From: Parietichytrium sp. I65-24A
Taxonomy: Eukaryota; Sar; Bigyra; Thraustochytrida; Thraustochytriidae
Assembly (NCBI GenBank): GCA_012862575.1
Contig: BLSF01000069.1
Coordinates: 62,001-126,000 of the forward strand
Length of the DNA: 64,000 bases
Direction: 5' to 3'
Shown here one piece after another: positions 1 through 64,000 of the stretch. The position numbers and the translations under genes were made by a program. The first letter of the stretch is position 1. Every line of letters starts with the position of its first letter. The notes beneath the pieces are model-generated. The model worked only from the letters and a program-made list of their open reading frames with translations. It made no database searches and was not told where the DNA came from.

Positions 1-1055
1 AAATGATGAGTATCAGTGAAAACATCCATCGCGCGGGTGTGAAATTTGCTTAATAATTAATTCAGCTAGAGAGAAACTGGTCTACGGGCCCTTTAAACAA
101 GCACAAGTGGCGCAGCCGACATGTGCAAGCCCTTAGGCACTGTGGATGTCAGCGAAAGCATCCAACTCGCGGGTGTAACCATCAGTGGGAGTAGCCCACC
201 TGGAGCCTTTGCACCGCAATGCAGTTTCTTGAGCGATGCCGCATCTTGAAGCACTTCGGGTTTCCACTCTCTTGCATTCACGGGTTCAGACTTCACAGCG
301 AGCGCGTTTGCGCACGAGGCGCGATACTGTCGCCTCATGCATTCTTGATGGCGGAATAAGCGCTCAACGCCCTGGCCACGAGACCTTTAAAGGTGGAAAG
401 CACGCTATGTCTTGATCTCACACAAGTCATGGAATGATTGAATGATGGAATGATGGAATGAATGATTGAAAGACAGTGAATGAGTGATTGATTTCAAGGA
501 CGATTTACAACAGGGTAGCACCGAAGGGTACTACCAAGAATACCAGGACGTGTAGAATAAAAGAATTTAGAAAGAAGTTGTGAAGTGGTGTTACTATTTC
601 GTTGCATATGATCGACAATTGTCAACCATCCATTTGCTCCTCTCCATGAGAACTACATATCCAAGTTCAGATGTACCGCACTCACTCAGATGCCCACAAA
701 AATCCCACTTCCTTCGTTTCAAGTCTGGTACCCATCTCTCAGACTTTGTTTTGATGCAGGAACCAAGTAGTGAGAAACCAAAGTCCGAAACCCTAAACTT
801 GACCCATACCGGATCATGGTCCGAGACACTCACGTGGACCTGGTATCACCAAGCGAGAGCATCCCTTTGAGAATGCTAGTGAGGATGTGACAGTGCACAA
901 GGAACCAGTACTACCTCCGAGCGATTTTCCAGCTTCGCGCCAATTGAAAAGGAAACCACGAGAGCAAGTTGAGAACGGCAAGCGGCGAAAAACCAAAAGC
1001 TCCTTGCTCGTACTGGTAAATCAACTCTGATCAGTGCAAAGAACGGCGTAGTAGT
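1..1055. other. Left-edge intergenic or partial-gene stretch
   Basis: I find no convincing complete gene here. A 33-bp imperfect direct repeat lies at about 10-43 and 146-179. In one plus-strand frame each copy encodes a similar peptide (SISENIHRAGV and VSESIQLAGV), and the second reading runs open from 97 to a stop at 247-249, so a terminal exon of a gene to the left is possible. Around 430-490 there is a degenerate gaatgatt-type short repeat. The remainder looks non-coding. Confidence 0.4.
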
Positions 1056-2111
1056 CTACTCCGTATCGCACAGAGTCGAAGGTTTGTCGCTGTGCGAGGT
1101 GTGGCCGTTCGATGGCACGGGCATCACACCCTCTAAGTGCTGGGTTCCATCACTGTGCTCCGGTGCAACCTTCTCGTCCTTAACAATGTAGTTGTTAATA
1201 GGGTAGGCTCTGGTCAGGGTAAGCTGGCAAATGACAATCGCCATCACGTAGGTTTGATGAGGCCACATCACCGGCAGCGATGTCACAGAGTACAAAATCG
1301 TGGAGATAATTGCTATCTTCGTTTTCTTCTTTGCCGTCTGTTCAAACTTGTCGAGGACAGCTTTCAAACGGGAGTTCTTATCTTTCGATCTTGTCGCAAT
1401 GCTATCCAGGAACTCTTTTGTGGACTTGAGCGCTGCCTTGTTTATGAAAGCCATCAGAATCATTAGGACTGCAGTCGCCAGATTTCGGCCGACTACAACA
1501 TATCTCATCACCGAAACAGTCGGGTCTACACATTTGGACATGCATCCGATAATTACGGCTGTCAACGACGCGCACACATAGATGGCAAGCGCAATGTAGT
1601 ACCTCTTCGTGAGATATGATTTCAATTGACTTTTCTTCTCCTCGGACATTCTCGTCGAGCGCAGAAACATCCTGAAGTTTCGAATTTCAAACAGTGCATT
1701 CGTCACCAAACCAACGATCCCAGTTCCAACATACGCCACTGTTATAAGCGGATCCACGCCGATTTGCGAATACTGATACCCAAATAACTTGATTGCAGTC
1801 AATGTGAGAGCAGATGGGCAGACGATGACAACACCTACCAAAATGACTCGAAATGGCTGGTGGTCCCTCCATGACAGCACTTTTCCGGATTTCAGCGCTC
1901 TCTGCTTCGCTTTTTGGTATAGCGGGATCTGCAATCGGAGCGCCAAAAAATGCCTATAAGAAATGAGCAACGCGCCAAGAAATCCTAAGCCCCAGATTGT
2001 TCGCTCTGCAATTTCATTGCCGTAGCAAGCGTACCCATCGTAACTGATAAAATCTGATTTACCTGTTCGAAACCCTGTGCAAATCACCTCGTTCTCGAGC
2101 TGACACTCCAT
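1056..2111 (-). CDS. Seven-TM membrane protein, array copy A (intronless)
   Basis: Predicted 351-residue membrane protein of no family I recognise. The first in-frame ATG is at 2111; the frame stays open to 2150 but only through a TTG. Hydrophobic segments can be read in order: after the acidic N-terminal motif KSDFISYDGYAC, then around RVILVGVVIVCPS, PLITVAYVGTGIVGLV, YIALAIYVCASLTAV, RNLATAVLMILMAF, IAIISTILYSVTSLPV and YVMAIVICQLTL. Basic stretches follow segments 1 and 5 and motif FEIRNFRMFLRS follows segment 3, which puts the N-terminus outside. It shares with the other four copies the motifs SQIGVD, FEIRNF, a TKRY-type motif, a QTYV block and INNYI. It is the only copy without the intron: the junction reads straight through at SVMRYVVVGRN. 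Function unknown; a receptor-like role is only an inference from topology. Confidence 0.8.
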   Translation of the reverse strand: MECQLENEVICTGFRTGKSDFISYDGYACYGNEIAERTIWGLGFLGALLISYRHFLALRLQIPLYQKAKQRALKSGKVLSWRDHQPFRVILVGVVIVCPSALTLTAIKLFGYQYSQIGVDPLITVAYVGTGIVGLVTNALFEIRNFRMFLRSTRMSEEKKSQLKSYLTKRYYIALAIYVCASLTAVIIGCMSKCVDPTVSVMRYVVVGRNLATAVLMILMAFINKAALKSTKEFLDSIATRSKDKNSRLKAVLDKFEQTAKKKTKIAIISTILYSVTSLPVMWPHQTYVMAIVICQLTLTRAYPINNYIVKDEKVAPEHSDGTQHLEGVMPVPSNGHTSHSDKPSTLCDTE

Positions 2112-3535
2112 TTCCACCTTCCTTTGCGTATCCTCTCTTCCAGCACCCAATCTATCAAGTGCAACAGCTTTTGACCTCCGGCCCTGCCGTCGCCCGGCCG
2201 GCTCGCCCTTCTCTCGCTTCAGCTATTGCGCTGCCTTCAACAATCGCCTGCCGGTGCGCTCTACAGTCTCGCCGTTTGCAGGCGCCACGCGGACAAGCTT
2301 CGCCGACGAACCTCAACCCACGTTTTATTCCAGCGGTCTTCGACTATGCAACTCTGCGAACAAGAGTTTGACGAACTTTGAGGAATTCGTAGCTTTGGCC
2401 GGCATCGTTGAACCAGTGTCACAGTCGCGAACTCCTCGAACGGATAAATTCTGAACCCCTGCCCCCCCGCCACCAAGAACTATAAGGCGGTGTTTACTTC
2501 TGCATTCGATCTAGAGAAGGCGCTCGCTGCTGCTTGTCTTGCACAAACTGCTACAGTTGAGGTGTTGGTTCAATTTGCGACTCACGCGAACGTGACATTC
2601 GAAAACAACTCAAACTTCTGTGCTATTTCACGAGTAGCCTATGAGTTGTGAACTCTGAGTTCTAACTAGGCTAGATTCTAAAACTGACTGTCGTTACGAA
2701 ACTCGCAAGTCACAACTCGTGCTCTCAAACGCCATTTGGAATATTTGGAATTGAATTTTTTGTGAAAGAGCCGTTTGAACTTAAAGCAACTTGAACTTGA
2801 ACTTGAAGTTTCCCGGGCCGAATTACCATGTGAAGGGTAAGGTATGGTAGTGTCTTCGAGTAGAGTAGAGCGTAGCATCTTATTCTTTGTTCATGCGCCA
2901 TGTGATTTTTACACTCTTCCTTCCGCTTTGAGTCATGCTTGCGCATGTGTATTCTCCACGTTTTGACTGATTCGATTAGTCTGCAGGAGATTTCTGGAGC
3001 CAAGGAACACTTCGGAGGAAAGGCATGCAATTGAAAAGGAGGAAGATTTCATGAACAGTGGCATCCTTATTTGCTCGCCACACCCCACAGGTTAATTTGA
3101 TTGGTCGTATGAAAGTGTCGCTGCACTTGTGTCTGTCTCTTTTAAGATCCGGACTTCCTCAGGCCAGGACTGCCTTAACAGTGAAAACATCTCCACTAAC
3201 TACAACTTGAATTCGAGTAGATCCCTGCTTTTGCAGAAAGAGATGCAAGCGACAGGTTCTGGAGAGCATATGGTGATTTGGCGAGCGCAAATGAGTACCT
3301 GTCGGGTTTCCTGCCCGTTGTATGCGTCCGACGGCGGTAATCAATGGTGGGAGGAACATCCTCAAACTCCAAAGAAATTAAAATATTTTTTCAAACGACG
3401 ACTGATTATGGTTCTGACCTCTTACGAGTGGGTATGTCGCGAACTTGCATACCTAGGCTAGATACTTGGCGAGTCTCCATCCCCCTTGAAGACATGCAGA
3501 TTAGAAGCAGGTTGAAGAAGATACTGAGTCTCAGT
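2112..3535. other. Intergenic stretch between array copies A and B
   Basis: About 1.4 kb separate the start of copy A from the stop of copy B. Short open frames on both strands show no recognisable domain and no similarity to the array proteins. It should hold the promoter of copy A and the 3' flank of copy B, but I see no defined motif. Confidence 0.5.
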
Positions 3536-4666
3536 TCATGCGCTGGAGGAATTTGGGTCAGATGAGACAGCTGAGGACATCACTGTGACACTGTTCACGC
3601 TATTTGCTCCTGTAGTTGTGTCAGGAGTGACCTTCTCGTCGTTCAAATAGTTGTTAATGCAGTGCCTCTTTCCGAATAGGACACTTGAAAGCACAAAAAT
3701 GGTGACGTAGGTTTGGTACGGCCAGAGAGGAGGAATTGAGAGCAATGTATATAAAACAGGAGAGATGTACGCAATACGCTTTTTTGCATTCGCAGACTGT
3801 TCCAGTACGTCGAGCACCTTTTGGGTCTTCGCCGTCTCTGCTGATTTGTTCCCTCCTGACGAAAGCGCCTGAAGTGTCTCCTTTGTGGATTTCATCACGG
3901 CAACATTAATACTCGCGAAACTCAGCAAGAATATTACCAGGGAGATATTGCGAGCGATGATTACGTAACCCCTTTGTTTGGATCATCGAGAATTTCATTT
4001 GTCAGATTCCCACTGCACAAGCGTTGAATCCGCACATGTAGAACCCAGCACAGCACAAACTTACATTGGAGAGTCCTCAGGGGCAAAGTCCCGGTAATGT
4101 GTTCCGAGGGTCGTAGCACAAAGAGAAGCCACAGAATAAATTCCAAGGCTCAATCGGTATCGCGCCGTAACAAATCTTGCAAGCTCCTCAGATTTATCAC
4201 TTGACATGCGTGTTGTTCGCAATAAAAGCCTGAAATTACGAATCTCAAAGACCGAATTTGCCGCAAAACCTGTCACGCCGGTCAAGAAGTACAAGACGGA
4301 GATAAACGGATCGATGCCAATTTGAAAGTGGTTCTTGGACCCAATCACTTTCAGAAAAGACATGATGATCGAGGCAGGACACAGCGTAGCAAGACCAATT
4401 GCAATCACCTGAAATGGGGAATGCTGATACCACCGCAGGTCCTTGCCCTTCTTCTTCGCTTTCTGCTTCGCTCGCTTGTAGATTGGAAGCTGACATTTGA
4501 GCGCCTTCAGATGCTTGATTGTGAGCAAGATGCCTCCGATCAAACAGATGCTCCACAGCGAGCGGTGCACGTACTCGTTGTCTTTGCAATACCCCTCTTT
4601 GTCGAAGTTGATGTAATCTGTTCGACTCCAGCACGTGATCGTCTCGTTCACGCTCGAGCCCTCCAT
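3536..4666 (-). CDS. Seven-TM membrane protein, array copy B (two exons)
   Basis: Predicted 345 residues. Exon 1 is 4666-4065 and exon 2 is 3971-3536, with a 93-bp GT-AG intron (4064-3972) splitting an ATG codon after its second base. Splicing restores SPM-GYVIIARN, matching the continuous reading of copy A. The ATG at 4666 (MEGSSVNETI) is used because the upstream extension starts only at a TTG. The protein has seven hydrophobic segments, a very basic first loop (KRAKQKAKKKGKDLRWYQH), motif FEIRNFRLLLRTTRM after segment 3, and WPYQTYV and INNYL near the end. The tail is Ser/Thr/Asn-rich and polar. N-terminal Asn-x-Thr (NET) could be glycosylated if the N-terminus is outside. No known family was recognised. 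Confidence 0.82.
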
Positions 4667-6774
4667 CCTCGTCCCGCTCCCCGCGAGCGCCGTTCTTTTT
4701 TGCAACCGCTCTTGCGCGTCGTCCAAGGCCAGGAAACCTGTTTTACTTGCTCGCAGGACGTGATGTTTCCAGTCTGTAAAACAGCTGTGATATTACTTGG
4801 CGAAGAGGCAATGTAAGATTCGAAAGAGCACTTGCTCTTGTCTACTTCTAGCGTTTCATGAGATTCTTGATGCACTGGGCAAAATCACCAATCGTCTGAT
4901 CCAGGTTGAAATGTTCCTTTTTGCACCTTTTGCTCGCATTTCTAATTTCTCCGAGATAGGTCCAAATCCTCCAGCTCTCCGAGTGGTGCGGCCACTAGGG
5001 AACATTTACATCCGTCTACTTGGGTGATTTTAAGTCGGACTCAACGACTTTATTTTCCGCAAGGACGATTTGCTAGCTGGAAAGCTAAGCAGCGGCGCTT
5101 GCGACTCCGTCTTTCCGAGTTCCAGGAACTAGACAGTCGCAATCTTGTTGGCCGTTTCGTTAGAGAATCGTCTCTAACGCGCTTCAAGAGAACCTCGTGT
5201 GAACAGAGTTCATCAGCTCAACGTATGACTTCTGCTACCGTACTATAGAGCATTTGGCAAGAAATGTTGTTGTTGTGAGCGAGAGTGTTGTGCTTCGACT
5301 GCTTTGAAGTGTGCTGTCGGCCAATTGCAAATGAAAGCTCTGCCAAAAGAGACCCTCTTAATTGCAATCTGCCAAGCCTGTCGCATCTCGGCGTCTCAAT
5401 TCCAGGCGATAGGCGTTAGGCGTCAGGCGATTCCAGGAGCTGTGCAAAAGGAGACACTCCAGTACGTGGGCGCGGCACTTAAGGGCAGGTCAAGGTTGGA
5501 CGGGGGGGTATCACACAACAGCACACCCAAATTTGTGAGTGACGGGCCGAAATCTTTGATAACGGGGTGACTAATATAGACTATGCAATTTCGTACGTTC
5601 AAGTTCACATGTCCGGTAACTGTCTTTTCGAGTCGGACTAGGAAAGGCCACGATGTAGAATCCAGAACAGAATTTCGAGTTTTACTGTGAATTACTTTCT
5701 AACTGTAAGCCAACAATCGGAGTCAGGAATAGTCAGGAAGTGAAAGTTTGGCTGAAAGCCGTTGAAACAGCACGCTTGAAATCTGCCTTCCTATTGAGAC
5801 GTTGCAAGCTGCTCAAGCCAGGTGACCATGAAGGAGCCTCTTTGTGTACATACGGTGCGAAACTTTATTCGCCCAGCACGAGCAGAAACGTGGGTAGCTC
5901 CCAAGCATCAAGAGATGGTGCACTTTGCGGCGATCAAACACAAAAGACCCGTTCCGATATCCGAACGATCAAATCAAAAGGAGCAATATTTAGAATATTT
6001 TTCAAGAGTATCGGTACCCTACCCGAATGCCGAAGAAGGGTGTAATGGTGCTGGTGCTGGTGCTGATGGCATCACGTGGCCTCACACTACGCGTGTTGTA
6101 GTCAAAGAGCCTCCAGTACTATCCTGGACATGATACTCTCCAACGAGCTAAGCTTTTGCCAACCTCTCTTTCATGAAAATAGCGACTCGATTCATTGAAA
6201 TCACAAAGCTTTCTTTAGACTTGAAATCACTTTGTTTGGGTAAATCATACACGACTGCAGCATGCATACGAACCTAGCAATCGTATGCTCCGGTATGTTT
6301 TCTTACTGTGGTACAAAAGTAGGCGGCCTTCTGAAGGTCGTTGATTTTGTTACGTTGAACCGCGAAATCCAAGATCTGCAAGTTGAGTGGCGTTCATAAC
6401 TTCTTCAATTTTTGAGTTCGGTCACTCACTGACAGTGAATGTCATCAGGACACAAGTATCGATCCTTGGTGGTCTTGTTCATAGCGAAAGAGAAAAGACC
6501 TATTTGAGAAGTTTGTTGAACGTTTGGAAAATAAAAAGAGTTGATATTTTGATATTTTGCTTCCCGAAACTCCGCAGAGGAGAAGAACGCTTTGACTCGG
6601 CAAAGGATAACCTAATAGATGTGAGCTTGGTCCATGATGGCTTTGAAAACTAACATGCACTGACTCACTGTCAGTGAAACAAAAAGTGCAAAACATCCTA
6701 CCCAGTACCAGTAGTTTGTTCTTCGCTCTGAAAACCCCCCTGAGTTTCTGGCGCGATCTTGAAAGAAAAGCAAT
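4667..6774. other. Intergenic stretch between array copies B and C
   Basis: About 2.1 kb with no gene I can support. Near 6426-6438 and 6665-6677 lie two 13-bp near-palindromes that are exact reverse complements of each other (tcactgacagtga and tcactgtcagtga), bracketing about 250 bp just beyond the stop of copy C. Open frames such as 5740-6133 have no domain-like content. Confidence 0.5.
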
Positions 6775-7918
6775 TTAATTGGCCTCGCTACTGGAAACCA
6801 CAGATGATGCAGCGCTAGCTTCAGTGACATGCGTTTGAGTCTCTGGAGACACCTTGTCGTCCATTTGAATGTAGTTGTTTACTGCGTGATTCTTCGTCAA
6901 TGTCACCTGAATGAATGCAAGAGCAATGCCGTAGGTCTGATATGGCAAAAGCTGTGGTATAGAAAGTATCGTGTATAAAACGCACGAACTGAGAGCCATC
7001 TTTCTCTTTCTTGCGGTGGTTCTCTCTAGAAAGTCCAGGACTCGCTGGGTTTTGCTCGACTCGGCAGACTTCTTTCCCGTCTGTGAAAGAGCCTCTAGAA
7101 TCTCACGAGTCGATTCTAGAACGACTTGGTTGATTTTTGCAAAGCTTAGCAGAAAGAGAACCATTGAAATGTTCCTTGAGATGATGACATAGCGCCTACG
7201 GAATAGTGAGGGTGATTTCGCCATAGTTAAGTTTCGCGCACGCGCCAACACAGAACAACACATTTTCTTGTAAGAACCCCTTTTACGAGAGCAAGGGCAG
7301 TCACAATAATGGCTTAGAAACTTACATTCTTGAATCTTTCGGAACTTCGTCCTTGGAGGCAACCCCGACAGCAGCGCAAGCAAGTACGGAGGCCGTGTAA
7401 AATGCCAGAGCAAGACAGTATCTTGTCGTCAAATAAGTTTGTAACCTCTTGCTCTTTTCTTTCTCCAGGCGAGTGGACCTCAGTAACATTTTAAAGTTTC
7501 GCAACTCGAATAATGTGTTGGCCGCGAACCCAGCCACACCACTCAAAACGAAGCAAATCGATGGCAGCACCTGGACACCGACCTGCGAGTTCTCCGATCC
7601 GATTAGCTTCAAAAAAGCGAGAACGATTACCTCTGGGCACAGCGTGACAAATCCCAGGAATATAATCTGCAGCGGCGGGAACCGATACCACTTGAGGTCA
7701 TGCCCCTTCTTCTTCGCTTTCTGCTGGGCTCTTTTGAAGATTGGGATCTGTAGCTTGAGGGCCACCACGTGGCGATACGTCAACAGCAAGCCTCCGAGCA
7801 GCACGAGCGACCAAGCGATCCGGAAAGGTACTTCGTGGTCTGGGCAACTGGTCCCGCCGTAGTTGACGAAGTCGGTTTTGTTATGCCACCAATTCGAATC
7901 GCAAGACCCCGAGCTCAT
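6775..7918 (-). CDS. Seven-TM membrane protein, array copy C (two exons)
   Basis: Predicted 337 residues. Exon 1 is 7918-7326 and exon 2 is 7195-6775, with a 130-bp intron at the same codon and phase as in copies B, D and E; the join reads SRM-RYVIISRN. The ATG at 7918 (MSSGSCDSNWW) aligns with the other starts, although the frame stays open upstream to 8122. Features are the N-terminal KTDFVNYGG motif with two cysteines nearby, seven hydrophobic segments, basic loop 1 (KRAQQKAKKKGHDLKWYR), FELRNFKMLLRSTR after segment 3, a charged segment 5-6 loop ending in TTARKRKM, and LPYQTYG and VNNYI near the end. It differs from the consensus with GVQVLP in place of GVDPL before segment 3. Function unknown. 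Confidence 0.82.
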
Positions 7919-10314
7919 TGTTCCTGCCAAAGCCCTGCCAGAGCCCTGCCTTGCAAAGCCTTCTGCGGCCCTTCGCGCGGTTTGTGCACCAGCGACAGCG
8001 CGACAAGATGTGGCCAACGCGACGTTTCGATTCTGCCAGCCCCTATCAAGCAAAAGGCAGTTCCAGGTTTTCCTCCACGAATGTGTATGTTGTATGCATG
8101 TGCGAAGGCGTAAGCGACACAAGGGGGCTGATTGCGAAAAAGCGTCTCCGCTTTGATTTTGTTCAACAGATTTTTGAAAGCTCGCGGTTCACCGGCCACA
8201 TTCAACCCAGTTGCGCCATATGGCAAACTCAATAACAAATCGGAGCGTTTCTGAGGGCTTTCCTACTAGGTTGGTGCCTTCTCAGGCGTTTTCCAAAACC
8301 TTTTGGACAGAAATTATTTCTCCCTTTTCTTGAGACGGGAAACTCCAACTTTCCTCCTTCGGCAAGGAGTGCACATTCACTTTGAGAGGAAGAAGATGAT
8401 GAAAAAGTGCGGGTAGCGAGTACTGCTGCTCAGTGTGGTTTTGTCAGTGCCGTACTAGTACTGTAAATCTCCCCCTCACAGTATTGACAGAAATTTACTA
8501 TTCTTTTTTTCTTTCATGAATGTCGACTTTCACAACAACTTTTACACGCTACGAGACTACATCATTTTGATTGCCCAATGACACCAATGACCCACTGCGA
8601 GCAAACCCATTACGTTACCGCTAAATGCCACTTACTATCAATCAACTCACACTTGCTCAATCCCCTCTTCCCTCACATCAGAGTGTTTTTACGAAAGTCC
8701 ACGATGGCGTTTTGGCGGTCATCCTCCACGTCGCTGAAGCACTAGGTTTAGACGAAAACGTCTCATCGCCGCTCATGGTAACCCTATGCAACCCTATCGA
8801 GTCCATGAATGCGTTCCCTGTGCTTGATGAAACCTTCACCTAAGCAATGTCTGTTTGTACAGTAACTGCACGTCGCATACCGCGACAACAAATCCGCGAA
8901 GGCAGACAGGGTGTCTCGCCTTGAATTTAGGCGTTCACCCGCATCGGAGCATGAGCAAGGTAGGTTTGACCCTTGATAAATACGGTGTAATTGACTTTTT
9001 GCACTGTTTCCCGTGCTGTCCTGCATCTGTACAGTACTAGGCCCCACTCCTCCAATCTCCCATCTTCGTAATCCACAGTCGGTGAGCACAGATGATCACC
9101 ATTTCTTGCCTCTCAAAAAGCAAAGAGAAAGGAAAAAGAAACAAGCAAACGAAAACAAAACAAAACAAAACAAACGCAGACTACGCAGATATACGCAGAT
9201 TGCAAATGGGTCTCCCTGAGAGCCGTTGCGATTCAGGAGTCCTAGTCCGTAGTTCTAGTAGTTCTAGTCGCAACTCAACTCCGAACGGCTATGTAGCACT
9301 GGTGGTGCAAATAGCGTTCATGTGCCTTCAGGTTCTGATGATGGTGATGGTTGCTGTTATGGGATGGATGTGTTCTGGGTCAAGGGCACGCTAAGAACTT
9401 TCCAAGAAGGACCCACTATCACACTTTCGAAGACCTTCTTGGGAGAGCAGTCTCGGAAATGTTCGGAATTTGGAAGATTTGAGAGGGTTGGGGAACGGAG
9501 GGTTGGAGGGGTTGGAAGAGGGCACGTTGTCGTTCTTTCCACTCTGTCAGAACACGATCGGAAGAGAGAAAGAGAATGGGGGACTTGACGTGCTGTTAGC
9601 TGTGGTAGTGGCGGTCTGGACGCTGGGGACAAATGGAAAGAAAACTTCAAGCAAGCCAGCAAACGCCGCAGGCAGCCAAGCTGCAGGGCTCTTGAGAGTG
9701 CAGTCGTGGGATACAGCTGAACACAAAGTTGGCCACTTGTGAATGTCATTGGAGAGTACCGTTACTTTTGGCATTGACTTCGAGATGATAATCTTATTTA
9801 TTTATTTATAGGTTAATTTTAATTTCTTTGTTTATTTTTGTTATATTTGATTGCTACGAGCATCGGCGACTCGCCAGGAGAACTGCGAATACCCTTCATA
9901 TTCCCACTCACTGTTCAACATTTCTTTATTCCCACTCATATAACTAAAAACCAAGTGATGAAGCAAATGTCGACATCTCTGTATCCCGTGCAAAAAAAAG
10001 GAAAAAGAAGACGAGGAGGAAGAAGAAATAAATAAAACGCTTCCTGTCTGTTGACACTTGGAAACTCGTCTTCTGAGATGCCGAAAATTTAGCTTGGCAA
10101 AATTCTGAATGAGATCTTTGTCGAGGAATTGCCTCAAATACCATAAGGTCTTCATACTCAGATCAGATCACTAAACTATGAATCTTTTGCTGGGACACTG
10201 TAAATCTTAGATGGTGTGAACTCTCCGCGCTTCAATGCATTCTACACTCGATAAGAATGGTCACTCGGAAGCGGCGTTTTTCAGATAGTGCAAACCGTGG
10301 TCGAGAAAGAACGA
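7919..10314. other. Intergenic stretch between array copies C and D
   Basis: About 2.4 kb. The first 200 bp upstream of copy C are open in its frame and may be 5' leader or an N-terminal extension. The rest holds A-rich tracts (9115-9175, 9990-10035) and an AT-rich patch at 9785-9850. No open frame resembles a protein I recognise. Confidence 0.5.
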
Positions 10315-11465
10315 TCACGAAGCGGATTCAGGGACTGTGCTTGCCACTGTGCCAGTCTTCGAGGGAGCATTCGCAATTGAATTGGAGGGACCTGATGGCT
10401 CGACCTGGGTTGATTTCTCCTCGTGTTGAATGTAGTTGTTAATTGGGTGAGACCGCGTCAAGAGCACATTCACAATGATGAAACCCACCACGTATGTCTG
10501 GTAAGGGTACATGAACGGAAACGAACCCAGTGAATAAAGCACCACTCCGGCGGACGCGACTTTTCGCTTCTCTTTAGTGGCGCCCTCGAGAAATTCCAAG
10601 ATCTGCTTCGCCTTTGCAGACCCCGCAGACCCCGCAGACGCCGCCCCTTCCGACGAGAGGCTCTTCACGAGCTCCTTTGTCAGCTTCAAGACGTTCCGAT
10701 TGATTTGCAACAAGAAAAAGAGAAAGATCACAGTCGTCACATTTCGCGCCACAACAAAGTATATCCTGCACGTATTTTAACACACTCGTTAGACGACTCC
10801 CTCTTCGAGGCTTGCAACATCACAGCGCTTTTTGCAGCTCTTAGGAGAACTTACATCGGGGACGTTTTTGGGTCTTCGCAACGGAATCTGTGACCTATGA
10901 AAGTGGAGACCACAGCTGTGACGGCGAAGATACTCACAGTCACCGCGTAACGTCTGGTCATGTACAATTCGATATTGCCGCTCTTCTCCACAGAGACGTT
11001 CATTGAGTTCATGAGCAGTTTGAAGTTTTGAATCTCCGAATATGCATTTGAGACATACCCAGCGACCCCGATGAGAATATAGCAAAGTGATGCAACATAA
11101 TCAACTCCAATCTGCGAGTATCCGCTCTGCGTAATTTTCAAGGTCGATAATACTAACGAAGCGGGGCAGATCGTCGCGGATCCAAACGCAACGATCTGCA
11201 ATGGCAAATGCTGATACCACTTCAGGGTCGACCCCCTTTTCCTGGCCTTTTCTTGAGCGCGTCGAAAAATCGGGATCTGAATCCTCCACGCCTTCACATG
11301 GCGATAAATTATCAAAAAGCTTCCTATAAATCCCAGGCTCCATAAAATTGTGTGCGCGATCTCGCTATCGTTGCAAGCGAACCCATCGAAGCTTATAAAG
11401 TCTGTTTTTCCCGACCAGAATTTCGGGCATGTCGGCACCGGCGCGTTCTCGCATTGCGCTCCCAT
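10315..11465 (-). CDS. Seven-TM membrane protein, array copy D (two exons)
   Basis: Predicted 353 residues. Exon 1 is 11465-10855 and exon 2 is 10765-10315, with an 89-bp intron at the shared position; the join reads SPM-IYFVVARN. The start ATG at 11465 gives MGAQCENAPVPTC. Key motifs are GKTDFISFDGFAC, a basic loop after segment 1 (RRAQEKARKRGSTLKWYQH), ICPASLVLS in segment 2, SQIGVD before segment 3, EIQNFKLLMNS (the FE of the other copies is SE here), TRRYA, YPYQTYV and INNYI. The loop between segments 5 and 6 carries an Ala/Gly/Ser-rich insertion (EGAASAGSAGSAKAK) absent from the other copies. The tail is polar and Ser-rich. Unrecognised family. Confidence 0.82.
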
Positions 11466-12861
11466 TCGTCCAGTCTCGAGGCCCTTTCTTCTTCGGCAAA
11501 GTGGCTTGTCAGGCCCTTTCCGCGCTGCGCTGCACCGTCGATCAGGTTGCTACACTACGCTGCGCAGTCTGGCAAGTGAACAGCGTTTCATGTCTGCGTG
11601 CAAACTCAGGTGTGCCTTTGCGGACAGCGTTTTGCGGTGAGAAGATTGTGTATACTACCACGACTGTTGGCGATTTTGTTCTTTAACCGAGAAGCTCCAA
11701 CGATGCTCGGTATCGCCAGCTAACTCGTGAACATGTGAAAAGTGAGTCTAGCGGCCAGTCGTCTGCCAATGAAGACGGCGAAAAGACTGCACGATGATAT
11801 GAAATACTAGCCGTTGGGTTTGAAGCATCCGAGTCCTACTACAACTACTAAGCTCAAAACTCAATTTGGCGGACAGCAACTGCACTCGCAATTCAACATT
11901 TTCTCATTCTTTTATCCCTACTTGCTGTTCAACAGTTTCCTGCCAATCTTACATATACTCGCAATCAAAAAGGCTCCAAATTCAACATTTTACTTTTTAA
12001 GCTTGAGAGTTGAAGCCTCCAACTGGCTCGACTAGATCTTGGAACAAAAGGTGCTCCTATGCAGATAAAGTCCATGCCAACCTGCCCGTGGTTGAATTGA
12101 CTTCAGATGAGTTCCATGTCAACCCAACCTTTTTGCCCATCTGACGCGTTGACAGTTGTCATTGCATTGGATGTTCGTTGGAGTTTAATCACTCAAAAAA
12201 TGTGCTCGGAGACGACACAACAATCACAATGATTAAGTAATTGTAGTTTCCGTAGATGTACAGTGAGACAGAAGTGGGTGGTTGATTGGGTGATTGACAG
12301 ATTGTGAGTGGGCAAGCCTCTGAGCTGCTACAGTATGTGCCTTATGTCGTAAGGCCATGATCGTCTCCGACTCCTGGTGTAGCAAATGTATCCTTTGTTC
12401 TGCTCATGGGCTCGACGGATTACTGCCAGCCTCAAGTACTAACAGGGAGTCCTCAGACCATGCCGAAAAGAGTTGCTGACAGCGAATCAAGGTGAATTTG
12501 CTGCTCTTACGTTCATGTGTTCTAAAAGAGTACAAGGCCGCTCAAAAGGTGTGCCGAAGCATTGCGACAGCACAAGTGGAGATCTCTTCGCTACGTCGTA
12601 CTTTTTTTTCGCAATTGGTTCAGGCACTGGCATTCCGACTGCAGCAAAACTTTTTTGAACGCTTTTTCTTTCTTTCCCAACATCGAGAAACTTCGGAGTC
12701 GGCTCCCTACTCTTCCCCTTCCTTTGCGTCCAAAGCTCTGCGAAGTAATCCAATCGAATAAATTGAACCGTTGCTTTGAATGCCGCTGAGCAGACTCTCC
12801 TGCACTTGAAATAGTATCACAGTCGTGAAACCAACGAATAACGAGCTGTAGCGTGATGTTC
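11466..12861. other. Intergenic stretch between array copies D and E
   Basis: About 1.4 kb containing only short open frames without recognisable content. It presumably carries the promoter of copy D. No tandem repeat or structured element was seen. Confidence 0.5.
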
Positions 12862-14026
12862 TTAAGAAAGCGCGCTTTCCTGCAGCTTGTCCTCGTCAGC
12901 ACTGATGGAGCTGCCTCCGGTGTAGGTTTGTGGTACTGCACTTGTCGGTACTGTCTGTTGCTTTGAGTTGCTCAAGTCACTCGAAGGTCTTACGCGATTG
13001 GCGTTCTCGGAGTGAAGGTAGTTGTTGATGGCATGGCTCTTCGACAGCGTTGCCTGTGACAGAAAGAACGTGATTGCATAAGTCTGATAAGGCCAGAGCT
13101 GTGGGAGCGAAATGAGGAGATACAGAACCGCAGTAACAGACGCAAGCCTTCGCTTCTTCTTTGATATCCCCTCCAAAAAGTCCAGCACCTGCTGAGCTTT
13201 CGCGCTATCCGCAGACTTCTTGTCGTTGCTTGCGCTCATTGTGGCAAGAACCTGCTTTGCCGATAAGAACACCATATGATTGATAGTCGCCATCCCGACG
13301 AAATACGAGAAGGTGGAGAAATTCCGTGCAATTATGACGAACCGCCTATGCAGGATCAAGCCATGGGACGTGAATTAGCTCTGGTGAAAAGTCAAGGACA
13401 AAAGTTTGCTGGGCAAGAAAAACTTACATGGGAGATTTGTATGGCTGAATTCCAGTCACAAAGTTCCCAGAGATTGTCGCAACCAACGTGACGATGGAGT
13501 ACATGGTGACAGCAAGTGCATATCTTTTTGAGAGATATCGAGACAACGAGCTGGATCGCTCCGAAGACACATTCAAAGTTCTCAGCATGAGTTGAAAGTT
13601 ACGAATCTCGAACAATGTGTTGGCAAGTAAACCCGCAATGCCAGTGAACACGAACAAGACCGATGGGAGCAAGTGCACTCCAATTTGAGAGTGCTCGCTT
13701 CCAGTGATCTTCAAAATCGAGAGTACTATCGACGCGGGACAAAGGCTCACGAGACCAATTGCGATCACCTGGAGAGGTGGGTGCTGATACCAAGCAAGAG
13801 ACTTTGCTTTTCGCCTCGCTTTGTCCTTCGCGCGAATATAAATAGGAAGCTGAAGCTGAAGCGCCTTGAAATGTCTATAGGTAAGAAGCAAGCCTCCAGC
13901 AAGCACAAATGCCCAGGCAATTCTGTGAGTTATGTCGTTGTCAGGGCACTCGAACCCGTCAAAGTTGAGAAAGTCCGTCTTGCCTGTTGCTGGCCAGGCG
14001 CACGTGCATGGGGCATCGCAATCCAT
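12862..14026 (-). CDS. Seven-TM membrane protein, array copy E (two exons)
   Basis: Predicted 360 residues. Exon 1 is 14026-13428 and exon 2 is 13345-12862, with an 82-bp intron at the shared position; the join reads SPM-RFVIIARN. The ATG at 14026 (MDCDAPCTCAW) is used because the open frame upstream begins only at a GTG. The N-terminus is Cys-rich (four Cys in the first 20 residues), followed by GKTDFLNFDGFEC. The seven hydrophobic segments match the other copies. Loop 1 is basic (RAKDKARRKAKSLAWYQH), FEIRNFQLMLRTLN follows segment 3, SKRYA precedes segment 4, and WPYQTYA and INNYL lie near the end. The C-terminal tail of about 60 residues is polar and rich in Ser, Asp and Gln. Outermost member of the array; function unknown. 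Confidence 0.82.
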
Positions 14027-15696
14027 CTCTTCCGGGATCTTCAGCCTCTCGCAAAATGTTCCTCGCAAGTCTGCGCAAGAGTTCACTGAAACGCCGAGTT
14101 GGGAAACTGTTGCGCTTTGGAGCACAAGAACAAAGTTTGCACACACGCCAGATTAGGTAGTACGAGAAGCTGGGGGATGTCCGGTGTGCAAAAACGGACA
14201 CGAGGTGTTGGCCGAAACTCTCGAACTTTCAATGAGAAAGTACAGCCTCGCGAGATTACGCGGAAGCTTTAGCTCTCCAGTCTCTCGCACAATCAGTTAA
14301 ATCTAAAATTCAATTGGCTTCTCTGCTCCACCAAAGACTGAGCGTCGCCGGATCAAGACTCCTTCATTCCCATGACACGTAACTTTTTGCCATTGCAATC
14401 AACGTTACACTTAGGTAAATCTCGCTTCAAGAACTTGAGCCACACTCCCGCTCTCTTGTTCGGAAACGCTGCTTTCTTTGTTTGCACTAAGAATCAACAA
14501 ATTTCGGTATATCTTTTCCGGGCTCGTCTTGAGAGGAAAATCCAACGGCGAGGGTGCACAGTGGCTTAGGTGCCGACTCATCCTCACGGTTTCCACGGTT
14601 CTCAACGCGCAACGTCACATTTGGAAAATGTACTCAGATTGCCATTGCCCTCACAGACTTCGAACATTGTTAGGGATGTCCGTCTACCTTTGCGAAGCAA
14701 ATGATTGGCAGACACTTTGCTTCGCCAGCAGAGCTCGTGCTTTCATTATTTCACATTCTCGCCTCGACACAAAACACACCGGCTCGGTGTATGCATTCTT
14801 ATACGAAAGCAAATTGCAAAACACCATGGCTCTGTTAGCAATTTTGTCCCTGAGGTCTCACTCCCCAAGGCGAACGAACTTACGCATTTTCCGGATCGTG
14901 CAACTCGAAGCTCTTAAGGTTGCAGCACTCGTTCCGGTAGCCTGGCATTTCCGTTACGAAATTTGGCTTGCTCATTTCGCCAGCTGAGGATCCACTGTTA
15001 GTTAGAGTTCAAGATTGTTCCATCCTTTCCGCGTTGGGAGAAGCACAGTCCAAATTGAGCCTCGCGTTCATCACACGAGAGAAAAATAGAAGTCTCTGAA
15101 CGCCAACATGCCTAGTCGCGCACGTGATGTGAGTACCGGTAAGGGAGTCTTCGACTCGGAACACGAAGACGAAGACAGAAATCCCATCTAATACACCCCA
15201 TGATGAATTCGACCTCTGCCCACTAAGAATAACTTGACAGTCTGGTCGTGGACCTGTGATGGCCAGCGTTAACGATAACGTTGAACGCTTTTGTTTTTAG
15301 CTGTACAAGTCGTACTGGCGAAATGGGGTCTGGAGGGAACGCTGAGAGAGATCCGTCCATCCCGAAGTGTGAGGAAAGAAAGAAACAAAGATGCCAAAAG
15401 GTTCTGACTGTGACTACCAGAAGCGATTGACCTACCGGTACTCAGGGTATTTCTGAGTACTGGTACAAGAATCACGGGGTGAGAATGAAAGTCGATAGAA
15501 TTCGCATGCAATCAATGGCCAAAAATTTCAATTACAAGCGGAAAGACATTATGTAAAAGAAGTGCGAAGAAGCAAGGTCCTCGTGATGCACTGTCGAGTA
15601 GTTTGGATGGGTGGATGGGTGGATGGATGGAAAGATGGATAGAAAAAGTGAAGAAAACATACATACACCTCGCATTGAGGCGAGTGAGCTCTGGCA
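14027..15696. other. Spacer between the membrane-protein array and SMC1
   Basis: About 1.7 kb. A weak two-exon candidate of 85 residues can be read on the minus strand at 14975-14684, but it needs a 34-bp intron. A ggat-rich short repeat lies at about 15605-15650, just past the SMC1 stop. Nothing else is recognisable. Confidence 0.45.
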
Positions 15697-18600
15697 TTAG
15701 CTGGCGTATGGGCTGAGGTCCAGAGTAAGCGAGCGGGAGCAGTTGAGTTGGTTTTCGCGATAAATTCCAACGAGGCCGTCTGCATTCTCAAAGAATGAGT
15801 TTTTAAGTGAAATCACGATGCACTGTACGTCCTTGGACTTGCCGCGAATAAAGTTGGACACTTTGGAGATATTGACCATATCTAGTGCAGCGTCAACCTC
15901 GTCCTGCAAAACAAGAGGTGTCAGGAAACATTATTGTAAGAGACATTAAACATGACAAAACCTCGAACAGCCAAAGCGAGCAAGCGAGCACGTTCGGCCG
16001 GTCCAACAACAGCAACGCTCACTGCCTTTCTTAAATCAAATATAAAAGAACTTACCATGACAAAGAATGGGGCTGGCTGGTAGCTATGGATCGCAAACAA
16101 AAGCGCTAGAGCCGCAACAGTTTTCTCACCACCTGAAAGCTGCTCCATGTCCCTGAACCGCTTTGTGGGCGGCATCGCATTGTACTTAATGCCACCCAGG
16201 TAAGGCTCCTCAGTATTGTCCAGACTGAGATAGGCATTTCCTCCCATTGGGTGCTTGTCAGAGCGAGTGAGGTCTCTGTATACTTGGTCGATTGTGTTTG
16301 ATACGTGCTCAAACATGTGCATGAACTTTTTGTACCTGGCCTGCTTGATCTTCTCGAAAGCGAGCTCCACCTCCCTGGACTGCTGACGAGCCTGCACTAG
16401 CTTCTCGTCCGTCGAACGCAAACGTTCAGTTACATCAGCGAAGCTCTCATCGGCCTTCATGTTGGGCTGCATCTTTTCTAGCTCTTCCTCGAGATTCTTG
16501 ATATCACGCTCATACTCCTTGAGTACGTTGCTGGAATCCTCGCCAGAGTCCATCTCTGAATGTTTGCCCTCGATAGACGAGAAATCAATCTGGTTCAGGA
16601 GGGATCTGTCCGCCTGAACTGCCTGAGAATCCGACTGGCTAAATCCCAAGGAACTTGGATCCGAAGATTGGGTCGAAGCTTGCATGCCAGACGACTGAGA
16701 CTGCGCCATTTCCGCGTCGCTGCTGCTCCCACTACTGCTTTCGTCGTCGCTTTCGGATCCCTTTTGCCTCTTCGACTTCGAGGCCTTTGACGCGACTGCG
16801 GAATCCCGACCCCGCTTCAGGGCCGACTTTTTCGGAATATTAACCTGTTCCACCTCTGCCTTTCGAAGAGTCTCGTGGCGCTTCGCGCGAAGCTTCTCAG
16901 CATTGTTTTCGAAGGTTGTGAGCTTCTTCATCACTTGACTGCGCACAACCCTAGCCTCATCTCGGGCGGCCTGTGCTTCCCGAGAAGCAACCTGTCGCTC
17001 GTTCAGCGCAGCCTTTTGCTTTCTCAGCTGGGCTTCGGCATCATCTAGCTCGGAATTCTTCTCTGCAAGCGCATCATCAGCTCGTTTTGCCTCGGCCTCT
17101 CGGGCAACGAGCTTCTCGCTCAGCAGGTTTAGCTTCTTCTCCGCTGCGGAGAGGGCATAGTCCAACTTTCTGGAAAGCACGAAGCGAAGCTGTGACTCAA
17201 GCTTGTCCCTTTGCTCTTTCACTCGATTCAGACCCTCTTGGTGTGATTTTCGCTCCTCGGAGGCCTGATCCACTACTTGGCTGATGTCCTCCACACCTAT
17301 TTCAGCCCCGTATTCACGGAGCCTCTTCTTGAGAGAGATGTTTACCGTTTCCTCCAGCTTCTGGATTTGGGCAAGGTCTTGCTGCACTTGATACGACAAA
17401 CTTTCAGCTTCGGGAGTGAGTTCGCTCAACTGAGCGTCGATTGCGGCTGCCTGCTTGGCGAATGCCTCGAGTTTCTCCCTTGACTTTTCCACTCCAAGCT
17501 GTGCATACTTGAGCCGGACACTGATTTGCTGTCTGCTTATCTCGAGAGCCTGCAGCAGTCCCTCGCCCGAATCGTTCTTGCCTCTTAAGCCCCCGGCTCC
17601 TTCCACTCTGCGGTATGACACTTGCGCGCTGCTGCCAGCAATTTCCACGAGCTGGTCATTGAGCGTCTCCACCTGTGTGCGGAGTTCGTTCCTCCTTTCT
17701 CGCGCAGCTTCAAGTTCTCGTTGCTCAAAGCGATTTTGCAGCCCACGGTCTCCATGCGTTGCTCCTCCCGTCATGTCTGCATTTGTGCTGATCGTGTGAC
17801 CATCGAGGGTGACCGCTTTCACCCGCTCGCCTCTGCGGAAGCAGAGATCACGGGCGTCCTCCAAGGTATCGCAAATTACCACTCCTCCCAGGACGTAGTG
17901 AATGGCATTCTCCAAGGCCGAGTCGTAGTCGAGAACGTCCACTGCAAGTTTAAAATTGCTTCCGAGCTGCCTGTGACGCTCTTGTGTGCGCTTTGGTTCA
18001 ATCGTATCAAGCGGAATGAAGGTGGCAACCCCGATACGTTTGTCTCGCATGTACCGGATACACTCTGTCGCAGTGCTTTCCTTATCAACGACAATAGCAT
18101 CCATCTGACGGCCAAGGGCGACCGAGACAGCTAAATCGTACTTTCTGCTGATAGGGGTACACAAGTCCACCATGCGGCCGCGAACTCCGCCGTTGGACAT
18201 CTGTTTGAGATCGTCCAAGAATTGCTTTGTCTTGCGTTCCTTTTGCGACTCTGCTCTGTATGCCTTTGCCTGGTGCAGCTTCGTGTTTGCTTCGCGCAGC
18301 TCCTCCTCCAGCTCGTCCCGTTTCGCTTTGATCTGATTGTACTTGTCTTGGTGGTCCTTGTAGTCCTGCTCGCACTTTCGAAGCTGCACCTGCTCCATTT
18401 CCACGGTCCGGACTAAGTTCTCCTCGCGCATACGTGACGCACGAGCATCATTTTCGATGGAAGATTTTTTCTGCATAAGCAGATCGATGTTGCGCTGCTG
18501 CATCTCCAACCGCTCTCTTTTGGTGCTGTACCCACGTTGCAAGGAGTCAATCTGCGCCCTAATAGCGATGTTTTCCTGTTGGGCTTGCTCTTTGATGGCC

Positions 18601-19754
18601 TCAATCTGTTCCAGCTGAGCCGCACTTAGTTTGGAGGCCGAACTGGCTTCGCGAAGACGCTCCGCAAGGATCTGCTCGGCTTTTTGAAGCTCGGCGATGT
18701 CCCTCTCGAGCCCTTCGCGCTCCTGATTTGTGCGGGTGATGTCCTCCCTGGCCTTCTCCAAAGTTTGCTTTTCGCGCTTGATGCTAGTTCGATAGTGAGC
18801 AACAGCTTCGTTGGCTCTCACGGCAGCTTGCTCCAAGGCTGCGAGCTCTGTTCGCAAGGTGCGCACCTTCTTTTCTGCCAAGCCGGCGGACTTGACAGCT
18901 TTGGCTTCCTCCTTCTTCTTTTCCTCACAATGGCCTTCGGCCACATTCTCCGATTGGCTGGCCTCCGCGAGATCGCTTTCGGCGTCCTTGATTTTCTGTT
19001 CCGTTTTCTCGATGTCCTTCTCGATCTGCCACAATTGCATTAAAAAGAAGTCCGTTTTGAGCCTTTCCAGTTCGCCAAGCTGCTCGTTGAAGCGGTCCGC
19101 CTCGCGCTTCTGCTCCTTGGCCTGCTTGCGCTCCTGCGTAATCCCCTTCTTCTGCTGGTAGGTGAAGATCGTGTCCGTCTCGGCCTCCTCCTTCTTTGTC
19201 TTAAGCTCCTTGTACGAATCCGTGAGTTCTGCGGAGGCGGAGATCTCCTCAAAGAACTGTGTCAGCTGCGTGGGATTCTTCGCGGCGATGGACTCCACAT
19301 CGCCTTGGAACACGAGAAAGTTGCGTGCTTTGACCAGCACGCCAATTCCTTTCAGTCGATCATCATACTCCTGCCGCGACACCGTCTTCCCCTGAATGCG
19401 ATACTTGCACGACCCGTTGCTCGCGATGGCTCTCTGGAAATGCACCTCCTGCAACCCATTTCCATCGTCCCCATCTTCCTCATCTTCCTCGGACGGCACG
19501 TACACCAGCGACACGTGAGCATCGCGCTTCAACTCTTCTCTTCTGCCATCGGCGTTGTAGATGAGGTCCTTCAGCTGCTCCCCGCGGAGCTGTTTCGTTT
19601 CAACGCCCACCACGAAGCTGATGGCGTCCATCAGGTTGCTCTTGCCCGCGCCATTGGGACCCACCACTGCAGTGAACGACTTGAATGGACCGATGGTCAC
19701 CTGCCCTTTGTACGACTTGAAGTCTGACACTTCCAGCCTCTCAATGCGGCCCAT
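15697..19754 (-). CDS. SMC1: Cohesin subunit SMC1
   Basis: Structural maintenance of chromosomes protein 1, the cohesin ATPase subunit that pairs with SMC3 at the hinge and heads to hold sister chromatids. Exon 1 is 19754-16056 and exon 2 is 15903-15697, with a 152-bp phase-0 intron; the product is 1301 residues against about 1230 in animals. The start MGRIERLEVSDFKSYKG is the family's usual N-terminus. Walker A is GPNGAGKSNLMDAIS (about 33), the hinge spans about 520-660, the ABC signature LSGGEKTVAALALL is near 1206, and Walker B FFVM-DEVDAALD is rebuilt across the intron. The C-terminus VQCIVISLKNSFF...LDLSPY matches SMC1. A Ser/Asp-rich insertion with basic patches (about 970-1050) interrupts the returning coiled coil and explains the extra length. 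Confidence 0.97.
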
Positions 19755-19868
19755 CTCTCTCAATCTCTCTCTCTTTCTCTCTCTCAATCTCTCTCTCTCT
19801 TTCTTTCTCTCTCTCAATCTCTCAATCTCTCTCTCTTTCTCTCTCTCAATCTCTCTCTCTCTTTCTTG
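19755..19868. repeat. CT-rich microsatellite abutting the SMC1 start
   Basis: Imperfect repeats of ctctctcaat and ctctctttct run for about 110 bp right up to the SMC1 ATG, so on the sense strand the leader is almost pure purine (GA). The minus-strand frame is open through it as an Arg/Glu-rich peptide, but only from non-ATG codons, so it is read as 5' UTR. Length variation here could affect SMC1 expression; that is inference. Confidence 0.8.
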
Positions 19869-20707
19869 TTTCTTTGTCTCTGCCTCCTTCGCCTTTCCCG
19901 CGCGCGGACTGTTGATAGGAGTTTAGCTTAGGAGACTTAGGCTCTGCGGGAGTGCGCGCAAGGTGTCCTCACTGGCGGGTTTGTTGCGTTTGAAAAAAAT
20001 TGGAATCATTGAAAGGATTGAAGTCATTTTGAAAGCATGGGTTGCCCGGATAGGGGTTCAGATATGGATTGGGGTAGGAGTTCAATCTGAGAGGGAGTAG
20101 AGGGAGGAGAGGGAGGAACCGAGGGGCTATGGGAGGTGCTATGAAGAGGGGTAGCGTGGGAGAAGGTTGTTTTGTTCCTTGGGATTCAAACAGGAGAACG
20201 CGAATGAAAGGTTAGGGTTGGGAGCTCGTGGGAAAAAACAGAAAAAACTTAATTTGTTCACATGAATTTGTTTTGGGAATTTTTAGAACTTGGAAAGTAA
20301 GTTTGGCGTTTGGCGGGTTTAGTTTTCTTTTGTCTCTCGCTTGTTTCTGATGCGGAATTCGTACTACGTACGAGGACACGTGCTGAGTACGCTTACTCAC
20401 TTAAAGTACAATTACTTCGCATGTGCGTGTTTGTGCACACTCTCTGCCAGCAAGTTCTCTTCGTTGTTTACCGCTCAAGTTCGATGCTGCTTGTGAAAGG
20501 CCACCCAGCGTATTTCCCAGAGCACCATGGTATCGGCTTTGGACAGAACTGTTGAATGCAAACGACCGTCCTCGCGAGAGTCTCCGCGTTTGATGCAAAG
20601 ACAAAGTTGAACCTGTTTGCTTTTTCTTTTGTATCTTCAAGTGGAGGGTTCACAATAAATTAAATAAACTTGCGTGGATTGCAAGAATTCCTTGCTCGAA
20701 GCAGACT
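19755..20707. other. Spacer between SMC1 and amidohydrolase
   Basis: It carries the SMC1 5' leader, which begins in a CT-rich tract (separate entry), then A/G-rich sequence around 20090-20160 and the 3' flank of the amidohydrolase gene. No coding sequence was found. Confidence 0.5.
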
Positions 20708-21781
20708 TCACATCATTGATTGCGAACTGAGACAGTCGAGGTTGTAGGTCTTGGCAGCTGTCTCTGCGAAGAGCGCGCGTAGTTCTGCTTGGCTGCACTT
20801 TCGGTCGATGGCGATGCGTTTGAAGGCATTGTACAAGGTGCGGTAACTGCATGTCGCTTTGTCCATGGGAAAGTTGGACTCAAACATGCACCGGGTCGGC
20901 CCAAACCAGTCTATGCAATGGTTGACGTATGGTTCCATGAAGGCTGCCAACGTGGCCGAATCTTTTGGCTTGGGGGACTGGTCAAAACCAGTCCCGGTCT
21001 GAGGCATCAACAGCCCGCCAAGTTTGACCCTGGCGTTTTGCCAGCCGGCCAAATCTAAAATGTCTCGCTGCCACTGATCCAACACCTGCTTCTCTTTGCC
21101 GGCGTAGCTTTGGATGCCGAGGGGTGCTCCGACGTGGTCGAGCACAATGACGAGGTCTGGAACCAAGCGCGCAAGTTGTGTCACGAACGGGATCTGGTGG
21201 AAGTACACGTAAACATCCAGAACAAGACCGCGTTGCGCAAGGATCTTGGCTCCCCTCACAAACTCGGGCGTGGTGCAATGATCGCGGGCCAGTGGCCTCT
21301 TGTTCTTCCTCGGCATTGCACGAGAGATGATGTTAGGGTCCGATTCCCACGCCAAGTTGCAGCGGAATCCTCGTAGCAAAGGGCTCGCCTTTTGGTGAGC
21401 ATCGATTGCCTCGTTGAGAAGACTGGGCTCGAGCGTCAAATCGACCTCGGCCATGATTCCCTTAATCACTCCGCCGACCGCATTCACAGCTCGCGTTTCC
21501 CCAACAGACTGGAGGTGCTCAGGGGCGCTCTCATCGTAAAATGCGCCGCACTCCACGAATACCGTGCCGACGACGTTATGGCTGCGCACATCTTTGACGA
21601 GCTCCTCCCCGAGGTACTGCCCTTCCAGGGCGTTCCGTCTGCCGTAGCAGTTTAAATGGACTGGCGCAAGCTCCCGCGACACCGCAAACCACAGATGGTG
21701 GTGAGGGTCCACAATCTCCAACTCGGGAAGCAGCGCGGCTTCTTCGTCCGCTGTTTCCAACCATTTCGACAACTGTGCCAT
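20708..21781 (-). CDS. Amidohydrolase-2 family metal-dependent hydrolase
   Basis: Intronless, 357 residues. It belongs to the TIM-barrel amidohydrolase-2 group that includes 2-pyrone-4,6-dicarboxylate lactonase and similar lactone or decarboxylation enzymes. The metal-binding start of the barrel is IVDPHHHLW (residues about 23-31). LVIVLDHVGAPLG (about 217-229) is the family's Asp-His strand-end motif, and CMFESNFPMDK (about 300-310) gives the C-terminal acid/Asn strand. The end carries the typical FAETAAKTYNL helix. Length and motif order fit a complete, probably active enzyme. The substrate cannot be told from sequence. No signal peptide or targeting extension is obvious, so it is probably cytosolic. 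It lies on the same strand as SMC1, with about 950 bp between them. Confidence 0.88.
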   Translation of the reverse strand: MAQLSKWLETADEEAALLPELEIVDPHHHLWFAVSRELAPVHLNCYGRRNALEGQYLGEELVKDVRSHNVVGTVFVECGAFYDESAPEHLQSVGETRAVNAVGGVIKGIMAEVDLTLEPSLLNEAIDAHQKASPLLRGFRCNLAWESDPNIISRAMPRKNKRPLARDHCTTPEFVRGAKILAQRGLVLDVYVYFHQIPFVTQLARLVPDLVIVLDHVGAPLGIQSYAGKEKQVLDQWQRDILDLAGWQNARVKLGGLLMPQTGTGFDQSPKPKDSATLAAFMEPYVNHCIDWFGPTRCMFESNFPMDKATCSYRTLYNAFKRIAIDRKCSQAELRALFAETAAKTYNLDCLSSQSMM

Positions 21782-23684
21782 CCTGCGTCTCCAAAAGCAA
21801 TGCCCCGAGCAAACCCGTTCACAGGAATATCTAATCTTTTCGTGCGTGCCGAGCTTTTCTTCAAACTGATGTCTGTCTCACTGTCACTGTCGATTAAGCC
21901 GGCGGCGCCGCTGCCTTGTTTGAACGGAACGGGTTTGCCCTCTTCCAATGCTCAAAGATACCGGTGCTCGAGAACAGCACTAACGCCAACAACTCGTGAA
22001 AGAGACTCGAAAAGATCGATGCTTTCAACTGTGCATGGCGGACAGAGCTAAATTCGATGTGGATGGATACCGGTACTGTGCCATAAAAATGAACAATCCC
22101 CTAGTTCGATGATGGGAAGGCTGCAAGCTGAGCAGAAATCAACAATTGCTCGTGGCTTGTGGCTTGTCGCGGGCACGCGATTCGCCTGGTCTTCTTTCTC
22201 CGCTATCGTCGCGCCGTCCAGCCGTCAAACCTCAAGGTCTTCACTGCACTTTCCCGCAACGACTTGGATTCCTTGGATTCATTTGGATCCCAAGGCACTC
22301 AAGGCACGGTCGGACAAGACATAGGCACCAATCCACGAGAGCAATGATGAGCAATGACACGTATCGGTACTCAGTATGCCAGTTTGCCAGTATGCCGTTC
22401 CTCGCGAGGGCATTATGAATAATGCGATGCCTCAAACTGACTGACTATATTCTGATTCTGAGTTTTTGGATTCTGAATGAACTTTGGAAACTAACGAGGT
22501 GAGAAATGCGCGCTTGTGGAGCCTGTGGCAAGTAGGATTTAAATTTTTTTTGGGACTCTCTATTTTGAAAAGGATTCTCTCTCGAGAAATGATCGAGTCA
22601 ATCAAACCAACCCTGTCTGACAAGGAAGGCCGGCCACTGATCGCTAAGCGAGCTAGCGGCTTCGTTAGACGCGTCTATAAGGTACTATCCGACTCAATAA
22701 GACCTTTCAACTCAGAAAAGGGATTTTTTTTGAGGAACGCAATCTAGATTACGGCAGACTAGGATAGAATACGAATAGCTTTGATGGTGCTAATCTTCTT
22801 TCAATGATGGAGTAGGGAACTGTAACGTTTGGATATCTGGGCCAGCTGTAATTCTAAGAGCCCTAGCCTGAAATTGGGTTTGGAAGGGGTTGGATTGGGT
22901 GTGGACGGACGCGGAGAAGAGGAGAAAACCTCTCAGCGCAGATATAGAGAAGCAATGTTAATTCAAATAGAATCCTAAATAAGTTCTCGCTTCGATTTTA
23001 GTTTCTGCACGCCTCGACCACTTCCTAGCTCCACGTGGGTCATTGACTGGTACAGTGAGAACTCACTCACTGTGAGAACATGACTCACATGACTGTCCAT
23101 TTTTGCCAAGGTGTGGGGGGAGACGAAAGTTGTTCTGGATGTATTATCACACCTCTAAATAGTACTACAGGTTTCTGAAAAGCGCAGTACGATATCGAGT
23201 TCCGAAAGCCGACTATTTTCCCGAGTCGTGGGAGGGAGAGCGAGGTTGTGAGGAGGAGAAACTAAGAGCAGTGGTTTCCCCGGTTGTGGTGTGATTGTGC
23301 GCGAATGGTTTGCCACTTTGCCTTCACTCATTAGCGTTATCATTCCAATTTGAATTTGACAATGATTCTTGCATTTGAATTTTGACGGTCGATCAACTTG
23401 TTCACTCGAGAATGAAAGAACAAGAAACGAAAACAAAAACGTGACGAGATGTTTAACCTTTTCTGCAAAGCCATCGTGCTGTCTGTCGATGCTGTCAGCG
23501 GAGGCCAGGTCTTCCGTCAACGGTTAACGATTGGAGCGAGGTGGCGACGAAGCATGGTTGAAAGCTTTTCCGAAGTCACAAGATCAAAGTTCGCGACAGC
23601 AGCAATGGTGCCGCAACGCTGCGCTTCCCAGAGCTCAGCAAACTTTGCTTTCGACTTCACTTCTGCTTTTGCTTTTGCTTTAGG

Positions 23685-23760
23685 TGAGTGCGATTGCGAT
23701 TGCGATTGCGAGTGCGAGCGTGATTGTGATTGTGGTAGCGAGCGCAGTCGATGTTGTAAT
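23685..23760. repeat. GCGATT-type hexanucleotide repeat
   Basis: Degenerate six-base units (gcgatt, gcgagt, gtgatt) in succession. They create artificial Ser/His/Gln-rich or Cys/Asp-rich open frames on both strands. Confidence 0.8.
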
Positions 23761-25965
23761 CCAATTGCCTGCACCGTGCTGTTTTCGCAATCATGTGGAA
23801 ATTTTTGCGGAGGACAACTACTGTCGCGAACGCGGAAAGTCTGCGCACTTGAAAGGCTTGCGGATGACGGTTCACGAGTGGAGAATGTGGAGAAAGACAT
23901 ATCAGGAGCCCCCATTGCAGGAGGTTTTACCATCTCGCACGTCGTGCCAAACTCGCGATTACGTGCAATCCACAGCTTTTCAAGCATTCTGGACGACCCC
24001 TTCAGGCAATAACATCGAATGAGCCTGAGGTTGGCTGCGCGCGCAGAACAAATGCGTGGGAGACCATTGGCAATGGGCAATGGGTAATGGGTGATGCCCA
24101 AAACAGTCAAAACACCTGGTGCCACCTGGTGCCTCGACGAGGACAGTTAAAACGGAGAATATGAAAGAAAACGCTTGGGCCTTCTGCCAGCCGCGACGGC
24201 ACGTTCGATACTTTCCACAAGTTCCGACACTGTTCACATCCGTTCACCCATACGTATTGACTCACTGGCTGCGAGTACCAGTGCCCGTTCCTGGATCCCT
24301 AGATTACATTCCTGATCTCATCTCCGGGCAGCTTGCCGCGGAAGGACGGTGTGAACGGTGGATTGCAGTGTGGTTGCCAAAGCGTCTCAGGCGGCACTAG
24401 TACAGAAGGATTTGTCGAGCCAAATTGGTTGAACTGAAAACTGGAGTGTGCGTCATGCTTCTTTGGCTTCCATGGCTTCCAGACTCTCGACACTCTCGAC
24501 ACGAGAGTGCTTACATGGGAGCGCACTCGCGATGACCACGACAATCGCGTTGCCTAACTACGACGAGGAAACGAAGCTTTTGGCTTGAGCATCTTTTTGC
24601 GTCAATCCAACTCTTGCATTTCCAATCGGCTAGTGACAACGCTTCACCGTCAAACTGGCTCTGTCTCTGTCTCTGCGTCGCCCTTCTCCTCCTATACCTT
24701 CCATTCAGCTTTTCTGAAATCTGTATTTTGAACATGGCGCCGTCCAGCTTTCGCTCTGTCTGAGCTGAGCGCACAGCTTTGTGTTGTGCTCTCGACTGAT
24801 TTGTGTGCCTGTTCAATGGAACAAGGAAATGATGAAATCAGCAGATGAAAATTGAGAAACGCAAGTGACTTCTGAATTCTGAATTATTGAATTTTGATTG
24901 ACTGTTGATTGAAATAATTCTAAATTTTAACATTTTGAACTCAACAAAAAGAGAGATTTCCTTTCCATTCCCACGGTTTCGCTGTCAATCATCCAAATTT
25001 CACTACCAGTTTTCACTACCCAAGTATAACAACAATTGCTGGAGGCTGGACTAGCTAATAGTAACGTACTACCACTGTGCCTGGCGTTTTCCTTAACCAC
25101 TCGCAGCAAGCAAGTGGAACGGCCAAAAGCTTTTCTTTCTTCTTTGCTCCTCCAGCTGAACGATAATCGACACGCATACTAGTAGTGGTATCTATTCAAT
25201 TAGTTGATGGAACTATTACCGGACAGGAAGGATGAAACCTCCAGATTGCCCGCTATCGCATTCCTAAGGTATGTACTGATAAACCTTCTTCTATCCAACC
25301 AGGGATAATCTCAAGGTTGCCCCGACTCACTGCATTACCTGTACAGATAGGAGCACAACCACCTCTCCCTCGCACAAGTATCCACAATCACGTAGACAAC
25401 CCAAGCACCCTCTCCTCTCGGCAAAACCTCTTCCTTCCTTTCCCCCCCTCCCAGCTAAAGTTCCGCAAAACTTCCCGGCCAGCAATACCACAGTAAGGTA
25501 GAGTTATGAGCCCATCTTCGGAGGACGGAAGAGTGAGAGGTGTTTCTAGCCCAGGGTGTAGAGAGGTGTATGAGTAGCAGCTAAGGGCGGATAAGAGGGA
25601 CAGCTACTATACCCCGTCCAACAAAAGAAAAAAGAAAAAAGAAAAAAAAGTCTTCCAGTACTCTGACGAGGCGGTGCTCGCTCCTCTCGGCAATTTATAT
25701 TTAAAGAAAAAAAAAAAGATAGCCAAAGCGGCTCGTTTCTCCGCGGATGTGATGGCGACAAAGAAAGAGCCACTTGCCTAACTTGCCTCCAAAAAACGGA
25801 GACAAGAAAGGGAGCAAGTGAGGAAGGAAACAAACAAGAACCACTGGTTCTTTTTTCCGAGCCTTCCGAGGGCAGAGCAGCACATTGCAGCACATTGCAG
25901 CAGACCCCAAACAGACTTGACGCGCGGAGCGGAGTGCGCAGAGCTCAAGTCAAAGCTGCATGATA

Positions 25966-26056
25966 GAGATTATAGAGATTATAGAGATTATAGAGACACG
26001 GGCATAGTTCCCGAGTTCTGAATTCTGAATTCTGAATTCTGAATTCTGAATTCTAA
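25966..26056. repeat. Two adjacent short tandem repeats (attatagag and ttctgaa units)
   Basis: About three and a half copies of a nine-base attatagag unit (25966-25996) are followed, after about 20 bp, by about six copies of a seven-base ttctgaa unit (26014-26056). A ct microsatellite follows at about 26122-26142. All lie upstream of the first transporter gene. Confidence 0.85.
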
Positions 26057-26272
26057 ACGAGGTGAGTTGAGTTGATCGAGTAAAGTGAGAGCTTTGTGCG
26101 TGTGAAAGGGTGGTGGCGCTTCGCTCTCTCTCTCTCTCTCTCAATCAAAAGTGTCGCGGAGAGAGAACCGACGAGTTGGTTGTTGTTACATGGAGCGACG
26201 TCATGCATGCAAAACTTGTGCGCCAGCTCCACCGCTCCACCGCTCTTCGAGGCTGAGAGACACTTGGTGGTG

Positions 26273-26437
26273 ATGAGCTCGCTCTACGATCCGATCCGAT
26301 TCGATCCGTCCACTTTGCTTGAGCTGGACTGGAGTGGAGGACTGACAGCACTCAGTATCCTCGGTATCATCGTATACAATGGAGCACTCATACGGTACTG
26401 TGCTGACTTTGAGCGAGTACGCGCTGCAGTCTACTAG
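26273..26437 (+). CDS. Possible small single-pass membrane protein
   Basis: A 54-residue ATG-initiated frame beginning MSSLYDPIRFDPS and ending FERVRAAVY. One hydrophobic segment (GLTALSILGIIVYNGALI) sits between an acidic N-terminal part and a short C-terminal part with Arg residues. It lies about 500 bp upstream of the first transporter, on the same strand. It could equally be a chance frame or an upstream ORF in a long leader. No family was recognised. Confidence 0.25.
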   Translation: MSSLYDPIRFDPSTLLELDWSGGLTALSILGIIVYNGALIRYCADFERVRAAVY

Positions 26438-26971
26438 CTAGCTAGGAAAAAACGAAGGAAGATCAGAGGGAGGAAAGAGCATGAAAGAGCGGCGGCGAAA
26501 AATGGTGGGAGGTGAGAGTTTGCATAACTGACTTTTACGAGAACATTATTTTTCATTGATGGGATTCGGCCATTATTCCGAGAGAGCTAGGTTGATTTGA
26601 TTGATTTGAGCGAGAGCTAAGTCGGCAATTACCCCGGAGGGTATAGAAGCTTGTGAAGACCGTCTGGAGTTGAGTTGTCTTGGCTGGCAAAGCCAACTGA
26701 GACAGGGCAAGGCAAGGCAGAACAAACCCTCATCTCCGTCGATAGCGGACGATATATTCGTCGAGATTAACAAGTGGCCTCGGGTTCGGTGCTGTTTGGA
26801 ATCGAGGAAGGAGGGCAGCGCGCGAGAGAGAGAGGAGAAAGCGAGTTCGCCGTCCAAGTGGGGCTGACTTTGTGGTCGGACAAGTTGTGTATTCCTGGTG
26901 TGTGGAAAGTAACCTGTTTGCTGCTACTCTAAAATCAGAGCTTGAAGGGCGCAAGAGCGGGGGCTGGCAGA

Positions 26972-29900
26972 ATGCTGGGGGACGACGGTGCACAAGAGAA
27001 GAAGGGCCTGGAACATGACCCTCAAGAGGGCAGCAGTGCAAATGGAGCCACTGGGACGACCTCATTGCACCAGGAAGGGTTTGCTGAGCATCAGACCAAC
27101 GACAACGACGTGAGTTTTGCCGCTGAGCACCAGTTGCAAAGTACAGACTCCATGTCCTCCGAAGGAGTGGAGATTACTGAGGAGGAGCGGGAGCGGTTCG
27201 TTGAACTCATCGCAGGCAGGGTAAAGAGCCACATGCAGAGCGAGGGTAAGACTCAGGTGGAAGGAGAGGAACTCACTTTCACACTTAGCAAGAGCGATGT
27301 CAACATCCTCACGCGGGCGTACGGTCCCAACCTGGAGAACGTACCTGAGGTCGTGCTCTCCAACATCGAAGAGTCACGCGACGTGATGTCTGCTCTGGGC
27401 ATGGCGAAGGTTACACTCAGAACACGAAAAGAGTTCTGGCCCGTCAATGTTGGATTCAGAAACCTCTCTTACACGGTGAAGGTGTCGCCTGCTTCCATGG
27501 GCATCAGCACGGTAGGCACGCAGGCCAAGCAAGTATTCTCGCCACTCATGTCCCTCGCCAAAGGCTGCAAGTCTCTGCGCGAGGAAGTGGAAGTCCTCCA
27601 CAACGTTTCAGGCGTCTTTCGGGCTGGCGTGCCCACTCTGATCCTCGGGCCTCCTGGCTGTGGTGTGACAACACTGTTCAAGGCTCTTGGTGCGCGCGTA
27701 AAAACATCCAAACTGCACAAATTGAGCGGCGAGACTCTCTACTCCGGCTTCACCAAGAAAGAGCTCAACGTGCGGAAGCTTTCCAACTACGTCGAACAGA
27801 TTGACAGCCATTTCCCCAACCTCACGGTGCAAGAAACTGTTGACTTTGCGTTCGAGTGTCTTCATGACCTGTCTGCTGAAGAGCAGCTGTACGACCACCC
27901 AGATGCCACAAGTGAGGAGATCGCCAAGTCGAAAGAGGGTTTCAGAAACCTGCCGACCTTTTTGATTGATAACTTGGGCCTCTCAAACTGCAAAAACACT
28001 GTTGTCGGTAACGAAATGGTGCGCGGAGTTTCCGGTGGAGAGAGAAGGAGAGCAACCGTGGCTGAAATGCTCACCGCTCGCCGGCCTTTTACGATGTTTG
28101 ACCAAATTTCGACTGGTCTCGACAGCGCAGCCACCTTTGACATTGTCAAGAACGTGTGTGAGGTAGCAAGAATGCTTTCGCTTACTTCTGTGTTCGCTTT
28201 GCTTCAGCCTCCGCCAGAAGTATACGCGCTCTTTGATGAAATCATGATCTTGGCGAAAGGGCGCGTGGTGTACCATGGCTCGAGGGACAATGTGCTCCCG
28301 TACTTTGAGTCGATCGGATTCAAGTGCCCGGACGACAAAGACATCGCAGATTTCATTCAAGAGGTGACAACTGACATGCGAGGCAGATTTGCGACCCGGC
28401 CAGATGCTCCATCCGACGAGGCAGGGTTGGCCCGTGCTTGGGAGGCTTCTCCATTCGCAGAATTTAAGCAGAGTGAGGTTGAAAAGTGGTGCAATCCCGA
28501 CAACAAGGTAGACAGCCCCCACCGCAAACAGTACTTCAGTAAAGGCTCCCCAATCTTCGCCAACTCCGTTTTCACGGAACTGGGTCTCATGATCAAGCGA
28601 CAGCGAAAACTTGTGTATCGGGACCGGGCTTTCGTTCGGGCACGCATTGGGCAGTCTATTGTGATGGGGACTATCATCGGCACCGTTTTCCTTTTCCTCG
28701 ATGAGAGCATAGCCGACAACTATACTCCGGTAACCCAGCGCTACGGTTTGGTCTTCACCACTCTCATGCAATCTGCGCTTACTGGAATGGCGGGTATTCC
28801 AGTGGTCATTGCCTCACGGCCGGTTTATTACAAGCAGGATGAGTCGCATTTTTTTAGGACCCTCAATTATATCATCGCGGACACCATTGTGACTCTTCCA
28901 ATCTCTCTCATCGAATGTATCTTCATGGGTAGTCTCATCTTCTGGTTGTCCGCAGTGGTGCCGAGCAGCCATGATGATGTGGTTCCACAGTACTTTGCCT
29001 TCATCGCCATTCTCTTCACGTTGAACGTTTCGTTTGGATCATTTCTCCGCTCGGTCGCGACGGTCTCCAAGAGCCCCTCGGTTGCACAGGTTGTTGCTGG
29101 TGTTGCAATCGCCTTTTGTGTGTTGTTCAGTGGCTTCATCATCACTCCAAACAACATCCCGCCATGGTTCATTTGGATTTACTGGATCACTCCAGTATCA
29201 TGGTCTCTGCGTGCGATGATGATCTACGTTTTCTCCTCATGGGAAGGGGAAGGTGAGGAATTCGCGCTCACTCTGTTTGAGTTTCCAACCAATAAGGTGT
29301 ACATCTGGTCTGCTGTCTTGCTCTTGGTTGCATACTTCTTGTTGAATATAATGCTGTCTTTGATTGGCTACAAATTCTTCCGTATCGAAAAGGCCTCTCC
29401 GCAGAGAAATCTGGACGAGGACAAGGCCGAGCAGGAAGCCACCGAGACAATGGGAAAAGCGGTTTCCAAGGCTGATGCTGACTCCGCAGGTGGCATTGAA
29501 TCCAGAAAGGAGAATTCCGAGCTTGTGCTTGACATGCGCTCCCAGTCCGTGAGCCGATTGGAGGGCCAAGTCCGCACAGCAAACATCGTGTTTAGGGATC
29601 TGTGGTACTCGGTGCCAAACCCTTCCAACAAAAAGGAGACGATCGATTTGCTGAAAGGCATCAGTGGATATGCTCAGGCTGGAACGATGACGGCACTCAT
29701 GGGAAGCTCTGGCGCCGGAAAAACCACACTGATGTAAGTTTTTGTTTCCCGAGTTGGGCATTGCTTCATTGCTTTTTCTCGCAAGTTCTCGGGCCAGCAC
29801 TCTAATTCGATTTCTAATTTTTTTACTTGTGAACACAGGGATGTAATCGCTGGTCGTAAAACCGCGGGCACAATCAAGGGAGACATTCTTGTTAACGGCA

Positions 29901-31657
29901 GACCAAAGAATGCCAAGTCTTTCTCCAGGATCATCGGATACGTGGAACAGATGGATATCCACTCGCCGCACCAAAAGGTTCGAGAAGCTGTGATCTTTAG
30001 CGCCAGGCTGCGACAAGGTGATGAAGTGTCTGATGAGGACAAGATGAACTTTGTGAATGCTGTCATCTCTGCTCTCGAGCTCGATAACATCTCCGAGTTT
30101 GAAATTGGCAATCGCGTGGAAGGCGGTCTGTCTGTGGAACAGGCCAAGCGGGTTACCATCGCGGTGGAAATGGCCGCTAACCCGTCTATTCTGTTCGCGG
30201 ACGAGCCAACCAGTGGTCTTGACGCTCGGGCCGCAGCTATTGTTATGCGAGGTATCAAGAGAGTGGCACTGTCCGGCCGCACGGTCGTTTGCACGATTCA
30301 TCAGCCGAGCCGCGACATCTTCCAGAACTTTGATCGCCTGCTTCTCCTGAAGCGCGGGGGCGAAGTGGTCTACTTTGGGGACCTGGGTAATGGTTCGGAG
30401 AAGCTGCTCAACTACTTATTCGGCCTCACTGGCAAACAGATGCCAAGCCAGAGGTACAACCCTGCCACGTTCATGCTGGAAGTGATCGGGGCTGGAACCC
30501 GCAGCAACATCACAGACGATTTCGCAAAAGCTTACAAGGAGAGCGAAGTGAAGGCCATTGCAGACAAGGAGATAGAGTCGCTTGTCGAGACGGACAAGGC
30601 TGACCGCGAGGAGATCCACTTTGATCATGAATTCGCATCCTCGTTCTGTACTCAGCAGCGCGAACTTCTCGTCAAGTGGATGCGCACCTATTGGCGTTCG
30701 CCAAGCTACAACTTTACGCGTCTTCTCGTCAACATTATCATGGCATTCTTATTTGGTCTTGCTTTTCTTCAAGTCGATGTGCAAAGCACAACCGATGTGC
30801 AGTCGCTGCTGGGTGTTGTCTTCATGAGCACTATCTTTATGGGAATCATCAACCTCAACTCAACCCTACCGATGATGTTTGGCGAGCGTGGGCCGTACTA
30901 CAGGGAGCGGGCCTGCAACATGTATGGAGTGTAAGTTTTTCGTGGCTGAATTTCGAATGGTGATGTTGACTGTGAATGAGAGGACAACTTGCCTGACTCA
31001 TGTTTTACTATTTGTCTTCTACTCTTTAGTACTCCGTACATCGTCGCCCACACCCTCACGGAGATCCCTTACCTTATCGCGTACTCTTTGCTGTTCCAGA
31101 CGATCTTTTACCTGTTGGTGGGGCTCACAATGAATGCAGAGGCTTTCTTCCTCTACTGGTTCATCTTCTTTCTCCACATGACCGTAATGACCTTTTTGGG
31201 TCAGCTTCTCTCTGTTGCGACGCCTAACCAGCAGGTGTCTGGCATCCTGGCTGGTGTTCTAGCAGGTCTCTCGAGCATCTTTGCTGGCTTCACCATCGCG
31301 GTTTACGATATTACCCTGTTCTGGCAGTTCATGACCTACATCAATCCAATGCGGTACTCTTGGGCTGCGCAAGTTCAGGTACAGCTCTCTTGCGACTGCA
31401 CCGTGGACTCCGACTCGACCTCCGACCCGTACACTTGCAATGGCGGCCAGGATTGTGAAAGTGTGTGTGACATGTCCTCCTTGGGCTGTCAGATGTTGGA
31501 CGGTGTGCCATACAATGCCAAGCAGTATTCTCTGCAGGTGTGGGACTTTAATTACGACATGACCGCGGCGTACATTGGCGCGCTCGTGGGCTTTGTGGTC
31601 GGCTTTCGCATCCTCACCATCCTGTCGCTGCGGTTCTTATCCTTCCAGAAACGCTAA
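26972..31657 (+). CDS. PDR-type full ABCG transporter, copy 1
   Basis: Full-size pleiotropic-drug-resistance ABC transporter, 1493 residues, arranged NBD1-TMD1-NBD2-TMD2. Such pumps export lipids and hydrophobic compounds across the plasma membrane. Exons are 26972-29733, 29839-30930 and 31030-31657, with introns of 105 and 99 bp. The ATG at 26972 (MLGDDGAQ) matches copy 3; upstream codons in frame are not ATG. NBD1 has Walker A GPPGCGVTT with Val for the usual Lys, an intact signature VSGGERRR, and Walker B TMFDQISTGLDSA with Gln for the catalytic Glu. NBD2 is canonical in Walker A (GSSGAGKTT), Walker B (ILFADEPTSGLDA) and H-loop (TIHQPS), with the PDR-style signature LSVEQAKR. A Cys-rich external loop (CDCTV...CNGG...DCESVCDM...LGCQ) precedes the last helix. 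Intron 1 falls in NBD2 right after Walker A. Confidence 0.95.
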
Positions 31658-33823
31658 ATGTAACAATTCCAACTTTTTACCCTTTGACTCCATTTCACTC
31701 GGCCTGACGACGTCCCTTTTTTTTTGCCGTGCGTGTTAGCTCTCCTCTCTGCTCCCTGCGCCCTCGCGGTGAAAGACGTCCCGTCCCACCAATCTCGCCA
31801 ACAGCCAGCAAATGTCTGCTATACCCAGATCGAAGAGATCAAGAGATCGAAGAGATCGTTGATCTGAATTTCGAAACGGAGCAACGCTCGGCAGCATGTA
31901 CGCATGCTCTCATCTTACCCTTCACCTACTTTGTCTGCCATCCGGCGCTGTCCGTGGGGCCTATTTCCGATGGCGAGAACCAACATCGAGGTGCTCGGCG
32001 CTTGGTGCTCGATTCGGTTTTGGGTACTAGTACTGAGTACATCTCGATCCGCACTTTGCTTTTTCTTGCAGAGAGCTCTGCTCAAGTACAGATTCTCTGA
32101 ACTCTCTGCACGCTTTCGCGGTTAATATGACAGCCCACTTGATGCAGCTAGTAGACTTGCCAACGTTTCGCAATCTTAACAGCTTCATAAAAACCGATTG
32201 ATTGATTGACTTAATTGACTCACTCGTTAATTTTGTTAAACTCATTGATTTCAAAACTATCTCTTTACCAACCTCAATCTTCAGCCCGGAAAAATCCCAG
32301 TGCAGGACTAGCATCAACTAAGACTAACTGTAACAAATGGGACTCTACTCTCTCTACAGCCTCGTAGTAAACGTGAGTGGAGGTACTGAGTACCATAGCA
32401 AAGGGGTACTACTAGCTAGATCTACTCTTTAGTTAGTCGATAAAGCTAGCTCCTAAAGGTACCACTGGTACCACACTCCTACCAACACAGTCAGCAAGCC
32501 TTTGGCTGAATATCTGTCTGACGCAGTCTTGGAACAAGTCCTATGTACTGCTACATCAGCCCTAGTGCACACCTCCGTTGCAGCGCCTAAATCACGTGGA
32601 GACCAAGTTCGAAAGTCAAGAGAGTGAAAAGAAGAGATTTGTTTTTGTTCTTCGACAGAAGAGTGAAAGTTAGCTATTATTTAAATAAAAGTGTCGTGAA
32701 GAACGGAGAGAGATCGATCATCGCACCTTTTCGTGTTGGCCATGCTATTTGCTATTTGCTATTTGCTATTTGCTATTTGCTATTTGCTATTTGCTATTGG
32801 CTATTTGCTATTTGCTATTTGCTATTTGCTAATTAGCACGTACAAGCAGCGCGTGCTGTTCCTGGTTTTTAGGTGCTCAGCCTTGTGCTCGGCTCCATTT
32901 CTCTTCAAACTGTGGCACGTGAACTGACATTGAAGATCGGCGTCAGATGTATTTATTCTAAGACAGGGGATACAGCTGCTCCATGCTGCTCCCCTGTAAA
33001 TTTGTAAAATTTAATTAAAAACTCATGATAATAAAACTATTATATCAGGAAGGGAGGACCTATGGCAACCTATGGCATCCCTATCGAGAACCTACTCTAA
33101 ACCATAATCCACTGGTAGCGCACACCTTAGCTCTGATCCGGACAGTACGGTATCGCTATATAGTGTAAATGTAAGCGAGATAGAAGTGCGGTACGCCTCT
33201 AGCTAGATAGAGTAGAGTCATAGTGTGTGGCTTTGACGAGAATGAAGAGTACCTTCTCTCTATATAGTAGCTACTACGCTATTTAGTAGTAGCAACACTA
33301 CCCGTCCACTAATAATGGCTAGTGGCTAGCACACTGAGAGACAGAGAGAATGAATGAAGTGAGAGGAAACAAACAAATGAGCCACGTGAGACAACACAAA
33401 AAAGTGAACAAGAACACACGAAGAAAAGGAAATTATAGACAGACAAAGAGCGAATGAAGGAATATATGAATGAATGAATATGAGTGTGAATATGAATATG
33501 AATGAATTGAAAAAGCGACCAAGCCAAGCCAAGCCACGCAATCAAACAAGCAAAATTAAAACAAGCAACCAACCAACCAACCAAACAATCCTTGCCAATG
33601 TCAAAATCAGCTTTCCCAACAACAACATCCCAGCAGAGCCCGGCGCGAAAGCAGCGGAGCGCTATAGCCGAAGACACCGCAGACACAGCAGACACCGCAG
33701 ACACCTAACCCACTCAACGCGTCGCGTAAACCAGTCCGTTTCCAGTCAGTTGCCTGGTAAGTCGGCACTTGAGGTGCGAGGTGCGGGACGTGCTGCGGCC
33801 GTGTGGAATACTCGCGGGAAGAC
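31658..33823. other. Intergenic stretch between transporters 1 and 2
   Basis: About 2.2 kb of non-coding sequence. It holds the gctattt heptamer array (separate entry), an AT-rich patch at 33000-33045, and a long gaatga/tatgaa-rich stretch at 33340-33500 followed by aacc repeats near 33565-33590. The last stretch should include the leader of transporter 2. No further gene was recognised. Confidence 0.55.
32743..32830. repeat. Heptamer tandem array (gctattt)
   Basis: About twelve copies of gctattt run in near-perfect register, with one copy varied to ggctatt. Such an array is prone to slippage and makes hydrophobic pseudo-coding frames (repeats of LLFAICY), which should not be taken as a protein. 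Confidence 0.93.
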
Positions 33824-36800
33824 ATGCTGCGCGATGCAAGAACGGAACAGGAGAGCTGCTCTACTGGATCGGCGCCGTGTGGCGAAGATGGCGGGGATGA
33901 CAGCGGGATTAGTCTGGTGAGGAATGTGGGGGAACGGGACGACATGGAATCGAGCCGTGAAGATAGGGACACATTCGCCAGAGTCATTGCAGGCAGGGTC
34001 GCGCAGCACCTTGAAAGCGGAGGCAATCCGCAGCTCAGTGACGAGCAGATAGACTACGCAGTGAGTGAGCAGGACGTCAGGGTGCTTAAAAGCGCATTTG
34101 GACCAAGCCTTGGAGATGTGCCAGACACGGTCCTCTCCAGCATCGAAAACACACACGATGTCAAAACGGCCATTGGAATGGCAAAAGTCACGCTCAAGAC
34201 ACGCAAAGAGTTTTGGCCAGTCGACGTAGCTTTCCAGGGCCTCTCCTTCGCAGCCAAGGTGACCCCCGCTTCCAGAGGCATTCGTACCGTGGGCATGCAG
34301 ATAAGGAACCTTCTCTCCCCGCTTGCCAAGCTCGCAAACGGGTGCAAAGCGGACCATGAGGAGGTGGGCGTTCTTGCAAACGTATCCGGGGTATTTCGGG
34401 CGGGAGTACCCACGCTGGTGCTTGGGCCGCCAGGCTGTGGCGTGACAACTTTGTTCAGGGCCCTTGGCGGGCGTCTGAAAAGCAGCAAAACTTGCGAGCT
34501 CAGTGGCGAGGTCCTCTACTCCGGCTTCTCCGGCAAAGAGCTCAATGTCCAAAAACTCTCTAATCACGTGGAGCAGATCGATAACCACCATCCCGTTCTC
34601 ACCGTCCAGGAGACTGTTGATTTTGCATTTGAGTGCCTTCACGACGTGGCAGTGGCAGAAGATCAATTTTCTCACCCTGACGCCTCTGCAGAGGAGATCG
34701 AACTGTCCAAAGAGGGCTTCCGAAACGTTGCGAGCTTTGAAATCGACAATCTCGGTCTCTCAAATTGCCGAAACACGATCGTCGGAAATGAAATGCTTCG
34801 GGGGGTGTCTGGTGGAGAACGAAGGAGGACAACTATCGCTGAGATGCTCACTGCTCGCAGGCCATTCACTATGTTTGATCAGATCTCGACTGGGCTGGAC
34901 AGTGCTGCGACCTTTGACATAGTAAAAAACATTTGTGAGGTGGCCCGCGTGCTTTCGCTCACATCCGTCATAGCTCTGCTGCAACCTCCTCCAGAAGTGT
35001 ACAACTTATTTGATGAGGTCCTGATCCTCGCCAAAGGCCGTGTTGTTTTCCATGGCGCCCGCGACAACGTGCTTTCATACTTTGAGTCTATCGGCTTTGC
35101 GTGTCCAGAAGACAAGGATATCGCAGACTTCATTCAGGAAGTGACCACGGACATGCGATCAAAGTTTGCAACGCGTCCGGGCACGCCAACCAGCCAAGCA
35201 GAAATGGCGCTCGCATGGGAGCAATCGCCGTTCTCAGAGCCGATGAAGGGTCAAGTCAGGGAGTGGTTTGATGGCAAAAAGAAGGTGGATAGTCCGCTTC
35301 GGCAACAGCTCTTCAGCAGAGGCTCGCCAACCTACGCAAACTCCATCTGCAACGAGCTTGGCCATCTTATCAGGCGCCAAGCCAAATTCGCCTTTCGAGA
35401 CAAGGACTTCTTTGTTGCTCGCATCAGCGAAGCAATAGTCTTGGGTGTAGTCATTGGCACCGTTTTCTTCCAACTCGAGCCGAACATTAGTGGCAATTTC
35501 GCAGAGGTCAACCAGCGCTATGGTTTGCTGTTCACAGTTCTCATGCAAGCTGCGCTGACCGGAATGGCTACAATTCCAATACATATAGATGCTCGTTCAG
35601 TCTTCTACAAGCACAAAGAGGCGCACTTCTTTCGCACAATGAATTACATCCTCGCAAACGTAATCGTGACTTTTCCAATCGTCGTTTTGGAGTGCACGCT
35701 CATGGGCTCCTTGATATTTTGGCTCTCCGACGTGGTTCCGCATGACTCGCCGGACGTTGTGTCGAGATACTTTCTCTTTATCGCCATCATCACCCTCACC
35801 AGCGTGTCATTTGGTTCTTTCTTTCATGCTGTCTCCTCCATTTCAAGGAATCCCTCGGAAGCGCAGACTCTCGGTGGCGTACTCATGGCACTCTGCGTAG
35901 TGTTCAGTGGCTTTATCATTACTCCGGATAACATACCGCCGTGGTTCATTTGGATTTACTACTGCACCCCTCTTTCATGGGCTTTTAGCGGCTTGGCAAT
36001 CACAGTCTTCTCTGCGTGGGAAGAGGATATCAAACTATTCGCGCTCGATCTGTTTCAGTTTCCTTCAGACAATGCCTACATCTATGGTACACTCCTGGTC
36101 TCGACCGCGTACTTGATCTTCTATGTGTCTATGACCTGGGCTGGCTACAGCTTCTTTCGCATCCAAAAGATCATTCCTCAACCGAGCGAAGACGAGTCCG
36201 CCGTGATGGAGGAGAGCACGACGTCTGAAGCATTGAAAGGCGAACACGCAGGAATACAAACCGCGCCAAGCGGCTTGCCAATAGCTGCTGATGTTGAGTC
36301 GAGGGGACCTCTCAGGAAGTACGAGACCAGTTTTGAGCTTGCGAGCTCATTCACCAAACTCGCGAGGAAGGCACGTACAGCAAATATCGTCTTCAAAGAT
36401 CTTTGGTACTCAGTGCCGAACCCGTCCAATAAAAAAGAGACAATTGACCTCCTTAAGGGTGTGAGCGGATATGCTTTGGCGGGAACGATGACTGCTCTGA
36501 TGGGAAGCTCTGGCGCTGGTAAAACTACTTTGATGTAAGTTTTTGTCTCAGTATTTATTAGTGTTCGAGTGTGTTTGAGACATGAAAAGCCTCCAAACAA
36601 TAGGTGTCGCACGACTGATGTTCGGATTGCTGACAAGTTTGCTTACTTCTTTCTCCCTTGGGGTGTTCACAGGGACGTCATTGCTGGCCGCAAAACAGCA
36701 GGCCAGATCAAGGGAGACATTTTTGTCAATGGCACACCAAAAAATGCCAAAACGTTTTCGCGGCTCATTGGATATGTGGAACAAATGGACATCCATTCGC

Positions 36801-38496
36801 CGCACCAAACCGTGAGCGAAGCAGTCATGTTCAGCGCGAGGCTTCGGCAAGGAGACGATGTGCCTGAGGAAGAAAAGTTGGAATACGTCAGAGCAATTTT
36901 GCTGGCTCTCGAGCTGAACGAAATTGCGGACTTTGAAATTGGGGATCGATTTCACGGAGGAATCACCACAGAGCAAGCAAAACGTGTCACCATCGGCGTC
37001 GAGATGGCTGCCAACCCCTCGATTCTGTTTGCAGATGAGCCGACCAGCGGGCTTGACGCGCGTGCTGCAGCAATCGTAATGCGGGGCATCAAAAGGGTTG
37101 CAACATCTGGTCGCACGGTGGTGTGCACCATACATCAGCCAAGCCGCGACATCTTCCAGAATTTTGATCGTCTGCTGCTCTTGAAGCGTGGCGGAGAAGT
37201 TGTTTATTTTGGCAGTTTAGGCCGTGGATCGGAGGACCTGATCAACTACTTGTTCGGCCTCACTGGCAAGCAGATGCCAAATCTGCGCTACAACCCTGCC
37301 ACATTCATGCTCGAAGTGATCGGGGCAGGGACCCGGGATACCGCCACTGAAGATTTTGCGAAGGCGTACAGGGAGAGCCAAATCAAAGTGCAAGCCGAAA
37401 ACGAAATAGATTCTCTCTTAGAGAGTGACCGGAACGACCTGGAAGAGATTCGTTTCGAAGGCAAATACTCGACATCCTTCGGGATGCAGCTACGCGAGCT
37501 TCTTAGCAAGTGGGCACGCACATACTGGCGCAACCCAGGGTACAATTACTCGCGTCTCAAAGTCTATACAATCATGGGAATTTTGTTTGGGCTCTCCTTT
37601 CTTCAGGAGGGCATGAAAGATGTAACCAACGTACAGTCTTTGTTAGGAGTTTTGTATTTGGGCTTGATATTTATGGGCATCATCAACCTCAATTCCACGC
37701 TTCCGGTCATGACTGCAGAGCGCGGAGCTTTCTACAGGGAGCGAGCAACTAAGACTTATGGAGTGTAAGTAGTCCCTGTGCGGTTAACCGTTTTTGTTTT
37801 AAAATCGAGGATGGTCTGCTTTCGTCGAATGTATACTGACTCTTTGTTCTTGACTTTTGCGTCATCAGGATCCCTTATGTGATTGCGCATACGATTACAG
37901 AGATCCCTTATCTCATTGTCGCCACACTTTTGTTTATGGCGACATTCTACGCGATGGTGGGGCTCACGATGACAGCCAAGGCATTCGCTTTGACCTGGTT
38001 GAATTTCATGCTCCATTCGGCCACCCTGACGTTCTTAGGCCAGCTTCTTGCTTGCGCCACTCCAAACGAGCAGGTCGCCGGAGTCGTTGCTGGCGTATAC
38101 TACGGTATCTCGAGTCTGTTTGCGGGCTTTCTCATTCCCGTCGACGACATCAGCAAGTTCTGGCAGTTTCTCACGTACATCAACCCACTCAGATATGCCT
38201 GGGCCGCACAAGTCCAAGCTCAGCTTGAGTGTGATTGCGTGGTCACAAATGTCACCTCCGTTGGCGAATACCTCTGCAATGGTGGCCAGAACTGCCACGA
38301 CGTCTGCGATATGGCCTCTCTTGGGTGCCAACTTTTGGAAGGCGTGCCCTTCAACGCCAAGCAGTACTCCCTGCAGGTCTGGGACCTTGACTTCGACATG
38401 ACCGGTGCATACACTCTCATTCAGGTCGGCTTTATCGTGGCACTTCGGATTCTCACCGCGATCTCGCTCCGCTTCGTCACTTTCGAGGAGCGCTAG
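33824..38496 (+). CDS. PDR-type full ABCG transporter, copy 2
   Basis: Second tandem PDR transporter, 1476 residues. Exons are 33824-36534, 36673-37764 and 37869-38496, with introns of 138 and 104 bp at the same codons and phases as copies 1 and 3. The ATG at 33824 (MLRDARTEQ) is the first in frame. NBD1 shows GPPGCGVTT and TMFDQISTGLDSA, so Walker A Lys and Walker B Glu are replaced as in copy 1, while VSGGERRR is kept. NBD2 has GSSGAGKTT, a signature region reading GGITTEQAKRVT instead of GGLSVEQAKRVT, ILFADEPTSGLDA and TIHQPS. The external loop keeps all the Cys of copy 1 (CDCVV...CNGG...NCHDVCDM...LGCQ) and adds an N-x-T site. The substrate range may differ from the other copies, but sequence alone cannot say how. 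Confidence 0.95.
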
Positions 38497-39923
38497 TCAC
38501 CTGCGACTCCCGTGCAGAAAATGCGTTTCATCGTGAACGCATGCCGCAAATCGAACTCATGTGACGTTCAAAGCGTTTTTAAGTCCAGCACCAGGGAGGA
38601 AAAGTCTGCGCCGCTCCTGCTCAGTTCGAAGCCATTAGCAAAGTCGAAAATAAAAGCTCAAGTGCTTGTGGGAATTCCGCATAATTGTGAACTCGGAGAG
38701 TTGAGTCGCGAAACGAAGTGCACTATTTCCACGAGTGGCAACGCAAAGTTACCTGAAGCTTTCCACGAGACTGGCGTCGAAGTCCCGCGTACTTGAGCAA
38801 AGTCAGCGCAATGTTCATCTCCAACACGCGCGTTAGGGTGGCTGATTGGTTATTCATTCATTCTCACGAAAACGCCTCTACATCTCAATTGATTTTCTTT
38901 CTTTCTCTTTTTTTATCAAGTTCGTTTGGATATGAAATTAACTTTCAAATTTAAAAAAAAGGAGAAATTTTCGCAGTAAATCAGGAATCGGAATCGGGTT
39001 TTCATGTTAAAAATTAATCTCTTGAAAAAGAAGCTGCAAATTTGGAGGAAAAGAATCGCTTTCTCTCTGGTTCTAACATCCGAGCTAGATAACCCTCCTT
39101 GCATATCCTTGCATAGTACTCCCACTAAGTTAGCTCGCAAAAACGTTTGCTTCCTCCCGGAACCCTCAGCTAGTGTTACTCCTATTATATATTAGTGTCG
39201 CAAGTACAATCATTCGGGTGTGCATTCGAGCCTATTCAGCGCTATAGTTAGGGATAAGTATCAGTATGCCATTACTTTCAATAAGCAATCGTAAGAGCGA
39301 CCTATCCATGTACTCTGCCAGTGATTACTATAAGAATTTCGTGCGGTGGCGAATACTATAACGCGCGCCTAACCAAACCTTTAAGAGTGGTTCTCTTCAT
39401 AGCACATCATGACACCTCTGAACTGTACGCTTCGCCACTACTAGACACTCTACGCATCACCGTAATAAATGATAAGAGGTCCTATTTTCCAACGGTCAGA
39501 AAGTTATGACTATTATAGCGAGCGCTAAGAACCGCAGCGAAGATTACGCCGTCCCATAGCCGGTGGTTAGGACTTCTGGATAAGTCGATCGCGAAACCGA
39601 TCACTTGACATCACTTGACGCGTGGAAGGAAAGTGGCAGAGGTGTGTAATATTCAGGGACCAACCACTATCGTATTCAGTAGCAAGGACTACATGCCCTT
39701 CCGGTAACAGAACTTCGAAAAATGGTCCCCCCTGAGAACTGAGAGTGCGTTAGCATCGGGTAACAGAGAAAAGACTCGCTTCAGCTCTCTCGGCTGTGTA
39801 TCTTCTTGTCTGACTGTGAGGAAAAGGAAATGGAATAACTAGTTTGGAAGAAAGAATCGCAGTCAGAGAGGTCGGAGAAGAAGAAGGTAAGCAGTCTGCA
39901 TGTATTGCATGTGATGGGTGTAT

Positions 39924-40668
39924 AAAGTAAAAGTAAAACATGTAAACATATGTTATAAACACAAACAACAAACAACAAGCAACAAAGAAGGCGATGAACT
40001 TTATTTTATTTTTTGTTTCCGCGTGCATGCACGTGGCATGTGCATACCTATGAAACAAACTGTTTCCAACGCATGGTTCGCAACATCAATGGCGTCGATG
40101 TCCGATTGATCACCTGCCGTAATTTCTTTTCGTAATTCGAATAATTCAAACAAGTGAAAGTAAAGTGAAAGTGAATCGCCACTGCAAGAACAGCAAGAAC
40201 TTACAGACAACTTGTTCCGAATACATTCTCATCTGCCAGCTTCCCCGACGGCAGCCGATTGATTCCGATTTCCGCAAAATGCGGTGGTATAGTACTCAAT
40301 GTACTCGTGCTCACAGTCAGCAGTACTCGCTGTACTCGCAGCCATTCTCAATCGTTCCAATGTTCATTCCAAATTGAACATTCCTCACATGCGAGTCAGG
40401 ACTCAGCACTCGCAGCGCTTGCAGACGTTGAGGCTCTACTTTTTAACTTCTATGTATTTGTTTCACTCCGAACTCGCAACAGCTTGTAAGTTTAATCGCT
40501 TTATCACGAGCCATTCGAGATTCTCGGTCAATTGATTGTTCTGTAACTTCGTTTAAGTGCTTCATTTCTTCATTCTCCCAATCGAAATGAAAACTACTAA
40601 CATGGAACGAAATGGCGACACGAAAGGTCCCAGTCTTTTCAACCCCAGTCGCGCTAGTACGGCAAGCT

Positions 40669-40758
<90 letters not shown>

Positions 40759-40783
40759 CTCCCTCTACCTCCCTCTCCTCCTT
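39924..40783. repeat. Direct duplication, left copy
   Basis: This block begins aaagtaaaagtaaaacatg and ends in a long ct microsatellite plus ccctctacctccctctcctc. It recurs almost base for base at 40785-41605. I find no coding frame shared by both copies that looks like a protein, and no terminal inverted repeats or target-site duplication that would mark a transposon. Confidence 0.93.
40669..40755. repeat. Long CT microsatellite in the left duplicate
   Basis: An almost uninterrupted run of ct dinucleotides, about 85 bp, far longer than the roughly 20-bp run at the matching place in the right duplicate. This is a likely point of assembly or replication slippage. Confidence 0.93.
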
Positions 40784-40784
40784 N
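40784..40784. other. Single ambiguous base (N) at the duplicate junction
   Basis: The only N in the window lies exactly between the two copies of the direct duplication. This position suggests a contig join or gap closure rather than an isolated base-call problem. Confidence 0.95.
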
Positions 40785-41600
40785 AAAGTAAAAGTAAAAC
40801 ATGTAAACATAAGTTTTAAACACAAACAACAAACAACAAACAACAAGCAACAAAGAAGGCGATGAACTCTATTTTATTATTTATTTCCGCGTTCATGCAC
40901 GTGGCATGTGCATACCTATGAGACAAACTGTTTCCAACGCATGGTTCGCAACATCAATGGCGTCGATGTCCGATTGATCACCTGCCGTAATTTCTTTTCG
41001 TAATTCGAATAATTCAAACAAGTGAAAGTAAAGTGAAAGTGAATCGCCACTGCAAGAACAGCAAGAACTTACAGACAACTTGTTCCGAATACATTCCCAT
41101 CTGCCAGCTTCCCCGACGGCAGCCAGCTTCCCCGACGGCAGCCGATTGATTCCGATTTCCGCAAAATGCGGTGGTATAGTACTCAACGTACTCGTGCTCA
41201 CAGTCAGCAGTACTCGCTGTACTCGCAGCCATTCTCAATCGTTCCAATGTTCATTCCAAATTGAACATTCCTCACATGCGAGTCAGGACTCAGCACTCGC
41301 AGCGCTTGCAGACGTTGAGGCTCTACTTTTTAACTTCTATGTATTTGTTTCACTCCGAACTCGCTAAGTTTAATCGCTTTATCACGAGCCATTCGAGATT
41401 CTCGGTCAATTGATTGTTCTGTAACTTCGTTTAAGTGCTTCATTACTTCATTTTCCCAATCGAAATGAAAACTACTAACATGGAACGAAATGGCGACACG
41501 AAAGGTCCCAGTCTTTTCAACCCCAGCTGTATTAAAGTCGCGCTAGTACGGCAAGCTTCTCTCTCTCTCTCTCTCTCCCTCTCCCTCTACCTCCCTCTCC

Positions 41601-41605
<5 letters not shown>
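40785..41605. repeat. Direct duplication, right copy
   Basis: Near-identical to 39924-40783. Visible differences include an extra tandem copy of a 19-base segment (ccagcttccccgacggcag, about 41105-41140), loss of a few bases near 41364, an added tgtattaaa stretch near 41528, and a shorter ct run. The pattern fits either a recent tandem duplication or two haplotypes placed side by side. Confidence 0.93.
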
Positions 41606-41631
<26 letters not shown>

Positions 41632-41708
41632 CTTTCGTCCCTCCTACGCTCCCCCTCTCTCCCACTTCCCTCACTGTCAATGTTCATTGAACAAATGAAA
41701 ACATGAAA

Positions 41709-41752
41709 TTATGAAAGCATGAAAGCATGAAAGCATGAAAGCATGAAAGCAT
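41709..41752. repeat. Octamer tandem array (atgaaagc)
   Basis: Five copies of an eight-base atgaaagc unit lie about 350 bp upstream of the start codon of transporter 3, in its probable promoter or leader. Confidence 0.88.
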
Positions 41753-42099
41753 GGGCTCAAATGAAACTTGTCGCACTCACTGGCAGTACAGCACAGAATA
41801 CATTACGGTCCCAATACTGGCAGCACTGACCCCGAGAACTCGTACCGCAATTGGCACTAAATTTAGTAGCAACTTGCCACGAGTGAGCGAGCGAGTAAAT
41901 TGGCAAGCAAGAAAGAAGGAAGGAAAGGAAATTGGAAATTGGAAATTGGAAAGAAGGAAAGTGTACAAGCAGACACCGAACTGGGACAAGTGTCCTCGCT
42001 GCGAGTACTCAGGCGAGCGAGTACCTTTGGTCCGTGTGCCGCAGTGGAGTGCAGTGGGGTGCAGGGCAGTGCGAGTGTGGGGCGGAGAGACAAGGGACA

Positions 42100-45000
42100 A
42101 TGTTGGGGGACAACACGAGCGCGCAAGTGAGGGCCGCGGAGAGCGAAGATGAGCCGAGCGAAGACACGGTGGTGGATGTAGGCGGCGGACGTGAAGATGT
42201 CGCGGCGGAGACACATGCGGCCATCTCGAACGAGAGCACAGAGGAGAAGGAGAAGGAGATGCAGAGGGCTGGCGGAGACCATGCTGGGTCTGGAAGGCAG
42301 CAAGTGGTCGGCGACGTCGTGGTGACGGATCTGAATGCGTCTGCCAAAGGCGAGAAGTCACCTGCGCTGAAAGTGAAGACCGACTTCTCCAGAGTCATCT
42401 CTGGAAGGTTGCAGAAACACATGAATGAAAGAAACTCGTCGTCGGTATTGCAAGACGTGGCGCTTGAAGAAGAGGTCTTCTCAGGAGAGCTCACTGCAGA
42501 GAACGTGGAAGCGCTTCAGGACGCGTTTGGACCAAACCTTGAGAATGTCCCACGAGAGCTTCTCTCCAACATCGAGATGACCCATGATATCACCTCGATG
42601 ATTGGAATGGCCAAGCTGACACTGAAAACCCGTCGGGAGTTTTGGCCGGTCAACGTTGCATTCAAGGACTTGACATACAAGGCCATGGTGTCTCCCGACG
42701 CCGGCCTGCAGACGGTGGGATCCAAGCTGAGGAACGTCGTTAAGCCCTTCATTTCACTGGCACACGGCTGCGCCTCCATAAAGGAAGAACGAGAAATTCT
42801 CAAGGGTATCTCTGGGACATTCATGGCCGGGGTACCCACCCTCATCCTGGGGCCGCCTGGGTCTGGCGTAACCTCGCTCTTCAGGGCTCTTGGCGGTCGC
42901 ATCCAAACCTCCAAGAGCCAAACGCTGTCTGGTAATATCCTCTATTCAGGTTTTTCGAAAAAGCATCTCAAGGTGCGCAAACTGTCCAACTATGTGGATC
43001 AAATCGACAACCACTTTGCTGTTTTGACCGTGCAGGAGACTGTCGATTTTGCTTTTGACTGCCTTCATGACCTGAACAAAGACCAATCATATAATCCCGA
43101 CGCCACGGGTGAAGAGATCGAGAGGACCAAGGAGACTCTTCGAAGTTTCCCCAACTATTTGATTGCAAACATGGGGCTCAACAACTGCAAGGATACGGTG
43201 GTTGGGGATGAATTGCTACGTGGTGTCTCCGGTGGAGAGCGACGCCGCGTCACTGTAACGGAAATGTTAACCGCGCGGAGACCTTTCACGATGTTTGACC
43301 AGATTTCCACAGGGCTCGACAGTGCCGCTACATACGACATTACCAAGAACATCTGCGAAGTCGCAAGGCTGCTTTCCCTCACCTCGGTGGTTGCGCTCCT
43401 TCAGCCACCACCAGAGGTATACGATCTCTTTGACGAGGTCATGGTCCTGGCCGGAGGTCGCGTGATGTACCATGGGGCGCGAGAAAAGGTCGTACCATAC
43501 TTTGCGTCAATAGGGTTCAATTGTCCGGAGGACAAAGACATCGCAGACTTCATCCAGGAGGTGACCACTGACCTGCGCTCAAACTATGCCACTCGTCCTG
43601 ATGTCCCAAATTCCGAGGAAGCGCTTGCGAAGGCCTGGGAGATGTCCCCTTTTTCAGAGCCCAAACGCTCCGAAGTGCAAAAGTGGTCCTCTGCAGACTC
43701 AAAAATTGACAGCCCTCTACGTGACCAACTTTTCAGCGACACGGCGCCGGAGTTCGCGAACCCCTTCTTCTCGGAGCTGAAGACCGTTCTCAGGCGGCAG
43801 ATCAAGCTCGTGTCTAGAGAAAAAGCTCTTTTTCGCGCTCGCATTGGGCAATCGCTGATTTTAGGTGTTCTTGTTGGGACAGTGTTTCTCAGCCTAAGAG
43901 ATGACCCTGATCTCAAGGAAAGGTCTTCCGTCACGCAGAGGTATGGTCTCATGTTCTCTACTATTTTACAAGGCGCGCTCACTGGAATGGGGACCATGCC
44001 AGTTGTGATAGCCTCCCGCCCGGTTCTCTACAAACAAAGCGATGCCCACTTCTTCCGAACATGGACATACATCACTGCCGACCTTCTGGTCAACATTCCA
44101 ATCTCCTTCATTGAGACGATGATTCTAGGCTCGTTTGTTTTCTGGCTGCCGCAGGTTGTGCCTCCAGACCAAGATGCGGCGGAAAAATACATTGTCTTTA
44201 TAGGTATTCTGTTTGCTGTGAACGTGTCCTTCGGGACATTTCTCCGCGCAATAGCAACGGTATCTTCATCAGCGGCCCTTGCGCAGGTTTTTGCAGGTGT
44301 TGCGATCGCTTTCTGCGTGCTCTTTGGGGGCTTCATCATTACTCCCAATAATATTCCAGACTGGTTTATTTGGATATACTGGTTGGTGCCTCTCAGCTGG
44401 GCGTTGCGAGCAGCAATCGTAAGCATCTTCTCTGCTTGGGGTGACGCGACGAAAAGCATAGCGCTTAGTGCTTTTCAATTTCAGAATAATTCGTGGTCTA
44501 TATGGGGTGCGATCGTTCTTTTGGCTGGATACACCGTGATAAACTTGTTCTTTACTTGGTTGGGGTACCGCTTTGTTCGGATTCAGAAGGCACCACCGCA
44601 GCGCAGTGTCGATCAAGAATCTGCGCTTGGTGGTGAGGAGGAAGATGCCCCAAAGATAAGTTTCAAAAAGGGGGCCACGAAGGACAAGCAAGTTGACATG
44701 GATGTGCAGGAAGCGGAAGAGCAAATTCTGGAGGTAAAAAAGCCCCCATCGAGCCAGTTCGACGCCGGAGTGAGAACTGCCAATCTCGTCTTCAAGGATT
44801 TGTGGTACACCGTACCTGATCCGTCAGACAAGAAGAAGAAGAAGACAATAAGTCTTCTTAAGGGAATCACTGGCTATGCCCAAGCCGGGACAATGACTGC
44901 TCTCATGGGAAGCTCGGGAGCTGGTAAAACAACTCTGATGTAAGTTTATTCTCGCTTGGTTTTGACCCAACACGGAGATCGATTCTTCACTCACATTTCT

Positions 45001-46864
45001 TTCGGCAATTGTGCACCTTTGGCGGCATTTTCAAGGGACGTCATTGCTGGCCGCAAAACTTCAGGTGAAATTAAGGGCGAGATTCTTGTAAATGGGAGAC
45101 CAAAGAACGCCGCGACGTTTTCCCGAATCATGGGCTATGTCGAGCAGATGGATATCCACTCTCCGCACCAGAAAGTACGCGAGGCTTTGGTGTTCAGCGC
45201 CAGATTACGTCAAGGTGACGAGGTCCCTGACGACGAGAAAATGAACTTTGTCGATGCCGTTATGGATGCCCTGGAGTTGCAGAACATTTCCGATTTTGAG
45301 ATTGGAAGCCGAAAAGAGGGCGGTCTGTCCGTTGAGCAGGCTAAGCGAGTCACAATTGCCGTTGAGATGGCAGCCAATCCGTCCATCCTTTTTGCGGACG
45401 AGCCAACTAGTGGGCTTGATGCACGTGCTGCAGCGATCGTCATGAGGGGCATCAGGAAGGTTGCATCGTCTGGCCGTACGGTGGTGTGCACCATTCACCA
45501 ACCCAGTCGTGACATCTTTCAAGCTTTTGACCGCTTACTGCTGTTGAAGCGCGGTGGCGAAGTTGTCTTCTTTGGGGATTTAGGAGCCGGATCTGAAAAT
45601 TTGCTCAATTATTTGTTTGGAGTCAGCGGCAGTCAGATGCCAAGCTTGCGCTACAACCCAGCGACGTTTATGCTTGAAGTGATCGGCGCAGGGACCCAGA
45701 ACAATGTCACCAAAGATTTTGCAAAGTGCTACAAGGAGAGCTCTTTGAAGACGCAGACAGAAACAGAAGTGCAGAAGCTCCTCGACGCTGACTCAGGGGA
45801 AGCCGAGATGGTTTTCAGCGGGAAGTATGCGGCTTCATTCTCCACTCAATTCCGTGAGCTCCAGATAAAGTGGCTGCGCACCTACTGGCGAGCGCCAAGC
45901 TACAACTTCACTCGGTTGGCTGTAAACTTTGTGCTTGCTCTTCTCTTCAGCTCTGCATTCTTCCAAATCGAAATCGAAGACGCCACGAATGTTCAATCTC
46001 TCCTCGGTGTCCTCTACTTGAGCTTCATATTCATGGGAATCATCAACCTCAATACGGCCCCCCCGCTCATGTTTGCGGAGCGCGGCCCATTCTACAGAGA
46101 GCGGTCATGCAAGATGTATGGAGTGTAAGTGTATTGTTTTACAATTGCATTTGTGTCCTGAAAGCTGAATATCGGTATCCACTAACCTGTGAGTTCGTCA
46201 TACGTTCAACGCGTCTTGGGTTGTTGTTCTGGATCTCAGTCTACCATACGTAATTTCTCATACCATCACTGAGATTCCGTATCTTGCCTGCTTCTCGCTG
46301 CTGTTTCAGGTGATTTTTTACCTCATGGTTGGTCTCAACATGACACTCGAATCCTTCTTTTTGTTCTGGTTCGTGTTCTTTCTACATGTGTCATCTATGA
46401 CATTTCTTGGCCAACTTCTCTCCGTGACAACTGCGAACGAGCATGTTCCTACAGTTCTCGCAGGGGCATTTACTGGCCTTGCTGGGATCTTCGCAGGTTT
46501 TACAATTGCTGTCGATAGTGTCGCGGAATTTTGGAAATTCATGACATACATCAACCCGGTTCGATACTCGTGGGCAGCTGCAGTTCAGATTCAGCTTGCA
46601 TGTAATTGCAGTGTCACAAGCTATGTGAATGGATCGCACTATTCCGGGGACTCGCTCTATGACGATGTTTGCGATGACATGGACAGTCTTGGATGCCAAT
46701 ATTTAGATGGCTTGCCATACAATGCCAAGCAATATGCTTCCAACATCTGGACCTTTGACTTTGACAAGACCGGAACCTACGTCCTTGCCCTGGTATGCTT
46801 TGTCGCGGTGTTTCGGATCCTCACAGCGCTCGCGCTGCGCTTCATTTCTTTTGAGAACCGCTAA
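42100..46864 (+). CDS. PDR-type full ABCG transporter, copy 3
   Basis: Third tandem PDR transporter, 1517 residues. Exons are 42100-44939, 45036-46124 and 46240-46864, with introns of 96 and 115 bp at the conserved positions. The ATG at 42100 gives MLGDNTSAQ, matching MLGDD of copy 1; the open frame continues upstream without need. The N-terminal region is longer and more acidic than in copies 1 and 2. NBD1 has GPPGSGVTS (Lys to Val again) and TMFDQISTGLDSA; NBD2 is intact (GSSGAGKTT, GGLSVEQAKRVT, ILFADEPTSGLDA, TIHQPS). A Lys-rich stretch (DKKKKKTIS) precedes NBD2 Walker A. The external loop before the last helix has lost the CNGG cysteine and its neighbour and instead carries NCS and NGS glycosylation-type sites. 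It is the most diverged of the three. Confidence 0.95.
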
Positions 46865-48215
46865 GTGCCATCTTCATGCCACTGTATCTTTTCCTTGTTT
46901 TTCAAAATTCAACAAAATGAACTACAATACTTTTCTTTCCATCCATCTATCCCTGAGCACCGTTTGGCTGCAAATCCTTCGCGCACGGTTCTTCCGATTT
47001 TCTGTCGCCCGGGCTGCTCGCAATTGATAGTGAAAGACTTCGAATTGACATTCGAAGAACAAATTTTTAGTTCTCACTGTCAATCCGAACTTTACCGTTT
47101 CGCCATCTACTGCCACACTTAGCTAAGAGCTAATCCCATCGGACCCTATGCTGTATTTATCCGACCGGGTAACTCCGTTCAAGTCAAGTGCGCATGGACA
47201 TTAGCGTTTACACTGACTGCGCTGGTATGCGCTAACCAAAATGCCGAGACACATTGGAAAATGGACTAGCAGCAGCGGTAAGTGCATACTAGTGAGTGTT
47301 GAGTACTCTTCCACATCCCACGTGAGATGTAAAATTTGTCTGTTGATTTGATTGATCCTCTTTTTTGACAGACTAAGAGAAACAAATTACTTTACATTTG
47401 AATCATAGAACAATTCAATGGAAGACCAAACCAGAAATGAAGCAAGTCCAGATTGTTACAAAACTTTGCACAATTGAAATTGGACTCACTGTCAATTCCA
47501 AAGCGCTGTCGACCCCGAAAATTCTCTGCTTTGATCTGCTTTGCAACAAACTCTCAAGCTGCGAAGCTGGAAAGGCATCTCGTATCAGTGCAAGACGGTG
47601 CAAGACGCTCCGTCTTCATCTGCAACGAGAGTTCGCTAGGAAAAATTGTGACAAGCAAACAAACAAACACTCCCCAATGTGCGGGGCTGTTTGAAAGCTG
47701 CAGCTTGCGGCTTTCTTCGCATGGAGGCAAGGCTCGACTATCGGGACCAGCGAGGTAATTTATCGAAGGTCTTTACAGTCAACTATGATGGACAGTGGCC
47801 TGGAGCTTTCAAAGAGTTCCATCAGAGCTGCGCCGACAGCGCCGGAGCCAAAGAAGCGTTATACTCTCAACATCTCTCTATTTGTCTCTCTGCCTCACTC
47901 TGTCTCTCTATCAAAACAATCCATCCATCAAATCCATCCATCTCTTTTGGAGCCCATCGCCACTGTTGGTGAAGTATTGTTTCCTTATCTAAATTCTACA
48001 AAGTGCACAACTTCGCGCGGGGTTTGGACTAACTCCAGAGCTGAGCCGCCCTGCCAAGTTGGATGCACCCCAGAAAGCAGTTGAAACGCGCGCAGAAAGG
48101 CAGAAACGCACAGACTCACGGAGGAAGCTGAAAATAGAAGCGCATGAACGAGGGAGGGGCGTCGGAGCGCAAGCTGAGAAGCGCGGGCTGAAGAGCGGAT
48201 TTGGGAGCGAGGAAA
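46865..48215. other. Intergenic stretch between transporter 3 and the Sel1 gene
   Basis: About 1.35 kb. Short frames occur on both strands, without recognisable domains. A catc-rich patch (about 47915-47945) and ct-rich patches are present. The final part is the leader of the Sel1-repeat gene and is open in several frames. Confidence 0.5.
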
Positions 48216-50855
48216 ATGGAGACCAAGAAGCCTTCGCTGCAAAACATGAAAACGCTGCCTCGAAAGCTGTCGTCGATTTCGATGCACATCCTGCAGCTAC
48301 CAAAGCAGATCGTAAGTGACATCACACAGGGGTCGCAGAGCGCGGATGAAGCAGACAACGAGGATGATGAATCGGACGAGGACGAGTTGCTGGAGGAGCA
48401 TCCCGTCCAGCAGGTGGGCTGCACTGTGCTCACCATCGAGCGGCTTTGTGACGCATGCGTTCGGCAGGTAAAAGGGCTTCCATTCCATAAGAAGAAAAAG
48501 GTTTCCGGCCTCCGAGAGGTGGAGGCGACGCTGGTCAAGTTGCGCGGCAAGCTTGACGCCGAGAAGAGTCTCTTGCAGCAGCACGAGTCGTCTGACGAGG
48601 TAAAATTGTCTCTATCGTTCTTGCAAGACACTCTCATTTTGCTGAGTCGCAAATTCATCAGTGTGAGCAAACGGAGATACTTCCTGGACGCAGCTTATGG
48701 GAAAAAGTTCTTGGCGCTGCTCCAAAGCCTCAACTCTTCAATAAATGAGTTGTTCTTGGGTTTGTCAAGGCGAGTAGTGGCAGTTTCGCTGGAAAGATCA
48801 AAATCTAACAGCTCCATCGGTGGGGGTTCCCCGACAGGAAGTTCAGACGAGCTCAAACGTAAAAATAGCACTTTTTCAAACCAAGGCAAAGGAAGCTCAA
48901 GGAGTTTGCCGGACTCTCCCGTGGATGAGGACGATACAGGCAGTGACAGCTCATCCGACTATGTTGCTGAAGAGTTTAAAGACGACTGCCTCTCATTTGA
49001 CGATGACTGCTTGGAAATTGTCTCACCAAAATCCAACTCCAATTCGCCCCTCGTAGCATCGCCATCGATCAAGGCCGCTTTTCCTTCAGATACAACTTCT
49101 CCAATTCTTCAATCCAAACCATCACCTCGGAGCTGTTCAAAATCGTTGGACGGGATCTTGGGTCTCGAATGCTTAGACAGAGAAGCGGAAATAGTCAGTC
49201 CATTGCCACCTCCTCCACCCTCGCCGTCAAATCGCACCACATCGAGTAGTGGACAGGACGCTACGCCAGAGCCGCCGTCTCCAAAGTCAACAAAAACTGT
49301 CATTCCACCTCTGCAAATCCCGCTATCCCCGCGCCGTAGCTTTCTATCGCGTCTGCCATCAAGACGAAGTTCCACGGGTAGTGTTCTCTCATGTGCAAGT
49401 GGCGCGACGAGGGTTTCGGAGGGAACAACGGAGTTGTCAGCTGAGATGCACTACAGCTTAGGCTGCCAGATTCTGTCCGGTACAGATCCCAGCGTCCCGG
49501 TTGACGATAGGAAGGCTGTCGTTCACCTGGCTAAGGCGGCGCAGGCCAAATTTACTCCTGCAATGGTTAAACTCGGAAAATTGTACGAGAGTGGGAGAGG
49601 TGTCGAGCGTAGAGATTTGAAGATGGCCATGTCTTTTTACAAATCTGCAGTAGACTTGGGGGACGCCAATGGAATGTATAACTATGCTTGCTTCAAGTTT
49701 GCTCATTGCTCAGAGTTCTGCTCCACCAACGAGAAACTTCCCTGGTATTTGGCCGATGCACTGGAGCTCCAGCGATCTGCCGCTCGATTAGGGAACCTTG
49801 ATGCAATGTGCTGGCTCGGAGAGTTGTACCTCAAGGGAGAGCCGGCTCTGAAGGTGCCCCAGCACGGTGAGAAAGCCAGGGCTCTATTTGCTGAGGCGTC
49901 GAAGGGCGGGCATGTCCGAGCGCAGAACAACCTTGGCGTTTTGCTCTTGTCACAGAAGGATACCTGGCGGGAAGGCCTTGGGCTCTTGGAAATCAGCGCT
50001 GCAAAGGGATTTGCGAAAGCCCAGAACAACCTCGGCCTCTATCATGAAGGAGTCGCATTTCAATCCGCGCATGGGGATACACCGAAAGTTCCGAACATGG
50101 ACCTTGCAATAGAGTATTATCGAAAAGCCGCGAATCAAGGCCTTCCTCTCGGAAAATACAATCTGGCTGTCGCTCTTTTAAATGTTCTATACCGTGAACA
50201 TTCGCCCAACAACGAGAAGGCCATCGGGGAGGTGTACTCTCTGCTCAGCTCTGCTGCTGCGGACTGCTGCAATGAAGCGCACTACTATCTGGGTCTCCTG
50301 CGGGAGACAGGCATGGTCTATTCTGAGCAGAGAGAGGAGCTAGCTATCTTCCATTATTCGCAAATTCTTGATTGCCCGGACGCAGATCCGGTCTTGGCCC
50401 AAAAAGCAAGCTTTCGTCTTGGCAACCTTTTCTATGCACGGAGGAAGATGGAAAGAGCCTTAAAATACTATCTATGCGGGGCAAAGCATGGATGCGCGTT
50501 GTCCATGAACGCTCTGGGACTCTTGTTCGAAACTGGGGCGTGCACTTCCGGCCAGCAAAATTTTCAGAGAGCATTCAAAATGTACGAGCAATCGCACTCT
50601 CTTGGGTGTCTTGATGCTACCTTCAACCTTGCCCTCATGTATTTTCGAGGCACAGGCGTACAGAGAAATCTGGAGACAGCCAGGATTCTCTTGCAAAAGT
50701 CTGCACGAGATGGGGGAAAAATTCAGGCGCAAAGACTCTTAAGGTATATTGCGGATCAAAACGGAGAGGAGGAAGATGATGAAGTAAAGGAGGAAGGGGA
50801 CGACGAGGACGAAGACGAAGACGAAGAAAAAGAAGAAGACGAGCAACTGTACTAA
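48216..50855 (+). CDS. Sel1-repeat protein with N-terminal helical domain
   Basis: Intronless, 879 residues from the ATG at 48216. The N-terminal part has an acidic stretch (about 35-60), then a predicted helical region (about 75-195) with the pattern YFLDAAYGKKFLALLQSLNSSINELFLGLS, which recalls the four-helix N-domain seen in MLKL and related HeLo-like proteins; this similarity is by eye only. A Ser/Pro-rich linker (about 195-400) includes PPPPSPS. From about 411 to 840 run Sel1-like repeats, recognisable by motifs such as AMVKLGKLYESGRGVERRDLK, AQNNLGVLLLS and ATFNLALMYFRGTGVQRNLE; these form an alpha-alpha solenoid for protein binding. The end is a highly acidic tail of Asp/Glu with Lys. 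A scaffold or signalling role is likely; the exact function is unknown. Confidence 0.88.
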   Translation: METKKPSLQNMKTLPRKLSSISMHILQLPKQIVSDITQGSQSADEADNEDDESDEDELLEEHPVQQVGCTVLTIERLCDACVRQVKGLPFHKKKKVSGLREVEATLVKLRGKLDAEKSLLQQHESSDEVKLSLSFLQDTLILLSRKFISVSKRRYFLDAAYGKKFLALLQSLNSSINELFLGLSRRVVAVSLERSKSNSSIGGGSPTGSSDELKRKNSTFSNQGKGSSRSLPDSPVDEDDTGSDSSSDYVAEEFKDDCLSFDDDCLEIVSPKSNSNSPLVASPSIKAAFPSDTTSPILQSKPSPRSCSKSLDGILGLECLDREAEIVSPLPPPPPSPSNRTTSSSGQDATPEPPSPKSTKTVIPPLQIPLSPRRSFLSRLPSRRSSTGSVLSCASGATRVSEGTTELSAEMHYSLGCQILSGTDPSVPVDDRKAVVHLAKAAQAKFTPAMVKLGKLYESGRGVERRDLKMAMSFYKSAVDLGDANGMYNYACFKFAHCSEFCSTNEKLPWYLADALELQRSAARLGNLDAMCWLGELYLKGEPALKVPQHGEKARALFAEASKGGHVRAQNNLGVLLLSQKDTWREGLGLLEISAAKGFAKAQNNLGLYHEGVAFQSAHGDTPKVPNMDLAIEYYRKAANQGLPLGKYNLAVALLNVLYREHSPNNEKAIGEVYSLLSSAAADCCNEAHYYLGLLRETGMVYSEQREELAIFHYSQILDCPDADPVLAQKASFRLGNLFYARRKMERALKYYLCGAKHGCALSMNALGLLFETGACTSGQQNFQRAFKMYEQSHSLGCLDATFNLALMYFRGTGVQRNLETARILLQKSARDGGKIQAQRLLRYIADQNGEEEDDEVKEEGDDEDEDEDEEKEEDEQLY

Positions 50856-51334
50856 AATTATCTATCATGAACGGTCGCACAGTGTCAGGAGGAGTGAATG
50901 CAAATTGCCTCGAACGATTGCCAGGTTGAATCGCTTGCCCAACATTTGTATCACACACACAGGGCTGTTCACTGTAAATAAAAATTGTCTAACTGGAAGA
51001 ACAATTTACTAATCTTGCGTTTTTGTTCTCTTCTGATGCACGCACGTGTTTGCACGCAGTCAATTCTTCTACTTGGGAACCTGGGGCATACTACTGACTG
51101 ATTGACTATCGCGAAACAGTCCTTATTTTTAATTTGACAATTAAGTTATATAAACAGCCAAGCTCGATTCTCACGTCTCAACCAAAACAGGCGTCTTGCA
51201 GATAGACCATGTACCGCGAACGTCCAAGCTGGTTCGAAGGTTCAAAGCAGCGCGAATTGGCCAAAGGAATTGTTTAGTCAAGATCGGCGTTCGAAAAAGT
51301 GCATTCACCAGATTCCAAGCCCCGAGTTCTGTTA
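50856..51334. other. Convergent 3' spacer between the Sel1 and EML-like genes
   Basis: 480 bp between two stop codons on opposite strands. It should hold both polyadenylation regions; an aataaa-like sequence (taaataaaa) lies near 50975 on the plus strand. No gene was found. Confidence 0.55.
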
Positions 51335-54300
51335 CTATGGGAGCTTGAACTGAAACATCACACCATCGTATATTCCACCAGAGAGCAAAAGGCTTTGATC
51401 TCTCGTTGCCTGGACCTTTGCAGCCCCCGCATGTAAAACTGAAGTCAACTCCTTGCCAGAGGTGAAGTAGAATCGACCCTCTGAAGAAACGGTAGCCACT
51501 TTGCCGCTCGCGCCAATTCTGCATGCCGAGACTGGCCACTTCTTCTGACCCTCCCAGACGTTGACAGTGTATTCGGCCAAAGGACAAGAACTAGTTGCCC
51601 AAACAATCTTCTCGTTGTACAAGTCTTTTGTGCTTCTTCCCTTGCTAGTGTCAGACTCATCTGAGTTGGATTGTGGGACGAAGTTTAGGGTATATTCGTT
51701 ACTATTTGCTCGCGGAACCAGCTGGAGCAAGTCCGCAACTGGGACTGCATCCAAACATGAATTGGCTCGCAAATAAAATCTGTCACAAGACCAGTCGATG
51801 CTGGTTACCGGACCATTGTGTGCTCTCTTCACCACCCCGACGAGAGCATAGTTCCGGGTTTCATATATTCTGATTTGAGAGTCATCACCTCCCAGCGCCA
51901 GAAGACTTCCATCCGGAGAATAAGCCAAGCACCTAACACCATCTCTGAAATGATCACCCGTTTGCTGAAACGAAATAGGCACTTGAAGTATTTCGCGGCG
52001 CAAGAACTCTGAAAACACAATGAGCGACCCACCCTTGGTGCCGATCGCTACATGGTGATTGGAAGGTGACACACAACACGCGGTGGCACTGTCGTTCATC
52101 TGGGCTGTGTGCACCAGTTTGTGATCATCAAGGCCCCATAATTGCACGAGACCATTGTTTCCAGCAGTGATCGCGAAATTCTGAAGGTCTTTTTCGAAGA
52201 CAGTGTGGACTAGTCTTCCAGAGTTGCTCGGCAACGTCGTGACTTCAGGCTCAGTTCTTGCGCCGGTCCAGTGCCCACACTGCACGGCCTGTAATTTTCC
52301 GCTTATTTCTGAATACTCCTCGATTGCCCCGTTTTCGAATGAAACTAGCAGCTTGTCTCCGCCCGTCAGTTGGTCCGGGCAAATAAAGTCCGCCGTCTTT
52401 GAAACTACAAATGAAGAACTCAACAGGACGTTAAATCGCGCGTCAATGGCCACGACGGCCCCGTTCCCGTAAAGGCACAGAAGCACGTTAGTTCTTGTCA
52501 CACACATCATGATTATCGGACCTGCGTCACCGGCTGGGCAACCCTGAATACGATTGGGTCGAATGTCGCTTTTCAAAAGAACCCTGCGTTTCTCCAGCGA
52601 GTCTTTGTGCCACAGTACAACGCTGCCGCTGCTATCACCCGTGACAAGACCACTTGCATACTCAACGACGTCCGTGACTTTAGCATTCTCACAGGCCTTG
52701 GCGGTCTTGGATGTCAACCGCGATCGCACGGGATCGAATGTCCACAACTTTATACAATCCGCGCCAACAGTCACAATGTCGATATCAGTGGTTTCACTAA
52801 GCTCGCTGCGTGGCAGTACGAGAAGACCCGATATTGAAGCAGCTGGAGCTTCATCAGCGGACGAGGCCAATTGCTTCCCACTTGCAGTGTAGAACATGTA
52901 GAAAACACCACTTGCGTCGGCCACCCCAAAATACTTGCCGCCAATGGAGAACGTGATGCTCTTGATTGCACCTGTCAAAGAAATATTGCACCTTGACACG
53001 ACAGTGTTCACATCCCAAATGTGCACACGCCCCGACGCATCGCCAGTCCCTACCGTTCGACCGTCAAGACTTACGGCCACACTAGTGATCATGGAAGAGT
53101 GCTCGGCAAAGAAGCACTGCTTGGCGACGCGACCGTCGCGAACTGGCTTTTGAACAATCGCGACGTTTCCCGCAGTGAAGAGTATGTCATCTCGCCCTCC
53201 TACATAATGCGCTCCAGTTCCAGCGGCATGGCCATAGACCCAGTCAAGAAGTGCCTTTTGCCCGCCTTTACTGTTGGCTTCGGTAAGTGCCTTGTGATTT
53301 TTCCACTCCGCGACTTCTTGACTCGACAGCAAACGCACCCAGCTTTCTCTATCGATGTCCCATGGCACAATTGGATAAGCAGATGAAGAGTTTGGCTTTG
53401 GATCGCAAGTTGCGATCAAGTCCGGAAGTCCGCCCTTGTTTGACTCGTCCGTGCCAGGTTCCTGTTTTTCAAAGCGCTTTGACCCTTGTTTGCTGAGCAG
53501 TTGCTCCTGATCCTGCTTCGATTTGCTCATCCATGTAAGTCGGGCTCGCGAGATATCTTCCATGTGCTCTGCGCTCCAGACACATATCGATCCGTCCGTG
53601 CTACTGGTGACCATGTATCGATCATGTGACGCAAAGAGGATGGAGGTGATCATCGAGCCATGCACTCTGCTCCTCTTCAGCATCTTGTAACTATCTGTTG
53701 GGCAAGGATATGGGTACAGAACCACTGAGCCGTCGTTCTTGCCCACAGCCAGATTCAGTCCGCCAAAGGATCTCGAGCAACAGGTCGCTTCATCTGCATT
53801 GTCGACGCCCGCGATTGGCCAGCCCAGGAGACACGACCAGGTTGCCCACTCAAAGTCTCTAGTTGTCTTGGAGCTCTTGATGTCGACACCAGATATGGGA
53901 TTCCAAAACAATAGCTCATTCGCCCCGCTCGTGCTCTGCAAGTATTGTACGCCTTCGTCATCTGGTATGGACCAGTCAATATTCCTTACGTAGCTAGAGT
54001 GTCCAGAAAGCTTGCGAATAAATGCGTACGAAGATGCATCGTAGATGTAGATGCCGCCGTCATGGCTTCCGACAGCAAGATGGGTACCCTTGGATGAGAA
54101 CTTCACGACTTGTACCCAGTCCGTTGGCTCCATTAGAACGTTTCCGCTTGGCACCACATTGTACGTCTCGTCTGACGCCTGATCGATGCTGGGCATTACG
54201 TTGTAAATGTGGACTTGTCCAGACGCGAGTCCCACCGCGATCTGCGCGATAATTTCCCCGGATCCCGAACTCGAAGGGGCACTGTTCACGCTCTGTAGAG

Positions 54301-57300
54301 GCTTGAAGGCAATGCTCTTCGGCTTTGCAAGTAGGTCAACTTTGCCAGCTTGTCGCATAAGCACCATGTCCCATAACCTCAGAGTCATGTCCTCTCCGAC
54401 GGACGCAAAAAGAGGTTCAAATGGGTGTGTTGCAACCCCCCATACTGCCCCCTTGTGATGTCCCTGGCAAAGAACGTATGGCTTCGACGTTTCTTTATTC
54501 GCGTGATTATACTGGATCTCTTTGACTTGACCATCTCGTAGAGTTATAAGGATGTAAGAATTCGATCCTGCTTCGCGAGATTCGCTCCGAAAGCTAAAAT
54601 TATCTCCATTTGTTGCAAAAGACTTGGTCACCGTATCTAAGAACCGGATACTGCTCCTCAAATCACATAGCTTCGTCGGCTTGTCATAAAACGATTCTTT
54701 GAATTCTGAGTCCCAAATGCTGCCCGTTTTATTCTTGCTCAAACCCTCCTCGCTCAGCCCGTAGAATTCCACGACACCGTCTTTATGGCCTACGAAAAAG
54801 GAGGACTCTCCATATGCCAAGGGGCAGATGGCGAATGCCGCGTGTTTGCTTTCTGAAGAAACAAGCTCACCAATAATAGATCGTGAGGAGCTTTTCCAAA
54901 GCTGCACCGCTCCGGTCAGAGTTCCAGTGGCAACGATCCCACTGTTGGCGTCAATGAGGCAAACAGATGTGAAAGTCTGTTTAGAAAGCGATGCGCTTCC
55001 GCCTGGAACTCCTGCCCCCGCTAGTATTCCCCTGTGAGACTCGAGCGGCCCTTCGTCGGCGATATTACATCGCCAGAACGTCACGTGGCGTACACCGACA
55101 CAGACAAAATCACGGTTCGAAATCCAGCAAATGTCAAGCACAGGCTTGCCTCCTCCAGGCGACATACCCTTGAGTCTCTCCTTTCGCCAGTCGTAGACAG
55201 CCAGGGTCTGATTCAGGTCTTTACCAACTACGCAAAGCAGCTCGTCGTCCGGGCTGAATGAGAGCCAACCAACACCATCCCGCCAGGGCAGGTCGATCGA
55301 GGCTACAATGTTGAGCGTGGAGCATTCCCAAATCAGAACAGAGCTGGCAGTAGCTGATGCAGCATAAATTCTCATGGAACTAACAGCAAGTGTCTCGACT
55401 GGGCCATTATGTCTCTGAAAGAACCTCTGCTGCGGCCGGTTGTTGGCAATCTCGCTAAGTTTTGAGAGAACCACAACGCCAGCGGAGGGATAGGCAACTT
55501 GGTGATCAATCGTGTACTTTGCGCAGGGCTGAGGGTTTCTTCCGCTCGCTCCAAGGCCAAGAATCGAGTCCAGCTTGAAGTCGACATCGCGCTTGGCATC
55601 TGGAAACCCGAGAACTTCTTGAACAACTTGCCTGTGCTGCCTGCAAGCCTTTGTTGGTGCAGTGTACTGTTTGTGCCAGTGAGGAATGCTTTCGTCCCCT
55701 ACAGAGGGATCAAAGTTCTCCCACGCAGGCTTCGCCAAGTGCCCAGGAGAAAGTGCGGTGGGATTCGAAGCAGTTGCAGTGAGAGCAGAAGATGTCAAAT
55801 ACAAGATTTCCTCTTCCACCTCGGAGTCATACATGGCATCGTCCGCTGCGCTAGGCTGGGCTCCTCCATGTAACGCATCTTTGGAGTCAGCATTGAGATT
55901 GCTTTGCGTTCCCTCAGCAGCTTCGTCTCTGGCCACTCGCCACTGAATAAAGTGGCCATCGTGCTTTGACACAGAAGCCGATAGCAACTTGTCAGGTTGG
56001 CTCAAAAACGCAACAATTCCCAGTGGCCCACGAGTTCCCTCGATGTTGAAGTTTTTCAGTTGGCTGGATGGCAGTGGTGTGACGCACGGAAACTTGGTCA
56101 CGTGAAGCGCGCCATTTCTGCCACCGATCGCCAAGAGCCCTGCGGCATGGTCAAAGCATTGAGCGGTATCCTTCACCTGACGGGAGAGACCAGCGATTGC
56201 CCATTCTTGTGGGAAGGAATTTGTTGCCCAATTCTCATATCTGATCACAAGCGAAGAGCCTTCCTCGGATTGATTTCCACCACTTGCAATATCCCACACG
56301 TACTGTCTTGAATCTATCTTCCCGTCCGAGCAAGGTGTCGCCGCGCAAAGGGTGACCTTGAGCCAGACTGAGTCTGAGCTCCAGTCAAGAGCCACGTGAA
56401 GTGGCTGAGATCCAAATTTGTCATTGACCTCGATCGACTTGAGGGCTTTCAGACAGCTAAAGGACTTCTCCACAGTTTGAGAGACACGGCGCACTTTGAA
56501 AAGGTAGGTCGCGCCGGAGACACAGCCGACTGCAAGGTAATTACCGTCTGGCGAGAAACGCACGGCAACAATCTTGCGTTTCTCGGAAATTCGGCTCTCA
56601 TCGCTGAGCTCAGGGGAAAGGATCGAGACCATCGACCCGAGAGAGCAACTTTTCGAGTCGACCTTCCACACGTTTACCTTGCCATTGGAGAGACCGACGG
56701 CAAGGTAGTTTCCAGACGAGGAAAAACAAACGCTTGTTCCCGGCGCCTGCAGCGATGTTGCAGCAATTTGCTGGTGGGTGACACAATTCCATAACCGAAG
56801 CGTTGAGTCATGCTCCGAGCAGGTAGCAAAGAGGTTACCCACGGATGGATGAGAGGCAAAACTGCTCGGAGATCCGCCGAAATGGCCTTCCACAATTACA
56901 ATCTTGGTTCTAAATACAGAGGACGTTCTCTCGTCGAGGTTGATCTCGAAAATACTTCCGCAGGACATACCCACGAGCGCGATCTTTGATCGCGTGTTGT
57001 GTATTACAGACAAGCTGCAAATTCTGTTCTCCGCAAAGAGCAGAGGGTCCGTTGGAGAAACGAGAGAAATCTCATTGGTTCGTTCTCCGAGACGTTTACG
57101 TTCATTGTCAAATTTCTCTCTCTGGCTCTTTGGTGGCCTCACCGATACAAGTGGATGCAGACCCATATCCCACAGGCGCAGCTCACCGTCCTCCCCGCCG
57201 CTCACGAGGCCCCTGGACCATTCAGCAAGGCATCGTACAGAATGCTTCTCAGGGTGTGCACGAATCACTTCTTCGAGGCTAAAATTCGCTCGGTTGAAGA

Positions 57301-58975
57301 GGTAGAGCTCGCCATTGTCGGAGCCTGCAACGATATTCTTCCCGAGAAAGCTGATGCTCATGAAGCTCTTGTTCTTGTCTTGCCCTCTAAGCTCGGCGTC
57401 TTTCTCCACTACGGATCGCATTCGCTTTGCGCTGCTGCTGGCGTCCGTCATAAAGCGCGTTTTGTAGGTGTCAATTTCTCGAAATGACATGAACTTGATG
57501 AAGTGCGCACCGCAAACTGCGAGAAGATCCTCGTCGGCAGCCCACCGTAAACCATGAATCTTCTCCGCACTAATGTAAACTGGCTCAGCGACACGCTCTT
57601 GCATGGCCCAGTCCCAGACGTCGATGAATGTACTCTTTGTCAAGTCCGTGACTGCAAGATTAGTCCGGTTTGTCTCTTCGCGATTCGTTGCAACTGCAAG
57701 CAAGTCTCCGTTGTGGTTGAATGACAAGCTCAGAGATCCGGGGAAAGACTGCAGAATGACACTCGTTTGCGGTCGTCCGGTTTCGCCTCCTATTTGCTCC
57801 GCGTTCCATTTCCACACATGCACCTCACCCAAGGAGTCAGCAGACGCGATAACATTTCCGCGTGGGTGCACATCGATTGCCACAACCGGAGCACGGTGTC
57901 CGGAATAAACGACTTGCTTGTGTTTTAGCTCTGACTTTACACCACGTACGAGGACGCAGCTTCCAGCAGGGTAAACGATTCTTTCGCGCTTCATATCGAG
58001 ATACTTCACGGTGTTGTGGGTCTTCTGCCCGGCAAAGCCATACACCCACTCCACTTCCAGCTGTCCATCAAAGCTAGACGAGGACGCTTCGCTGTCAGCA
58101 GCCGACTGAGAATTGAGCATCTCATAGGCTGCTTTGGAGTGAGCAATGGCGTCCTTTCGAGCAAGCCGATGCTCAAAGTGACCCTCCAAATCCGTACCTT
58201 CCATCGCAGAGATAGGAGCCATGCTCAAGTCTCCTTCCGATGAGTCGAAGCCGTGCTTTTGCTCAAGGCCAAAAGGGTAGGTTTCGGAATGCTGTATTGG
58301 AGCAAAGCTCCCGGCTAACGGATTGCCCGACTCTGCTTCAATCTTTCTCTCGTTCAAGTTATCGGACGCAGCGCTGGCGTAGACAGCCAGGTTGTCAATA
58401 AAGCCCATCACTTCGCGATTGCCTCTTGCCCACGAGACAAACTCCATATACGAGAGCGAGCGATTCGCGTCCCGGTCATACACCCTAATTGCCTGGTCGG
58501 CGATCTGTTCAAAAAGGCTATCGTTATCCAGCTCTTTTTGAACACTGCTGTTCGAGGGATCCATTTCGAGGAGCTTGAAAGTTCCAAGGACAGTGGATCT
58601 GACCATCAGCACGAGCTCATGCCGGCTCAGGCACCCGTTTAGATTAAAGTCGTAGAGCTCAAAGCAAAATTGTGTCTTAGTAGAGAAATCCTCGTTGCTG
58701 AGGATCATGACACCTGCTAAAAACTCCAAACAATTGACACGGCCATTGCGGGTCGAGTCCAGCACCTCAAACAGATTGTGTATGTCAGCTTCCAACACCA
58801 CCGGCATTTTGGCGCACACCCACGAACAGAACTGCGATTCCACCATCACAAATGTCCCAATCTTCTTCAGCGACTCCAGCAGCTCCTTCACCTCGCCCAG
58901 AGGCCACATTGCGAATGGAAATGCGCTTCTTCGAAGGTGAGCCCCCTCCAACGCTCGCGAGCTGATGGCCCCCAT
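51335..58975 (-). CDS. Giant EF-hand/HELP/WD40 protein, EML-like
   Basis: Intronless frame of 2546 residues from the ATG at 58975; codons further upstream in frame are not ATG. The N-terminus MGAISS fits an N-myristoylation pattern. Three EF-hands follow: DSTRNGRVNCLE (about 73), DFNLNGCLSRHE (about 110) and DRDANRSLSYME (about 170). Then come three HELP-plus-WD40 modules whose HELP motifs begin near 308 (VEWVYGFAGQKTHNT), 1135 (LDSILGLGASGRN) and 1908 (LLDWVYGHAAGTGAH). Each is followed by many WD repeats such as GHHKGAVWGVATHPFEPLFA and GHSSYVRNIDWS. This is the tandem-propeller layout of echinoderm microtubule-associated protein-like (EML) proteins; vertebrate EML5/6 also have three modules but no EF-hands. 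A calcium-responsive microtubule or axoneme role is the likely reading. Confidence 0.93.
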   Translation of the reverse strand: MGAISSRALEGAHLRRSAFPFAMWPLGEVKELLESLKKIGTFVMVESQFCSWVCAKMPVVLEADIHNLFEVLDSTRNGRVNCLEFLAGVMILSNEDFSTKTQFCFELYDFNLNGCLSRHELVLMVRSTVLGTFKLLEMDPSNSSVQKELDNDSLFEQIADQAIRVYDRDANRSLSYMEFVSWARGNREVMGFIDNLAVYASAASDNLNERKIEAESGNPLAGSFAPIQHSETYPFGLEQKHGFDSSEGDLSMAPISAMEGTDLEGHFEHRLARKDAIAHSKAAYEMLNSQSAADSEASSSSFDGQLEVEWVYGFAGQKTHNTVKYLDMKRERIVYPAGSCVLVRGVKSELKHKQVVYSGHRAPVVAIDVHPRGNVIASADSLGEVHVWKWNAEQIGGETGRPQTSVILQSFPGSLSLSFNHNGDLLAVATNREETNRTNLAVTDLTKSTFIDVWDWAMQERVAEPVYISAEKIHGLRWAADEDLLAVCGAHFIKFMSFREIDTYKTRFMTDASSSAKRMRSVVEKDAELRGQDKNKSFMSISFLGKNIVAGSDNGELYLFNRANFSLEEVIRAHPEKHSVRCLAEWSRGLVSGGEDGELRLWDMGLHPLVSVRPPKSQREKFDNERKRLGERTNEISLVSPTDPLLFAENRICSLSVIHNTRSKIALVGMSCGSIFEINLDERTSSVFRTKIVIVEGHFGGSPSSFASHPSVGNLFATCSEHDSTLRLWNCVTHQQIAATSLQAPGTSVCFSSSGNYLAVGLSNGKVNVWKVDSKSCSLGSMVSILSPELSDESRISEKRKIVAVRFSPDGNYLAVGCVSGATYLFKVRRVSQTVEKSFSCLKALKSIEVNDKFGSQPLHVALDWSSDSVWLKVTLCAATPCSDGKIDSRQYVWDIASGGNQSEEGSSLVIRYENWATNSFPQEWAIAGLSRQVKDTAQCFDHAAGLLAIGGRNGALHVTKFPCVTPLPSSQLKNFNIEGTRGPLGIVAFLSQPDKLLSASVSKHDGHFIQWRVARDEAAEGTQSNLNADSKDALHGGAQPSAADDAMYDSEVEEEILYLTSSALTATASNPTALSPGHLAKPAWENFDPSVGDESIPHWHKQYTAPTKACRQHRQVVQEVLGFPDAKRDVDFKLDSILGLGASGRNPQPCAKYTIDHQVAYPSAGVVVLSKLSEIANNRPQQRFFQRHNGPVETLAVSSMRIYAASATASSVLIWECSTLNIVASIDLPWRDGVGWLSFSPDDELLCVVGKDLNQTLAVYDWRKERLKGMSPGGGKPVLDICWISNRDFVCVGVRHVTFWRCNIADEGPLESHRGILAGAGVPGGSASLSKQTFTSVCLIDANSGIVATGTLTGAVQLWKSSSRSIIGELVSSESKHAAFAICPLAYGESSFFVGHKDGVVEFYGLSEEGLSKNKTGSIWDSEFKESFYDKPTKLCDLRSSIRFLDTVTKSFATNGDNFSFRSESREAGSNSYILITLRDGQVKEIQYNHANKETSKPYVLCQGHHKGAVWGVATHPFEPLFASVGEDMTLRLWDMVLMRQAGKVDLLAKPKSIAFKPLQSVNSAPSSSGSGEIIAQIAVGLASGQVHIYNVMPSIDQASDETYNVVPSGNVLMEPTDWVQVVKFSSKGTHLAVGSHDGGIYIYDASSYAFIRKLSGHSSYVRNIDWSIPDDEGVQYLQSTSGANELLFWNPISGVDIKSSKTTRDFEWATWSCLLGWPIAGVDNADEATCCSRSFGGLNLAVGKNDGSVVLYPYPCPTDSYKMLKRSRVHGSMITSILFASHDRYMVTSSTDGSICVWSAEHMEDISRARLTWMSKSKQDQEQLLSKQGSKRFEKQEPGTDESNKGGLPDLIATCDPKPNSSSAYPIVPWDIDRESWVRLLSSQEVAEWKNHKALTEANSKGGQKALLDWVYGHAAGTGAHYVGGRDDILFTAGNVAIVQKPVRDGRVAKQCFFAEHSSMITSVAVSLDGRTVGTGDASGRVHIWDVNTVVSRCNISLTGAIKSITFSIGGKYFGVADASGVFYMFYTASGKQLASSADEAPAASISGLLVLPRSELSETTDIDIVTVGADCIKLWTFDPVRSRLTSKTAKACENAKVTDVVEYASGLVTGDSSGSVVLWHKDSLEKRRVLLKSDIRPNRIQGCPAGDAGPIIMMCVTRTNVLLCLYGNGAVVAIDARFNVLLSSSFVVSKTADFICPDQLTGGDKLLVSFENGAIEEYSEISGKLQAVQCGHWTGARTEPEVTTLPSNSGRLVHTVFEKDLQNFAITAGNNGLVQLWGLDDHKLVHTAQMNDSATACCVSPSNHHVAIGTKGGSLIVFSEFLRREILQVPISFQQTGDHFRDGVRCLAYSPDGSLLALGGDDSQIRIYETRNYALVGVVKRAHNGPVTSIDWSCDRFYLRANSCLDAVPVADLLQLVPRANSNEYTLNFVPQSNSDESDTSKGRSTKDLYNEKIVWATSSCPLAEYTVNVWEGQKKWPVSACRIGASGKVATVSSEGRFYFTSGKELTSVLHAGAAKVQATRDQSLLLSGGIYDGVMFQFKLP

Positions 58976-60152
58976 CGCTCCCTTTCTGGCGCCCAAATCC
59001 CGCTTCCGCACCCGCTATGCACTGCGCAAATTAGACAGCACTGCAATACCGCTCTCCACCGCAGCCAACCTATCCGGGCCAGTACTCACCGCGTACCCTT
59101 GCGACTATCGCCGCTACGCTTGAGGTGCGCGCTGCTACAAGTTTCCAGTGCAGTCCTCCGCGGACTTGCCTTTTGACTCTTTGTCAACCTATTTCAATTG
59201 ATAATGTTGATAAAGAAGAATGGATTAACTGACTGATTGAACTGATTGATTGATTGATGATAGATACGTGGATTGACAGACAAGTCAAGTTGTTGCGAGC
59301 AATGATGAGCAATGGCTGCCTGCGAGAGGAAAGAAAGAAAGAAAGAAGTAAGTAAGCGCCACAGACAGAGTAGACAGAGAGCTCTTTCTTTTCTCGTTCC
59401 GTTCGACTTTGCAATTCCGAGTCACAGTTGAAGCTTCGCCCATCGTCAATTTTCAGTCGCGAGTTTACTGTTCATTTCATTTTCAACTTCGCAGTTGGCG
59501 CATCAATTCACTGTGAAATGATTGTCATGAGTGAATGAATTGAATGAATTCGCCAAAGTCGGCTGCGAACTAACAGAACTAACTTCATTTTCTCAACTCC
59601 ATAACAACTCCTCTCGAACGCTCGAACGGATGGGCTCGCCTAGGAGTTGATACTGGGCAGCTAGGCCTCTCGAAAAACGTTAAAACCGAGCATCGCAAAG
59701 CATACTGCGCATCGCCAAGCGCTCGCATCGCCGAGCACGAGAGAACATCGCAAAACACTAGCGCACCGCAAATCACGGTTTACATCGCCAAGCGGATAGT
59801 ACTGTCCATTATTACTCCTTAGGCTACGCACGCAGGTTTACTCATAACCGCTAGGTGATCCATAGTCGGTAAGCAATCGTTACCAATGTATTATGACCTA
59901 GTCCTAAGGAAGCCGATAGGTGTAGTAGTATGGGAGGATAGAAATAATTCCTATTAGTATTTTCTACTTCCCCCCAAACTCCCAAAACCCAAGGCATCTA
60001 TCTACCCTAATCCATAAGGTATACTAGCCAGAGAGCCCCCACGCGAGGACCCCACAATTGTGCATCGCCAAAAGGCATCGCAGAACGCACAAGGTGTGTG
60101 CTGGTAGTGGTCGACTATAGCGTGCCTGTGGCAGGAGTCTTGAGGGGGCAAG
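58976..60152. other. Divergent spacer between the EML-like gene and riboflavin synthase
   Basis: About 1.2 kb between two start codons pointing away from each other, so it should contain both promoters. It includes a tgat/gatt-rich patch (59215-59275), aagaaag repeats (59330-59350) and a scattered catcgccaa-like motif at about 59690-59795 and again at 60063-60085. No gene was recognised. Confidence 0.5.
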
Positions 60153-61056
60153 ATGTTCACGGGAATAGTGGAAGAGGTGGGCACGGTGGTGTCTATGCAA
60201 GAGGAGGACGGGTTGACTCTTTGGGATGGGTACGTGATATGAGATATGAGATATGAGATATGTGAAATGTGAAATGTGGGAAAATGGCGGATTGTATGTG
60301 TTGGAAAGCGGGCGGAGAGGTTCAAGAATTTGTGTGTTTCTAATTAGGTTTTGGCGAGACTGTGACTGATGTGCGTGCGTGTGATGTTGGGATGCTCTGC
60401 GATCGGGGTGAAACCTGGGTAGCTCCGTCGGGAAAGGGTTCACATTGGTGGTCGAGTGCACTGTGTGCCTGGTGGATTGCTACCTTGGCGCGAGCATTGC
60501 TGTGAACGGAACATGCCTGACGGCGACCAAGTTTGACGAAAAGTCTGTGACGTTCGGGGTTGCCCCAGAAACCTTGCGGAAGACGAACTTGACGGTGCTG
60601 AAATCTGGGGACAAGGTGAACATGGAACGCGCCGCCAAGATGGGGGATAGAAACAGCGGACACTACGTTCAAGGGCACGTGGACGGCACTGGCGAGATCC
60701 TGTCCAAGACCCCAGAAGGCGAGTCGCTGTGGATCAAGATCAAGCTGAGTCCAGAGTTGCTGGATTTCATCGTGGTGAAAGGGTTTGTGGCAGTCGACGG
60801 CACCAGTCTCACGATTTGCGAAGTGAATCGCGAGGAGGGGTGGTTCACATTCATGCTGGTTCAATACACGCAAACCAAGGTAATTATTCCGCACAAGCCG
60901 GTTGGTGGCTTGGTCAACATCGAGCTTGATGTGATGGGCAAATTCGTAGCACAGTCCATGAAAGGATTGACAGACAGACTGGCGCAAGTCGAGAATGACA
61001 TGAATGCAAAGTTGGAGAAGATCTTGGACCGTTTGGACAAACTTGAGTCCAAGTAG
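60153..61056 (+). CDS. RIB5: Riboflavin synthase
   Basis: Final enzyme of riboflavin biosynthesis: it dismutates two 6,7-dimethyl-8-ribityllumazine molecules into riboflavin and a ribityl-aminouracil. Exon 1 is 60153-60229, encoding the hallmark MFTGIVEEVGTVV start; exon 2 is 60423-61056; the 193-bp intron splits a Gly codon and the join reads LTLWDG-SVGKGF. The product is 236 residues. The first lumazine-binding barrel has SIAVNGTCLTATKF; the second begins GHYVQGHVDGTGEI and has VAVDGTSLT. The end (about 205-236) is a charged, heptad-like helix suited to the trimer contact seen in this family. No plastid or mitochondrial targeting extension precedes MFTGIV, so the enzyme is probably cytosolic. 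The symbol follows yeast usage. Confidence 0.96.
60238..60278. repeat. Short tandem repeat in the riboflavin synthase intron
   Basis: About four copies of an eight-base gatatgag-type unit, followed by two tgtgaaa units, lie just inside the donor end of the intron. They are likely neutral. Confidence 0.85.
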
Positions 61057-61277
61057 CGAGAGGGAACCAGAAGAGGCGATAGAATGTCCGAAATATTGAA
61101 CGGGCTCTCCCATACCCACCACCGGGGGCACACGGAGTTGGAATGCGTCCGGTGGAGACAGCTGTGAGTGTGAGTGTGAGCGCAGTTCCTCTTCATATAT
61201 AAAACTCATAAGATGAAAAAGGTAGAAGGAAGAAAGGTGTTTGTTATCTTGTTGTTCAGTTGGGGCACGTCGGTTTT

Positions 61278-62789
61278 CTAAACGAAATAGCTGGTGCGGA
61301 GTTTGAGCTCCTTCTTAGCGGGTTTGCTAGGGGATCTATCCTGAAGGGCCTGCTGAGCCTTGACCCTCCTGCCAATAGCTTGAGCCTTCATCTCGTCAGA
61401 CTCGATAGAGCGAAACGCCTCGGCATTAAAGTCTTGCTCCACACCATTCATCTTCGTGATGGAGATTTTGGCGTTCCTCTTGGAGGCGACTTGCTGGTCC
61501 AAGGTCTCGCGGAGCTGCTCGGCCCTCCTTCGCCTTGCTTCACTCTCTTGAGCATCCTTTTCCCGCTGCTTTTCCGCTGCAAGTTTAGCCTGACGAGCAG
61601 CCTCCATGTACGCTTCTCGCTCTTCACGAGCAAGCGCTTCGCGGTGAGCAATCTGAGAGGACAGGCTCTTGTGAATTTCCTTCATCTCGGCCGCCTTTGC
61701 CGCTTTCTTTTCCTCTGCCTTGCGATTGTCGTCGATGGTCTTTTGCCTCATATACCTTTCGGCCTTTTCCTCGTCCTCACGAACTTTAGCGTCCCGTTCT
61801 GCTGTGGCAGCGGCATACATCTCCTGGTTTCTGTTGCTCCTCTCACGGAGCTTCCTCAGGTTGCTTCTCCGCATCTCTTCCTCGCGCTCAAGTTTCTTTG
61901 CGTATTCTTCGTTGCGGCGCTTGTCTTCCTCCCACTCGAGCTTTCGCTGTTCATCCCTGATTTTGCGCTGCTCCGTGTTAGCCTGTCGCACCTGGTTCAT
62001 CATCTCCTGCTGGTCACGAACCTTCTCTTTCTTGCGCCTCTGCTCATCTTGTAGTGACTTTTTGATTCGAGCAAGCTCCTCGTCGTCCTGGCGCTGCAAC
62101 CGCGCCTTCTGCCTCTCCTGAGCGGCTTTGATCGCCTTGATGTTTGCCTCGCGCTCTTCTTTCTCGAGCTGGAATCTCTTGTCGCTGTCAGCCTTTTTGC
62201 GTCGGACTTCGTCTTGGTACTCAAGCGACTTTTTCAGCAGCTCCTGGCCGTAGGCCTCCTCTTCTTTCCGCTCCCGGTCGCGCCTTTCGCGAAGGGCTTC
62301 CACTTGCTCGTCCAAGGTCTTCTTCACTAGCCGCTTCTCCTGCAGCTCCCTCGTTCTCTTCTGTTGCTGCTCCACCTGGTACGAGAATCGGTCCGCTTCC
62401 ATGAGCACGAGGTAGTCATCGTTGGGGAGGTTGGAGGTCTTGGCCGATGCGAGGTCCCGCGTCTTGGAGACTGCACGCTTGGAGGCGTCGGCTGCCTGTG
62501 GCCGCGCGTTCTTGTCAACGAACGCGAACGACGCTTCTCGCACGGCGTTCTCCAGCTCGCGCAAGTGCGACTCGGCGATCTTGACTCGTGAGCATTTGCG
62601 GGCCATCGCGTGCACCATGTCAGAGATCTGGCCACGGAACTCGTCGCGGCCGCCGGGAGAGACCCCGGCTGGGGTGTATGCTTGGACCAGTTTGTCCTCC
62701 ACGTCGCGCAAGAGCTTCTCGCGCTCGGCCATTCCGCTGCCATCCTTGCTGGCGGCAAGCAATGCTTCCAGCCGCTCTGTTCGGGCCAT
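61278..62789 (-). CDS. Coiled-coil protein, TPH/CFAP-like
   Basis: Intronless, 503 residues from the ATG at 62789 (MARTERLEALLAAS); the frame extends six codons further but begins with GTG. After an N-terminal region of about 130 residues, nearly the whole protein is a charged helix rich in Arg, Glu, Lys, Gln and Ala with no helix breakers (about 145-430), for example RNEEYAKKLEREEEMRRSNL and KAERYMRQKTIDD. This style is typical of trichohyalin/plectin-homology proteins such as MNS1, trichoplein and other cilia- and flagella-associated factors. The last 70 residues are less helical and basic (SPSKPAKKELKLRTSYFV). Assignment to a named family is by composition only. Its stop lies about 220 bp from that of riboflavin synthase, in convergent orientation. 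Confidence 0.82.
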   Translation of the reverse strand: MARTERLEALLAASKDGSGMAEREKLLRDVEDKLVQAYTPAGVSPGGRDEFRGQISDMVHAMARKCSRVKIAESHLRELENAVREASFAFVDKNARPQAADASKRAVSKTRDLASAKTSNLPNDDYLVLMEADRFSYQVEQQQKRTRELQEKRLVKKTLDEQVEALRERRDRERKEEEAYGQELLKKSLEYQDEVRRKKADSDKRFQLEKEEREANIKAIKAAQERQKARLQRQDDEELARIKKSLQDEQRRKKEKVRDQQEMMNQVRQANTEQRKIRDEQRKLEWEEDKRRNEEYAKKLEREEEMRRSNLRKLRERSNRNQEMYAAATAERDAKVREDEEKAERYMRQKTIDDNRKAEEKKAAKAAEMKEIHKSLSSQIAHREALAREEREAYMEAARQAKLAAEKQREKDAQESEARRRRAEQLRETLDQQVASKRNAKISITKMNGVEQDFNAEAFRSIESDEMKAQAIGRRVKAQQALQDRSPSKPAKKELKLRTSYFV

Positions 62790-63875
62790 CTCGAACTGTG
62801 CTGCCACGCCTCAAAAGTTTCCCTGCTCAAGATTCCTCCTCCCGCTCCAATCGCCCGCGTCGTCAAGTACAAGGCAACAAGACAGCAAGGCAACAAGACA
62901 AAGTTTCTGCGTCTACTTTGTGCTGCGCGCTCAGTGCGGTGCGGTGCGACCTGCGACAGATTGCTTGCAAAGTGCAAAGTGCAAAGGAATCGAAAGGAAA
63001 GGAGAGCTTTCGTGTCGTGCCGGATACACGGATGCGGAAAGTATATAGTAGTTTTCTGGGACGTTGCGAAGCTGCAGAGCAAATAGAGTTAGTCTGGCTT
63101 GAAAGAATGTGCAACTTTTGCAGCTGCTATTGGCCTGCCGACTCTGAGCTGAGCTTGCATCTTGCATCTTGCCTCTTGCCTCTTGCATCTTGCATCTTGC
63201 CTCTTGGAGTAGATGAAACGTTGCTTGCATTTGCGAAATTTGGGCGCGGGCCGGTTGTGGCAATTGTATTGTTTCGAACAGAACTGTGAATTCTGAATTC
63301 GCTGTGAGTCGTTTACGAGTCGATTCCAACTCGGACTAACTCCAAACTTGACTTGACTTTGACTTTCTTTTCATTTTCACAAACCTGGAGGAAGGAGAGA
63401 AAAACTTTGAACGGATAAATAGAATGCTTCTCTGTTCTAGATCATTTCCTTGCTCGTTGTAACCAAATCTGACCAAACGCCATAGTATTGCTGACCTGAT
63501 GATTTCCAATTTAGTGTCGTACTAGTCGCGGCACTAACAGTACGGTGTAGGCATTGATCGAGTGACTGTTGTTTGTTGAGATCATGGTCATCATAAATGC
63601 GTCGAGACCAAACGTCTTTGAGTCGATCTGACACTGCGTCGAATCATTAGGTTGGAAAAAGGTCAATCACCAACTCAAGATCAAAAGAGACAATATAATA
63701 CTAGTACTAGGGTCTAAATCAAGGTGGAGAACGCGCAAGCATGAGGTGCAAGTAAACATCCGACTAAAATACCAGGTGACAGTGGATGGTGACGAAGAGG
63801 CGGGAATGCTCTCGGAAAAAGGCACTCATGCAAGAGCTTGGAGGGCGCGGGTTTCTGCGGATGTAAATGTTATAT
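62790..63875. other. Intergenic stretch right of the coiled-coil gene
   Basis: About 1.1 kb. It contains the promoter side of the coiled-coil gene, a heptamer array (separate entry) and the 3' flank of the gene entering from the right edge. No complete gene was found. Confidence 0.5.
63154..63206. repeat. Heptamer tandem array (ttgcatc/ttgcctc)
   Basis: About seven copies of a seven-base unit alternate between cttgcat and cttgcct, upstream of the coiled-coil gene. Confidence 0.9.
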
Positions 63876-64000
63876 TCATGATGAGTCAGTCGCGGCATCG
63901 TCTTGTGCAAGGCGGTCGAGAGCACCCTGATACTTTTCCACCTGCAGCGAGCTCAGCAAGGCCACCTTCTCGTCGGCAGAGAGGGACTCGTTGCTTCGCA
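63876..64000 (-). CDS. 3' end of a protein gene, cut by the window edge
   Basis: On the minus strand a frame enters from the right edge and ends at a TGA at 63878-63876. About 40 C-terminal residues are visible, reading RSNESLSADEKVALLSSL and then QVEKYQGALDRLAQDDAATDSS. The composition (amphipathic helix, acidic end) is protein-like and unlike the surrounding non-coding sequence. The family cannot be named from this fragment. Confidence 0.5.
   Translation of the reverse strand, partial: RSNESLSADEKVALLSSLQVEKYQGALDRLAQDDAATDSS

What the first reader, a model, noticed from the sequence alone, without database searches (positions are those of the whole stretch)
1056..14026. Tandem array of five unrecognised seven-helix membrane proteins with GPCR-like topology
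Five minus-strand paralogues (337-360 residues) lie head to tail with 1.4-2.4 kb spacers. I see seven hydrophobic segments in each. The loop after segment 1 is strongly basic in four copies (for example KRAKQKAKKKGKDL), with further basic stretches after segments 3 and 5 and a polar tail, which by the positive-inside rule puts the N-terminus outside. Conserved marks include TDF..(F/Y)DG..C before segment 1, CP in segment 2, SQIGVD, FE.RNF, a (T/S).RY motif, RN in segment 5, a P(Y/H)QTY block and NNY(I/L). They match no GPCR, rhodopsin or transporter signature I know. A lineage-specific receptor or sensor family is plausible; the function is inference.
Basis: partly seen in the sequence, partly recalled or inferred. 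Interest (0 to 1): 0.75.

Follow-up and report, generated by a model that had tools for sequence, protein, structure and literature searches.

The report
Tandem EGF-derived seven-helix receptor-like proteins
Five neighbouring genes of a fungus-like protist encode seven-helix membrane proteins that look like a so far unclassified family of cell-surface receptors, whose outer tip seems to be the worn-down remnant of an EGF domain that relatives elsewhere in the genome keep.

The parts
1056..2111 (-). copy A, intronless, 351 aa, reduced EGF-like tail + 7TM (structure modelled)
2025..2111 (-). copy A ectodomain, residues 1-29 with Cys 3, 11, 29
4065..4666 (-). copy B exon 1
3972..4064 (-). copy B intron, phase 2, 93 bases
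3536..3971 (-). copy B exon 2
7326..7918 (-). copy C exon 1
7196..7325 (-). copy C intron, phase 2, 130 bases
6775..7195 (-). copy C exon 2
10855..11465 (-). copy D exon 1
10766..10854 (-). copy D intron, phase 2, 89 bases
10315..10765 (-). copy D exon 2
13428..14026 (-). copy E exon 1
13346..13427 (-). copy E intron, phase 2, 82 bases
12862..13345 (-). copy E exon 2

Best explanation
The five genes are a locally expanded branch of a family of EGF-ectodomain seven-helix receptors in what is probably a labyrinthulomycete protist. Shown here: paralogy, predicted seven-helix topology with a charge pattern that puts the N-terminus outside, homology of the whole 7TM core between the window type and an EGF-bearing type, and a reduced EGF domain in the window clade. 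Inferred: the proteins sit in a surface or endomembrane with the small disulphide-bonded tip outside, bind a ligand at the tip or in the helix bundle, and signal through heterotrimeric G proteins (11 or more G-alpha genes present) by the basic cytoplasmic loops. The tandem copies would then be variants tuned to different external cues.
Confidence: 0.55

Rival explanations
1. Seven-helix membrane proteins of another kind (transporter, channel, scramblase or membrane enzyme) that happen to be N-outside and carry a small EGF-like tip.
For: No GPCR sequence family over cut-off; long basic loop 1; no TM3-ECL2 cysteine pair and several invariant charged residues in the window clade; models only of middling quality; microbial rhodopsin pumps and channels among the structural rows.
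Against: Apart from microbial rhodopsins no transporter or channel is among the 50 rows listed in either call (this does not exclude them); no charged residue is invariant across the 19-row alignment of both subfamilies, which makes one shared catalytic or ion site less likely; EGF-bearing ectodomain and tandem expansion fit recognition better (inference).
Confidence: 0.23
2. Adhesion or wall-attachment proteins: the EGF-like domain binds matrix or neighbouring cells and the 7TM is only an anchor.
For: EGF-like ectodomain in 18 of 19 members outside the window clade; Teneurin-type and Reelin EGF matches.
Against: The window clade has only 2-4 ectodomain cysteines in 25-31 residues, while loop 1 (pair identity 0.52) and six of the seven helices (0.42-0.47; helix 4 0.29) are better conserved than the N-terminus (0.36).
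Confidence: 0.15
3. Diverged microbial-rhodopsin-type photoreceptors or pumps.
For: 13 and 24 of 50 structural rows are microbial rhodopsins.
Against: No invariant Lys in helix 7 of the window clade; that the retinal lysine of helix 7 defines the family is recalled. No rhodopsin family among the Pfam hits shown.
Confidence: 0.02

Closest known systems
Class T bitter-taste receptors (TAS2R14) and class D pheromone receptor Ste2, as folds
   Different: 5-10% identity in the aligned rows; no EGF-derived tip in those (recalled); no sequence-level match found
EGF-TM7 adhesion GPCRs of animals (CD97/EMR type; recalled)
   Same: EGF-like domain before seven helices, N-outside
   Different: No room for a GAIN/GPS region: ectodomains here are 25-81 residues; no adhesion 7TM model among the Pfam hits shown
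Class C (glutamate-type, 7tm_3) GPCRs, reported as enriched in thraustochytrids (PMC6050695, passages seen)
   Same: Same genome, 82 matches; EGF domains occur in some opisthokont class C receptors (PMC12716839, passages seen)
   Different: None of the 82 places overlaps one of the 26 family loci; no 7tm_3 hit among the Pfam families shown
Orphan protist GPCR families RSF, GPRch1-3, Hi-GOLD (PMC12716839, passages seen)
   Same: 7TM families found outside the classical GPCR classes
   Different: In the passages seen they are listed with no extra domain or with a GOLD domain; their sequences were not at hand for a direct comparison

Membership tests
GPCR superfamily | Seven transmembrane helices, N-terminus outside | tested here: met
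   By prediction only: loop charges in 22 members, profile peaks (7 in the close group, 6 or 8 in the distant), seven main helices in two models
GPCR superfamily | GPCR helix arrangement | tested here: inconclusive
GPCR superfamily | Sequence match to a described GPCR family | tested here: not met
   No 7TM family over cut-off among those shown for 26 members (one search shows 25 of 45 families; C1 copy by exon 1 only)
GPCR superfamily | Activation of heterotrimeric G proteins | not testable with these tools
   Only the presence of G-alpha genes was shown
Class A/B/C GPCR | Cysteine pair helix 3 - ECL2 (recalled) | tested here: not met
   No invariant Cys there in the 7-member window clade; the only invariant Cys are C29 and the one in helix 2. 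The distant group was not examined for this
Class C GPCR (7tm_3) | Match to PF00003 | tested here: not met
   82 places in the genome, none at the 26 family loci
Adhesion GPCR, EGF-TM7 | GAIN/GPS region before helix 1 (recalled) | tested here: not met
   Ectodomain 25-81 residues in all 26; no GAIN/GPS family among Pfam hits shown
EGF-like domain (members outside the window clade) | Six cysteines with EGF-type spacing and Pfam match | tested here: met
   18 of 19 have six Cys; Pfam EGF models over cut-off in 3 of 5 and 1 of 7, below cut-off in the four divergent genes
EGF-like domain (window copies) | Six cysteines | tested here: not met
   2-4 cysteines in 7 of 7 window-clade members; only the last one is invariant
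Microbial rhodopsin | Retinal lysine in helix 7 (recalled) | tested here: not met
   No invariant Lys in helix 7 of the window clade

The most novel reading that the evidence does not exclude
A separate, undescribed class of G-protein-coupled receptors built from one EGF-like tip and a 7TM core unrelated by sequence to known classes, expanded to more than 20 genes in a labyrinthulomycete, in which one branch gave up most of the EGF tip while multiplying in tandem.
Probability: 0.32. Interest if true: 0.65.

Novelty: new variant of a known kind. Interest (0 to 1): 0.5.

Why it matters
If these are receptors, automatic annotation misses a large sensory family in this protist group, because its 7TM core falls below the existing GPCR models. 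It would give a clear case of a domain-capped receptor family losing its cap during tandem expansion, and a set of orphan receptors in an organism rich in class C GPCRs and G proteins. An HMM built from the 22 core members would make the distribution across stramenopiles directly testable.

Tried and rejected
Rejected: 'five copies only' (searches show more). Rejected: membership in Pfam 7tm_1, 7tm_3 or another 7TM family by sequence. Rejected: microbial rhodopsin (no invariant helix-7 Lys in the window clade). Rejected: DUF1673, ETRAMP and similar weak Pfam hits, all far below cut-off and in one or two members.

Led nowhere: PDB sequence search found only EGF domains of other proteins and one scorpion-toxin chance hit for the 19-row profile, and four chance capsid hits for the window profile. 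Relatives in viral contigs (one distant member as query) and genome contigs (copy A as query): none confirmed. Pattern search for W-T-G-x-S/T-D: 20 places against 8 for the reversed control; 8 of the 20 lie in known members, 5 others that I read were chance, 7 were not read. TPI-GAPDH fusion as a stramenopile marker: not seen in the two TPI loci, which gives no support to a stramenopile. The Rfam SSU search did not complete. Foldseek libraries 'pdb' and 'viral' were busy at every try, so there are no TM-scores; only VIA-align results are used. The absence of other transporters from the structural lists does not exclude them. The shuffle control of peak counts speaks against relying on single-sequence peak counting.

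Papers: full-text searches for EGF plus 7TM or GPCR in thraustochytrids, labyrinthulomycetes, stramenopiles, oomycetes and protists listed no paper whose title or abstract start describes this family; seen as listings, apart from passages of PMC6050695, PMC10445921 and PMC12716839. Subscription papers are not covered.

Full report
1. The observation. Five minus-strand genes lie head to tail between 1056 and 14026. I spliced B-E at a shared phase-2 GT...AG intron (82-130 bases) in the Met codon of S-x-M; copy A is intronless. A sixth copy without an intron lies just before the window (C69:60490-61419, L007) and a copy with an intron at the same place lies on contig C1 (L012/L019).

2. The organism. 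The window lies in an assembly of 42.5 Mb in 172 contigs. In the counted stretches of its mitochondrial COX1 and COX2 (368 and 250 codons), leucine TTR codons are TTG 40, TTA 0, while Lys, Glu and Gln codons end in A in 38 of 38 cases. The locus reads 30% GC with masked Ns counted in its length, so the true figure is somewhat higher. TTA avoidance in AT-rich mitochondrial genes fits mitochondrial code 23 (Thraustochytrium; recalled), so I place the organism, with some doubt, in the labyrinthulomycetes. Three TTA codons lie in the COX2 open frame before the presumed start and outside the counted stretch. The genome's 82 class C GPCR matches and 24 G-alpha matches, 17 over cut-off, agree with the GPCR and G-protein enrichment that PMC6050695 reports for thraustochytrids (passages seen). 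Two TPI genes carry no GAPDH fusion, which does not support a stramenopile. The species is not identified.

3. The family. A protein search of the genome with copy A gave 27 places; searches with two distant members gave 20 and 22. Reading the loci gave 26 genes: 13 close (5 window, L007, C1, four on C73, C172, one on C3), 9 distant (C43, two on C3, C13, C60, C18, C59, C7, C32) and 4 divergent (C19, C10, C12, C31). Counts are lower bounds by the tool's own note. With the ectodomain cut off, the TM cores of the 13 close and 9 distant members align over 249 columns at 97.1% probability; four controls reach at most 0.7% with either group. Of the four divergent genes only C10 (77.5% with the distant group) and C19 (39% with the close group) show some support; C12 and C31 (at most 9.6%) are candidates by architecture alone. 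In the tree, A groups with L007 (96/89) and these two with D (88/84), inside the intron-bearing clade, so intron loss in the A/L007 line is the simplest reading; the join with D is only moderately supported.

4. The ectodomain. Distant members start with a domain of the form C...GxGxC...CxC..GWTGRSDxxNxEGxDC, matched by Pfam EGF models, over cut-off in 3 of 5 members and 1 of 7 (the four divergent genes stay below). In 18 of 19 members outside the window clade it has exactly six cysteines, with CxC and the last cysteine 16-19 positions further on; C73_c has four; all 7 window-clade members have 2-4. The last cysteine is invariant in the 19-row alignment (19 of 26 members). Loss of cysteines in the window clade is the simplest reading, since members on both sides of it in the tree keep six.

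5. Topology and fold. Column-averaged hydropathy gives seven peaks in the close group on both scales, 6 (KD) or 8 (GES) in the distant group. K+R per 100 residues (13 close members) is 5.4, 27.8, 2.3, 20.2, 7.7, 20.0, 0.0 and 7.8 from the N-terminus through the loops to the C-tail; in the 9 distant members 4.3, 29.3, 9.6, 15.1, 4.8, 18.3, 22.2 (a 4-residue loop) and 9.1. Glycosylation sequons without the C-tail: 12 in 835 outside residues and 8 in 1295 inside residues in the close group, 11 in 804 and 5 in 832 in the distant group, a mild bias. I set the TM boundaries. AlphaFold with a window-only alignment (9 rows) gave seven main helices, pLDDT 63.3, pTM 0.52; the trimmed core 68.5 and 0.54. 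By my count of the listed rows GPCRs are 35 of 50 and 24 of 50, microbial rhodopsins 13 and 24, designed proteins 2 and 2. The top Z, 13.8 and 12.9, lies within what mostly helical models reach without kinship (note in those calls), so the fold is suggestive, not proven.

6. Selection. Of four close pairs, two had saturated dS; the other two gave dN/dS 0.46 (C73_a v C172, 85% identical) and 0.20 (C73_b v C73_a). The window copies were not measured.

7. Mechanism. I favour GPCR-like receptors for external cues (0.55). Shown: family, topology by prediction, reduced EGF domain. Inferred: surface location, ligand, G-protein coupling. In the window clade loop 1 (pair identity 0.52) and six of seven helices (0.42-0.47) are the better conserved long parts; the N-terminus (0.36), loop 5 (0.35), helix 4 (0.29) and tail (0.22) vary. 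This suits variable tips on a common transducing core but does not prove it. Invariant charged residues in or near helices (R in helix 5, K after helix 2, E after helix 3) would also suit a transporter or enzyme. Rivals are other 7TM transport or enzyme proteins, and adhesion proteins.

8. Novelty. The searches of the held open-access library listed no description of the family. The 2025 catalogue of choanoflagellate GPCRs (PMC12716839, passages) lists orphan families but, in the passages seen, none with a single EGF-like tip; a direct sequence comparison was not possible. I call it a new variant of a known kind, with the caveat that membership in the GPCR superfamily is not proven.

Noticed in passing
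window 26933-31657, 33773-38496, 41899-46864: Three tandem plus-strand ABC transporters (ABC_tran and ABC2_membrane hits in the first long frame of each, the only part scanned), a second tandem array in the same window. The ABCG/PDR label is recalled.
   Followed up: partly
L024, L025, L026, L027, L030 (distant members): Five of nine distant EGF-7TM proteins end in an acidic or Ser residue followed by Phe/Tyr-Val (DEFV, NEYV, SEYV, DSFV, EDYV), like a PDZ ligand or an ER-export signal (recalled); the window copies lack it.
   Followed up: partly
L077 (contig C141): The counted stretches of mitochondrial COX1 and COX2 never use TTA although Lys, Glu and Gln codons all end in A: TTA may be a stop codon.
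   Followed up: yes
contig C73:65358-76275: A second tandem array of four members, three with six-Cys ectodomains and one with four; C172 carries a copy 85% identical to one of them.
   Followed up: partly
own genome: 82 places match class C GPCRs (7tm_3), several close together on contigs such as C71, C19 and C85.
   Followed up: no
L003 (C11:358566-359129): A weak 7tm_1 hit (31.1 bits, cut-off 30.5) in a long protein with a cysteine-rich N-terminal part that looks Frizzled/Smoothened-like by eye.
   Followed up: no
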